Shown here: positions 1-64,000 of the stretch, in pieces
Position numbering within the stretch: position 1 is the stretch's first letter
Layout: the number at the start of each line of letters is the position of its first letter
NCBI GenBank assembly: GCA_039654915.1
Contig: CM077595.1
Location: forward strand, 92,359,501-92,423,500
Direction: 5' to 3'
Origin: Aquilaria yunnanensis
Taxonomy: Eukaryota; Streptophyta; Magnoliopsida; Malvales; Thymelaeaceae
DNA length: 64,000 nucleotides
Program-made: the position numbers and the translations under genes
The notes under the pieces: model-generated
Seen by the model: the letters and a program-made list of their open reading frames with translations, nothing else
Database searches by the model: none
Told to the model about the DNA's origin: nothing

Positions 1-3000
1 TCAACCTTGCTTTCTTAATCGACAGGTGATCACTCTTCTCTCAACCCTAGGGGTGCCGGACCATGTATTTGTGAGAAAACAAAGAGAAGCCATAGATCAT
101 CTGGACGCGATGCTAATAGATCCCTTGAGGGCACATGAAGCTCTTGATCTAATGTCTCCTGGTGAAAACACTAAAGTTCTCAAAGCAATGCTTATGTGCG
201 GCTATAAGCCTAGTGTAGAACCATACCTCTCAATGATGTTACAAAGTTTCCGCGCATCAAAGTTGCTGGAGTTGCGGACTAAATCCCGGATATTCATTCG
301 AAATGGAAGGTCTCTGATGGGATGCCTGGATGAAACCAGAACTCTGGAATACGGGGAAGTTTTTGTGCAGTTTTCTGGTTTGGGATATGGACAGTACCAA
401 GGATCTTCCATATTTGGAGGACCTAGATCAGATAAAACATTTTGTGTTCAGAGTAAGGTAGTAGTTGCTAAAAACCCCTGCTTGCACCCTGGTGATGTGC
501 GGGTACTAAGGGCTGTCAATGTTCCTGCTCTGAAACATATGGTGGATTGTGTTGTGTTTCCCCAAAAAGGAAAGAGGTGATTGTTCCTCATTTTATTTCA
601 CAAGTTTCGCAATATTTATATGATCTTTTATGAATTTAATCATCATGTTCTTCCTTTTTGTTTGGACCTAGTTAATGTACTAAATGTTTGTATCCAATGG
701 ATATAGGTAAATTGTGCTAGTACTAAACCATCATTTTCTTTCTTTGGGCCTAGTCAGGCATCTTTGACTAAAATGATGAATTGATTTCTTCAGTGCAAAA
801 TGTTTAAAAGAGTGCAATTTGTATTTTGCCTCTCTTGTCTGTGTTAGAATGGTAGACTATGGTATATTAGGAAGATAGATTAATTTCCTTGTCTTATTAT
901 TTGTCTTTCCTTGTATATCTACTCCTCTCTATTATGTAAAAAGGTATGAGGTGCTTCTATGATACGCAAGTCCTCAATTTCTCTCTCTAATATTGTTTAA
1001 CATGGTACCAGAGCTGAAAGGTTGTCACTGTCCCGTCTATCAAGCCTCAATCCCAGTCATTGTTAATAGTTCTTGCAACAGGCCCGTTTTCAACCGTCTT
1101 ACTGACCTGTACATGAGGGGGTGTGCTACATGGGGAAATCCCACATGGTTAAGTCAAGGGGTTACTTGAGGCTTTAGATTGTAATGAGGCTTCTCCATCC
1201 ATTTAATGAGCTTGGATCTTCTGATATTTATCATGTATGCTCCAGCTTGAGGAGTGTTAGAATGGTACACTCTGGTATATTAGGAAGATAGTTTCCTATT
1301 CTGGTTAGTTATCTTTCCATGTATATCTGCAAACCACTCCTCTATTATATAAAAGGTCTGAGGTTCTTGTATCAATACAGCCCTTTGATTTCTCTCAATA
1401 ATATCTATTAAGCTCTTGTGCTTTTCATCTTTGTTGGTTCTGCTTGTGAGTGTGTTTTGCAATTGGCTCTGTGAGTATGGTATCTGATAAGATATATGGA
1501 AGTTCATGATGAGCACTTCATACACATTGCGCATTAGCTTAGGCCTTTATATATCTTTTTAAGTTTTTTGTGATCTTCCCATCTTTTTTGCTGTTACAAG
1601 CCACTAGTAAATCAGTTTGAAATTCAAATATCACCTAGGTGATCTTTGTCCATTACTGCTTCCTACATTGATTTCAGTTAGAATGAGGGACCTTTTCTCT
1701 GAGGAAGAGAAAAAAAAAGAACTTTGATAGTGTGCCCAGGGTATTTGGGTGGCTTTCAGGCACCTTTTCCATCAGCTGAAGCGTTTGTATACATCATAAG
1801 CATTTTATATGGTCATTGTATCATTGTATCATTTTTACTTTTGCAAGCCTCAAATTAATCTGTTGAAAACTCAAATACCAGTAAGTTGAACCTGTGTACA
1901 GTTACTGCTTCTGGCATTGATTTCGGTCTTAAGATGTATAAAGGAAGGGGAAGATAGAGAGTAAAAGGCAATAATATGCCCAGGGGATTTGGGTGAGTTT
2001 CATTAGGTGAATGTGTACAGCTGCTGCCGGCCTTAAAGAGTACAGACACAGTTTTGGGTGATTGGAAAGAGAAAGGTGACATTGTGCCTAGGGGATTTGG
2101 GTGCAGCTTGCGATAGCACCTTTTCCTGGGCACCGTCAAACCTCGAGGGATAAAATAAGGGTAGCACTAGCTGCCTTGCTTTCACATGACATCTGTACAT
2201 TTCTTGATTTCTGAATTTGGAGGTGCCATGTACTTGTAAAATCTGTATTATTAAAGTGCTTTTTACTGTCATATTCTCAAGTGTGCACTTTGAAGTTATT
2301 TCACAATACATTGTATTTGTTTGCCTAATTGTTTAGCTAGAACTTGTTTTTGTGTTGGAGTTGCTAATGCTTACTGAGAATTGAATTTCCGTTCTAGACC
2401 TCATCCAAATGAATGTTCAGGAAGTGATTTGGATGGTGATATCTACTTTGTCTGTTGGGATCCAGAACTGATTCCATCACGTCAAATTCTTCCCATGGAT
2501 TATACCCCAGCACCAAACACCGTTTTGGATCATGATGTTACAATTGAGGTATTATAATTTATTTCAGAAGTCAGAACTGACCAAGTTTTAAGCTTCATTT
2601 CATTTGTGCCTGTTGACAGGATAACATCTTTCTTCAGTTACAACCAGCAACTAGATATCTTCTCGTTATCTTTTCAGGACTACAAACTATTATTTTTTCC
2701 CCATTTTGGTTGGGTGGGTGGGGGGAGGGTGGATTTTCTGCACAGCGGCTGTCACCAAAGGTGCCCAGGAGACCCAAAATTTGTTTGAAAGTGATTTCCT
2801 TGATCCTGCTTCCCATTTTCAAACTAGTTCCGATAGAATATAGTGGCAGGATGTTCATGGAATAGTCATTTATCATATGTGAACAATAAACGGTTGAAAA
2901 CAACACTTCTTTTGGGTGGGTGGGTAGGGATTCTTTAATGTTAGATCCTTCAGATGTTGCGAACTGAGAGATTGCCTCTCAGCAGAAGATAGGTTATCTG

Positions 3001-4058
3001 TCTTGAGTTGAGTTGATCAAATGGCATAGCATCTTCCATATACATTTTCAGATTCCAGGGCATTTGCTAATCCAATGTTTGAAATTCTTATCAATAATTG
3101 ATTACCTTAACACTTATATTGCTCGTACCAAATAAAGCAATGAGTTGTTCTCGGATTTCTCCTGGAAATTGCTTTCTCATGCTTTCTTCTTGTTAAACAA
3201 TAAAGAATGATAAGACTCATTTTACTGGTTCAGGAAGTGGAGGAGTATTTCACAAATTACATACTGAACGACAGTCTAGGAATTATTGCAAATGCTCATA
3301 CTGTCTTTGCGGATCGGGAGCCCACCAAAGCAATGAGTCCTAATTGCATTGAACTGGCAAGATTGTTTTCGATTGCAGTAGACTTTCCAAAAACTGGTGT
3401 ACCAGCTGAAATACCACAGCACCTGTATGTTAAAGAGTACCCAGATTTCATGGAGAAGCTGGACAAGACTACGTATGTATCACAAAATGTGATTGGAAAG
3501 CTTTTCAGAGAGTTGAAAGACAAAGAACCTGGTACATTCCAATCCTTCACACTGGAAGTAGCAAGGAGGTCATATGACCCCGAGATGGAAGTTGATGGAT
3601 ACGAGGAGTATCTGGAGGATGCTTATTATCACAAGAGCAACTTCGACTACAAACTGGGGAACCTAATGGACTATTATGGGATCAGAACCGAGGCCGAGTT
3701 ATTGAGTGGAAACATCATGAAGATGTCAAAATCATTCACGAAGCAGAGGGACGCAGAAGCAATTGCAATGGCAGTTAGGTCCCTGAGAAAAGAAGCTCGC
3801 TCATGGTTCAATGAGAAGGGGAATGGATTGGATCGTGAAGCGGACGACATGTATGCGAAAGCCTCCGCTTGGTATCATGTCACTTATCATCCTGATTACT
3901 GGGGTTGCTACAACGAGGGAATGAAGAGGGATCATTACCTGAGCTTTGCATGGTGTGTTTACGACAAGCTTATTGAAATCAAGAAAAATAATGCGAGAAT
4001 GGCTCAGAGTATGTCATCCCTGGAAGCCAGTCTTGCTCGTCAGTTACAGTTGTTATAA
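1..4058 (+). CDS. RDR1: RNA-dependent RNA polymerase 1 (RDR1), C-terminal part
   Basis: Three exons, 1-576, 2398-2548 and 3234-4058 (stop TAA), give an open C-terminal 516 aa; the gene enters from the left edge already inside an exon (frame 2). The family makes double-stranded RNA from single-stranded templates for siRNA amplification and antiviral defence. The eukaryotic RdRP catalytic motif DLDGD lies at 2426-2440 in the context CSGSDLDGDIYFVCWD; the S before it fits RDR1 rather than RDR2/6 as I remember the families. Other RDR hallmarks are GCLDETRTLEYG, KNPCLHPGDVR and VDFPKTGVPAEIP, and the C-terminal HVTYHPDYWGCYNEG. Both introns have GT-AG ends: 577-2397, joining at a split AG|A arginine codon, and 2549-3233. 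No frameshift or stop interrupts the visible part. The RDR1 subclass is assigned from remembered similarity. Confidence 0.93.
842..1411 (+). mobile_element. TRIM-like miniature LTR retrotransposon in RDR1 intron
   Basis: Two similar direct repeats of about 160 bp begin TGTTAGAATGGTA (842-1002 and 1255 to about 1411). The first ends TTTAACA and is followed at once by TGGTACCAGAGC (1003-1014), one base from the usual initiator-methionine primer-binding site. A purine-rich GCTTGAGGAG precedes the second repeat. The internal part is only about 250 bp and has no coding capacity. This is the structure of a terminal-repeat retrotransposon in miniature. The right end has decayed, and I could not fix a target duplication. 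Confidence 0.72.
1560..2125. repeat. Diverged intronic repeats in RDR1 intron
   Basis: A block containing an ACTGCTTC-CATTGATTTC stretch followed by TGCCCAGGG-ATTTGGGTG occurs near 1600-1770 and again near 1845-2010. A third partial copy (GTGCCTAGGGGATTTGGGTG) lies at 2083-2102. They look like old, imperfect tandem copies of one segment of roughly 250 bp. No coding potential was seen. Confidence 0.5.
2549..3233 (+). other. RDR1 last intron, no further feature
   Basis: A GT-AG intron of 685 bp. It holds a G-rich stretch near 2708-2730 but no gene or recognisable repeat. Confidence 0.7.
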
Positions 4059-4292
4059 GTTTCTATGCATCCTATCCCCTTCTTGGTCTGAATCACTGGG
4101 GTTGCTACAACGAGGGAATGAAGAGGGATCATTACGTGTGCTTTGCATGGTGTGTTTATGACAAGCTTATTGAAATCAAGAAAAATAATGCGAGAATGGC
4201 TGAGAGTATGTCATCCCTGGAAGCCAGGCTTGCTTGTCAGTTATAGTTGTTGTAAGTTTCTATGCATCCCATCCCCTCGGTCTGAATCATTT
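3899..4292 (+). repeat. 197-bp tandem duplication of the RDR1 terminal coding end
   Basis: The last 160 bp of RDR1 coding sequence plus about 37 bp of 3' flank (3899-4095) is repeated directly at 4096 to about 4292 with an offset of 197 bp and only a few substitutions. The first copy keeps the stop codon (TAA 4056-4058), so the second copy lies in the 3' UTR. In copy 2 the stop is reached a little earlier (CAGTTATAG for CAGTTACAG). The duplication leaves the protein intact but doubles a segment that small RNAs or unequal pairing could act on. Confidence 0.9.
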
Positions 4293-4883
4293 AAACATGT
4301 GTGTTTTCTCCTTGTTACTCTAATATATATGTTCTTGAGTGCCCTAGTTCTTTTAGTTTTTCATTTGGCATGCCCTAGTAAAAGACTGGGAATTGAAATG
4401 CACCCAGCTTCTTGCAATTGCCCTCTGTTGATGAATATGGTAATTAGTTTTCGTTTGTTTTAATGATGATGTCGGATTAAATCTATACGCATCATAGTTC
4501 ACAGGAGATGCCTCGTACTGTCCAAGCAAAGTCATGTAGGGGAAGCAGCCAAAAGCTTTTCATCTGGTAACATAGGGATCTGCTGCATCAAATTCTTTCC
4601 AGGAAAAATCAATTATCAGCCATGTCAACTGAGTCAAACCCGAAGAGTTGGGTTGTGGTGGGCTACAGTCGAGAACGTCTGATAATAGACCGGGACATGG
4701 TTCATTAAACTTGAAACTGGAAACATTGTGCAACATTCTCTAACTTTCAGAAAATTCAGCTGAAGTATAAAAGAGGAAGCAAAGACCGTAGACTAACTAT
4801 AAGCCCAAAAATGAACACTCTAGAACAGATAATGAAGTACCAGCGAATTAACATCACAAGGCTGAGGAGTAAAAGTGTACAGG
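4293..4883. other. Convergent intergenic spacer between RDR1 and CAS1
   Basis: About 590 bp between two genes that point at each other. It should hold both 3' UTRs. I see no ORF of note, no repeat and no clear poly(A) signal pair. Confidence 0.6.
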
Positions 4884-7800
4884 TTACGAAGCCTTCAAAA
4901 CCCGTGTGCGGTACTCTCCCAGTGCCCAAATGGGGAAAATATTTCGGTATGCAGCATATGTGATCATGCAATTCTTGTTAAAGACGCCCATAATTTCCTG
5001 CAACCGGATACGTAATTTGTTTTCATCATAAAGAACATGAGACACAAATGCATTGGTCAAGCACACAATGTATAATCTATAATGTGTCCAGTCATCTAAA
5101 TTTAGCACTCACATCAAACAAGATTGTTGTTATTTGTGAACCACCGTAGACAAAGGGGGCATTAAATTTACCTCCTGTGGGTAGTCGCCATTCTCCATTT
5201 GCAAGTTTATTAGATATCTAGCAGCACGATGCAATGGTGTTGGATCTCGTTCAGCCTGCTCCAGTAGTTCAAAAGCATGAGCCAACCATGAGAAACATTG
5301 AAGTGTCCAATACTGTAAGCATTGCAAAAATGCATCCAAGAATACATGCAGCACAAAAGGTGATAACATAATTTGAAAGTATACTTGATCCTTGACAAAA
5401 GAAATCTACAGAAGAGACTCAAATTTCCCAGTTTTGTAGTCATATTTTCTACCTGTCCAGCGTCAATCAGAGCCAACATTGCCCACCCTGTGTTCACAGC
5501 ATGAGATCGTTTCCCATCAAGATCCGAGTAGACCTGCACAAAAATTTTAACATTTATAGCTCATCGGTACTACTAGAGAAATTTTAGATAATGCTCAAGA
5601 AAGATTACTGAATACTATTAAAAATTGTCAGAATAGTTATAAACATGATGATGAAGGCATGCTAGAAAACAATAGTAATGTCAAACAACATTCACCAGTT
5701 AACTGATACTCCATTAGAATAAAATCCGTCAGTTGCTTGGGTTAAATAGTTCAACCTTTTCTTCTTTGATGATTAGTCAACTAAGCCCCTAGTTACAAAT
5801 TTCTATATGAACTTGGCTCTTGCTTTAGCCATGAGAACGCTAGTCCATATGGAAGCCTCTGGCCAAAGGTTCCGCTTAAGGTTCCATTGAGAGGCAAAAC
5901 GGCCTCACCCATTTGTTGAGAATTTCTCCCTCTTCCCTCCCAAGATTTCCTGGCACCTTTTAATTCTGAGTTTTTCACAAAGAAAAATGAATGGGATTAT
6001 GTATCTTGTATTCTTCAAGAAATGCCAGATACTACAAATTTCCACAAGTCACCCTCAAGGACATAAGAAAGGCACTTGAAAATGCAAAGGACCCTATGTC
6101 AATACAACAGAGCACTGGGCATTCCACATTTAACAATTAGTTGACTTATACGAATCATGCTGTCAGATCTACAAAGGGTATGTGTATTAATGCCTAGCAA
6201 AGTTTTAAGCAGAAGAGATGTATACTTACCAATCTGACAAAATGAAGTGAGAAGAAGAAGAAATTGAAGAATAGAAAGGGTTTTTTCTTTGTTTAGGCAA
6301 CAGTAAGTATTTGCATGAGTAATTTTAGGCTACTACATAAGTGGTTCAAACACAATGCATGCATTATTATTAAGAGCCACCATCCACTTCTTATCTTTTA
6401 TTCAACATTGTTCTTGTCAACATGTTAGAATATCATAGATTCTTCAAGAATCCAAGGACCAATAGAATTACCTGTAACAACTTTTGGAGGTTCAAAAAAG
6501 TCCATGGTATAGAACAAATGAAATATAAACAACCAATTCACACGAGTTGTAATTTTCAAAGTCAAAGGTTAAAGATAAGAAACCACATTGAAACCTAATA
6601 TATCCCATATTTCTGTTTAATTGGAAAACAAAAAAAAAAGGTAAAATGTCAACTAACCTTATCTTGACATGAAAGATAACTCTCTCCCCAGCCACCTGAA
6701 GCAAGCTGTTTGGACAGCAAAAAGTTGCAAGCTTTACGAATGGTTGAAGAGTTATTGAAGTTCCTCCCCGCAGCTACCAAACCTTTCACCCCAAACCAAA
6801 TTCCATAGGTGAAACAAACTCCCCATGAGCCATACCTGTAAGGGCAATCACGTTTACTTTAATATCTGGGTCCAAATAAACAAGAGAACATGAGAGTTCA
6901 GAAGCATCATTAAGCATGACACACAGAATAAGACTATACATATAGGACCAAAAAGATTAGAAGACGTAGAGTTGAAGTTTGTATCTCAGGAAAGCAAAGA
7001 GAAGAAGGGGTGGAAAGAAATCGTGAAGTGAAAATGTAAAAACAGTGGAGCTGTTCCTTGAGGGAATAGGTAGGAGCAAACCATGAACCATCTGAAGCCT
7101 GTATGCTCTCAATAAACTTGGCTGCCTTCTTTATACATTGATCTATTTCTCCCTGTCGATGCCCAGGATATAACTTTCTAAAGGATGATAAAGCTTGAAT
7201 GGCAGCAGATGTGCACTCAACATAACTGAAAAGGCCAAAAAAACTTAAATACAGGATATACTTGAACCCAGGAGAAAAAAAAATCAAACATCATGGGATG
7301 GAAGAAAAATAAGTACAGAGATCTTACGGATAATCAATAACTATGTCACCAAAAGTTTCTGCAGGATTGATCAACTGATAAGAGAACAAAACAGAAAAGC
7401 GAATGACTATACAGTGGAGGAGGATGCAGTAATACCAAAATAGTCATGCACACTTTATTTTATGGCTTGCATATATTAAAATGACAATAACTTTCCAATA
7501 AAAGATTCCAGTTAAGATATGTAACCCTAGGATTACATATAGCTTCTTTATAAGTAGCAGGTGGGCTCATTTGCAGAGGTTTCAATCATGTACCTATTTG
7601 GCAAAATAGACTCTAGGTTCTTCTAGCTTATTCCTGCTGGCCAAAATTCTTCTCTTACATAGGAAAAGCCCCACAGTGCCTTCTCAAAGTTCTCTGATTG
7701 GTCAGATTACTGATAGCTACTGTATTCAAACAAAGTATTCTATCCATTAAAAGAAATACAGATGTATGACGCAATCTACAGCCTACACTCATTAGATTCC

Positions 7801-10800
7801 ACAAGTAGTAGAAACATTTCTGGCTCAGTTCTGCCTACCGAAAATTCTTGCAAGAAAAAACATGCCTACCCAAACAATTCTAAGAACTAAATACAATGGA
7901 AGGGTAATTCAAATTCCAAAGAGACCACGAAATTCAATAGGGCAAAATGTAATGCAATAATGGTACAAGCAAAAACAAGAGAACCATGAATTTTTATGAA
8001 ATACTAGAAGATAAGGAACTGACTATGAAGTATAAGTATTAGCTTAACACAAACTTAAATAAAAACCTTGTAGTCAAGTAGTAATCCAATAAAACTTTAC
8101 AGACTTATTATGGATGACAACTGACATGAAAAATACCTAGGACAGTCTAGGGACTAGGAGGTTGAGAGAACTTAGAAAAGCAAACCAAGAAACTTATGAC
8201 ATGGAGTTGAGCCAATATGTCCTTCCCCAGGTTACATCAATGACAATTACTATAGAAGGCATATGAAAGAGGCCTTTAATTCTTAGCTGAACGCTTGATA
8301 TAGCATGAGTAAATGAATACAAGGATCAATTTCTCAAACGTTCCCTACATGTAAGATCTAATGAAGAACTGCAGCAAGAAAAAAAAAACATGATGCAAAA
8401 ATAATAGGTAGGCAACCTCTAGCCAACTGTATGATCTCGTCAGCTCATATGTTGCAAAACCACCATCTTCATTCTGCATTGTAAATGAATATGACCATAT
8501 AAGGCTCCAAAAAAAGGGGAAAAAAAATCAACCAAACTGAACCATTCATATCTCAAATAATGTGAAGTGTTAAATAACCATATCCACACCATACTGTCTA
8601 AATAAACATCAAAGTTAAAACCTGAATAACTTTCACATTAAAAAAGAATAAGAAAAAAAACAGAAGGAACTTGTAGTTGTAAACCATATAACTTCAACTT
8701 ATATTCTTATAAAATCATAAAACTCAATGGTAACCTGTTAAATTCATCCAAAGCATAAAGGAATACTCAAAGACAAAACATCTAGGATCAGAGTTACCTG
8801 TAGTGAGAGAATAACATTTATGGAGTCATATAGTCTCTTCTCTTCTAGTGGTTCACCAACAACCTCTGAGGGAAGTTTTGAGAGAAGCAAGGCAGCCTTA
8901 AGAAATGAAAGGATAACCAGAGAAAAACAGAGAGAAAATGCAAGTGTGAGATGAAGAAACAAAAACACTAGTAAGAAGGTACAAGGAATCAATTAAGGGA
9001 GTTGACTTTGCATCTGATAATTTTTTTACCTTCAATCCCTCTGCTGTGCAGTCTGAGATAGGCCACCCATGGTCAGCAGTTGAGAAGGGCCACGCCCCTT
9101 TAGAAATGTGGCGAAACCAATAATTGAGATCACCAGGGCAGTCTTCTAGAACCTTCAAGATGGCCAGAAAAAAATATCAAGGAACAATTTTAGAAAGTAA
9201 CAGATTTCAAATGTTCTGATGCATCTCTAATAAATAATCCTCGGTTGAACTAAGCATGAAAGAACCTGTGAGTTTTTGAGATATGCATGTGCTTTCTGCA
9301 AAGTTGGGCCGAAATCATTCACAAGATCAGCTGAACAAATCGCTTGTATGGTGAATGAAGTATCCCATAGTTGACTACCATTATAACCCTGCAGTATGTC
9401 ATTTCTCTTAAATTGTCATATAGATCTAAATACAATGGCAAAGTGAATCCAGGTATCCAGTTACAGTTACAGTTGATACATTGCAGTGACGGTATAGGCC
9501 TTATAACTTCATCACCCTGCCATATTTAAGCAGAATGCTCAAATTCTTCATCTATTTTTTTTTTTTTGGTTACACAGAAGCATCTTACAAGTGTTCATAG
9601 GGAGGTATTTATGATAGTAAATGTTAGGGGGTGACTTGCATGTTTCTCAAAACCAGGAGGGGCTTCAAGCCACATTTGGCAAGTGAGGAGGGATTCCGAA
9701 TTGTCCCTTTGCCAACTGAACTCTGTTGGTGGGACAGAATGCTCACATTCTACTAAGAACCATTTTCTGTGAGAGTCATTCTAAGACACTTTGTGTTAAG
9801 CCAAAAATTCGATTATGCAGAAAAAGAAGGAAAACAGTACCTGCATTTTCATGCCATCTTCAGCAATCCACAGATAATCATAAATTCTTGGAAGATGTAA
9901 CTTGAAAGCCTCTGAGTTTGGGTCTTCCACCCAACAGCATAGCATATTTAACACCTATCGTTGGCACATCGAAACAGCAAGGATTTGAAATAGTTCTTTT
10001 GTTTTAACATCAGCAAAGGCAGTTTACACTCAGGACACTCAGTTGGAATAATTCATGGAGTAATAAAAAGATAATCAACTCATTATCTGAAAGACTGACA
10101 CAAGTTTTCCTCTTCATATTCATTTCTCTTTCCCTTTTTTCTTTCTGTCTTTTTTTTTTTTTTTTGGGGGGGGGGGGGGGGGAGGGGGGTGCGGGTGGTA
10201 GTTTTAGAACTACCACAACATACACAACATAGCTTCATTGTCTGCACCTTGTTAACAGGGCCGATGCAGATATAGCGAGTATTTTCATCCTCATAGTGTA
10301 TGTGCTCCATCACAAGATTAGTGGCTCTGTCTCTCAATTTTTTTCCAGGCCAATGCGTTAGGACAGGTTCAAGAACTTTATGGAGGGTAGCCCACAGTAT
10401 GTCCTGCACAAGTGGGTGAGGGTAATAGAGGTCCTCCTGCAAAAGGAAAGATATGATGCCCCTGTTAAGAATAAACCATGAGGCAGCAGATAGCATCCAA
10501 GGCAGCTATATTGTCTCTTGCTATGATTCCATCAATCCTCAGTTTCTTTATAAAGGATTTTAGTGGCGTCCAAAGAACTTTGCAGAAAGATGTAGCACTT
10601 GTATCTAGCATCAATTTTGCATATAAAAGAAAATCTAGCAATTTTCACTGGGTTTGGTAACTCTTGTTACCGCTTTACATGTTTTGCCATTATATCTTGC
10701 AGAAAGTTTAGTGAACTATTGAACTCTATGGTTCAACTGACAGCTTTAGGAAGGCAACAGCTAAAGTATGAGTGCCCAAGATGACAAGATTACAGCTGAA

Positions 10801-13800
10801 ACCAAAATTAAAAAAGAAAAACAAAAATACCAAATAAAAAGATGGAAGTGTATCAAATGATAAGACGGTGATAGACAAGAGATCTGTTATACCATGGAAG
10901 CAGAACATGTAAAACTAATGCATCAGTTGACAAACCTTTGCGCAATGGTTGCGTGCATGATTCCAATCTATTTCATGATACGGCACAGTAAAAAGCTCCT
11001 TTCTCATAGATAAAACTGTAGGTGTTATTGGTCCAACAAACCTCTTTCCATATAGATATGACATAGGCAAATAAACCATCCGACAGTGACACCACATCCT
11101 CCCTGCAGTAAGTAGATGCATTTTTCCTAAGCTCATATGTACTTAAAACTGAGTTTTTTATAATAACATTATAAATTTCTTTTGGTCTGACAATAGCCAT
11201 TCTACATCATATTAACAATGTAAGTCAAGAAAAGATGGGAGGGGAATTGAGCCAGAGGTGAAAACACATGCTAAACATTAAATGTATAGAATCAGAAAGA
11301 AGTCTAGAATCACTTGAGACTTTCCAACTCTTGGCTTAACCTCATGAAGTTCGTCCACATCTATAAAAGAAATAAGACACCACTAACAAGTCACAATATC
11401 CTCTGATCTTTGCCATCATCCAAAGACACTTCTACAATTTGAGTATTTTTCTGCCTTACTTTTTTTCCCCCGTCTCTCTCTCTCTTCCCCTTGATTTTTA
11501 AAGTGCATGGAACTCAGAGAATCTACTCCAAGCAACACCTGGAAGTGTGGAAAGGTTGGATTTGTAGCTCAAGCCTTGATTTAGCCAACCTAAATAAGAA
11601 GCTTGCTTTGGACTCTAATCTGTACTACTACCACTAATATGCTCAAGCAGTGAGCAGGAACGAAATCTCCTTAGTTAACAGCAAGGTTCACATTAAAAGA
11701 CTTTCAGAATTTGGATATATTCCCCTTGTAGTTTCCCTGTAACGATAGATCAAGTACAATGGTTTTGCCTCTTTCTCTGAATATTCTCTTCTAGAACAAC
11801 TTATAGTGCAGAAAACATGTTTTGTCCCAGAGAAAGAGCATAGTTGTTGCATAGTTGAATTTCTCCTAATATACATTCCTCTTCATAAAACCTAGAGAGC
11901 ATCTCTCAGAAATTATAAGTAAGCTACTTTCTCATCATTAGAGACAGAACCTAATTCAAACATATTTTTTACAAGCCAATTTTGTATGAAGTTTCACCAA
12001 GGAAGTACCATCCATGAACAAAACCTACAATAGATACTACTGAAACACTGTGAACACCTCCTTTGAACTCCCTTAAATTGTTCAGTCTCTCTGCCTCATC
12101 TCTATATGTAGAGTTGACCTAATAAGCTCAGTACTTAATTGACTTAATGATAACACTAACTAGTTACCACTGCCTTCTGTTTCTGGTTTGGCTCAAGACT
12201 GAAACTGTATATTGCTACTCTTTGTAGCTCATTCTTAGCAAAAGATCTTTGCACGTTTCAAAGAAAAAGAAACAATAAATTAAATGAACCAAAATAAAAA
12301 AACCAACAATAGACAAAATGATTTCAATATGAATGACAATTAAAATAAATTGGAGAAGGGAGTTAATCTAACAGCAGGACAGAATTGCATGAATTATATC
12401 CACATCTGGATACTTGAAATCAGGAATATCCATATAGACTTTTATTCTTTTGAGCATCAAGTAACAAACACTCTGATAAGCATGTCTTATCACAGTTTTG
12501 CAACCCAAATCACTTGGATTAACACTCAAATGCATATTTGTGAACATGTTTTGGCTACTCTGTAGGATACATATGGATAAAAGGATATGATGGCTTAGAA
12601 CCAAAATTTTTCTCATATTCGTTTTTTATTCTGATTGTTTTCTGACTTTGCTCATGAGCATACTCCAATCAAGTATCCCGAACAATGACTGAAACAACAG
12701 TATTAAAGAAAACAAACTTGCACACGTGTACACACAACACACAAGAAAAAGCTTAAGACCTGGATGAAATGGGAGCATATAAGGAAGAAGCCAAATCTCA
12801 GGGGGCAGAGGATTGTTGCCAGACCAATCAAAGACTCCAAGCACCTGTTTCCAAACAAAATAAATACAGAGCAATTGCTCATGAACATGATAAAAGACGA
12901 GTTATCTCATCAATAAATCAGTAAGAAAAAGACCAAAGTAACAGACCGAAAGCCACATTTTCCCCCAAGATGTTATAGCAGTAGCACCACCATGACTTAA
13001 AATCCAGTCTCTACCTCTCTCAATTGCTCCATCTCCATCATTAGCCCCTTCACCAAGCAACCTTAGAGTGACATAACTCAAAACAGAACCAAACATTGTG
13101 CTTGGTCCTTCTATATGCAAACCCCATCCACCATCTCTGTTCTGCAATAACTTTAAGTACTCAGGAACATATTAAAAAAGACATTAAGAAAGTACAGCTT
13201 TGCAAATAAAATATAATCCATAAAGAAGACCTCAAGGTAGACAAGGCAATGACATTAGGCAATTGCTTACACAAAGAAGATTAAAAGGAAATAGCTTGCC
13301 TGGTGATTATAGAGATAACGGCGCATCTCCCTTTTGTGCTCTTCTGACAAGATTGCATTTAGTGCCCCAGTGACAGATAGGGTAATTACCTGACAGAGAT
13401 AGAGCCATGCAGGAACAACTATAACCAAGACATGAAAATAACTAAGAAGAAATTGTTTTACAAGCTGTACCATAGAACAACAACACCAACAACAACAATA
13501 AAAGACTGAAGAAATTATATCCAGGTTATGCTGGAAGACACGACTTTATTTACTTGTTTCTAGAATAAAAATGAGAAGGAAATTAAGACATTTTGACAGC
13601 CACACAACCTAGGGGAAGCAGACATGTCAAGCTAATACCAAGCTTTTCTAGGTCAACATCAGAACATAGCCTAAATAGCTTATTGCACAGGTGTTCCAAT
13701 TAACTCTGATTCAAAAATTTAACTCGAATTATCTAATCAAGAAAAGATTAAGTTTAGCACCATTCAAATTGAAGGAGCTCATGACAGCAAGCAGAATAAA

Positions 13801-15114
13801 GCTGATGAGGATTCATCATCATCAACAGCCTTTAATCAGCATTAGTGGCAATAAGTGCTTTATTTCAGTTAACTTCTACGATTATTTGGGCGTTACGATA
13901 CTTGAAATGTGAATCAAGCTTCTGTGAATAATATTCATGATCATCATCCTTACCAACCAGCTCTGTATCCACCAAGGAGTTGGTGGCATTTTAAGTCTTG
14001 ATGTCAATTAACTTCTATAATCATAGTAGCTGCTATGATCCACAAACTGTGACAAGGTTTTACAAGCTGAAAGTCTTGATGCAAATCTTAGGCAAATAAA
14101 GAGATGAATTTCCAATGCCATCACCAAGCATGTTTAATTTACAATGTTTATATTCGAAGACCATCTTGTATATCATGGCTATGAGACACTGTGTAGTAGT
14201 GAATCTGTACTTTTTTATTTTACATGTTGCAGTGTGAATCATTTGGTAAGTCATCTATCAAAGAAATAAGCAATTGTTGAAAGTGAAGGAAGTTTGTTGA
14301 TAACATGTCAAATTAAGAAAACCAGATGGTCAAAGGTTTGAAATTGTAATTTGAACTAATTTCTAATATAATTTTGCCAAGGTAAGCTTTGACATTAATG
14401 TTCTAGCGGAGTTCAAGCTTGACTCAAGCAGTAAAAGCTTGCTCAAAATGGTTTAAGCAAATTCGGGCCCAGCAGTAGTTTAGCTTGAATCAGCCCCAAA
14501 ACACTCCACATGCCACCCAAAAAAAATACAGATAGAATGAAACAAGATAGACAGCAGTAATAAAGCAACAAAATGTACGTACCAAACCAGGCATAAGAAA
14601 CATAGGACCTCCATAGTCCCCGGGCCAGTGGCCATCATGTGCTTGAACACTTGAATGGAAATTTATCGCTCTTCTCAAAGTGTTAGTTACCATATTCTCT
14701 GTAATCTCCTCCGGATCCTTTACCTTCACTTGAGGTAAAACCTGGGCAACGGTCTCCTTGGCAAACTGAATGGTGGACATAAAAAGCAAGCAATTCAAAA
14801 CGAGTCCAGAAAACGGGATTAAACTTGATCATGGAACCAGAATATAAATAACCACAATAAGAACTTCGTGAACACCCAGAAAACTAAATAAAAGAAATAA
14901 GAAGAAGAACAAAAACCTGAATGCGCATGAGTAGATCAGCACTATGCTTCTGTTGGAAGCGATTCTGGGTGAAACTCTCGCGAGCTTTCTCGATCTCCAT
15001 TATCTCTACAGGAGATACAGCTTTGGGATCGAACTCCCAAATTTGACGACCAGCATGATTGTTCGTCGTTCTCAGCCATGGACTCCCTCCCTCGGCAATC
15101 TTCAATTTCCACAT
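4884..15114 (-). CDS. CAS1: Cycloartenol synthase (oxidosqualene cyclase), complete
   Basis: This enzyme cyclises 2,3-oxidosqualene to cycloartenol, the first committed step to plant sterols, at the ER membrane. Eighteen exons join in frame to 756 aa (family about 757-760): 15114-14917, 14765-14583, 13389-13300, 13141-12947, 12844-12760, 11102-10936, 10436-10248, 9954-9841, 9388-9266, 9152-9030, 8896-8798, 8473-8417, 7374-7328, 7225-7082, 6835-6658, 5533-5453, 5255-5172, 4997-4884. The start [10 protein letters not shown] and end [12 protein letters not shown] are typical. Seen in the sequence: MWCHCR (His256), the DCTAE acid motif (Asp482), QW-type repeats, and Tyr409, His476 and Ile480. These three match Arabidopsis CAS1 Tyr410/His477/Ile481, which favour cycloartenol over amyrin or lanosterol. 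Intron 3 has a GC donor (CAG|GCAAGC); the others are GT-AG. No break was found, so the gene is probably functional. Confidence 0.96.
10150..10189. repeat. Poly-T/poly-G homopolymer junction in CAS1 intron 7
   Basis: A run of 16 T is followed by 17 G, one A and 6 G (on the transcript, C-rich then A-rich). It lies between the exons at 10248 and 9954. The exact length may reflect polymerase or assembly slippage. Confidence 0.85.
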
Positions 15115-15424
15115 TGTTCACCAGAGCATCCAACACTTAAATGCGACAAGTTTAACTTCCGATAAAACGCCGCACAAACTAACTGACGGCCAGCAACAAA
15201 AGCGAGAAGTCAAATCGATCAGAACATAATTCGACAGACTCTAGTTACTGAAACATAACTTGACGATACCACAGTTACCAGATAGAAGTCGCGGCGGCGG
15301 GGGCGGCGGCGGAGGCGGCTGTGACAGCTGGCGAAAATGGCGCGGGGACGCTGATGGCCGATCACAACCAGACACCAGTTACTAATGTGTGGGACGTGTC
15401 GATGAGAAAGGCAGTTGTAGTCAC
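15115..15424 (-). promoter_or_regulatory. CAS1 upstream region with CGG-rich tract
   Basis: This segment lies directly upstream of the CAS1 start. A GC-rich (CGG)n-like tract is at 15291-15322, standing out from AT-rich surroundings as plant 5' UTR or proximal promoter sequence often does. I could not pick a convincing TATA box or transcription start. Confidence 0.4.
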
Positions 15425-16213
15425 AGGCGATGTCAACGGATATTCGGCCCAGTAGATATTTGACTAAATTCTATCCGTCGGATAGGATTTTTTTTATAAT
15501 TAAATAGATTTGGAGTAGATTTGAGTTTTTTTTTTGTACCTACTGGATGTGGATAGGATATGGGTTTAGGTCCATCTGCCCCACATCCTACCCATATACA
15601 CACACAGAGTAATTACAAAAAAAATTAATTCAGTTAAATGAGTACAATTGTAGCTGGACTTTACAGGTTGAAATGACTGATTCATTCATACACACACACA
15701 TATATATAAGGGTAATATAGTTTGAACATATATATATAATCATTCACATATATACATATATTTTCTGTAAACTCATTCTTGTTTCCTTTATATTTAAACA
15801 TTTTGAGGAGTTGCATTAGTGCGTCAAAGATTTTTGTGAGTATCGTCTTGATTGTCAATTCAAGGATGGTGCAAGTTGCAACCATATGTTTAACTTACCG
15901 GATTGTATTGTATAAGTACTAGACATTGTAGTTAGATTTAGTTATATCAGTGTGTTTAAGTTACCTGACTATTGCACTTCATTATATGTCTTTTATTGTT
16001 GATATTGTTTTGCTAGATGATCAATTTTAATATTTTTTAATTATGATATTCTGTTATAAAATTATTTTTTTTCTTATTATGATAGATTGCATGCAGCGGG
16101 TTGGTGGATTTTAAAACCGATGGATGGTGGATAGGATATAGATTGAATATCCAATATGATGGATAGGATATGGATTTAATACCATCCTACCCAAATCCTA
16201 TCTATTGCCATCC
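15425..16213. mobile_element. Possible small non-autonomous transposon with internal GGATAGGATATGG motifs
   Basis: A 7-bp direct repeat TAGTCAC (15418-15424 and 16214-16220) flanks 789 bp of AT-rich DNA. The ends carry related, inverted sub-terminal motifs: GGATAGGATATGGGTTTAGG with CATCCTACCCATAT near the left, and GGATAGGATATGGATTTAAT with CATCCTACCCAAATCCTATC near the right. No coding potential was seen. The class is unclear; the motif style matches old plant repeats that end in a TATTGCCATCC-like sequence. Confidence 0.42.
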
Positions 16214-16576
16214 TAGTCACTAGTAGTCAAGTTCTCTAACGATCTGGATCCAACTGACCAAGGTCCATTTGGCAGTGAATCAAGATTTGCGACCCGGCCC
16301 GAGATTCAAAATCTGTTTTTCTTTTTTTCTTGTTTTCATTTTATAAGAACAATTTTTTATTGTGAATGTTGACACCCAATTTCGTCCGGCTTAAAAATAA
16401 AAAAAAATTAATTAATTAAATTAAAAATTAAAACTAAAAAAAAAAAAAATTATTGAATTACTTAATTAATTGATTACTTAATTAAAAAATAATAATAGTA
16501 ATAATGGCAATATTATTTTAGGGGCATTCTTTTTTAGTTTGTATGTTAGAAAAAAAGGGGGGGGAAGAAGAAGAAA

Positions 16577-16607
<31 letters not shown>

Positions 16608-17456
16608 TAAATCTAAATTAATTAAAATTAAAAATTATTAATTAATTAATTAATTAAAAATAAAAAGAAGAAAAAAACAAAAAAATAATAATAAAAAATG
16701 GGGAGGGTGGCCGACAGAGGCTCCCCCTCCCCTTATCCCTTATCTTCTCTTGCTTTTTTTTTTAATCGGGCTCTCCTCCCTTATCTCTTACGCTTTCTAA
16801 TCTCCTCTGGGCGTCTCCTCTCTCAGACAGCTAGCCTTCCCATCTCTCTCTACTCCCCGAAAACGCGAACTCTCTCTCTCTCCTTTGCTCTCCTCTCTCC
16901 TTCTCCCTCTCTGTTTCTCCTTCTCTCTCTCTCTTCTCGCGAACTCTCTCTCTCTCCTTCTCTCTCCTCTCTCCTTCTCCCTCTCTGTTTCTCCCCCTCT
17001 CTCTCTCACTGAGCCGGCTCCTCCTCCTGCCCTCGCCCTTCGTCAGCCGCGCGCCTCCACGCTCCTCTGCTCCAGCCGCTCGCCACCAGCCTCGCAGCCG
17101 CCTGTCTCCTCCCCGTCGTCTCCTGCCTTTGCTGCCGTCGCCGCCTCCTCCTCGCCCTCCACGCTGCGTCACCTATCCCTGCTGGCCGCGTCCCTCCGCC
17201 GTGATCCCCCGCGTTGCATCGCTCCAGCTCCCTCCGCCTTGCTCCCACCGTTTACGGCTCCACCGCGTCACCCACCAGGTGCCCATCCGCCGTGACATAG
17301 CCGTCCCTCCTCTACCGTGCTCGCGCCTCGCGCTCTGCCTAGCCCACTCTGCTGCCGCCCTCGCCGTTCACCTCCTCCCCTGATGCGCCCCTTTGCTCGC
17401 CCGACCGCTCCGCCACGCCCAGCCCAGCCTCCCCTGCTGCTGTGACGCGTTTCTCG

Positions 17457-17473
17457 TTTTGACCAAGTCAAAA
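17457..17473. promoter_or_regulatory. W-box palindrome in the LTR
   Basis: TTTTGAC-CAA-GTCAAAA is a perfect inverted repeat holding two divergent TTGAC cores, the WRKY-binding W-box core. It lies at the 3' edge of the GC-rich zone and recurs in the 3' LTR at 31596-31612. A role in stress-responsive LTR transcription is possible but inferred. Confidence 0.4.
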
Positions 17474-19159
17474 CTTTAAAAATTTTGGGTAAACCCTTGT
17501 TTACTCCTTGATCTTCCTTATTTTATCCATCCAAGTCACTAACGTTGTTTTCTTTGCAGATTAAGCATGGACAGCAAGTCTTTTTGTTTATATTTATTGT
17601 TTGTCCTTTCTTTGTTTATCCTTTGGTTTGTTTCGATCCTCTAATAATCGGAATTATTTTTATATGGTTTTAATGCCTGACCGGAATGCTATCAGCATTG
17701 ATATAAATAAAAAAAATATATATCTCTCTTTATAAACTTGAGTGATTTAGAATAATAAAATAAATAAATAATTATATTGCTGTAAAACATACATACTTGT
17801 GTAGTAAAATGGACCATCTACACGCCTACGCTGCTGTCCATGGACTGATATACGAGCTAGATTACAATGAGGTAAAAAGGTACAAGTGTCTCAACCCGTG
17901 AGTTTGCTGTTAGTTCTATTAATCCGTGGACTTTGAAATTGCACCATAAATTATGTGTTTTGTTGCTGGACAAACCATTTTTTTTATTTTTTATTTTTTT
18001 TATTTATGGTAATATCCCTATGAGTCTAGTTTACACAGAATTTTATATGATTTGATTTTAAGTTGTGGTTGAATTTATATGCATTTTTACTGAACTCCAT
18101 TGAATATGGAATAGGCACCAGTAGGCTTGTCTTTGTTGCTTGTTATAAAATCTATGATAAATTGTATGCTCTGTATCTAGGGATGTCATTTCTTGTGCTA
18201 ATAGCCATTTGTGTCTAGTCTATTTCTATTTTTACAAAAACGTAAATTGGATGTTTCTTTTATTTTATATAATCATTGAAATGGAGACTAGTTTGTCTCA
18301 CAATTGGTTCTTTAAGTTTAACAGGAGTCCTTGATTTTGAAATTTATAGTAATTTGTGTGTTGCATGTTTGAATTTGGTGAATTTAATAAATGTTCATAT
18401 GGATGTCTAGTGTCAGTACCAGTTCTTCACGGACTTCCATTTTCACTTATAAATGATTTTTTATCTAATTTCTGGAGCAAAGAGTACTTATCTGTGATTC
18501 TACCTGAAGTCTTATCTGATGGGCTAACTTGCATATTTTTTTTCTTTCTTCTTATAATTTATGTGCTGTCAACCACAAGTTGATATTGCTAAGTTACGTA
18601 TATATATAGTTTTATATAATGGTTTGGATAACTCGATGTTTTTTATATAGATTTGTGAATGAAGATAGGTCGATTTGAAATTCTGGGCAACAGATATGCA
18701 ACTGGAAGGTTTATCTCCCACTTCGGTTCTGATACTATGGTCTTACTGGTGTAATGTATATGTTGTAGATCTACTTATGCCTTTTGATATAGTCTGCTAA
18801 TTCTATTTTTCTGAATGCTTAGTATTGACACCCAATTAATCAGCTCCTTTTGGGTATAACTTCATCTTAGTTATCCAACTTTCTATTTTGTTCCTATGAG
18901 CCATTAACTATTTCTTTTTGGTTGGAGATCAGTCCCTGACAGCAGATTTATTTCTTTGTTCTCTTTTTGTTTTCTTTCTTTCTTTGATTATTTAACCATG
19001 TATTAGATTTAATCGTTAAATTCACTTAAAGATGTAATTTAGGATATTTATTTATTTATTTTCTAGAATAGTTAAATTTTAATTCTTGTAATGTATTTAA
19101 TCTGTATCAAATTATTGGTTAAACAATATTTAAATTTTTTTTGAAAATCCATCCTAAGA

Positions 19160-19480
19160 TGGATATTAAATTCCAAATTCGGGTGGTCCGATAGGATCTA
19201 TGGTTTGGAAATATAAAAATTTCAAGTAATAAAATTACAAAATCCATGTCCAGATGATTCGATTAGAATCCATGGCTTGGATATTAAAAATACAATAAAA
19301 TTAAATAACGAAATTAAAATTGCAAACTAGTAAATCATATCCATGTTCAAATGATTCGGTTAGAATCCATGGCTTGGATATTAAAATTCCGTGTCCAAAT
19401 GACTCGGCAGAGTCCATGGTTCGGAATCAAAATCTTCCGTGTCCAAATGACTCGGCAGAGTCCATGGTTCGGAAGTATAA
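19160..19480. repeat. Short diverged tandem repeats near the LTR 3' end
   Basis: Five copies of a motif of the type TGTCCAAATGA-TCGG--AGA(A)TCCATGG-T(C/T)GGA occur, the last two nearly identical (CCGTGTCCAAATGACTCGGC). The same array is in the 3' LTR at about 33300-33620. Confidence 0.75.
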
Positions 19481-19753
19481 AATTTCATACAAATTAATTA
19501 ATTTAAAAAAAATCCACATTTCGACTAATCCAGTTAAAATTTCTAATTTTGAAAATTAACTGAAAATTATTTAAAAGCAAAGTAAAACAAAATTAAAATC
19601 AACTAAGGTGCCAATTTTTGGGCGTTTTAACAAAGTTGTTTTAACGTAACCGTACTCCCGATCCCCGAACTCTCGCAGACCATATTTTAGGTATCCAATC
19701 GACCTAAGAAAAACAGATTGGTGGCGACTCCCGAAAACCCGCACGTTGCCACA

Positions 19754-20550
19754 GCTTGGCGACTCCACTGGGGACCCTGGTTAGTGAGTCAAGCCTAAAA
19801 GTTGATTTATTTTGTTATGTTTTGTTTATTTTTATGTGGATTTATATGTTATATTTACTTATTCTAAACATGCATAATGCATTTACAATATGAAGCTCTA
19901 TACCCGAGCTTCCTCGAAATCGAACACGTTCTTTCTAAGCGGAATTGGTGTTGTCGTCCTTGTGAGGCCATGGTCTCTAAGCCTTCACCGGTTTCAAAGT
20001 AGCAAAGTAGTGTATTGCCTCCTGAGACGGTTAGTCTCTGCATGGGCCCACGAAAAGCTACGACTCGAATTAATCCATTCCTTACATAAACCCTAGAGGG
20101 TAAGGAATCGGGCTGTCACTATAATTTAGTGACGGGATTCGGGAACTATCCCTTGCTTTTTTGATAAGCCACCTTATGCATATAGAACTCCCCACTTAAC
20201 CATAGAACTGACCATAGAATTTCTACCATTTTTACCAACACCATAAGCATATCCTTGTTATGCTGTGTTGTTACTCTACACTTTTCTTCGTATGGTTTTA
20301 ACTTGTTTATCCATAATACTTCATGAGTTGTTAATTACTATTTAACTTGTTAATAACCTTATTTTTCTTTTGTTATACTTCCGTTCTGTGCAATTATTCT
20401 TCATGCATCAAAACCATGCATCAAATTATGCTAACTTTTTGGTCTTTATAATGATAACTAGAAGTCTTGAAGTTTCACAATAGTTGATAATCAAGCTCAC
20501 TCATTGCATGCATCCATTGCATCAATCATATACATGTAAAATCTAATAAA
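19754..20550 (+). other. Primer-binding and leader region of the cargo retrotransposon
   Basis: The interior starts right after the LTR with GCTTGGCGACTCCACTGGGG (19754-19773), the expected place for a primer-binding site. I could not assign the tRNA with confidence. The rest is untranslated leader-like sequence with no supported gene. Confidence 0.6.
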
Positions 20551-20949
20551 ATGAATCTCACTTTAAAAAAAAGTAAAATTGGATCTCAACACCAATATCC
20601 AACTCGGCTCCAAACAAGACTAATGGCAGAACAAACCGAAGGACGTCTCATAGATATAGAGTCCAAGATAGAAAATATGGCTGGAGCAATTCCCTCCTCA
20701 TTACACCAAAAAATGAAATTCATTATTGACAGAAAGTTAATCACAGTTTTGGCTGAAGAAAGCATTCTGCTATCACCTATATCAACGGTAGCAAAGACCA
20801 AGTAGCCTCATCTTCCAAGTTGGAATGACCCAAATGCCAAATATGATTATCAAAAAGGTTCAATTGGACATTCAACTGAAAATTCTGTCATATTGAAACT
20901 CAAGGTCCAACAGTTGGTCGAGTCCAAGTTGCTAGGCCCGATGTGATTG
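20551..20949 (+). pseudogene. Gag relic of Ty3/gypsy type
   Basis: An 84-codon reading frame from 20551 (with TRLQTRLMAEQTEGRLIDIE) ends at a TAG at 20803-20805. The same frame continues past the stop as LPSWNDPNAKYDYQKG, GHSTEN and LKLKVQQLVESK, up to TGA near 20947. The GHSTEN-x4-LK-KVQ-L block matches the gag C-terminal region of plant gypsy elements, where Cys residues usually precede GH and follow TEN; here those positions are Tyr and Ser. So the metal site is lost and the frame is broken. Confidence 0.6.
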
Positions 20950-21149
20950 GTAATTGAAAGTGAAGATTTTGAGCTGGAATTACATTGATTTTGGAAGGGC
21001 TCCAAGTCAGATCTGACCTAACAGTCCACACACACTTTTGAATGACAGGGAATCCTTTGAATAAACTTGTATCTTTGAAAGCTTGCAAAAGTAATTTAAT
21101 AGTAAAAATCTCCTAGATTTAGTCCAGAATCTAGGGTGTAGTCTTTGTT

Positions 21150-21500
21150 AGATGGACACCTGCTATTCTTTTTCTGGTACCACAAAAAGATGTAATGCGT
21201 GCATTCTACTACTTTCCATTTTTACACTCTTTGCCATTATACTATCCATTATTGCTATCACACTTTACTTTTTGACAACCGGTAATTCTTTTTGTTCTCC
21301 AACAAAAAGATGTTATGTGTGCATTCTACCACTTTTTAATTCCATTATTACATCTACACATTCTACCAATTTTTACCAAAAATTCAATTACTACACCTAC
21401 ACATTCTACCACTTCTTACCAAAAATTCCGTTTTTATATCCATCTCTTACTCCTTTCCATTATACTATCCATTATTGCTATCACACTTTACTTTGAAAAT
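21150..21500. repeat. Imperfect direct repeats around AAAAAGATGT-ATG-GTGCATTCTAC
   Basis: Two main copies (about 21163 and 21283) of a segment of about 120 bp with shared CATTCTAC, CCATTATACTATCCATTATT and CTATCACACTTTACTTT blocks, plus shorter sub-repeats up to 21500. Open frames across it are low-complexity and not supported as genes. Confidence 0.6.
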
Positions 21501-21754
21501 GATACTACTCGTGGGTGAAAATAAAAAGTTAAGGGAGATTTAATAGTGGCGATCTTGAAAGTGCTGTCAAATCTAGTAAGAAGGATTTCATATGTTGCAC
21601 CCCAACTCTCAAAAAAAGAATTCATAGTGGTTATCAACATCCTTGCAAGAAGTCTGGGGTTAGCTTCCAAACAAGGTAGCTCTCATATTAAATGACTTCA
21701 GTGGCCTCCCAATTCTCACAAATGCTCAATACAAAAAAAAAAGATTCTCAGTTT

Positions 21755-22070
21755 TCCGCAACACAAATTCCAACAAAGGAAAGAAGTTCATCCCTTCCAT
21801 CAAAAAGCCAACAAGGGAAAATTTAAAACAAAAAAAAAAAAGAGAGACTGAGAGCAAACACAAGCAAGTAAGGCCACTTGAATCATCTCATTTCAAGAAG
21901 GCTATGATCTCGGTTCTCTGTAACAAAAACTCCGAAAAGGAAAAAGTTCATCCCTTCCATCAAAAAGCCAACAAGGGAAAATTCAAAACAAAAAAGAAAT
22001 GAGAACAAGCACGAGCAAGCAAGGCCACTTGAGTCATCTCACTTCAAGAAAGTTATCAAATATGTCATCA
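21755..22070. repeat. About 150-bp tandem duplication
   Basis: The block AAGTTCATCCCTTCCATCAA...AAGGGAAAATT...AAGGCCACTTGA-TCATCTCA-TTCAAGAA occurs at about 21784-21900 and again at about 21945-22050. It is followed by an A-rich low-complexity tract to about 22200. Confidence 0.75.
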
Positions 22071-22392
22071 CCATAGCTCACACAAAAAAAAAAGGAACAA
22101 AAAAAAACAAAACAAAAAAAAAAAAAAGAAAGGGAAACAAAAACAAAAACAAAAAAAAAAGAGAAAGGAAAAAAAGGGCTCAAACTAGAGCAAAAGAAAA
22201 AAAAAGAAAACAAGTGAGCTATGGATTCTAAACTGAAAACCTGCAAAGGCGGTCTAGAAGACAAAAGCAACTTTCAAGCCAAGCATACATAAAGACCACG
22301 ATAGTTGGGGGGCAACAGATGAGGTTTAACTTTCTGGAAAGAGTGGCAAGTTTGAGGTCATCACTATTGAGTTTTTCATCATAATCAAATTT

Positions 22393-23230
22393 GCTCACGA
22401 GTAGTATTAAAAGACCATTCTTTCAAACCACTTAAACTTAACTTTCCTCAGACTTATCATCCTCATTCAGCTAAAAGACTATCATTGTGAAACATGTTTC
22501 TACCTTATTTAATACTGCTCACGAGTAGTATTAAAAGACCATTCTTTCAAACCACTTAAACTTAACTTTCCTCAGACTTATCATCCTCATTCAGCTAAAA
22601 GACTATCATTGTGAAACATGTTTCTACCTTATTTAATACTGCTCACGAGTAGTATTAAAAGACCATTCTTTCAAACCACTTAAACTTAACTTTCCTCAGA
22701 CTTATCATCCTCATTCAGCTAAAAGACTATCATTGTGAAACATGTTTCTACCTTATTTAATACTGCTCACGAGTAGTATTAAAAGACCATTCTTTCAAAC
22801 CACTTAAACTTAACTTTCCTCAAACTTATCATCCTCATTCAGCTAAAAGACTATCATTGTGAAACATGTTTCTACCTTATTTAATACTGCTCACGAGTAG
22901 TATTAAAAGACCATTCTTTCACACCACTTAAATTTAACTTTCCTCAGACCTAACATCCTCATTCAGTTAAAAGACTATCATTATGAATCATGTTTCTACC
23001 TTATTTAATACTGCTCACGAGTAGTATTAAAATACCCTTCTTTCACACCACTCAAACTTAACTTTACTTAGACCTAATATTTACCTCTTAATATTATTCT
23101 CATTCAGCTAAAAGACTGCCACAAAAAAAAAACATTCAAACTTAACTTTCCTCACACCTAACATTTACCTCTCGATATCATCCTCATTCAGCTAAAAGGC
23201 TATCCTTGTGAATCATGTTTATACCTTATT
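22393..23230. repeat. 124-bp tandem repeat array
   Basis: Units start with GCTCACGAGTAGTATTAAAA at 22393, 22517, 22641, 22765, 22889 and 23013, a constant 124-bp period. The first four copies are almost identical, later ones diverge, and the array fades out near 23230. The unit start includes the inverted pair TAATACTGCTC-ACGAGTAGTATTA (dyad around 22520). No coding function. Confidence 0.93.
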
Positions 23231-24234
23231 GCCTTGCGCAGTTTATGTCTTCGAGTTGGAAAAGGAAGAATGGCAGGATATTTTAATTAAAAACAAAGAC
23301 CGTAAATTACTTTGTCAAGCTTTGAAAATTGATGAAAGTTTTTCTTTAAGGCCAAACCATTATTCATTAATGTATGTAGACTTAAAAGTAAGGAGATAGC
23401 TTGAGTCTTTCTTTAATAAGATGTGGTTCTTGTAAGAGAAATTTACGATCAAGTGCCATCACAAAGGTCTAGAAATCCTCAACCTTCTGTTAAATCAAAG
23501 GCGAGATGATATCTCTTTCCACATAAACACCATAATCAAGGGGGCAAAGTAGTCTCTACTAAGCGCAAGAAAAGTATTGCCAAGAAAGAAGCTCAATAGA
23601 CAAGGGGGCAAGTCTTATGGATCAGAACCTGAGTCTAAGGAAGAGCAATCATTCGGACTGTAACATGGGGGTAAACAAGTGTCGGCACGGCCAGAAGAAA
23701 ATGGGCAAAGCAGACATTGAAAGTAAAGCCTTTGATGGTATCAAATCCATGACAATGGATGAGTACTCGAAAGAGATATAAATTATGAGGCGGGCCAACT
23801 TTAAAGAAATTGAGGCCAAAATTCAAGAACAAGTCAAAGAAAGGGGATTTTGAAAAGAGTTGGGCTTTTGAGGCAGTGAACAAAAGCTGGAAAGCATAAA
23901 GAGATTCAATGATAGTCCAAGAAGGCAATTATAAAGAGGATCCAGTAAAGCAAAGATATGAAGAACTAGATCAATCCAAAAAAAATAAAAAATAAAAAAA
24001 TAAATATAAATAAAAATAAAAATAAAAAAAAAAAAAAGAGAACCATCAATTACACATGCTTTGCATTCATGCATTTCACATCATGCATGCATGATTTTTA
24101 CATGATAGGAATCAAATGGGAAACACATCCACCGCACCGTTACAGCAGTATAAGCTGAGATCTCAATAATATCAGCTCTTACCAATCTATCACTGGATAC
24201 ACAGCTAATATGCGGGACCAACCTGCATCAGGAA
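23231..24234. other. Retrotransposon interior without a supported gene
   Basis: AT- and A-rich sequence with scattered GGGGGCAA stretches like those near polypurine tracts (23538, 23601). The short frame 23208-23399 (63 codons) has no recognisable domain. An A/T-only tract lies at about 23978-24037. Confidence 0.5.
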
Positions 24235-24610
24235 TTCAAGGATAAAGTAGACAATATTGTCAAAAGCTTGGCTACCGATTCAATAATCGAGGCTACACCT
24301 AGAAGGATAGGATTGACGCCAGCTAGTAGTATCCAAGATAAGAGATAGCTATAGCCAAGGATAAGGCAGATATCAAAAAAAATATAAAGTAGACAATATT
24401 GTCAAAAGCCTGGCAATTGATTCAATAATCGAGGCTACACCTGGTAGGACAGGATTGATGCCAGCTTAGCAGCATCCAAGATAAGAGATAGCTGTGGTCA
24501 AAGATAAGGCAGACATCAAGAAATATTGTCGTTGAAACTTTGTCAAAAGCGGACAAAAGATTCAATAATCAAGGACTCGATCGACGTCAGCTGGGTGGAA
24601 TATCAAAGAT
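24235..24610. repeat. About 150-bp direct repeats, three diverging copies
   Basis: The block AAAGTAGACAATATTGTCAA...GATTCAATAATCGAGGCTACACCT...CCAAGATAAGAGATAGCT occurs at about 24244 and 24386, with a third, more diverged copy from about 24520 to 24610. It lies immediately upstream of the first CRP-like gene. Confidence 0.75.
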
Positions 24611-24759
24611 AAGAAATATCATTCACATCAAAATAAAGTAGGATCCACTTTTCCGGTTAAACGGCGGATACGGTACTCCGTGACTCTCAAGTCGGTTCTC
24701 TCAGTTGCCCATAATAACTGATTCCTTCACCCCTTCTTTCTTTTACTTCCTCCTAGAAA

Positions 24760-25308
24760 ATGGATCCTACTTTTTTCGCCTTGCGAAAGTATTTCCCTTC
24801 TCTCCCAATGAACATCCTCAAAAAGATCTACCAAGTTCGCTGTGAACGATTAAGAGTTCTGATGCACAAAGGAATCCCTGAAGATGTGCGGTGGTTAATC
24901 GAAGCCAAGGTTCGTCTAGCAGGTGAAATCCCAGAGGCATTTGTGTCTCACATGCCTGGTATAGGCAAAAGCTCTTATGCCAAAAAGCGAAGAGCGAAAA
25001 GGTTACAAGTCTGCCATAAATGTGGACGGTGGACTTGTAATACTAAATGTCGTTCTTTAGGGATGATCTCTGATAATCGAGAAGATAAAATACGATTCAT
25101 TAAGAATGGCCTGAGTAAAGACTCGTTGGATGATATCCAATTGACTCTTGAGACGCATTCTTGTGGATCCGTGCAACGTGAACTTCTCGATTTATGGAGC
25201 ATTTTTCATGAAGAACGAGAACGATACAGTCCCGGGAATCTGACGTTAAACGACCCTATTTGTCAGCTTGTAAGAAAACTGGATGGGAAGCAAATCCTCG
25301 ACTCATAG
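24760..25308 (+). CDS. CRP1: basic zinc-finger protein resembling carlavirus-type nucleic-acid-binding proteins
   Basis: An intact intronless 182-aa frame, ATG to TAG, inside the LTR retrotransposon. Order: N-terminal helix-like part (ALRKYFPSLPMNILKKIY), a middle part with IEAKVRLAGEIPEAF, then a strongly basic stretch KKRRAKR (75-81) running into a Cys cluster C85-x2-C88-x4-C93-x3-C97, followed by a charged C-terminal half. The S-YA-RRAK-L--C-KC layout resembles the small cysteine-rich nucleic-acid-binding proteins of carlaviruses and related flexiviruses, some of which are known silencing suppressors or nuclear regulators. The second Cys pair is spaced more tightly than I would expect for them. 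Homology is inferred by eye. It could instead be another small treble-clef-like zinc protein. The start is supported by the co-aligned ATG of CRP2. Confidence 0.6.
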   Translation: MDPTFFALRKYFPSLPMNILKKIYQVRCERLRVLMHKGIPEDVRWLIEAKVRLAGEIPEAFVSHMPGIGKSSYAKKRRAKRLQVCHKCGRWTCNTKCRSLGMISDNREDKIRFIKNGLSKDSLDDIQLTLETHSCGSVQRELLDLWSIFHEERERYSPGNLTLNDPICQLVRKLDGKQILDS

Positions 25309-25359
25309 AAGCCATTAATCCCGTTACTGGACGTAAAACCAGTGGAAGATGTGAGCCAC

Positions 25360-25597
25360 AGTCACAATTACTGTACATACAGTTTGTTATATTTGGAAAA
25401 GTTTGCATTTTCTTTTGACAGATGTACACGCTCCCCTAAGTGTAATCGACACGTTATCCCTTTTCATCACTATAAATGCGTGTTCTTCCTTCTGATTAAG
25501 CAGCGGATAAGATACCCCGTGACTTCTAAATTCAGTTATTCCAGTCTCCTACGATAACTGATTCATTTCCCTCTTCTCTCAAATTCTTCTCTCATTA
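25360..25597 (+). promoter_or_regulatory. Putative internal promoter and leader of CRP2
   Basis: A CAGTCACAATTACTGTACAT element (25360-25379) is followed by a TATA box TATAAAT (25471-25477) in the context CATCACTATAAATGCG. A start about 30 bp further down would give a leader of roughly 95 nt to the CRP2 ATG. The element recurs in front of LOG. No comparable TATA box was found in front of CRP1. Confidence 0.5.
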
Positions 25598-26146
25598 ATG
25601 GATTCTACTCTTTCTGCACTGCGAAAATACTTTCCTTCCCTTCCAATAAAAGTCCTTAAAAAGATCTACCTGGCTAGATGTGAAAGAATCAGAGTTTTTA
25701 CACGCAAAGGCATTCCCGATAATGTGCAGTGGATAATTGAAGCTAAGGTCCGTTTGGCGGGTGAAGTTCCAGATGCATTTATGCCCCGCATGCCCGGTTT
25801 AGGTAAAAGCCGTTATGCCAAAAGGCGAAGAGCAAAGAGACTAGGCGTGTGTTATAAATGTGGGCGATGGAATTGTATTACTAAATGTCGCTCTTTAGGA
25901 TACATCTCCATAAATCGTGAAGATAAAAGAAAATTCATTAAGAATGGCCTGCGTAAGGAATCTCTGGAAGATATTCGAGAGGTTCTTGAAGCGCATTCTT
26001 GCGGAATAGTGCAATTTGAGGTTGTTGGATTATGGATAATTTTCCAAAAAGAACAAGATCGTTACAGTCTTGGGAATCTGACTCTAAACGACCCTGTTTG
26101 CCAGTTTGTGAGAAAGCTAGATGAGATGCAAATCACCGATTCATAG
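25598..26146 (+). CDS. CRP2: second copy of the basic zinc-finger protein
   Basis: An intact 182-aa frame, ATG to TAG, aligning with CRP1 end to end without gaps. I count 55 differences, so about 70% identity. All four Cys of the cluster (85, 88, 93, 97), the basic stretch (75-81, KRRRAKR) and blocks such as IEAKVRLAGE, KCGRW, TKCRSLG and NLTLNDP are kept; many changes are conservative (I/V, L/I, D/E, K/R). Neither copy has a stop or frameshift despite this divergence, which suggests both stayed under protein-level selection through many retrotransposition rounds. The same family reservations apply as for CRP1. Confidence 0.62.
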   Translation: MDSTLSALRKYFPSLPIKVLKKIYLARCERIRVFTRKGIPDNVQWIIEAKVRLAGEVPDAFMPRMPGLGKSRYAKRRRAKRLGVCYKCGRWNCITKCRSLGYISINREDKRKFIKNGLRKESLEDIREVLEAHSCGIVQFEVVGLWIIFQKEQDRYSLGNLTLNDPVCQFVRKLDEMQITDS

Positions 26147-26198
26147 AAAGCATTAAAGCCATTACTGGACGCAAAGCCATTGGAAGACGAGGATCAAA

Positions 26199-26565
26199 GT
26201 CACGATTACTGTACATGCTAGCTGTCGCTTTTGAAATTATCCTCCCAATAATGTACCAACTCCTGACATGAGATACAGTTATGATTACTGTATATAGCTG
26301 CCACTTTTTAAAATTTTCCTTCTCTTCCAACAATCACGTACCTACTCCTGACGTAAGTTACAGTAGTGACTACTGTACATGCTAGCAGCTATTTTGAAAA
26401 TTTTCCTCCTCTTTTAATGATAGTGTACCCATACCTGACCAAAGTCATACTCGTGACTACTGTGAATAGCTGGCAATAATGTATCCATTCTTGAAAATAA
26501 AATTATTGCCTTATCTCTTCATCTCTATAAATATATCCTCTTTTCTCACAAGGGTAAGGATAGGA
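26199..26565 (+). promoter_or_regulatory. Repeated enhancer-like modules and TATA box upstream of LOG
   Basis: Four imperfect direct repeats of about 80-87 bp, each starting near GA(T/C)TACTGTA (26204, 26283, 26368, 26455). Three of the units end in a CCTGAC-(T)(A/G)AG-like block; one of these contains TGACGTAAG (26349-26357), the as-1/TGA-factor core known from plant and caulimovirus promoters. A TATA box TATAAATA is at 26526-26533. Transcription from it would start about 26556-26560 and leave only a very short leader before the ATG at 26566. Confidence 0.55.
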
Positions 26566-27195
26566 ATGGAGAAAACCCCAACTCGTAAATCCCGAAGTAT
26601 TTGTGTATTTTCTGGGGCTTTTCCTGGAAAAGATGAAGAGTATTTAAAAGCAGCCAACCATTTGGGAAGAGTATTAGCTGAGCGAAAAATACATTTAGTT
26701 TATGGAGGAGGTAATGTCGGATTAATGGGAGCTGTAGCATCAGCAGCATCTTTAGGAGGAAGCCAGGTTCTGGGTATTATCCCTGCATCTCTGAAATCGG
26801 TTTCTGGGGGCACAATTGGAGAAGAGCTAGTGGTTAAAAATCTGCAAGAGCGTTTGTTACAAATGCTTTTTAATGCTGATGCTTTTATCGCTCTACCAGG
26901 TGGCTTTGGCACATTAGGAGAAGTCTTCCAAATCGCTTCCATGGCCCAACTTAATTTGCATCAAAAACCCATTGGGCTGTTAAATGTTAACTATTTCTTC
27001 GCAGGTCTATTATCTTTTATGAATCGTGCTGTGAAGCAGAAGTTTATCCCTGAGGTGGCACGACGAATCATAATATCCGCAACAACTGCTGAAGAATTGC
27101 TAGATAAAATGGAAGCTTTTGTTCCTGAACCAGATCCAGCAATGATCCAAATAGACTGGACACGACAGTCTTTCCCGACCAGTTCACTCCCATAA
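26566..27195 (+). CDS. LOG-type cytokinin riboside 5'-monophosphate phosphoribohydrolase, retrotransposon cargo
   Basis: An intact intronless 209-aa frame (ATG 26566; an upstream in-frame ATG at 26479 would add 29 residues but lies before the TATA box). LOG enzymes release active cytokinin bases from their riboside monophosphates. Family marks: ICVFSGAFPGK (12-22), YGGGNVGLMG (46-55), LPGGFGTLGE (110-119) matching PGGxGTxxE with Glu119, and Arg96 in the place of the catalytic Arg just before NADAFIALPGG. The usual MHxRK before it is replaced by LQERL. The middle segment (residues 72-95) differs from ordinary plant LOGs as I know them. Plant LOG genes normally have several introns, so an intronless copy within an LTR element fits capture of a processed transcript or a non-plant source. 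Confidence 0.85.
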   Translation: MEKTPTRKSRSICVFSGAFPGKDEEYLKAANHLGRVLAERKIHLVYGGGNVGLMGAVASAASLGGSQVLGIIPASLKSVSGGTIGEELVVKNLQERLLQMLFNADAFIALPGGFGTLGEVFQIASMAQLNLHQKPIGLLNVNYFFAGLLSFMNRAVKQKFIPEVARRIIISATTAEELLDKMEAFVPEPDPAMIQIDWTRQSFPTSSLP

Positions 27196-27713
27196 TTGTC
27201 CTTTACCCGGCCTGTTGAAGCATTGTGGAAGAAGAAGCGATCTGATCCGTTTTTCTTGTCCTTTAGTTTTATTATCAGCATTTTCTTTCGCGTTTCAGTT
27301 TTTCCTTTCAGGGAATTTCTTTTTTTTTTATAATATAGTTTCGTCCAGGCTGATATTAAAACCATAGGACAATGCCTTTAGGTTGGAATGGCTGAGTAAA
27401 GAGTAATTTTTGTTACTCTTGAGACGCATCCTATTAGGTCTACTAGGCATAACATTTTGGGGTAGTTAAGCTTTAACCTTATTCGGATGACATATCTCAC
27501 AAGGGAATCTATATTTACTGAAGAAAATATTAGATGAACCTTGAATATTGATTCCAAACATCCGTTCCATTTACATAATTTGTCAGTGTTATTGTCATCA
27601 TCAAGATTCACTCATCTTATCGAAGTTTAAATTTTTGCACTCACCTATTATGAAAATTCACACTTTCGAAGAAAATTATTTCAATTTCAATTGCTTTCAT
27701 ATAAATTTCGCTC
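27196..27713. other. LOG 3' flank
   Basis: AT-rich sequence after the LOG stop with no supported gene. The hairpin theme of the following arrays begins at its right edge. Confidence 0.6.
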
Positions 27714-28646
27714 GAGGTCCTAAGGAAAGCTCCTTAGCCTCAAAATCAATTTTCATCATCGAGGTTTTAAGGATGAAACCTTTGCCTCGAAAATAATCAA
27801 TTTTCATCAATCCGGGGTTTTAAGGATGGAACCTTTGCCTCGAGATCAATCAATCAATCCGAGGTTTTAAGGATAGAACCTTTGCCTCGAGATCAATCAA
27901 TCAATCCGAGGTTTTAAGGATAGAACCTTTGCCTCGAGATCAATCAATCAATCCGGGGTTTTAAGGATGGAACCTTTGCCTCGAGATCAATCAATCAATC
28001 CGAGGTTTTAAGGATAGAACCTTTGCCTCGAGATCAATCAATCAATCCGGGGTTTTAAGGATGGAACCTTTGCCTCGAGATCAATTATCAATCCGAGGTT
28101 TTAAGGATGGAACCTTTGCCTCGACATCAATCAATCAATTCGAGGTTTTAAGGATGGAACCTTTGCCTCGAGATCAATCAATCAATCCGAGGTTTTAAGG
28201 ATAGAACCTTTGCCTCGAGATCAATCAATCAATCCGGGGTTTTAAGGATGGAACCTTTGCCTCGAGATCAATCAATCAATCCGAGGTTTTAAGGATAGAA
28301 CCTTTGCCTCGAGATCAATCAATCAATCCGGGGTTTTAAGGATGGAACCTTTGCCTCGAGATCAACCAATCAATTCGAGGTTTTAAGGATGGAACCTTTG
28401 CCTCGAGATCAATCAATCAATCCGAGGTTTTAAGGATAGAACCTTTGCCTCGAGATCAATTATCAATCCGAGGTTTTAAGGATGGAACCTTTGCCTCGAC
28501 ATCAATCAATCAATCCAAGGTTTTAAGGATGGAACCTTTGCCTCGACATCAATCAATCAATTCGAGGTTTTAAGGATGGAACCTTTGCCTCGAAATCAAT
28601 CAATCAATCCGAGGTTTTAAGGATGGAACCTTTGCCTCGAGAACAA
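27714..28646. repeat. Hairpin tandem array B: 47-bp units, 19 copies
   Basis: Opened by an inverted repeat GAGGTCCTAAGGA-AAGC-TCCTTAGCCTC (27714-27741). There follow 19 occurrences of GGTTTTAAGGAT(A/G)GAACCTT (first at about 27763), mostly at a 47-bp period with the spacer GATCAATCAATCAATCC. Within a unit CGAGG pairs with CCTCG and AAGG with CCTT. Units with CCGAGG/ATAG and CCGGGG/ATGG often alternate, a higher-order 94-bp repeat. Confidence 0.93.
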
Positions 28647-28649
28647 TCA

Positions 28650-29145
28650 ATCATCAATTTTTCTTAAACGATAAGAGAGTTCTTATCGTAGAGGTTCTAA
28701 GGTAGGGCCCTTAACCTCAAACTTGCAACGATAGGAGAGTTCCTATCGTTGAGGTTCTAAGGAGAGTTCCTTAAACCTCAAACAATCAATCATCAATTTT
28801 TCTTCAAATGATAAGAGAGTTCTTATCGCAGAGGTTCTAAGGTAGGGCCCTTAACCTCAAACTTGCAACGATAGGAGAGTTCCTATCGTCAAGGTTCTAA
28901 GGAGAGTTCCTTAAACCTCAAACAATCAATCATCAATTTTTCTTAAACGATAAGAGAGTTCTTATCGTAGAGGTTCTAAGGTAGGGCCCTTAACCTCAAA
29001 CTTTCAATGATAGGAGAGTTCCTATCGTCGAGGTTCTAAGGAGAGTTCCTTAAACCTCAAACAATCAATCATCAATTTTTCTTAAACGATAAGAGAATTT
29101 TTATCGCAGAGGTTCTAAGGTATGGCCCTTAACCTCAAACTTTCA
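28650..29145. repeat. Hairpin tandem array C: about 140-bp units, four copies
   Basis: Each unit holds four inverted repeats in a row: ACGATAAGA-GAGT-TCTTATCGT, GAGGTTCTAAGG..CCTTAACCTC, CGATAGGA-GAGT-TCCTATCG and GAGGTTCTAAGGA..TCCTTAAACCTC. They are separated by AAC-AATCAATCATCAATTTTT spacers. Units start near 28665, 28804, 28946 and 29085. The fourth unit is transitional to array D. Confidence 0.9.
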
Positions 29146-30404
29146 ACGATAGAACCTTTCCTATCGTTAGAGGTTCTAAGGACCTTTCCTTAAACCTCAA
29201 ACAAACAATCAATCATTCAGTCCATCTTACAACGATAGAACCTTTCCTATCGTTAGAGGTTCTAAGGACCTTTCCTTAAACCTCAAACAAACAATCAATC
29301 ATTCAGTCCATCTTACAACGATAGAACCTTTCCTATCGTTAGAGGTTCTAAGGACCTTTCCTTAAACCTCAAACAAACAATCAATCATTCAGTCCATCTT
29401 ACAACGATAGAACCTTTCCTATCGTTAGAGGTTCTAAGGACCTTTCCTTAAACCTCAAACAAACAATCAATCATTCAGTCCATCTTACAACGATAGAACC
29501 TTTCCTATCGTTAGAGGTTCTAAGGACCTTTCCTTAACCTCAAAATCATCAATCAATCATTCAGTCCATCTTACAACGATAGAACCTTTCCTATCGTTAG
29601 AGGTTCTAAGGACCTTTCTTTAACCTCAAAATCATCAATCAATCATTCAGTCCATCTTACAACGATAGAACCTTTCCTATCGTTAGAGGTTCTAAGGACC
29701 TTTCCTTAACCTCAAACAAACAATCAATCATTCAGTCCATCTTACAACGATAGAACCTTTCCTATCGTTAGAGGTTCTAAGGACCTTTCCTTAAACCTCA
29801 AACAAACAATCAATCATTCAGTCCATCTTACAACGATAGAACCTTTCCTATCGTTAGAGGTTCTAAGGACCTTTCCTTAAACCTCAAACAAACAATCAAT
29901 CATTCAGTCCATCTTACAACGATAGAACCTTTCCTATCGTTAGAGGTTCTAAGGACCTTTCCTCAAACCTCAAACAAACAATCAATCATTCAGTCCATCT
30001 TACAACGATAGAACCTTTCCTATCGTTAGAGGTTCTAAGGACCTTTCCTTAAACCCCAAACAAACAATTAATCATTCAGTCCATCTTACAACGATAGAAC
30101 ATTTCCTATCGTTAGAGGTTCTAAGGACCTTTTCTTAACCTCAAACAAACAATCAATCATTCAGTCCATCTTACAACGATAGAACCTTTCCTATCGTTAG
30201 AGGTTCTAAGGACCTTTCCTTAAACCTCAAACAAACAATCAATCATTCAGTCCATCTTACAACGATAGAACCTTTCCTATCGTTAGAGGTTCTAAGGACC
30301 TTTCCTTAACCTCAAATAAACAAACAATCATTCAGTCCATCTTACAACGATAGAACCTTTCCTATCGTTAGAGGTTCTAAGGACCTTTCCTTAAACCTCA
30401 GAGT
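29146..30404. repeat. Hairpin tandem array D: 86-bp units, about 15 copies
   Basis: Units of 86 bp (starts at 29229, 29315 and so on to about 30344, a few shortened by 1-2 bp). Each has two stems, AACGATAG..CTATCGTT and GAGGTTCTAAGG..CCTTAAACCTC, both with loops containing ACCTTT, then the spacer CAAACAATCAATCATTCAGTCCATCTT. Copies are nearly identical. The array ends about 90 bp before the polypurine tract. Confidence 0.93.
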
Positions 30405-30492
30405 TTAGACGGCGAGAAGGTTTTCAATGCCTAGCTAAGCTGGACGAAATTTGGTAACTAACTTTGCATACATCATGTCCCATGAAGCATGC

Positions 30493-30505
30493 AAAGGGGG
30501 GCAGC
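30493..30505 (+). other. Polypurine tract of the cargo retrotransposon
   Basis: AAAGGGGGGCAG directly precedes the 3' LTR start (TGTTGACACCC at 30506), the site of plus-strand DNA priming. Confidence 0.85.
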
Positions 30506-30715
30506 TGTTGACACCCAATTTCGTCCGGCTTAAAAATAAAAAAAAATTAATTAATTAAATTAAAAATTAAAACTAAAAAAAAAAAAAATTATTGAATTAC
30601 TTAATTAATTGATTACTTAATTAAAAAATAATAATAGTAATAATGGCAATATTATTTTAGGGGCATTCTTTTTTAGTTTGTATGTTAGAAAAAAAGGGGG
30701 GGGAAGAAGAAGAAA

Positions 30716-30746
<31 letters not shown>

Positions 30747-33700
30747 TAAATCTAAATTAATTAAAATTAAAAATTATTAATTAATTAATTAATTAAAAAT
30801 AAAAAGAAGAAAAAAACAAAAAAATAATAATAAAAAATGGGGAGGGTGGCCGACAGAGGCTCCCCCTCCCCTTATCCCTTATCTTCTCTTGCTTTTTTTT
30901 TTAATCGGGCTCTCCTCCCTTATCTCTTACGCTTTCTAATCTCCTCTGGGCGTCTCCTCTCTCAGACAGCTAGCCTTCCCATCTCTCTCTACTCCCCGAA
31001 AACGCGAACTCTCTCTCTCTCCTTTGCTCTCCTCTCTCCTTCTCCCTCTCTGTTTCTCCTTCTCTCTCTCTCTTCTCGCGAACTCTCTCTCTCTCCTTCT
31101 CTCTCCTCTCTCCTTCTCCCTCTCTGTTTCTCCCCCTCTCTCTCTCACTGAGCCGGCTCCTCCTCCTGCCCTCGCCCTTCGTCAGCCGCGCGCCTCCACG
31201 CTCCTCTGCTCCAGCCGCTCGCCACCAGCCTCGCAGCCGCCTGTCTCCTCCCCGTCGTCTCCTGCCTTTGCTGCCGTCGCCGCCTCCTCCTCGCCCTCCA
31301 CGCTGCGTCACCTATCCCTGCTGGCCGCGTCCCTCCGCCGTGATCCCCCGCGTTGCATCGCTCCAGCTCCCTCCGCCTTGCTCCCACCGTTTACGGCTCC
31401 ACCGCGTCACCCACCAGGTGCCCATCCGCCGTGACATAGCCGTCCCTCCTCTACCGTGCTCGCGCCTCGCGCTCTGCCTAGCCCACTCTGCTGCCGCCCT
31501 CGCCGTTCACCTCCTCCCCTGATGCGCCCCTTTGCTCGCCCGACCGCTCCGCCACGCCCAGCCCAGCCTCCCCTGCTGCTGTGACGCGTTTCTCGTTTTG
31601 ACCAAGTCAAAACTTTAAAAATTTTGGGTAAACCCTTGTTTACTCCTTGATCTTCCTTATTTTATCCATCCAAGTCACTAACGTTGTTTTCTTTGCAGAT
31701 TAAGCATGGACAGCAAGTCTTTTTGTTTATATTTATTGTTTGTCCTTTCTTTGTTTATCCTTTGGTTTGTTTCGATCCTCTAATAATCGGAATTATTTTT
31801 ATATGGTTTTAATGCCTGACCGGAATGCTATCAGCATTGATATAAATAAAAAAAATATATATCTCTCTTTATAAACTTGAGTGATTTAGAATAATAAAAT
31901 AAATAAATAATTATATTGCTGTAAAACATACATACTTGTGTAGTAAAATGGACCATCTACACGCCTACGCTGCTGTCCATGGACTGATATACGAGCTAGA
32001 TTACAATGAGGTAAAAAGGTACAAGTGTCTCAACCCGTGAGTTTGCTGTTAGTTCTATTAATCCGTGGACTTTGAAATTGCACCATAAATTATGTGTTTT
32101 GTTGCTGGACAAACCATTTTTTTTATTTTTTATTTTTTTTATTTATGGTAATATCCCTATGAGTCTAGTTTACACAGAATTTTATATGATTTGATTTTAA
32201 GTTGTGGTTGAATTTATATGCATTTTTACTGAACTCCATTGAATATGGAATAGGCACCAGTAGGCTTGTCTTTGTTGCTTGTTATAAAATCTATGATAAA
32301 TTGTATGCTCTGTATCTAGGGATGTCATTTCTTGTGCTAATAGCCATTTGTGTCTAGTCTATTTCTATTTTTACAAAAACGTAAATTGGATGTTTCTTTT
32401 ATTTTATATAATCATTGAAATGGAGACTAGTTTGTCTCACAATTGGTTCTTTAAGTTTAACAGGAGTCCTTGATTTTGAAATTTATAGTAATTTGTGTGT
32501 TGCATGTTTGAATTTGGTGAATTTAATAAATGTTCATATGGATGTCTAGTGTCAGTACCAGTTCTTCACGGACTTCCATTTTCACTTATAAATGATTTTT
32601 TATCTAATTTCTGGAGCAAAGAGTACTTATCTGTGATTCTACCTGAAGTCTTATCTGATGGGCTAACTTGCATATTTTTTTTCTTTCTTCTTATAATTTA
32701 TGTGCTGTCAACCACAAGTTGATATTGCTAAGTTACGTATATATATAGTTTTATATAATGGTTTGGATAACTCGATGTTTTTTATATAGATTTGTGAATG
32801 AAGATAGGTCGATTTGAAATTCTGGGCAACAGATATGCAACTGGAAGGTTTATCTCCCACTTCGGTTCTGATACTATGGTCTTACTGGTGTAATGTATAT
32901 GTTGTAGATCTACTTATGCCTTTTGATATAGTCTGCTAATTCTATTTTTCTGAATGCTTAGTATTGACACCCAATTAATCAGCTCCTTTTGGGTATAACT
33001 TCATCTTAGTTATCCAACTTTCTATTTTGTTCCTATGAGCCATTAACTATTTCTTTTTGGTTGGAGATCAGTCCCTGACAGCAGATTTATTTCTTTGTTC
33101 TCTTTTTGTTTTCTTTCTTTCTTTGATTATTTAACCATGTATTAGATTTAATCGTTAAATTCACTTAAAGATGTAATTTAGGATATTTATTTATTTATTT
33201 TCTAGAATAGTTAAATTTTAATTCTTGTAATGTATTTAATCTGTATCAAATTATTGGTTAAACAATATTTAAATTTTTTTTGAAAATCCATCCTAAGATG
33301 GATATTAAATTCCAAATTCGGGTGGTCCGATAGGATCTATGGTTTGGAAATATAAAAATTTCAAGTAATAAAATTACAAAATCCATGTCCAGATGATTCG
33401 ATTAGAATCCATGGCTTGGATATTAAAAATACAATAAAATTAAATAACGAAATTAAAATTGCAAACTAGTAAATCATATCCATGTTCAAATGATTCGGTT
33501 AGAATCCATGGCTTGGATATTAAAATTCCGTGTCCAAATGACTCGGCAGAGTCCATGGTTCGGAATCAAAATCTTCCGTGTCCAAATGACTCGGCAGAGT
33601 CCATGGTTCGGAAGTATAAAATTTCATACAAATTAATTAATTTAAAAAAAATCCACATTTCGACTAATCCAGTTAAAATTTCTAATTTTGAAAATTAACT

Positions 33701-33892
33701 GAAAATTATTTAAAAGCAAAGTAAAACAAAATTAAAATCAACTAAGGTGCCAATTTTTGGGCGTTTTAACAAAGTTGTTTTAACGTAACCGTACTCCCGA
33801 TCCCCGAACTCTCGCAGACCATATTTTAGGTATCCAATCGACCTAAGAAAAACAGATTGGTGGCGACTCCCGAAAACCCGCACGTTGCCACA
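30506..33892 (+). repeat. 3' LTR of the cargo retrotransposon
   Basis: A direct copy of 16367-19753 with an offset of 14,139 throughout. The stretches I compared and all the parallel reading frames are identical. It is followed by the target duplication GTGAA (33893-33897). Confidence 0.95.
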
Positions 33893-34778
33893 GTGAAATT
33901 TACAAAAAGCCTCCCTATATTTGCCCCAACCTACACTTGCCCCCATCCATAGCAAAACTTACAGTTTTTCCTATCAAACTGTCACATTTGTAAGCTTGTT
34001 TGATATGCTAGTGGACCAAATGATCTAATAGACCAACAATATTTTCAATTTCTACAAATTAACCATAATATTCATCTGATGCCACCTACAATCCATTTTC
34101 CCTAAATGTATGACATATTTCTAATAATTTTTTCATTCCTTAATAATTTTCATATTTATAAATTTACTATTAATTTGTAAATCTATAATATAATTTCATG
34201 TTTATAAACTAAGTTTAATATTAATTTTACTTTTTAATATCTTATTCAATTTTAATTAATTCAAATAGAGAAGTCTCATTTTTCAGGACAAATATATTTT
34301 AACTAATTTGATGCTCTATTATCACTAATTTGATAGATTTCTTACCTAAACATCTTTGATATGAACTAAACAATGATATAGCGTTGAGTTGGTTGTATGA
34401 GTGAAAGTATATGAGGTTTTAATTGGTAGTTGGTGACAAATAAGGGAAGTACAATGTGAACTAATCAACTTAATTAGTGATACTAGTAATTGTAACAAAT
34501 TTTGAAAAAAAAAAAACAAAAAATCTTGCTTCCATAAATTTGTCTTCCACTATATGGATTTATTATTAGTTTTATTCAATATTATTCCAATTAATCAATC
34601 AATAATCAATCTTGCTTTCATATATTTATCTTCCATTATGTGGATTTATTATTAGTTTTATTTAATATTATTCCAATTAATCAATCAATAATCAATCTTG
34701 CTTCCATATATTTACCTTCCACTGCATGGATTTATTATTAGTTTTATTCAATATTATTCTAATTAATCAATCAATAAT

Positions 34779-34818
<40 letters not shown>

Positions 34819-35676
34819 TCTCTGGTGACTGATTTGTAGATAATAAATTCAATTAGAAAATAATAGGAAACTAACACAAACTAAGAAATTTTTTCATATG
34901 ATTTTTTCCTCACACAAGAGATTGATGCACGATCAATATGATAATTTACAGATAAAAAGAAAAAAACAACATGATCTAGTAATATATAAATAAAAAAAAC
35001 ATGATCTAAGCAACAAAAGAAAAAACATGATCATACATTACATGTTGGTAAAAATTATAAAATGTGTATTTTTTTCACATGGTGAGGACTATTTTTCAAA
35101 ATAAAATGAAATTAGCTACAATATATTTATCCTAAAAAATGACACTTCTTTATTTGAACTAATTGAATAATAAATACGATGTTAAAATGTAAATATTAAT
35201 ATTAATCACGAGCATGAATTTTGTTTATAAACATGAAAATATATTATAGATTTAGAAATTGTTTATGAATTTATAAATATAGAAATTATTTAGAAATAGA
35301 AAATTTATTAGAAGTATATCATATATTTTGGGGAAAAATGGATTTGAGGTACCATAAAATAAATATTGTGGTTAGTTTGCATGATTTGAAAATATTGTTG
35401 GGCAATCAGAGCATTAAGCCCACTAGCATAGCAGACAAGATGATGGATGTGACGTTCAAAGGGGTCAAAGTGTAGGTTTTATAAAATAGAGGGGTAAGTG
35501 TAGGTTAGGTTAAATATGGGGGGGAGGGAGGTTTCAAATTTCCCTTTTTTATTAAACACCTAGGTGGTCCTTTTACCCATTAATTTTTTTTTAAAAAAAG
35601 GTGTTCGGTGATCCTGGTAACGACTTCAACGTCGATTTGAGGTGAAACTGTTTTTCCGTTGTTGAATGGGTCAAAG

Positions 35677-36611
35677 TTTTCTTTCGGCAAAAAATAACGA
35701 ATAAAGTATTGAAGTTTTTGAGTTGGCCCGATTCGGCCACAAATGTTTTTTTTTTTTTGCTAAATAAAAAATTAATGTTTTAAAATCAGGCCAAATAGGC
35801 AATTGGATGTTAACTTGTGGAATATTCTATTTTAAAATAGATAATATTCCGTTAAAATTTACCATTTTAGTGCTTAAAATTTTTAAAATTTTCTATATTA
35901 GTCCATAATTTTACATCTCATCCAATCTGGAAGATCAGACCATGATCGTTGCTGTCCTAGTTTCCAGGTCCACCCAATCTCCGTCATCGCACCCATCTCC
36001 ATTGCACCCACCTTTGCCTCGGAAACAAATAGGCACTAATTGACGACTTTGGCACCAATCGAAGACAAATCGATGACCGCCTCTTGCGCTTACCTTTCCA
36101 CTGCTTGTAAGCCGCCACAAGATCTCGCCTGATCTCTCCATCACCATCCGTGATTCATACGTCTACAAGAAGATGATGTTAGGGCAAGCAAGCTCGAGGA
36201 CAACATTAGAGATGGGGGGCTTCAATCAATCGCATTTGGTCTCTCTTCATGGCTCGGCGGTGAGGTCTGTTCGAGGAGGGCTTGAATTGGCATAAATCAT
36301 GAGGTGAGATTGTGCAACTAAAGATGAATTGGTATGAACAGAGAGACAAAATCGTGCGGCAGTGGAGGCAGAATTGTGTGGCTGTCATAAAGGGATGACA
36401 AACCATTGGGTGTTCGAAAATTTTAGGATTGAAATAGAAAAGTTAGCAAAGTTTTAGGACTAAAAATTAATTAATCTTAATAGCAATTGGTAAATTAGAC
36501 TAACTCAATAACATTAGTAATTTATTTGACAAAAATAAAAAAAACATCAATGGCTGAATCAGGCAAAAATAAAACTTTAATGGTTTATTTATTATTTTTT
36601 CCTTTTCTTTC
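35677..36611. mobile_element. Second Mutator-like TIR element
   Basis: A perfect 9-bp target duplication TTTTCTTTC (35677-35685 and 36603-36611) flanks a 917-bp element (35686-36602). The ends read GGCAAAAAATAACGAATAAA and, inverted, GGAAAAAATAATAAATAAA; the similarity continues through GATTCGGCCA-AAATG against GATTCAGCCATTGATG. The central part (about 35930-36410) is clearly richer in GC than the ends and could be captured genomic sequence, as in Pack-MULEs, but its frames (66-70 codons) match nothing I know. Confidence 0.75.
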
Positions 36612-39582
36612 TTCATCATTTTTTATCAAGTTGTCAGCTAAAGTAATATACTTCATGAGTAATATTATTTTTTTTAGCATCTCTTTATAAAAAATATTTT
36701 TGTGTGTGTCTAGCGCAGGGCAGGACAAACACATGACGTGAGTTATAAATATTTTTAAGCTTTTGTCCGTTTGACAAATATTAAGCTATGGCTAGAGTGC
36801 TTTGAATTAGCTTGAGGGCCTCTTTGGCCAAATTTTTTTTACTAGTTTTTCCTTTTTCTTTCTGTTACATTTTCCCTTTTTTTTGTTACTTTTTTTCATT
36901 CTAACATACTATTTTATTTTTCTTTTCTCTAGCTTTATGCTAAGTGGTCAATAAGTTCAGCCAACCCCCAAGGCTGTTTCTTAAAGTTGAGTCAAGAGAA
37001 AAATTGATTAAAAAAAAAGAATTGCTGGTAAAAGAACTTAAAGTTAAGTCAAGCGGAAAATAGCTATTAATAACAGGAGCCCTAATATATCTCTAGGTGA
37101 CCTAAAGCGGGAGGAACGGGGGCGAGAGTGGGAAAACGTTTATTTATAAAATATACATATGTATGAAAGCATTATGAATGTTTTCATTAAATTACTATTT
37201 CTATTAAATTTTATTTACATAAAAATTACTAAATCACATAATTTTTATAATTTAATAAAAAATTATATATTATTTTTTATTTAAAATTATTATCTCCATA
37301 AAAAATATCATTACATGTTAATATATATGTTTTTATCTTTTTTTTAATAACTTTATTATTTTTCCCTAGCTGGAAATGAAAAAAGTTATTATACCTTTAA
37401 GGAGTCTGACTATTAAGCACAACTTTTTCTGCTAAAATTAAAAATAATTTTTGAGTTTTTTGACTTAGTGAACCAATCTTCACTTTTCATCGTCTTCTTC
37501 TTCCCTGATTTCTATTTCTTTTTCTCATTTTATCTGTGGCTCACAGTCATCTGATCTTTAACTTACAAATCGGTAGTCTCCTCAAAATCTCCTTCATCTT
37601 TTTATTGATGGCCCAACAAACATCAATGGCCATCCCAAGATTCTGAAATCTTTCTCCGACCTCATTGACTTCGTGAAGCTGCCTCTTCCTGCAAAGCCCA
37701 AACTCCCTCTGGTGCCAAGGCCACCTCCAACCTCCTATGATTGGAATTACTCCCTAGAAATTGGCATTTTTTCCATGAAAAAACACATTTTTGTACATTT
37801 TCCCCAAAAAAAAAAATGTGATTTGTTGCACGGAACATGGAAGCGTTGGTGGAAATCAACAATTTGGAGCACATAGGTTTATCTAAAATAATAAACAGCT
37901 ATTGATAAAGAAATAACTACTTCCCCAAAGAAAAATCAAAAAATAAAATAATAAATATCTAGTAATACACAAACAACTAATAAAAAAAGAATAAATAGTT
38001 TTCTAACAGAAAAACCTGTAATTTAAAAACGAAAAAGAAAATTGAGCCAAAAAAAATAAAAGAGTAACTAGTTGCTCTAAAAGAATAATAGGGACTGATA
38101 AAATAATAAATAAAAATTAATTTTTTAGTGTTGGTTGCTTTATTTATTTTTATTTTTTTTTGGTATTTCTTGTATTAAATTTCATATTTGTTTATAGGGC
38201 ATATTGGAAATTTGGAGGAAAGAACAGCCTAGAGCAAAAGCAAACAATGAAACCACAAAAAAAAAAAAAACTTAAGTTAAAACAAATAACTAAAATCAGA
38301 GCAAAACTGAAATCACAGTGAATAACTAAAATCAAAGCAAAATAACAAAATGTGAGAATGCATAATTAAGTGTGAGTAATAGAAAAAAAATAGTATAAGA
38401 AATAGAAATAGATTTTTTTTGTTCCAAGAAGAAAGAAGTGGAAAAAAGAGCAATAGAAAAGTGCCAAAGGGAGTTGCTGCTTGATGAAAAAATAGGAAAA
38501 AAAGAAAATAAAAGGTAAAGAGGTAAAAGTTAAAAAAAAAATTATTGTAGGAATTTTGTAAACTAGTAGTCTGATTTACTGATTTACAAGAATCTTGATC
38601 AAATTGTCAATTTCTATAATATAAAAGGATGACTTATGGCATGAGTCAGACTTACATAAGATTGTAGACAAGAGTAAATATAACCAATTACAATTTGTAA
38701 AACGTGAAACTGAAATGCAAATGAAAGAATGCCTTAGAAATAATTATAAAGAAGAAAGAGATAAACGAGCAAAATATGATGCCTAACAAATACAGCTACA
38801 AAAAGCTCAAAAAGGTAATAAAATCATGAAAGCCAAAAAGAAAATAAATTCTTTCATTTTATCTAAAATAGAGAGAAACAAAGGAACATGAAACTCTCGT
38901 GAAGATTCAATCAAAGACCATTCTTTTTCTTGGGCTTAGATCTCTAATCTTGCAAGTATTTGACAACACTTGTTGAATTATATATGGCCATTTTAGGCTA
39001 ATAATTATTCTTTTGTATCTAAGACATGAAGACCAACGGGGATCGGAATATAAAACATTTCCCTTCTCTCTGCTGCTAGCTTTGGTTCGTAGAAGGAAAT
39101 TGATAATCAAACTTCTAACGCAGAATCATAGAAAGACTAAGAGCTTGGAAGTTCTGTTCTAATGGACATATCTGAACTCTTAACAATTCGATTTAAGGTA
39201 AAAATGTACTTGTTAATTACCAATAATAGACCGAATATTTGTTATTGAAGCTCTTTGCATGGTGTGGAAATTATTTGTCTGAAATATTTGTTAGAAGGCC
39301 AACTAAGAGCAGAGAGTATAGAATGTGGAGTTGAGAATTCAGGTTGAATGACAACAACTGTATGTCTTGGCACGCAAAAGCAATGGTGCTGTACTTGTCT
39401 GGGTGACAACATGTCTGTGAAGACTTAAAAGCAGGGACTCAATTAGGACAATAAAATAAGCTACGGGACCACAGGTGGATTTTACCTCACAGTTTGTAAG
39501 TTGTGACAAACCCTTCACCTAACGTGCCTGCGCCTCAGAAACAAAACGCAATTCCCGCCCTTAACCGCCGGCGCTTCATCGA
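36612..39582. other. AT-rich intergenic DNA
   Basis: About 3 kb with no supported gene. 37600-37740 is a short less AT-rich patch with a 67-codon frame that I do not recognise. Several stretches look like old transposon remains (for example GGGCCTCTTTGGCCAAA at about 36817), but I could not pair their ends. Confidence 0.5.
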
Positions 39583-42298
39583 TTGCTCTACTTCTGCCGC
39601 CGCTGCCAGATGAGGTTTCGCTTCCACCATATCCTCCCTCCGCGCACCCAGTATCGTGGCTACGGTACCAAATACACAGCCAAAATCATTTCGGCCTCTC
39701 CCACCGGCCGGTCCCTGTCGGCTGAAGTCCCGCCACCTCCCCCACTCCCGACCGACTCTCGTGGCTACCCGATTCCTCGCCACCACATTGTATGCAAAGC
39801 TGCCAATATCCTCACCCTCTCGCCGACTTCCGACTCGCTCTCCGATCTCACTCAATACCTCTCCTCGCTGAACCCAACCCTAACCTCCTCCGAAGCCTCC
39901 CTCATTTTGAAATCCTTAAACAGCGCCGCTGTCGCGCTCAAATTTTTCCATCTTTGCCCCTCGATTTCCTCCTATTTCCGGCACGACACATTCACCTATG
40001 CTCGAATCATCCTCATCCTCTCCAAGTCGTACCTTCCCGATCGGGTTGATCTCGTCCGATCGATCCTCGCCGAGATGGAGGAGTTGGGGATACGTGGCAA
40101 CATTTCCCTCATCAACATCTTGATTGGATTCTTCGGGGCTTCTGAGGATTTGGAGATGTGCTTGAGATTAATGAAGAAGTGGAAGTTGCAGATGAATGCT
40201 TATAGTTATAAGTGTCTCCTACAAGCTTATCTAAGAGCTCGTGATTCGGCCAAGGCTTTTGGGGTTTATGTCGATGTTAAGAAGAAAGGTTACAAATTGG
40301 ATGCTTTTGCTTATAATATGTTGTTGGATGCACTGGCTAAGGATGACAAGGTTGCTTGCATTTCTTTGTTTCTTATTGAATTTGATATATGGTTTGATTT
40401 CCGTAGCCTGTTTCTTTTCTTCACCCTCTATGTTGTTTTTAGATTTCTTTTCTTGTATTGAGGGTATTGAGGATCGACATTCCAAGCTGTGAGAAACTCA
40501 AACTGTTTATTGAAGCTAATGGATTGGTGGTAATAACTTGCTTCTTAGATGGGGGAATTTGGTTATTAATAATTAATTGGGTGTAAAAAATGGTAAGTTG
40601 TGCAAGTAGGAAATGATCATTTCTATTGTCTGGGTTGCGGATTTGCTCTGAAGTTTTGGCAGATAATTGGCGGTCAAACTTGGTAAGCCGTTTGCTAATT
40701 CAAAAGCTACTTGTAAGGTCCAAAAACTTGATCATTGCTGTATTGGATTAACTACACAATTTACTTGTATGCATAGAAATCTTCTGCATAACACATATCA
40801 GAGGCAAATCTTGCTAGATCAATTTGATGAGAATGGCGATCATGTGCTACCACCATTATGGTTAGTTTAGTTCATTTGTAGATGATAAATCATTAGACAC
40901 AGACAGAAAAACTGACCGCTTTTCATGTTTACTTGGTGAAGTTGCACAAGTTAAAATGTCTTAGCACCTTCGCCACTGATATTTATTGGTGTATATGGAA
41001 AGTTTAAGTAGACGTAGATTATTTGGTGATTCTTCTTCTCTTGCCTTACACGTATCATTGTCCATTATCATCTGATCTGCAGTATGCATCAGGTTGACCA
41101 GGCTTATAAGGTTTTTGAAGACATGAAAAGGAGACGTTGTGAGCCCGATGAATATACTTATACAATTATGATAAGGATGACTGGTAAGACTGGTAAATCT
41201 GATGAGTCACTGGCCCTTTTTGATGAAATGATAGGCAAATTTCAGACCCCAAACTTAGTCGCCTATAATACAGCAATCCAAGCACTTGCCAATGGTCGGA
41301 TGGTTGACAAGGTCATTCACGTCTTCTCTAAAATGGTTGAAGAAGAATGTCGACCCAATGAGTTTACTTACAGTGTCATACTAAATTGTCTTGTGGCAGG
41401 GGGGCAGCTTAGTAAGCTAGATGAAGTTGTGGAAGTATCAAAGAAGTACATGACTAAGTCAATATATGCGTACCTTGTAAGAACCCTCAATAAGTTGGGC
41501 CATGCAAGTGAAGCTCACAGGTTATTTTGCAGCATGTGGAGCTTCCATGACAAAGGAGACAAGGATGCTTATGTGGCAATGCTAGAAAGTCTTTGCATGG
41601 CAGGTAAGACAACAGAGGCTATGGACCTTCTAAGTAAAATTCATGAAAAGGGAATATACAGCGACACTATTATGCATAACATTGTATTCACAGCACTTGG
41701 CAAGTTGAAGCAGATTTCACATCTACATGATCTTTACAAGCAAATGAAACAGCATGGCCCTTCACCAGATATATTTACATATAATATTCTGATCTCTAGC
41801 TTTGGAAGGGCTGGGGAAGTTGATGAGGCTGTTAAAATATTTGAGGAACTTGAAAAAAGCAGTTGTAAACCTGATATTATATCATACAACTCTTTAATCA
41901 ACTGCCTTGGTAAGAATGGTGATATTGATGAAGCTCACATGAGATTCAAGGAGATGCAAGAGAGAGGATTGAATCCAGATGTTGTGACGTACAGCACCCT
42001 GATCGAGTGCTTTGGCAAAACAGATAGAGTTGAAACTGCCAGTAGGTTGTTTGATGAGATGCTTGCCGAAGGCTGCTTTCCTAACATTGTGACTTACAAT
42101 ATCTTGCTAGACTGTCTTGAGAGAAGTGGAAGAACCGCAGAAGCAGTGGATCTCTATTCAAAACTTAAGCAGCAGGGGTTGACACCAGATTTGATTACAT
42201 ATGCCATTCTTGAACGGCTGCAGAGTGGTCCTGATAAGAAACTTAGAGTTCGTAAGAAGAACCCCATTACAGGTTGGATAGTTAGCCCATTGAGGTGA
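39583..42298 (+). CDS. P-class pentatricopeptide repeat protein, ABO5-like, mitochondrial
   Basis: Two exons, 39583-40350 and 41093-42298 (stop TGA), with a phase-0 GT-AG intron (DDK|VDQAYKVFEDM), give 657 aa; Met at 39610 would give 648 and is equally plausible. The N-terminus is rich in Arg/Ser/Pro with few acids, as in organelle targeting peptides. Degenerate 35-residue PPR units follow, clearest in the second half: DIFTYNILISSFGRAGEVDEA, DIISYNSLINCLGKNGDIDEA, DVVTYSTLIECFGKTDRVETA and NIVTYNILLDCLERSGRTAEA. There is no E, DYW or SMR domain. The ending KKNPITGWIVSPLR and the overall layout match what I recall of Arabidopsis ABO5 (At1g51965), which is needed for nad2 intron 3 splicing. The orthology is from memory; the PPR class is certain. 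Confidence 0.93.
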
Positions 42299-44879
42299 TT
42301 GAGGGGATTGGGTTTTCACTGGATGGTGGAATATCATCTGTATTTTAGACTTAGGTTGTCATTTGCGATTGGTTGTTTAAATCAAGTGCTTACTGAAGGG
42401 ATTCAGAAGGTTCAGATCATTTGCTTGTACATGACGCACCTTGGGGCATGATCATGGAAGTCTTGTTTTATCTCGGACCTGCCATGAGAATTTTATGGTA
42501 CTTTGCTGAGCCTATACCTAAAATTCAGGCGGAGCCTTGACTCCTTGTATGTTTCTACCACAGAGAGCAGTAGCTTCAAGCCTTGAGCTGTCAGTGATCG
42601 TATTTCTTCATTTGTCTGGTATGCTATGTGTTCCTTAGCTGAAAATGTTTAATTCTGGTTTCACATATGCATTGTGCTTTTTGGCTTTGACATGGCGATC
42701 CCCTGTTTTTTCGTGGTTATCTTATTTTCATGTCATTCAATTTTGTGTCATTGGCATTGAAGTTCGCATTTGACTGAAGTATGTACTGAAATGAAATCTG
42801 CAAAAGGGGATTTTGATAGATTATATTGAACTTCATGCATGTTACCTACCCAAGATCTAGAGTTTGTATAATGATATCGTCTTTTTCATTATAGTAGAAC
42901 ATTTATTCGACTTCCCATCATTCCACCACTCTGGTGAGCTTCTGTTATACCTGGGCTCAATACCTACGATAACCATTTGTCCTGTTGCTGCAGGGTATGT
43001 AAAGCTGTATAATAATGCATGATCCATGGAATATAACTTAATTGTTCCCATATGCCAGCGGGCTGACCGAGGAGATACACAGAGTCATACCACCACTGCG
43101 GTCGAGGAAGCGTGTTCCCTTGAATTTCGAGTGTTCCAGCCCTGCAAGTCTTAAAGATTGTCAGTTTACAAGGTAGCACAAATTTGCTTGCCTGTCTTCA
43201 ATCACAGGTCAAAAATCTGAAAATAAAAGAGAAAACGCATGCAGTGAGGGCTGGATGAAAATGTCTCGAACAGCTTTCAAACCATGGTCCATGGGCTTTC
43301 TCAAGGGTACCATTGCTCATCTAGAAAATGATCAACGAAGTGATTTTTTTTTTATTTGAAAAGCAAGTGTCTTTGTTGTACGACAAAAAAACTTCGTATT
43401 TATAATGTGGCAAGCTCATCTAACGGCATCTATTGTGTAGTGCATCACACTGTTTTGTATGAGTTTGCGTAATATTCTCAAGGGTTTTGATAGTTTGAAC
43501 AGTTTTAACTGTCATATAGATGGATGCATTATAGCCCCAAAAGGGTCGTGGCCCCTAAATGATTTAGGAAGTTATGTGATTCGAGAGTTATGATACTTTT
43601 GTTACACACACTTTATGTGATAAACTATGACCTCTAAAGCATATATCGTGCATTACACTATTAGTTCTCTTGGTGATCATTGGCTTATTTTGGCTTTAAA
43701 TGAAGCTGAATTGTCTAAAAAAGTCAGTTTTTGGTTATGAATATAAAGAATCAAATAAACCAAATGAGGATAGAAAAAAAAAATTAGTTTTTCAGTTTGT
43801 AATTCCGTTAATTGAATTTCACATATTTGCATTTAGAGTCTATTAATAATAAAAAAATTATCATACAGAATGAAATTACTGAGAGATAACTACTATACAG
43901 TTTGAACCAAGATTTGACATGTTGCTATTAGATAGTGTAAAAAAGACAAAGGGTAAAGTGTATATTTTTAAAACAAAATATGGTAAAATGTAATATCACC
44001 TAAATCTCAGAGGTAAATTGTAATTAATCAAACAAATAAATTTAAGATTTGGGTCAAGTGCATGTATCCAAAACCAAACCAATGAAAAATTAGTTATTTG
44101 GTTATAATCGAAAGCAAATGATCCATATTATATTGATAACTGAAAATTGTAAAAGAACTCTAGTTATTTGATTTTTTGGGTTTTAACCAAATAGTTATTT
44201 ACCCATAATTAGGTCCAATTACTTGTATGATAGTAAGTCATTCATGATAATGAGTACCATGCTTATTCGCAAAATTTGCGTGGCTCTAACAATTGAGTAA
44301 TTCAAAGAATTTGACAATTTGGTCCATTGGATTAATTGAAAACTCAAATATCTCAATTGCATTTTTGCATCTTAGCTTAGGTGGTAAAGGCACTGACCTG
44401 CCACGCCATAGGCCTTAGTTTAAGACACCCTTATTCTCTTAATAGTTAAACTGCTCGATTTTAATAGTAGGTAGACAATTTTGAGTAACAAAAAAAATCT
44501 CAATAGCACGTCAATCCTAGAGTGCATATGAGCTATTGGGGCTTAATTAAGTCAAAATTCACTTTTATGTGGGCATGTTTGGATTTGTACCTCTTCTGCA
44601 GAAAATAGTATAGTGTATACGCGGGTGGACATAAGTTAAAATAAAAGGTTTGAATAACAGTAACCAAGGATCATACAATAGAATTCTAGGGTTAAATAAT
44701 GGTTACACTGAACTAGTAATTGTGTATTGATGTTTTACTTGTCTATCCATTGTTAAACAATATCCAATTTAGTATTGTCATGGTCTGATATTATAATTTT
44801 ATTGCTTAATCTTAAGTTACAATTGTTTGAACATGCTAATTTTAGTTTACATTTATAGGTGGACCAAAGAAATCTCCTT
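42299..44879. other. Intergenic DNA downstream of the PPR gene
   Basis: The first 500-600 bp probably hold the PPR 3' UTR. The rest is AT-rich with no supported gene. Confidence 0.5.
44374..44450 (+). repeat. Possible tRNA-derived SINE fragment
   Basis: TAGCTTAGGTGGTAAAGGCA followed some 30 bp later by GGCCTTAGTTTAAGACACCC resembles degenerate A and B boxes of a tRNA-type RNA polymerase III promoter. No poly(A) tail or target duplication was identified. Confidence 0.3.
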
Positions 44880-46348
44880 GTATAGTCCAAATATTCCAGG
44901 GCAATGACAGGAGAAAGAAGCTTGGAGCAGGCAAATTGATAGTTTATCCTTAAAGCAAATCTTAGTTATCTAGCTCCTAAAAGGATGTAGTCTTTGATAT
45001 TTTGCCAACAATCAACAGGTGCGCATTCATCAACAAAACCAACAAAAGCAGCCTTATCATCACCTTGTCCATCAAGTCAATCAATCTTGATTTAGAGGCT
45101 ATGAATTTGCGATATAACCCTCGATGTAATTCTCCCTTGTTCTAGACCATACATCATTTAGTCTTATCCATAATTCCACCTCACACACTATAAGTCTAAC
45201 TCTGGGAGTCTAAAAGGCTTAATGATATTATATTCCTCTGTGATATTGGGACACATGCAACTCCACCTAAAGCACAAAATAATCCATCTTCCATTTTTGG
45301 TTTTACAAAGTCAACCCCATGACCTCCATTGTCAAATCATCTTCTAGATTTAACTTCATAGTCATTTCCTTATGTAAAAGATCAAAATAGTCCTTTATGG
45401 AACAAACATGAGTAACACAATAAGAATCTAAATACCAACCATCTTTAGAATAATGCATCTGTACTTTGGACACTGTGAGAGATCACCATCAGTATTCTTC
45501 ATGAAAGATCAATTTCCATGGTTATCATTCCCGTCACCTTTGCTTTTTTTTTTTTTTCTGGACAGTATTACTTAATAAATCCATATCTTTTGCATTGATA
45601 AAATTGAACTTCATCCAAGGTCATAACCTTTGATTCAAACCTGCCATGTTGACACTTATCTTGCTCAGATGTTCATCCTAGTCGAGCTCCACCATGAACA
45701 GCCAAAGCATCTAGATTCCCATCTTTGGGTTTCTTGATTTTCTAAGTTTTATATTCCATGAAAGATGCCTGTGCTTGGTTTACTGTCATCGTGTCCTTGC
45801 CATTTCACAATGTCCCTACAAAGTTCTCATAGAAATCAAAGAATAAGGTAAAAAATAACAGTGCATGATCTTTTTCCTCAATCTTCACTTCAACATTTTT
45901 CAATTCATTCATAGTACCCTTGAATTCATTTAGATGATAAACCAAGTCCCAAGCTTCCTGTATTCTTAGCCTATACAATTTCTGCCTAAGATGCAACTTG
46001 TTAATCAAACTTTTCACAAGATATGACTCTTTCAACTTCTTCCAAATTATAACTAGGGAATCCTCATCAATAACATTGATAATGATATTATCAGCAATGC
46101 AATGTCAAATTATACTTACACATTGTTCTTCCAGCTTATCGCACTTCTCATCATCCATATGGCCAAGTTTGTTCTTAAGTTCTTTCACTAATTCCTAGTG
46201 CACTAAAAGATCCTTCACCTTTCATTGCCACAAAGTGAAGTGACTCATTCCATCAAATTTCTCCACTATGAAATTTGTTGAGCCTTTTTACATGCCTACT
46301 AATTTTCAAGTCATTTCAATCCTTGAATCCAAAAGCTCTAATACTAGT
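44880..46348 (-). pseudogene. Ty1/copia retrotransposon relic (gag and protease remnants)
   Basis: Minus-strand remains. A UBN2-type gag segment at 45805-46035 reads KSLINKLHLRQKLYRLRIQE, then KNVEVKIEEKDHALLFF and YENFVGTL. A copia protease-like segment at about 45360-45460 reads GWYLDSYCVTHVCSIKDYFD, where DSG/DSA has become DSY. ACTAGTATTAGAGC at about 46334-46347, minus strand, stands where the copia primer-binding site (normally TGGTATCAGAGC) is expected, directly after the LTR end. No reverse transcriptase or integrase core was seen. Confidence 0.68.
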
Positions 46349-47703
46349 TGTTAGGGGAAAGATCTAAGAGCCAATTTGGTAGGGCTTTTCACTCGATTAA
46401 GCTACTTGACTTTTTCCAATTTCAAGTCAAACTTTTCGGCTTTCATTCTCTCTCTCTCTCTCTCTTATTTTCTTTTTTTTTTATTATTTTTTTTCTCTCC
46501 CATGTGTTAGGCTTTTCCCTCTTTCTCTCGTGACTTGTGTCTAATTTTTTTTAATTTGTTTTTTCTCTTTCTTTCTCTCTTTCCTTTCTTTCCTTCTACA
46601 TTTTCTATCAGGCACCTTTTTTTTTCTCTTTCTCTCTTTCACTCTTTCTTATATTCTACGTTGCTCTGATATCTTTTTCTCTCTGTTTCTTTCCCTCTCT
46701 GTCTCTTTCTTTCTTATTTTCTTCATTTATATATTTTTTCCTATCTCGTGCGGCAGGCATGTTTTTCTGAGTTTTCCCATTTCTCTCTTGTCTTGTCTCA
46801 ATTTTGTTATTATTTTCTTCGCAGTTATCTTTTCCCGCTCTCTTTTTTTTTTCTGCTATTTTTTTGCCAGGACGCCTACTTTTTCTTTTTCTTTTTCTCT
46901 CTCCCTCTCTTGTTCTCATGTGCTACGTCATTCTGCTCTTTGAAACTTTTTCTTTCCTTTCTTACACGCTGAATCCTCATAATTTTCTATTGACCTCCCT
47001 TTTCATCTGTTCCTTTGTTTTTCTTTTGCTTCGACCTTGTCTTTCTTAACCTTCACTTCTTCCATCTGTGTCATCTTTCTTCTCTTGTTTTGCCCTAATG
47101 GGAAGCTTCAATCTCGCGTTATTTGGCCTCAAGAATCTTTGTACTTGCTCCAATGTGGCGAGGATCTCTAGTTCTTATGTTCGAAAGATCTTGCTATGTA
47201 TCAGTTCTTCGATTGGACATGGTGAAATGGTATGGTTTCTTGCCTTTGCTCACACAAACACTTCCTCTCTCTCTCACGAGGTTGATATATATTACTAGAT
47301 TTGATCTTGCACATGACAGATTATGGCAGTTTTATTTCATGAGGAACATGATTTCGGCCTTATAGAGCGAGCCCGACTATAAAGGACAACCCATATCTGG
47401 ATATGGTGTTCATGTTTGATTGAGTTGGGCACCTTCCGTGGAGTTGATTTATGAAACATTGGAGTTGCGGTTTTTCCCCACTATCTGCCTTTGTCCACCC
47501 AGCTTTTTTATTTCAGTTAATTATTTTTCCCATAATCTATTTCACGCTGCTAGTGTTAAGTTCTGTGGCCCGTGCATATGTCCACGTGAGTAACAAATAT
47601 ATTCAATTAAGAACCTCATTATGTCATTATTTGCTTATATCTGTTTATGTATATGGAATGTTTGTATTGGTAGCTCCTGTTATAGTTCTTCCAGCATTTA
47701 TTT

Positions 47704-48070
47704 ATGGATCATGAATCATTAGATTCTGACACTGACCATGATGGACAGCATTCATTTCCCTTGATGCTAACGTCTCGTGCTTGGTGGGATTTTCATTCCA
47801 CCCGATTATTCTATTCGATTACTACAAATGTTATTAGAGCAGGTTATGTTGAGGGCCACACCCCAAAAAAATTCGGTTGGGCCAAAGTCATGCATGATCT
47901 ATAGCTCATTGCGGGTCGGCCTTGGAAGGAGAAACAAGTCACCAAAAAATGGCATACACTAAAGAGGCAGTTCCACATCTAGAAATCAATTGTGACGACA
48001 TCAACCGGCATTAGTTTCGATCCAGTGACCGGACACATTTTTGTCAACCCTGAATAATGGAAGGCTACCA
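47704..48070 (+). pseudogene. Harbinger Myb-like DNA-binding protein relic
   Basis: The frame from 47704 reads SRAWWDFHSTRLFYSITTNV then GHTPKKFGWAKVMHDL, then a stop. The homology continues as VTKKWHTLKRQFHI and TGISFDPVTGHIFVNPE with further stops. This is the usual plan of the Myb/SANT-like protein next to plant Harbinger transposases (W, G.TPKKFGW, KKW..LK, TG..DP.T). A frame at 48495-48722 may be its C-terminal part. Confidence 0.6.
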
Positions 48071-49439
48071 TTTCGGTACGTTTTCCTTATGTACATTGTT
48101 AATGCGTGTTTACCTTTTTATGTAATAGTTTATATGTTGTCGAAGGGATTGTTTTTGTCATATAATTAGCATTTACGTTGACATAGGTTTACCCCAAGGC
48201 AAAGTTATTGCGTGATGGCCAGATCCTATATTGAGATGATTTGCTCACTATGTTCGGAGATTACCATGATTATTTGGATCGTGGCATTTCTTCTTAACCT
48301 CCTAACTGGCGATCTGCCGCATCGGCTAGGCAATGTGTCATTGGATCTCAGACTCTAACTGCATCGCTATCTAGATCCCCCACCTTTCATGTTCCACAAT
48401 AGTTACATGTATCGCCCTGAGACCTTAGGGCATCCAAGCATGCTACACGTTTCGGTCAGATGGTACAACAACACCAGAAAGGAGTCAGCCTAATATGAGT
48501 TTTGCGTTCAGCATACCACTGGTTGGAGGTAGAAGTCGGGTTAGAGGTTTTTCTACTTCTTTAGCAGATATTGATGCCCATGTGTCTCCCTTGGGCCAAG
48601 ACACACCATTACCTGTTCATATTCCTTCGGCTATAGCAAGGTATGCAATTCATAGGGTGCATACTAACAATGGGAGCAAGCGGTGCAAGTCCGGTGGTGG
48701 GATCGTGTCTCTATACGTATAGCAAAAGGTTCTTAAAATGTTAGGGAGAGTAGGGTAGATCTTGGGTCGTATTATGCCATCTCATATGTATAACTGTAGG
48801 ACTTGAGTATCAATTCATGCATGCGACTCATATTGGAGCTCCCTGGATTCAAATCGGGAAGCCCAAATTGAGTTGCAGCCAATTTGTGTATTGGTCAGAT
48901 GGCGTGGCTACGGGAGTTATTAATAGGGGTATTGGATAAGGATTCCTGTGTTGCGTTACTATTACTAATTATTGAAAAAGTGAAATCCAAGGGATTTTTA
49001 CGTGGATGGTGATTCATTTTTTTTTTATGTATTGTTAGACTGATTTGTATTTTTATGTGTTTGTTATTGCAGTACTAACTATGTTTGTCTTATATTACAA
49101 TGCTAGTCGGTGGTTGGATTATCTTTTTTATATTCACAAAAAATATCATAAGTTATGGTTGTCATTGTAACAGGTACCATTGTGTGGGCACATTATGCAG
49201 AATGAATTCAGATTTCTACAATTATGGAATAGATATTCCATGGGGGGTGCCACTAACTTCCAAAATTGATTCCCCACAAAGGATATTTTATTCAATACAC
49301 GATGTGAGTCTGCTTCATCAACAACGTTTCCACCATTTTAGATGTCTTGCGGGGGCAAACGTCTTATTCAGCAATCTTGTATCCAATTTTGATTCCACTA
49401 TCGTCGAACCGACCCCAGTTTGGACCAGTACATGATACC

Positions 49440-50548
49440 TGCTTCGCCTAATGTCTCGTCCTTATGAATTTTATTCCTGATTTCGAATCAGTGTTACATG
49501 TTTTTGGGATTTACTGGACAATCTTAAAATTCATCATAACTTTCATGACAGAAGATATGTTGAAGGTTACGAGGGTCTAGCTATGTTTATCACTGTGTGC
49601 GCTCATAGCTGGAAATATGATGATGTTCGCCAAGTGTTCCCGCATTCTATAGATATGATATCATGATGGTTTAAACGTGTATTGGATTCAGTCTTTGGTC
49701 TTGCTGAAGTCATAATTCAACCGCCCGACCTAACATTTTTTATACCCTCTCCAGAGGTTAGGTACGCTGGGATGATGCCTTCAATAATGTTATTGGTGCC
49801 ATTAATAGAACACATGTGTTTGGAATATACAGCAGCCAAGATCAACAAGCGTACTATGGCCGCACCGGGCACACAAGCCAAAATGTGTTTATTGCATGTA
49901 ATTTTAATATACAATTTACCCATATTTATGCGGGGTCACATGGTGCCGTTCTTGATAGTTAGGTACTGAGAGATGCTAGGACTATGCTAGCTTCTAGGTT
50001 CCTAAATGCACCAGAAGGTATTTACATATGCATTGCTTCAGCTAATTTCTATTGGCATTTTTCCTTGCACTCTTAATAGTGTATCCTATTACATAATATT
50101 TTTTGTAGGTCATTATTATTTTTTTGACTCGGGTTATGCAAACATGAAGGGTTTTCTTGCCCCATACAGTAGGGTTAATTACCATTGCACTGATTTTGGA
50201 ATGCCTGAAGGAGCTCGAGAATAGTTCAATTTTGCATATTCTAGCATGCAAAATGTAGTTGAAAGAATAATTGGGCATGCTAAGATGAAATGGGCCATAC
50301 TGAAGGGAATGAACTGTTTTAGTCCAGAGTTGCAATCCCGAATCGTTATAGCATGTTATGCCCTTTATAACTATATATGCATGAAAGATGTGTATGACCC
50401 AAAGTTGCATGAAGCTCGATATGGACATCACACACGAGAGGCCAACAATCTGGAGGCCTTGGATGAAATTGTGATGCACGAGGAGACACCCACAATGGTT
50501 GCGACATGTGATAGCATCGCAGGAAAGATTGCAAGATTTTTTGGCTGA
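49440..50548 (+). pseudogene. Harbinger DDE transposase relic
   Basis: Successive pieces read EGLAMFITVCAHSWKYDDVR, WDDAFNNVIGAINRTHVFGI, YYGRTGHTSQNVFIACNFNI, GSHGAVLDS-stop-VLRDA, FFDSGYANMKGFLAPYSRVN and, after another stop, MQNVVERIIGHAKMKWAILK. These are the blocks of the DDE_Tnp_4 nuclease. The first catalytic Asp of GAIDGTH is Asn here, and in-frame stops follow LDS and precede the VERIIG block. Confidence 0.82.
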
Positions 50549-51890
50549 CAAAGTGGAAGGTCGGATGATTGGGGTTTGAATTAAAGATCGACGGAACGGA
50601 ATGTACTTATCCAACCAGGTCTGAGAAGTGTCGGCTAGGGGTCCTATATATTCTCTTCATTATTACTCGGACCTACATGGACTTCCCCATAATATATGAT
50701 TTTCCAATTCCTTTACTTGATTGGTACAAATGCCTCAAGCCACTTAGATTAGAAACAAAAATATAGAAAATGAAATTGTACATAATATATTATGAAACAC
50801 AAAGGCTCATTAACACGAAAGAGGAAATAGAAAATAACAACACAGTATGCTAATATTGTGGAAAAATTTGACAGCAGCATATGAAGACAAAAAAAATAAG
50901 GGGTAAAAAAAACACACCTGTGAGAGAGATAAGAAACAATATGAACAGAGCAATGTGAAAGGGGGAGAGAGGGAGAACAGAGCATCATCGTAAAATGTAA
51001 GAGAGGGTGAGAGAGAGAAAAAATGAACCTAGCAGAAAACAGGAAGGAAACGAGAGTGGGAAAAAAAAGGAGAAAAAATTTTAAAAAAATAGATATGAGA
51101 CACGAGAGATAGAACAGAGCAACGTAGAACTTGAAAGAGAGCGAGAAAGAGAGAAAAGGTGTTTGGCAAAAAATGTAAAAAGAAGGAGAGGAGAGAGAGA
51201 GAAAAAAAAAAGAGAAACAAATTAAAAAAAAATTAGATACAAGACACAAGAAAAGTGGGGGGAAAAGCCTGACACAAGGGAAAGAAAAAAACAAAAATAA
51301 AAAGGAAGAAAATGAGAGAGAGAATGAAAGCTGAAAAATTTTACTTGAAATTGGAAAAAGTGAGGTAGCTTAATCGGGTGAAAAGCCCTACTGAATTGGC
51401 CCTAAAATTCTAAATCTTTCCTATAAACCCATAAGCAAGACATTCAACAAAAATAAACCACAAAACAAGAAAACAAAAATGATGTAAAGGTTTATGCGGT
51501 TCAGTAAAACTCATTAATGTCCATGAAGACAAGCTGATTCTCTACCATGTAAGAAGAAACCTGATGTAAGAATACTGCTTTGAAAAAAAACTCAATCCCA
51601 ATCCTTTCTACACCTTTTTATAATCCCAAAGAATCTCTTTTTAATCTTTAGATAAACTAGAGAAAGACTTAGGAACTCATAATGTGTTTCCTACACAAGT
51701 CTTAATTTGTGTCTACCTTATACAAACCATAAAGATATGACATATATTTATAGTGTTAGCCCACCCATCAAATAAAGAGTTTTGCCTTTGAAGCTTTATA
51801 GATCTTGTTGACCAAATTTCCTTAATGTCTATTTTGAACACAAGAGTTTTAAATTTTTAACCCCTAGTCACCTACAAGTGTATGAAGTGT

Positions 51891-52990
51891 TGTGTACGAG
51901 TGGTGAGTGTGAGTGTTGTCCCAAGAGATAGTGCAATCCCACAGTGGACAACAAATTCTAGTTACTCACACATTAAACTAAGATAAGAAGAAAAAGTGTT
52001 GTATGATAAGGTTGGAAATATGAGGGGGAATAAGATGTAGGGATATAGACTAATTACTATGAGAAACAAATGCTAAGAGCTTGAACTTAACTTGAATTGA
52101 CTAACTTAATGACTGACAAAATCACCATAGGATGAAACAACCTAACCTTGCTACCTAAGTTAAGTTAAGGAACTATGGTTGTTGTCACTTGGTGTGGTGT
52201 AGGGACTCTAAAATCTAAGTCTCTCTTTCTCGAGACTCATACTTGCTCACCTATAACCTAATTATGAGTTTTTCTCAAGCTCAAAAATTAAATTAAGGTG
52301 GGTTAAGATCTAACCCTTCAATTACACCTAATGGGTAGCTAGATTATCTCTAATCGAACTATCCCACCATGTTCATCTCTAGTTCCACCACTTTTTTCCC
52401 TCTCTCAAGACTAAGGTGTAATTGAAATGCATGTATGAGGTGATCAATCACATACAAGAAGAAGCTCAAGAGAAGAACAACACAAGCAACTTCCTTGGAT
52501 AATCTCAAAATAACATTAAGTAGCAAATGTTAAGAGTACATCCTAGAGAGATTAAAGAAACTATTCCACAACTTAAACATCCATAGACAAAGTACTAGAG
52601 TTTAATCTAAACATAAAAATGCAAGTACAAATAAAGTGTATAAATGAAAGAACCAAATAAAAACTCCTAGAAGCTCAAGCCTCCTTGTGCTCCAAGAATT
52701 CCTTTAGCACCTTTAAACCAAGCTTCAAGCTCAAGCCTTCAATGGTGACTCTAAGAGAAGGAAGAAACAAAAGTATATTGGATGAATAAAAAGGAAAACC
52801 CTTATTGGAGGAATTGTTGTCCAAAACCACCCTAAGACTTTGTCTTATACTTCACCTAACTTAAGAGATAGAATCCCTTAGCCAATGGATAACTTGGATT
52901 GAAAAATGAAGTAAGGGACCACAAAGATCTAAGAACCGAGCCAACGCACCACCAAGACAGAGGAATGGTTGCACCACATCGCCACGAAGT
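51891..52990. other. Intergenic DNA, no supported gene
   Basis: About 1.1 kb of sequence with moderate complexity and no long frame. It may be further transposon remains, and it forms the left flank of the gypsy insertion. Confidence 0.5.
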
Positions 52991-52995
52991 CAAAT

Positions 52996-55819
52996 TGTTA
53001 CCACCTCATAAAATGGGAGAATTACAAGTATGTCATAATGGCTAAAAACCATTATATTGTGTAATTCTCACCATAGTGATTGAAGTGTGAGGGGTAAAAG
53101 GCATAATCAACATCTCCTTAAAAGTGTTCCAAGTTGGTAACTTGGTCCCCAAGAAAAGTCTTAAGGATTGCTTGTTTGTCAAGCAACCTATGGACTTTTT
53201 TGTAAGATTTTGGAAACTCGGGTACTCAATTGTAAAACTCTCAAGAAAAAGATTTGGAGAGTTATGAGAGGAATATGAATGGTATGAAAGTGCTATTGGA
53301 GGACCAAATTGCTCATGGAAGACAACTAAAGACAAAGAAAACACAAAAAGGCATAAAGGACCTAAGTGTCCTAGTGTAAGCCTTATGATGTGTACGTTTT
53401 TTACTTAAGTCAAATGGAGCAATTTGGAGTTTTCCCACTATGGGGGAGGCAGCCAAGGCTTGATAATTAGTCAACATTGGTGGGCACATGTGTACCAATG
53501 AGTTTAAGACAAAGAGACCATAATTAATGGGAAGGAAAATGACATAAAGCAAGGTTAAGCTTGTTAAGTGTCTTTTGTGCCCTTAAGCTCATTTAAGGCC
53601 ATTCAAGTGGCCAAATCACTTATCCCACTCAAGGGATGGCTGGCCAAAGCATGGCAAGAAAGTCAAATGTGGGCCAAGAAATGAAGACTAAGAAACCATG
53701 GTCTTGTAGCAAGGAAAATGACATAAAGCTTAACTAAGGCTATTAAGTGTGTTTTGTGCACTAAAGTCTTTATAAGTGGTTATCTTTGTATCTATCTCCC
53801 ACATTTGGTTTCTTCCAGCAGAAAAAACGTAGCTTCTCCACCCCCACACTTCTTCCATAGCCACCATACCTCCAAGATTAAAATTGAAGGCAAAAGAAAG
53901 CAAGAAAGGGCAATTGGAAGCTATGTGGTGCTAAAACTTGGGTGCACCTAGGATCAAGCTCCAATTTCAGCATACACTCAAGGTAAGGGTTCTCTTGCTC
54001 TCATGGACTGTTTTCTGTAATTTTCAAGCAACCATGGAGCAAGGGCTAAGCTTGGAAGAGAGCCATGAGCTTGATGAACCAAGCTTAGCGAGGGGAGTGC
54101 ACTTATTGAAGGTTTTGTGATCTACTGTCAAGTGTACAAAGATGGCAGCGAAATAAGAGTTCTCTAAAGTTTCCTGGATTGTTTACTGTATTTCCAAACA
54201 TCCATGAAGCTAAGACCATGCTTGGAAGAGAGCAAAAAGCTCTAGGAACCAAGTATGGGTTAAGAAGAACGAAGCATGGCAAGGTTTCGGCCTTAGTGTT
54301 ACCATGCTAAAGATGGCAGTAAAGTGAGGGTTTCTAGAGCCCAAAGTTAGTACTAACTACTGTTAAAATTCTCCTAAGGCCAAGCATTAGCTTGAGGAGG
54401 GCTGCCATAGTGATTTATTTAAGTTTATTGCATGTTTTACGGACTAACCTATGGTTATTGTTGTTGCTGCATTTCATGTGTTTGTTTGTTGTGAATGGCT
54501 GCTGCATTTGGTTGCTATATCTTGTATATATGCATTGTGGTTTTTGTGTTTTAGTGTCTTTGGATGCAGGTTTTAATGAGGATCACATTACCTTAAGAAA
54601 CCAAGTGCTACCCTTACTAAGTTTCTCAATGAAACTTACTCCCCTCAATTCTGTCATTTCAGGTCCAGCAGAATGATCACCTTCAAACTAACCTTTGTGG
54701 TTTGAGTTTTGATCTGAAATTTCAGGTACATGAACTTCCATGTTTCTAGTTATGATCTGGAAATTTTGGTGATTTTAGGAGCACATTTGGTAATTTTAAT
54801 GGTGGTACTTACTGTGTTGTGCAGCAGCTGTCCAGCATCCTATTTATGGAGTCCATTGCATTTCAGGCACCCCTGTAACTTAGGGTGCATATTTAGCTGA
54901 GTTAAGAACATATTGTAGTGCATGTATGCATGTACATGTAGTGTATGAAAAATGAGACAAGTATGTGAACATTTGAGTAATGTTTTGGCTATGTAAGTGA
55001 TGTGGCGCAAAGCTGCCTAAGTGTGAATAATGGGCTGCTTACTTGTAAATTCTGTTTTGGCCACATAAAGTTGTTAAATGCAAGGGAATTTATTTCCTTT
55101 GTGTATTGGACATATATGGGATAGCCTTGGAGGGATTTCCCCTTGTCAATGAAGTGTTTACATACCTATGAAATTTTGTATGGGCAAAATGGTCCAAAAG
55201 TTGCCAGAATTTCGACTCTGGACATAAAGTTTAATATCTCCATGTGTAGAATGAAACTTGGTATGAAATTTTGACCACACCTAGAGGACATATAGAGGGT
55301 TAACTTGGATTTGGAATTTCTGGATTCAGAGCCCTGTAGCCAAAGATATGATGTTGCAAAGTTGGCTGAGTTACTGTTTATTTGGTCAAAATTTCGTAAC
55401 CAACTTAAAAAATCCATAACTTGGTCCATAGGTGGGCTATTGATGTAAAACAAAATTCCTTGGTTCGCTCTAAGTCTCTACTTGATAATGGAGCAAAGAA
55501 AACAGGGGGCTATGTAGCTAGAATGATACAGTTTATTAGTGGAAGTTACAGGTGCAGTAGCTGGCCACTAGAATTTAATAAGATTGCCTAATGTGTGGTA
55601 GCCAGGATTAAGAATTGTGTTAGTGTTTTTCTTCTTAGCTGTCATAGTGTGCATAAATGTAAATATGTGTATATACATGTATTTACATAGTGCCCAAGAG
55701 GGCCACTTGGGTATGTACACTAAGGGTAGTGTTCTGATGGCCTACAGAACATTACCAATCCTGGGAATCTAAATGCACAATTTTGGCACCATAACTGTAC
55801 TACCCCGGAGTGGGTAACA
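52996..55819 (+). repeat. 5' LTR of the young gypsy element
   Basis: 2,824 bp. It differs from the 3' LTR at GAAGTGTGAGG (3' GAAGTATGAGG), GGTCAAAATTTC (3' GGTCAGAATTTC) and CTATGTAGCTAG (3' CTATGTGGCTAG). No genuine ORF. Confidence 0.95.
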
Positions 55820-55824
55820 GAAGT

Positions 55825-55836
55825 TGGTATCAGAGC
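55825..55836 (+). other. Primer-binding site (initiator Met tRNA)
   Basis: TGGTATCAGAGC, complementary to the 3' end of plant initiator methionine tRNA, lies 5 nt after the 5' LTR. Confidence 0.9.
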
Positions 55837-55985
55837 ATGGTTTACACATGTACATAGCATATAGTTGCATTGCATGCATCTACATACATGAACTCAGTTT
55901 GGTCAGCTGCTAGTGTCAAGTACCATTAAAATGCCTATGATCTTTATATGTGCTCTATGGTGAATCATCAATGCAAGAAGTAAAC

Positions 55986-57260
55986 ATGGTTGCCACAAGG
56001 AGAGGGGAACCACCTCGAAGGCCTCCTACTGATTCTGGGCAAAAAAAGAAAATGGACAGAATAGAGGGAATCAAGGGCAACAGAGGGTACCAAACCCTGA
56101 AGTGCCTCAGGTTTGGTTAGAGCTTCAGAGAAACTTAGCTCTAATCAATGAGAACTTAGTAAGGCTTATTCAAGCACAATAGGAAGGAGTTTAAGTAGCT
56201 CTAGCAGAACCAGTTCGGGATGCACAACAACAACCAGAAGAGGATACTAGGAACACATTTGAATATGTTCCTTCTGGAAGCTTAAAAGACACAAATGATG
56301 AAACTGTTGAAGAGGAAGAAGACTAAGGTCTGAGATTGGTCAGGTATCCAGGACCAATCCCTCTATCTATGACCATTCCTCCACTAGGAATGAGATTGAG
56401 GAAGGCCATGAGAGAAGATCCAGGAGAAGGCAGAGAGATCATGGTGAGCATCACCATAAAGAGGACTCTCAAATATCCAGGAGACATAGATCAGAGGATC
56501 TATAAGGCCTAGATGAGGTCAGATTGTTGGAGTGGTTAATCTTCATTGAAAAAAATGTTTGAGAGGATGCCACTCATCTCCACCAAGAGAGTGTCACTAG
56601 CTACCTACAATCTGGTAAGCAGTGCAGAGATGTGGTGGAGAAATACCAGAGATAGGTATGCTTTCTAGAATGGCAGAAGGCCAGGAAGAGATATTGAGAT
56701 GAGCTGGCCAGAGTTCACACAGCTGTTCCAGGAACAGTACATCAGTGATGCCATCAAGGATATGAAGCAAGCTGAATTTGATGCTCTAAGGCAGGACGAC
56801 CTTAGTGTCCTAGAGTATGAGCACAAATTCAATCAGTTGGTGAGGTATGCTCCTCAGTGTCATGGATTGAAGGAGTTGAAGGCCAAAAGATTTGTCAGAG
56901 GCCTAAAGTCAAACATTAGAAAGGTTGTTAGACCTTTTGGAGCAGTTACATATTATGAAGCAGTGCAGCAAGCTCTATTAGTAAAGCAAGAAGAGTATGA
57001 GACTAAGTACTTTCCCAGTTGACCAGGGGAAAGTAGTCAAGCAGGAGGCAATCAAAAGGAGCCACCACATGACAAGGGAATTGCCAAGAGTTCCCATCTT
57101 GGTGGTAAGGGCAAGGTTAAGGGGAAGTTCCTTGGCCTAAGGTGCCCTAAATGCAAGAAGTTTCATGGAAAGAAACCTTGCTATTTTGACACCCAAGCGT
57201 GTCTAAGATGTGGATCCATGGATCATTGGATCAAAGACTGCCCACAGGCTCAAAGGAAGC
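55986..57260 (+). pseudogene. Gypsy gag, broken
   Basis: The best part is 56699-57022, a Retrotrans_gag-type capsid segment (MSWPEFTQLFQEQYISDAIK, then LSVLEYEHKFNQLVRYAPQC and FVRGLKSNIRK). A zinc knuckle ACLRCGSMDHWIKDCP follows at about 57196-57243 in another frame, preceded by CPKCKKFHGKKPC. The N-terminal part from the ATG at 55986 (MVATRRGEPPRRP) shifts frame and meets stops, so no full Gag can be made. Confidence 0.8.
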
Positions 57261-57429
57261 CAGAAGACCAAGGTCCAGTCAGGCCTATTGGGGCAGGACC
57301 TAGAGGGGGAGCACCTAGGGAGGGACAGCAGAGGCCGGTTCCTCCAGTGCCTCAGCCTCCAGTGCAAAGAGCTGGCAGAGTCTTCCAAGTGCAGAGGCCA
57401 GAGACATCAGAGCAGGGAAGAGCACTAAG

Positions 57430-58840
57430 AGGTTACATCTACCTTAATGGTATGTCTATTAGTGTTCCGTTTGATACTAGTGCATCTGTGTCTATAGTGG
57501 CTAGGAAATTTATTGAAGCCATGAAATTGCCTATGAAAATCATGACTAGGATATCCTTAGTGAAAACAGCAGGTAGTCAATGTCTTTCACTAATGACCTA
57601 GCTAAGGATTATGAGCTGGTAGTATGAAAGACTAAGGATATGACTAATCTGCTAGTGTTGGATATTCCTAAATATGATTTAGTGCTGGGTATGAATTGGC
57701 TTGCTATGCATAGTATAAGAATTGATTGTGCTAAGATGGAAATCACATTGCCTGATGGTGAAGTGCATGCATTAGTGAATTCTAAGGAATTAGTGTATGA
57801 AATGCATGACATGGAGCTAGAGGTACTAGATGAGATACCTGTGATTTCTGAGCATGATTACTGTTATGCATTGAATGAATTGCACTATGATAAAGAAGTG
57901 GACAGAATACCTATAGTGAGAGACTTTCCATTAGTCTTTCCTAAAGACCTGCCAGGTATTCCTCCACTAAGGGAGATTGAGTTTGAGATCAAGTTACAAT
58001 CAGGAGCTAGTCCAATATCCATACCCCCTTATGGAATGTCAATCACAGAGATGAATGAGCTCAAGAAACAACTTGATGAACTTCTTGGAAAAGGGTTCAT
58101 AAGGCCAAGTGTTTCACCATAGGAAGCTCCTGTTCTCTTTGTGAAAAAGAAAGATGGATCTTTGAGACTATGCATTGACTACAGGAAGCTTAATGCAGTG
58201 ACTATCAAGAACAAGTATCCACTCCCTAAGATTGAGGATCTGTTTGATCAACTCAAAGGAGCTAAAATCTTCTCCAATATGGATTTGAGTTCTGGATACT
58301 TCCAGTTAAGAGTAAAAGAAGAGGACATTCCTAAGACTGCATTCAGGACCAGATATGGGCATTATGAGTACGTAGTCATGCCATTTGGTTTGACTAATGC
58401 CCCAGCTGCTTTCATGGACTTGATGAACAGGGTGTTCAGACCACATCTAGACAAATTTGTGGTTGTGTTCATTGATGACATCCTAGTGTATTCCAAGGAT
58501 GAAAATGAACATGAACATCATCTAAAGATTGTCTTAAAGACTCTGTTGCAGCATCAGCTTTATGCCAAGTTATCCAAGTGTGAATTCTGGATAAAGGAAG
58601 TGTCTTTCCTAGGACACATCATAGATACACAAGGCCTTAAGGCAGACCCTGAAAAGGTCAAGGCAGTGCAAGAGTGGGAAAGACCAGGGACTCTGAAGAA
58701 AATTAGAAGTTTCCTAGGATTAGTTGGATACTACAGGAGATGTATATCAGGCTTTTCCATGACTGCCTCAGTTCTTACTCATCTGACCAAGAAGGGTCAA
58801 AGATTTGAGTGGACTGAGAAGTGTGAAAAGGATTTCTGGA
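57430..58840 (+). pseudogene. Gypsy protease and reverse transcriptase, interrupted
   Basis: Protease-like GYIYLNGMSISVPFDTSASV has DTSA where DTGA/DSGA is expected. After stops, 57640-58122 gives LVLGMNWLAMH and the linker to RT, with a TAG (about 58120-58122) where a Trp codon of [13 protein letters not shown] is expected. 58141-58840 then carries the [42 protein letters not shown] and the catalytic [11 protein letters not shown], then [11 protein letters not shown]. The frame loses homology after [11 protein letters not shown]. Confidence 0.9.
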
Positions 58841-58859
58841 GAGGAAAAAGGTTCCTTCT

Positions 58860-59326
58860 ATTAATCCTATGCCTACAAGCAAGGATTACTGTACCTCAAG
58901 GACCGAATCTATGTGCCTAAAAGACCAAGTTAGCTGCAAGATACATAGGTCCTTATGAGATCTTGGACAGAGTTGGCAAGGTAGCATACGGGTTAGCTCT
59001 ATTGCCAAGCATGTCAAGTGTTCATAATGTTTTTCACATCAGTGTGCTTAAGAAATGTCTATTGGACACAAAGCATGCTATTGTAGTGGAAGACATACAG
59101 TTGGAACCCAACTTGACATATGAAGAGAGACCTATATCTATCTTAGCCAAGGATACCAGAAGGTTAAGAAACAAACTTATTCCTATGGTTAACGTTCAGT
59201 GGTCACACCACTCTGAAAGAGAAGCAACCTGGGAAACTGAAAAAGACCTTATGGAAAGGTATCCTGAAGAATACCCGAAGCTAAAGACTATTTTGGAGGA
59301 CCAAAAATTTTTAAGGGGGGGAGGAT
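58860..59326 (+). pseudogene. Gypsy integrase C-terminal remnant after deletion
   Basis: [16 protein letters not shown], the start of the integrase zinc region, is followed at once by KLAARYIGPYEILDRVGKVA and HNVFHISVLKKCLLDTKHAI. The end has EREATWETEKDLMERYPEEY. The C-terminal part is thus joined directly to the N-terminal edge, and the catalytic core with its D,D-35-E triad is absent. The polypurine tract AAGGGGGGAGGAT ends the segment. Confidence 0.82.
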
Positions 59327-62150
59327 TGTTACCACCTCATAAAATGGGAGAATTACAAGTATGTCATAATGGCTAAAAACCATTATATTGTGTAATTCTC
59401 ACCATAGTGATTGAAGTATGAGGGGTAAAAGGCATAATCAACATCTCCTTAAAAGTGTTCCAAGTTGGTAACTTGGTCCCCAAGAAAAGTCTTAAGGATT
59501 GCTTGTTTGTCAAGCAACCTATGGACTTTTTTGTAAGATTTTGGAAACTCGGGTACTCAATTGTAAAACTCTCAAGAAAAAGATTTGGAGAGTTATGAGA
59601 GGAATATGAATGGTATGAAAGTGCTATTGGAGGACCAAATTGCTCATGGAAGACAACTAAAGACAAAGAAAACACAAAAAGGCATAAAGGACCTAAGTGT
59701 CCTAGTGTAAGCCTTATGATGTGTACGTTTTTTACTTAAGTCAAATGGAGCAATTTGGAGTTTTCCCACTATGGGGGAGGCAGCCAAGGCTTGATAATTA
59801 GTCAACATTGGTGGGCACATGTGTACCAATGAGTTTAAGACAAAGAGACCATAATTAATGGGAAGGAAAATGACATAAAGCAAGGTTAAGCTTGTTAAGT
59901 GTCTTTTGTGCCCTTAAGCTCATTTAAGGCCATTCAAGTGGCCAAATCACTTATCCCACTCAAGGGATGGCTGGCCAAAGCATGGCAAGAAAGTCAAATG
60001 TGGGCCAAGAAATGAAGACTAAGAAACCATGGTCTTGTAGCAAGGAAAATGACATAAAGCTTAACTAAGGCTATTAAGTGTGTTTTGTGCACTAAAGTCT
60101 TTATAAGTGGTTATCTTTGTATCTATCTCCCACATTTGGTTTCTTCCAGCAGAAAAAACGTAGCTTCTCCACCCCCACACTTCTTCCATAGCCACCATAC
60201 CTCCAAGATTAAAATTGAAGGCAAAAGAAAGCAAGAAAGGGCAATTGGAAGCTATGTGGTGCTAAAACTTGGGTGCACCTAGGATCAAGCTCCAATTTCA
60301 GCATACACTCAAGGTAAGGGTTCTCTTGCTCTCATGGACTGTTTTCTGTAATTTTCAAGCAACCATGGAGCAAGGGCTAAGCTTGGAAGAGAGCCATGAG
60401 CTTGATGAACCAAGCTTAGCGAGGGGAGTGCACTTATTGAAGGTTTTGTGATCTACTGTCAAGTGTACAAAGATGGCAGCGAAATAAGAGTTCTCTAAAG
60501 TTTCCTGGATTGTTTACTGTATTTCCAAACATCCATGAAGCTAAGACCATGCTTGGAAGAGAGCAAAAAGCTCTAGGAACCAAGTATGGGTTAAGAAGAA
60601 CGAAGCATGGCAAGGTTTCGGCCTTAGTGTTACCATGCTAAAGATGGCAGTAAAGTGAGGGTTTCTAGAGCCCAAAGTTAGTACTAACTACTGTTAAAAT
60701 TCTCCTAAGGCCAAGCATTAGCTTGAGGAGGGCTGCCATAGTGATTTATTTAAGTTTATTGCATGTTTTACGGACTAACCTATGGTTATTGTTGTTGCTG
60801 CATTTCATGTGTTTGTTTGTTGTGAATGGCTGCTGCATTTGGTTGCTATATCTTGTATATATGCATTGTGGTTTTTGTGTTTTAGTGTCTTTGGATGCAG
60901 GTTTTAATGAGGATCACATTACCTTAAGAAACCAAGTGCTACCCTTACTAAGTTTCTCAATGAAACTTACTCCCCTCAATTCTGTCATTTCAGGTCCAGC
61001 AGAATGATCACCTTCAAACTAACCTTTGTGGTTTGAGTTTTGATCTGAAATTTCAGGTACATGAACTTCCATGTTTCTAGTTATGATCTGGAAATTTTGG
61101 TGATTTTAGGAGCACATTTGGTAATTTTAATGGTGGTACTTACTGTGTTGTGCAGCAGCTGTCCAGCATCCTATTTATGGAGTCCATTGCATTTCAGGCA
61201 CCCCTGTAACTTAGGGTGCATATTTAGCTGAGTTAAGAACATATTGTAGTGCATGTATGCATGTACATGTAGTGTATGAAAAATGAGACAAGTATGTGAA
61301 CATTTGAGTAATGTTTTGGCTATGTAAGTGATGTGGCGCAAAGCTGCCTAAGTGTGAATAATGGGCTGCTTACTTGTAAATTCTGTTTTGGCCACATAAA
61401 GTTGTTAAATGCAAGGGAATTTATTTCCTTTGTGTATTGGACATATATGGGATAGCCTTGGAGGGATTTCCCCTTGTCAATGAAGTGTTTACATACCTAT
61501 GAAATTTTGTATGGGCAAAATGGTCCAAAAGTTGCCAGAATTTCGACTCTGGACATAAAGTTTAATATCTCCATGTGTAGAATGAAACTTGGTATGAAAT
61601 TTTGACCACACCTAGAGGACATATAGAGGGTTAACTTGGATTTGGAATTTCTGGATTCAGAGCCCTGTAGCCAAAGATATGATGTTGCAAAGTTGGCTGA
61701 GTTACTGTTTATTTGGTCAGAATTTCGTAACCAACTTAAAAAATCCATAACTTGGTCCATAGGTGGGCTATTGATGTAAAACAAAATTCCTTGGTTCGCT
61801 CTAAGTCTCTACTTGATAATGGAGCAAAGAAAACAGGGGGCTATGTGGCTAGAATGATACAGTTTATTAGTGGAAGTTACAGGTGCAGTAGCTGGCCACT
61901 AGAATTTAATAAGATTGCCTAATGTGTGGTAGCCAGGATTAAGAATTGTGTTAGTGTTTTTCTTCTTAGCTGTCATAGTGTGCATAAATGTAAATATGTG
62001 TATATACATGTATTTACATAGTGCCCAAGAGGGCCACTTGGGTATGTACACTAAGGGTAGTGTTCTGATGGCCTACAGAACATTACCAATCCTGGGAATC
62101 TAAATGCACAATTTTGGCACCATAACTGTACTACCCCGGAGTGGGTAACA
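59327..62150 (+). repeat. 3' LTR of the young gypsy element
   Basis: A direct copy of 52996-55819 followed by the target duplication CAAAT (62151-62155). Confidence 0.95.
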
Positions 62151-62404
62151 CAAATGGTGTTGACAACATTGGTGATGTGTCGCCATAAGCTTCTTCTTGC
62201 TTTGACCTGTGTATGGCTAACTTTTGCTCTGCTTGACCTCGCTTCATTCCGATGCATCCATAATGTTTCCCAACCTACATAATGAAGGAACAAAGCAAGA
62301 AACACTAAGAAAGATGACACAAAGTGATAGAAATTGACGGTCAAAGTTGTAAAAAAGTCAACCACTTTGGCTGTCACAATGTGCACTTATCAATGCCCAA
62401 GTAA

Positions 62405-63130
62405 ACTTACACTCTATGAGAGAGGGAAGAAAAGAAGGAGGAAGAGGAGGAGATAATAATAAGAAAGAGATCAAGGAATAAAGAAGAAGGTAATGATAAT
62501 AAATAGTATGAAAGGAGAGGAAGAAGCAAAAAAAACTTTTGGATAGGGATGATGAGAATTTTGTGCAAAAGAAAAGGAAGATGGTAAAGAGAAAAAAAAA
62601 TGAGATTTTAATAGAAGTAAGAAAGAAAGAGAAGGAAGAAGAAGAAAAAGAAGCAGAATAAGTAGAAGATGGTGAGAAGAATAAGAGAAAAAGGAGGAGG
62701 AGGAAGAGGAGAAGGAGGAGATAATAATAAAAAAGAGATCAACGAATAAAGAATAAGGTAATGATAAGAAAAAGTATGAAAGGATAAAGGAGAGGAAGGA
62801 TGGCGAGAATTTTGTGTAAAAGAAAACAAAAAAGGTAGATAGAAAAAAAAAAAGAGAAATTTTAATAGAAGTACGAATGAAAGATAAGGAAGAAGAAGAA
62901 AAATAAGAAAAAGAAGTAGAAGATTGTGAGAAAGAGGAGAGAAAAGAAGGAAGAGGAGGAGATAATAATGAGAAAGAGATCAAGAAATAAAGAAGGTAAT
63001 GATAAGAAAGAGTATGAAAGGAGAAAAGAGAAAGGAGACGAACAAGTGAAAAAATAAGTTTTGGATAAGGAAGGCAAGAATTTTGTGCGAAAGAAAATGG
63101 AGATGGTATAGAGAAAAAAAAAATGAGATT
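62405..63130. repeat. Purine-rich tandem repeats, about 240-270 bp, three copies
   Basis: GGAGATAATAAT-A-AAAGAGATCAA-GAATAAAGAA starts units at about 62450, 62719 and 62960. Each continues through AGTATGAAAGGA, GAATTTTGTG and GAGA(A/T)TTTTAATA. The plus strand is almost entirely A/G with TAAT islands. The minus-strand Ser/Phe-rich frames across it are low-complexity shadows. Confidence 0.8.
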
Positions 63131-64000
63131 TTAATAAAAGAGTGATAGTTTTATAATGGTGGAGGAGGTGAATTTTATAGTTTCTGATGGCTAGTGGGCG
63201 TAGATTGGCTACCAAAGAATTCAAAGTAAGAAATTTGCTATCGGAAATATTGAAGTCAAAACATTTCATTTTGGCTGGCAATTTTAAACGGAAAAATGTT
63301 TACCATAAAATTTTTTAGAGATAGGCAACGGAAATGTTGCTAGACAATTTTCCAACGGCTTAACATAAAAAACTTCCAATAGACAATTTCCAAAGGTCAA
63401 CTGTCAGAAATCTCAAGGAAAATTGAAATTATTTCTTCTAACGGAAGATTAGAGGAACAGAGAACTACGACAGCTTCAAACCTTAAAAGAAACTGGATAT
63501 CATATATGGGAGAATCTTCTTCTTAAATAAATTAATGTTTAAATTCATTTACATAAGTTCAACCTTCGTTCTTCTCAACAGAAATGCATCATCAGCAATT
63601 TTAACTCAAATAAAGTATTTTACAGTCCTATTCGTTAATTCTAAAGCTAAAAAATAATTTCTGAAGTTAGACCTTTCTGGAGGCATATATATATATATAT
63701 GCCCCATTAAAAACTAGTTTAAGCTATAAATTTGATTTCATTTCATGGATTGTTAATCTAACAGAAAAAAATAAATTTTTTACTTGAGGAAAGTCAATTT
63801 ATTGAAACTTTGCAATTACGATAATCTTAAGATATTTTTGTAAAAATTTAATATTTTTTACTAATTTTTTTAACTTAATTAATTAACGAACGTAAGAAAA
63901 ATAAAAATTAACCAAAAAAGTATTATAAATTTTTTTTCTTAGCTCCTTAAAGTGTAGGAGTTCAATAAGTTGACAATTTTAACATATAATCACTTTATAT
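63131..64000. other. AT-rich terminal segment, no supported gene
   Basis: No gene, clear transposon end or RNA was seen. A short (AT)n run is at about 63687-63700. Confidence 0.5.

Follow-up and report, generated by a model that had tools for sequence, protein, structure and literature searches.

Results

We find that the LTR retrotransposon at positions 16367–33892 (17.5 kb, forward strand) of the window, the whole 64,000-nucleotide stretch of Aquilaria yunnanensis DNA analysed here, is best explained as a young, non-autonomous copy of the Ogre/Tat kind that keeps an accessory module of virus-like CRP genes and a LOG gene, a reading that we consider probable when taken as a whole. Its anatomical part we regard as very likely.

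Architecture of the window element

The element has paired LTRs of 3,387 bp that begin with TG, end with CA and show 0 differences, together with a target-site duplication, a primer-binding site and a polypurine tract (Table 1), the hallmarks of an LTR retrotransposon. The initial annotation had reported exact LTR boundaries, the GTGAA duplication, the polypurine tract and difference-free LTRs, all of which are confirmed, and its view that this is a genuine LTR element, recent and non-autonomous, that carries coding genes is borne out. The interior opens with the primer-binding region, GCTTGGCGACTCCACTGGGGA, the start of which, GCTTGGCG, also stands after the 5' LTR in relatives; a search of the window for a tRNA gene that could supply the primer found none. 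The final ~370 bp of the 5' LTR match the LTR ends of sampled relatives at 85–96%. ORF and Pfam analysis finds no protease, RT or integrase domain in the window element, and three open frames (CRP, CRP and LOG), in agreement with the same annotation. The element has no gag-pol coding capacity, as is the case for a LARD, but LARDs generally have a non-coding interior, and here the interior holds three open frames under selection.

Table 1. Features of the window element, with positions in the window
Feature	Position	Strand	Evidence
Target-site duplication GTGAA, 5' copy	16362..16366	.	direct sequence comparison
5' LTR, 3,387 bp	16367..19753	+	identical to 30506–33892
Primer-binding region (TGGCGACTCC..., 3 bp past LTR)	19754..19776	+	position and sequence
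Vestige, gag codons 1–38 fused to G-patch-ORF codons 5–38	about 20569..20775	+	tblastn with L041 proteins
CRP1, 182 aa, Viral_NABP/Carla_C4	24760..25308	+	ORF, Pfam
TATA box, 127 bp ahead of CRP2 ATG	25471..25476	+	
CRP2, 182 aa, in-frame CRP2/CRP3 recombinant	25598..26146	+	ORF, Pfam, sequence comparison
TATA box, 40 bp ahead of LOG ATG at 26566	26526..26531	+	
LOG, 209 aa (ORF from 26479)	26566..27195	+	ORF, Pfam Lysine_decarbox, structure model
Tandem repeats with unit lengths of roughly 47, 139 and 86 bp, ahead of 3' LTR	27665..30429	+	
Polypurine tract AAAGGGGGGCAGC	30493..30505	+	closes interior, adjoins 3' LTR
3' LTR, 3,387 bp	30506..33892	+	identical to 5' LTR
Target-site duplication GTGAA, 3' copy	33893..33897	.	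direct sequence comparison

Pol-bearing relatives and a gag/G-patch vestige

Ten relatives from the 842-Mb genome that holds the window were sampled, all found via CRP1, so that family members lacking the cassette could not appear among them. In two of the ten (L041 and L047) this cassette is preceded by pol. L041 encodes DUF7745, gag, G-patch, RT, two RNase H domains and integrase, followed by CRP1, CRP2, CRP3 and LOG, and the usual cassette in the family is likewise three CRPs and LOG, between pol and the 3' LTR on the same strand. Both relatives show RT, dual RNase H and then integrase, the Ogre/Tat order, which the window copy lacks. The window element is a member of this high-copy Ty3/gypsy family, which is assigned to the Ogre/Tat kind by its domain order. 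The initial annotation advised looking for an autonomous partner with the same LTR ends and primer-binding site. Sampled relatives share both features with the window copy, but no fully intact autonomous copy occurs among the ten: L047 lacks its 5' part and its pol frame is broken, and the CRP2 of L041 is frameshifted. LTR pairs are 98.1–99.96% identical in seven of the ten sampled elements.

The window element contains a gag/G-patch vestige inside an 84-aa ORF (20551–20805), which was overlooked in the initial annotation. The same junction is present in L031, L039 and L045, and has 404 exact matches in the 842-Mb genome and 0 in the reversed control; in a cross-match of junction positions with LOG and CRP1 places, nine pairs were picked by eye among the matches listed (100 of 404). 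Judged by this sequence, the window copy arose by deletion, through which it lost gag-pol, and two further pol-less structures, besides the window type, retain the cassette. An assembly chimera at one site is rejected, since the cassette recurs at many places in the genome and one junction 404 times.

The CRP genes

Both window CRPs match Viral_NABP and Carla_C4 above the curated cut-off, as do most family CRPs at E 0.01 (59/63 and 57/63, respectively), and by profile match we assign the CRPs to the flexivirus type. They are basic, and a zinc-finger-like cysteine cluster adjoins a KKRRAKR stretch. A fold search with a low-confidence CRP model (pLDDT 61.5) gives no match at E 0.001; 17 of the 19 top rows are named plant virus proteins, which we take to belong to the alpha- and betaflexivirus families, and the other two are nameless. 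A search of plasmid proteins with CRP1 returned no match, and scans of viral contigs with CRP1 and with the CRP alignment returned no confirmed relative. The number of CRPs per element runs from one to three, perhaps four, with at least one upstream of LOG in all 26 loci that cover that side; the L009 and L010 stretches cover LOG only. CRP1 is without a TATA box in three of four copies, and the TATA boxes close upstream of the second CRP and of LOG suggest that these two genes may form separate transcription units.

The LOG gene

LOG carries the features of a LOG phosphoribohydrolase at the level of domain, model and motif: a Pfam match to Lysine_decarbox (PF03641), a structure model that lies 1.6 Å from plant LOG 2a33, and PGGFGTLGE, which fits PGGxGTxxE, presumably the LOG signature. 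R96 and E119 are invariant in 16/16 aligned LOGs. The in-frame ATG at 26566 is the more likely start over the first ATG at 26479, because the TATA box ~40 bp before 26566 lies downstream of that first ATG. The LOG tree divides the pol-less copies between two clades, and one of these also contains pol-bearing copies.

Copy number, integrity and selection

CRP1 and LOG searches place the cassette genes at thousands of candidate places in the genome. There are dozens of LOG copies in Reevesia and CRP homologues in named rosids and asterids, and a CRP follows the integrase of another pol type in the L051 contig and an integrase in a Rhamnella gene model.

LOG is open in all ten sampled elements, eight of which are pol-less, while gag contains stops in four of the five gag-only elements. 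dN/dS is about 0.26–0.35 for LOG and 0.30–0.47 for CRP2/3, computed after 47 of 131 places that were partial, gapped or clipped had been left out, and for the window copy compared with L023, within the pol-less lineage, the pooled ratio is 0.28 (Fisher p 1.2e-6); nucleotides 1–363 of CRP2 show 6 nonsynonymous and 1 synonymous change in this pair. Of the 84 cassette genes that are full-length and ungapped, 11 contain a stop, frameshifts occur in the cassette genes of L003, L024, L026 and L049, and a stop within the domain is seen in 5 of 150 LOG places; the lists of LOG and CRP1 places favour intact copies because they are ranked by score. LOG and the CRPs are under purifying selection. The initial annotation had said that its reading would fail if the genes were absent or broken everywhere; most copies examined hold them and dN/dS is below 1. 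Accidental or broken cargo is rejected on the grounds that the cassette is recurrent, its LOG frame is open in every sampled element and dN/dS is low.

Discussion

These findings can be assembled into a model in which pol-bearing members carry the cassette, usually three CRPs with LOG, downstream of pol and ahead of the 3' LTR, whereas the window lineage lost pol and most of gag, as marked by a single junction with 404 exact copies. The window copy also became one CRP short through in-frame CRP2/CRP3 recombination, and is presumably moved by the gag-pol of relatives with a common leader, primer-binding region and LTR ends. Like the CRPs of flexiviruses, those of the element might bind nucleic acid and suppress silencing and/or activate transcription; LOG might release active cytokinin, so that cells keep dividing and are permissive for the element. 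We put forward this functional part, silencing suppression or transcription control by the CRPs and cytokinin activation by LOG, tentatively and by analogy: Chrysanthemum virus B p12 is described, in the available text of the source, as both a transcription activator and a silencing suppressor (PMC7588395). More speculative still is the view that the cassette is a portable means of host manipulation such as an RNA virus or gall-forming microbe might carry, combining zinc-finger proteins shared with flexiviruses, which would dampen RNA silencing or alter transcription, with a cytokinin enzyme. On this view it has moved from one retroelement lineage to another (Ogre/Tat and a second pol type) among eudicots, and is kept by selection even without gag-pol.

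Other explanations were weighed against this one. On a passenger reading, which is unlikely though worth serious consideration, the cassette has a function in pol-bearing members alone and is intact in pol-less copies because these are young and are refreshed by recombination with pol-bearing relatives; the near-identical LTR pairs leave little time for decay, and both the mixed LOG clade and the recombinant window CRP2 indicate that exchange between copies happens. However, LOG is open in every pol-less element sampled where gag has mostly acquired stops, the low pooled ratio between the window and L023 points the same way (recombination could import this signal), and several deletion structures have independently kept the cassette, though sampling was via CRP1. 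We think it improbable that the CRPs are structural or replicative helpers (an RNA chaperone, packaging or nucleocapsid-like role), with LOG in a separate metabolic role and silencing uninvolved. Such a role would suit basic proteins with a cysteine cluster beside KKRRAKR, the matching viral families are named nucleic-acid-binding, and repeated CRPs would fit dosage or RNA binding, but the constant pairing with LOG is left unexplained, and published tests of two viral CRPs, in the portions of the reports available, place them in silencing suppression or pathogenicity (PMC7588395, PMC12172455).

That the cassette genes are domesticated host genes that chance to lie in repeats is very improbable; purifying selection would be expected of such genes, but thousands of candidate places and dozens of Reevesia LOG copies are the pattern of element genes. 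We can give hardly any credence to the initial proposal, by which a single element of non-coding type took up three cargo genes that stand where gag-pol would be. The window copy, taken alone, has that look, but the idea is rejected because the cassette lies downstream of pol in relatives, the window keeps a gag/G-patch vestige, and a CRP also follows integrase in L051 and the Rhamnella gene model.

On our preferred reading, one mobile unit unites a protein family of flexivirus suppressors, a hormone-activating enzyme and an abundant family of plant elements. If true, a plant retrotransposon would manipulate host defence and development as viruses and gall-forming microbes do, and host manipulation would offer a testable reason for its amplification. 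The findings also speak for an exchange of genes, in either direction, between plant retroelements and RNA viruses. Among the gene models of plant annotations, some of those labelled LOG-like or 'viral nucleic acid binding' are probably retroelement genes.

Comparison with known systems

LARD and TR-GAG elements are non-autonomous LTR elements that lack RT and integrase and are presumably mobilised in trans; the window element shares this absence and differs by its selected coding cassette. Steinbauerova et al. 2011 reportedly described two Athila-like elements with similarity to LOGL4. In plants, a YgdH/LOG domain is published for Ty3/gypsy elements of Citrus sinensis, C. clementina and Populus trichocarpa (PMC9289625). 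These are alike in having a LOG-type domain in a gypsy LTR element, but the available part of that account mentions no viral-type CRP, pol-less lineage or selection test, all present here. The initial claim of an undescribed combination accordingly falls for LOG in gypsy elements and stands for CRP with LOG: our literature search found no CRP, alone or with LOG, in LTR elements.

As described in the accessible text on Ogre/Tat elements of the OTA superclade (PMC6317226), these resemble the window element in large size and tandem repeats before the 3' LTR, and their dual RNase H and extra ORFs recur in its pol-bearing relatives; the additional ORFs on record for them vary and for the most part have no known domain, whereas here they are CRPs and LOG, and the window copy, unlike them, is without gag-pol. 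Grande gene23 is also an additional gene that follows pol and precedes the 3' LTR, and it may have a promoter of its own, but it is antisense and of unknown family in the portion available (PMC7264820), whereas the cassette genes are sense, with known domains. VANC of the VANDAL DNA transposons, as far as the available excerpts go, is likewise encoded by a transposon and proposed to act against silencing (PMC5735166, PMC10398659), in an unrelated element class, an activity that the CRPs would share by analogy. Carlavirus, mandarivirus and other flexivirus CRPs, in the excerpts available (PMC7588395, PMC12172455), share the Viral_NABP/Carla_C4 profile and the basic stretch by the cysteine cluster, but are shorter and belong to an RNA virus, whereas the CRPs described here have 182 aa, reside in a DNA element and are paired with LOG.

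Structure of the window element

We find that the LTR retrotransposon described in the initial annotation is real: its two 3,387-bp LTRs are identical, LTR comparison places GTGAA on both sides, and ORF reading recovers CRP1 and CRP2 (virus-like zinc-finger genes) and LOG (a cytokinin-activating enzyme gene) in the interior, all on the plus strand. Pfam assigns Viral_NABP (PF05515) and Carla_C4 (PF01623) to each CRP above cut-off, and PF03641 to LOG; the LOG structure model (mean pLDDT 84.4) superimposes on Arabidopsis At2g37210 (2a33) with an rmsd of 1.5-1.6 and 49% identity. CRP2 is a recombinant, with blocks 1-4 (91 bp each) 98-100% identical to CRP2 of the LOG loci L011 and L020, and the last two 91-bp blocks 98-99% identical to CRP3 of L020 and L050, and this accounts for the window having only two CRPs. 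Between the CRPs and LOG lie short repeated modules, noted by eye, with TGAC-type motifs and CAGT...ACTG stretches; these repeats, also present in relatives, resemble those of promoters or enhancers. Elsewhere in the window, a second direct-repeat pair, 100% identical over the 300 bp compared and ~6.3 kb apart, encloses a retrotransposon-type pol frame and is probably another young LTR retrotransposon. The CRP-LOG element itself sits between the two sets of host-gene-like frames.

Features of the window
Feature	Position	Strand	Remarks
RNA-dependent RNA polymerase-like frames	26-580 and 3207-4058		host-gene-like, by eye
5' LTR	16367-19753	+	3,387 bp, identical to 3' LTR
Repeated modules	25309-26478		by eye
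3' LTR	30506-33892	+	3,387 bp, 0 differences from 5' LTR
PPR-like frame	39583-42298		host-gene-like, by eye
Second direct-repeat pair	52994-53293 and 59325-59624
Pol frame	57640-58920		between second repeat pair

Pol-bearing and shrunken relatives

The proposal that a three-gene cargo (CRP-CRP-LOG) had replaced gag-pol is not borne out: two of ten sampled elements, L041 and L047, carry the CRP-LOG cassette downstream of pol. The sample comprises ten plus-strand CRP1 places from 150 listed, each examined over 10 kb to either side; because it was found through CRP1, cassette-less lineages are invisible in it. L041 contains a DUF7745/PMD frame, gag (PF03732) and G-patch, along with a pol of 1,144 aa that combines RT, two RNase H domains and integrase, and then CRP1, CRP2, CRP3 and LOG; its CRP2 is frameshifted and its 5' LTR lies beyond the piece examined. 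L047 lacks the gag N-terminus and has a broken pol frame, and given these defects we stop short of calling either element a fully intact autonomous copy.

Differing gag/G-patch remnants in the other elements indicate that gag-pol was lost in at least three structures with the cassette retained. Gag codons 1-54 and 259-886 persist with G-patch codons 1-38 in L029 and L035, gag up to codon 640 persists in L033, L037 (from codon 55) and L043, and gag 1-38 is fused to G-patch codons 5-38 in L031, L039, L045 and the window. This last junction has 404 exact genome matches, versus 0 for a reversed control. LOG is open in all ten sampled elements; gag has stops in four of the five gag-only ones. Within L037, a nested minus-strand frame of 1,377 aa, copia-like by eye, runs from ~4138 downward.

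Long LTR pairs in seven of the ten elements are 98.1-99.96% identical (0 to 9 mismatches), some of these alignments ending at a piece edge, and target duplications flank L033 (GTTGC) and L039 (ATAAG). No long LTR pair was found within the 10 kb on each side of L037/38, L041/42 and L043/44. At L045/L046 the alignment overruns the LTR owing to a second copy behind it: the 3' LTR leads directly into a further leader of this family, so that the elements are arranged in tandem and share an LTR.

Abundance, selection and putative expression signals

In the 842-Mb, 345-contig assembly that holds the window, searches return 3,310 candidates for the LOG domain (150 scored, 145 without a stop in the domain), 8,550 for CRP1 (150 scored, all full length without a stop) and 3,821 for the 5' leader (40 scored). 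These totals are loose and the scored lists put the best first, but they indicate thousands of genome places and a ratio of CRP candidates to LOG candidates of roughly 2.6. At least one CRP match precedes LOG in all 26 loci, out of 28 fetched, that include the upstream side, and three CRP matches, some broken, are found in 16 of the 18 with longer upstream sequence (L011-L028; L013 has two, L022 one). Another CRP1 match in the search listing sits just past the fetched end of L028, which may thus have four CRPs.

Nei-Gojobori analysis of 84 full-length ungapped frames (47 of 131 places dropped) gives dN/dS of 0.26-0.35 for LOG across four dS bins (37 sequences), 0.30-0.47 for CRP2/3 (41 sequences) and, from six CRP1 sequences, 0.20 and 0.23 (two bins, seven pairs each) and 0.09 (a single pair). 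The ratio is 0.10 for LOG pooled over ten elements of known structure and 0.25-0.38 for L041 gag against six other gags; window CRP1 and CRP2 differ by dN 0.185 and dS 0.824.

A TATAWA motif lies 40-51 bp upstream of the LOG ATG in all 30 copies whose upstream sequence is long enough; for CRP2/3, all 40 copies have one no more than 150 bp from the ATG (28% and 19%, respectively, in shuffled sequence). These counts are not independent events because the copies are related; the motif precedes CRP1 in one of four copies. Its position points to separate transcription units.

Other plants and a second pol type

CRP homologues number 271 at E 0.01, and among the 120 listed are named proteins of Populus, Rhamnella, Xanthoceras and Orobanche. 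Of the 120 LOG homologues listed, dozens come from Reevesia and further ones from Diplodiscus, Paulownia, Populus, Parasponia and Xanthoceras. One Rhamnella gene model (P0108) has a CRP running into LOG, the LOG part confirmed by Pfam and the CRP part taken from the database's domain list, and another (P0078) fuses an integrase-like C-terminus with a CRP. CRP and LOG matches whose contigs agree in length (8,723 bp in one pair, 4,511 bp in another) are a hint that the two genes occur together in other places too.

On the public contig L051, an integrase frame is followed ~200 bp on by a CRP with 71% identity to CRP1. Over 111 aa that integrase shares 70% identity with the Rhamnella piece, but its identity to L041 is 32%, so CRPs stand behind at least two pol types, the second of which is probably Athila-like. 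The plant-type integrase and CRP (L051:1-3330) are filed under a 'Candidatus Nomurabacteria' MAG, likely plant contamination of a public bacterial genome.

Discussion

The observed anatomy, scale and selection describe a family larger and better conserved than the initial annotation supposed, and we read the cassette as a module of accessory genes, rather than a replacement cargo, that belongs to a large Ogre/Tat-like family and is retained in shrunken copies. The window copy would be mobilised by gag-pol from relatives, given that it inserted recently and has leader, primer-binding region and LTR ends in common with them. Judging from family membership, CRP may counter silencing or activate transcription, and LOG may raise active cytokinin.

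Under the main rival, the cassette is of importance to pol-bearing members alone, and recombination refreshes it in the others. Bearing on this, four pieces compared between the window and L023, of the pol-less lineage, show 28 nonsynonymous changes per 1,083 sites and 30 synonymous per 322 (pooled ratio 0.28, Fisher p 1.2e-6), although the CRP2 nt 1-363 piece runs in the opposite direction (six nonsynonymous to one synonymous); L023 CRP3 has a stop. Copies of this lineage fall in two clades of the LOG tree, and such recombination weakens the result for selection in pol-less copies.

Viral_NABP and Carla_C4 are matched by 59/63 and 57/63 CRPs at E 0.01. A CRP fold search with a low-confidence model gave no significant match; the top 19 comprise two unnamed proteins and 17 named alpha/betaflexivirus proteins. 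In a search of largely open-access literature we found no report of CRP genes, or of CRP with LOG, in LTR elements. A flexivirus replicase-like sequence is described in cucumber (Chiba et al. 2011, PMC3136472), with no CRP mentioned in the portion consulted. Among viral counterparts, Chrysanthemum virus B p12 is a transcription activator in the nucleus and a silencing suppressor in the cytoplasm (PMC7588395), and in Citrus mandarivirus the CRPs determine pathogenicity, one of them acting as a silencing suppressor (PMC12172455). Gypsy consensuses from Citrus sinensis, Citrus clementina and Populus trichocarpa carry YgdH/LOG domains (PMC9289625, which cites an earlier report).
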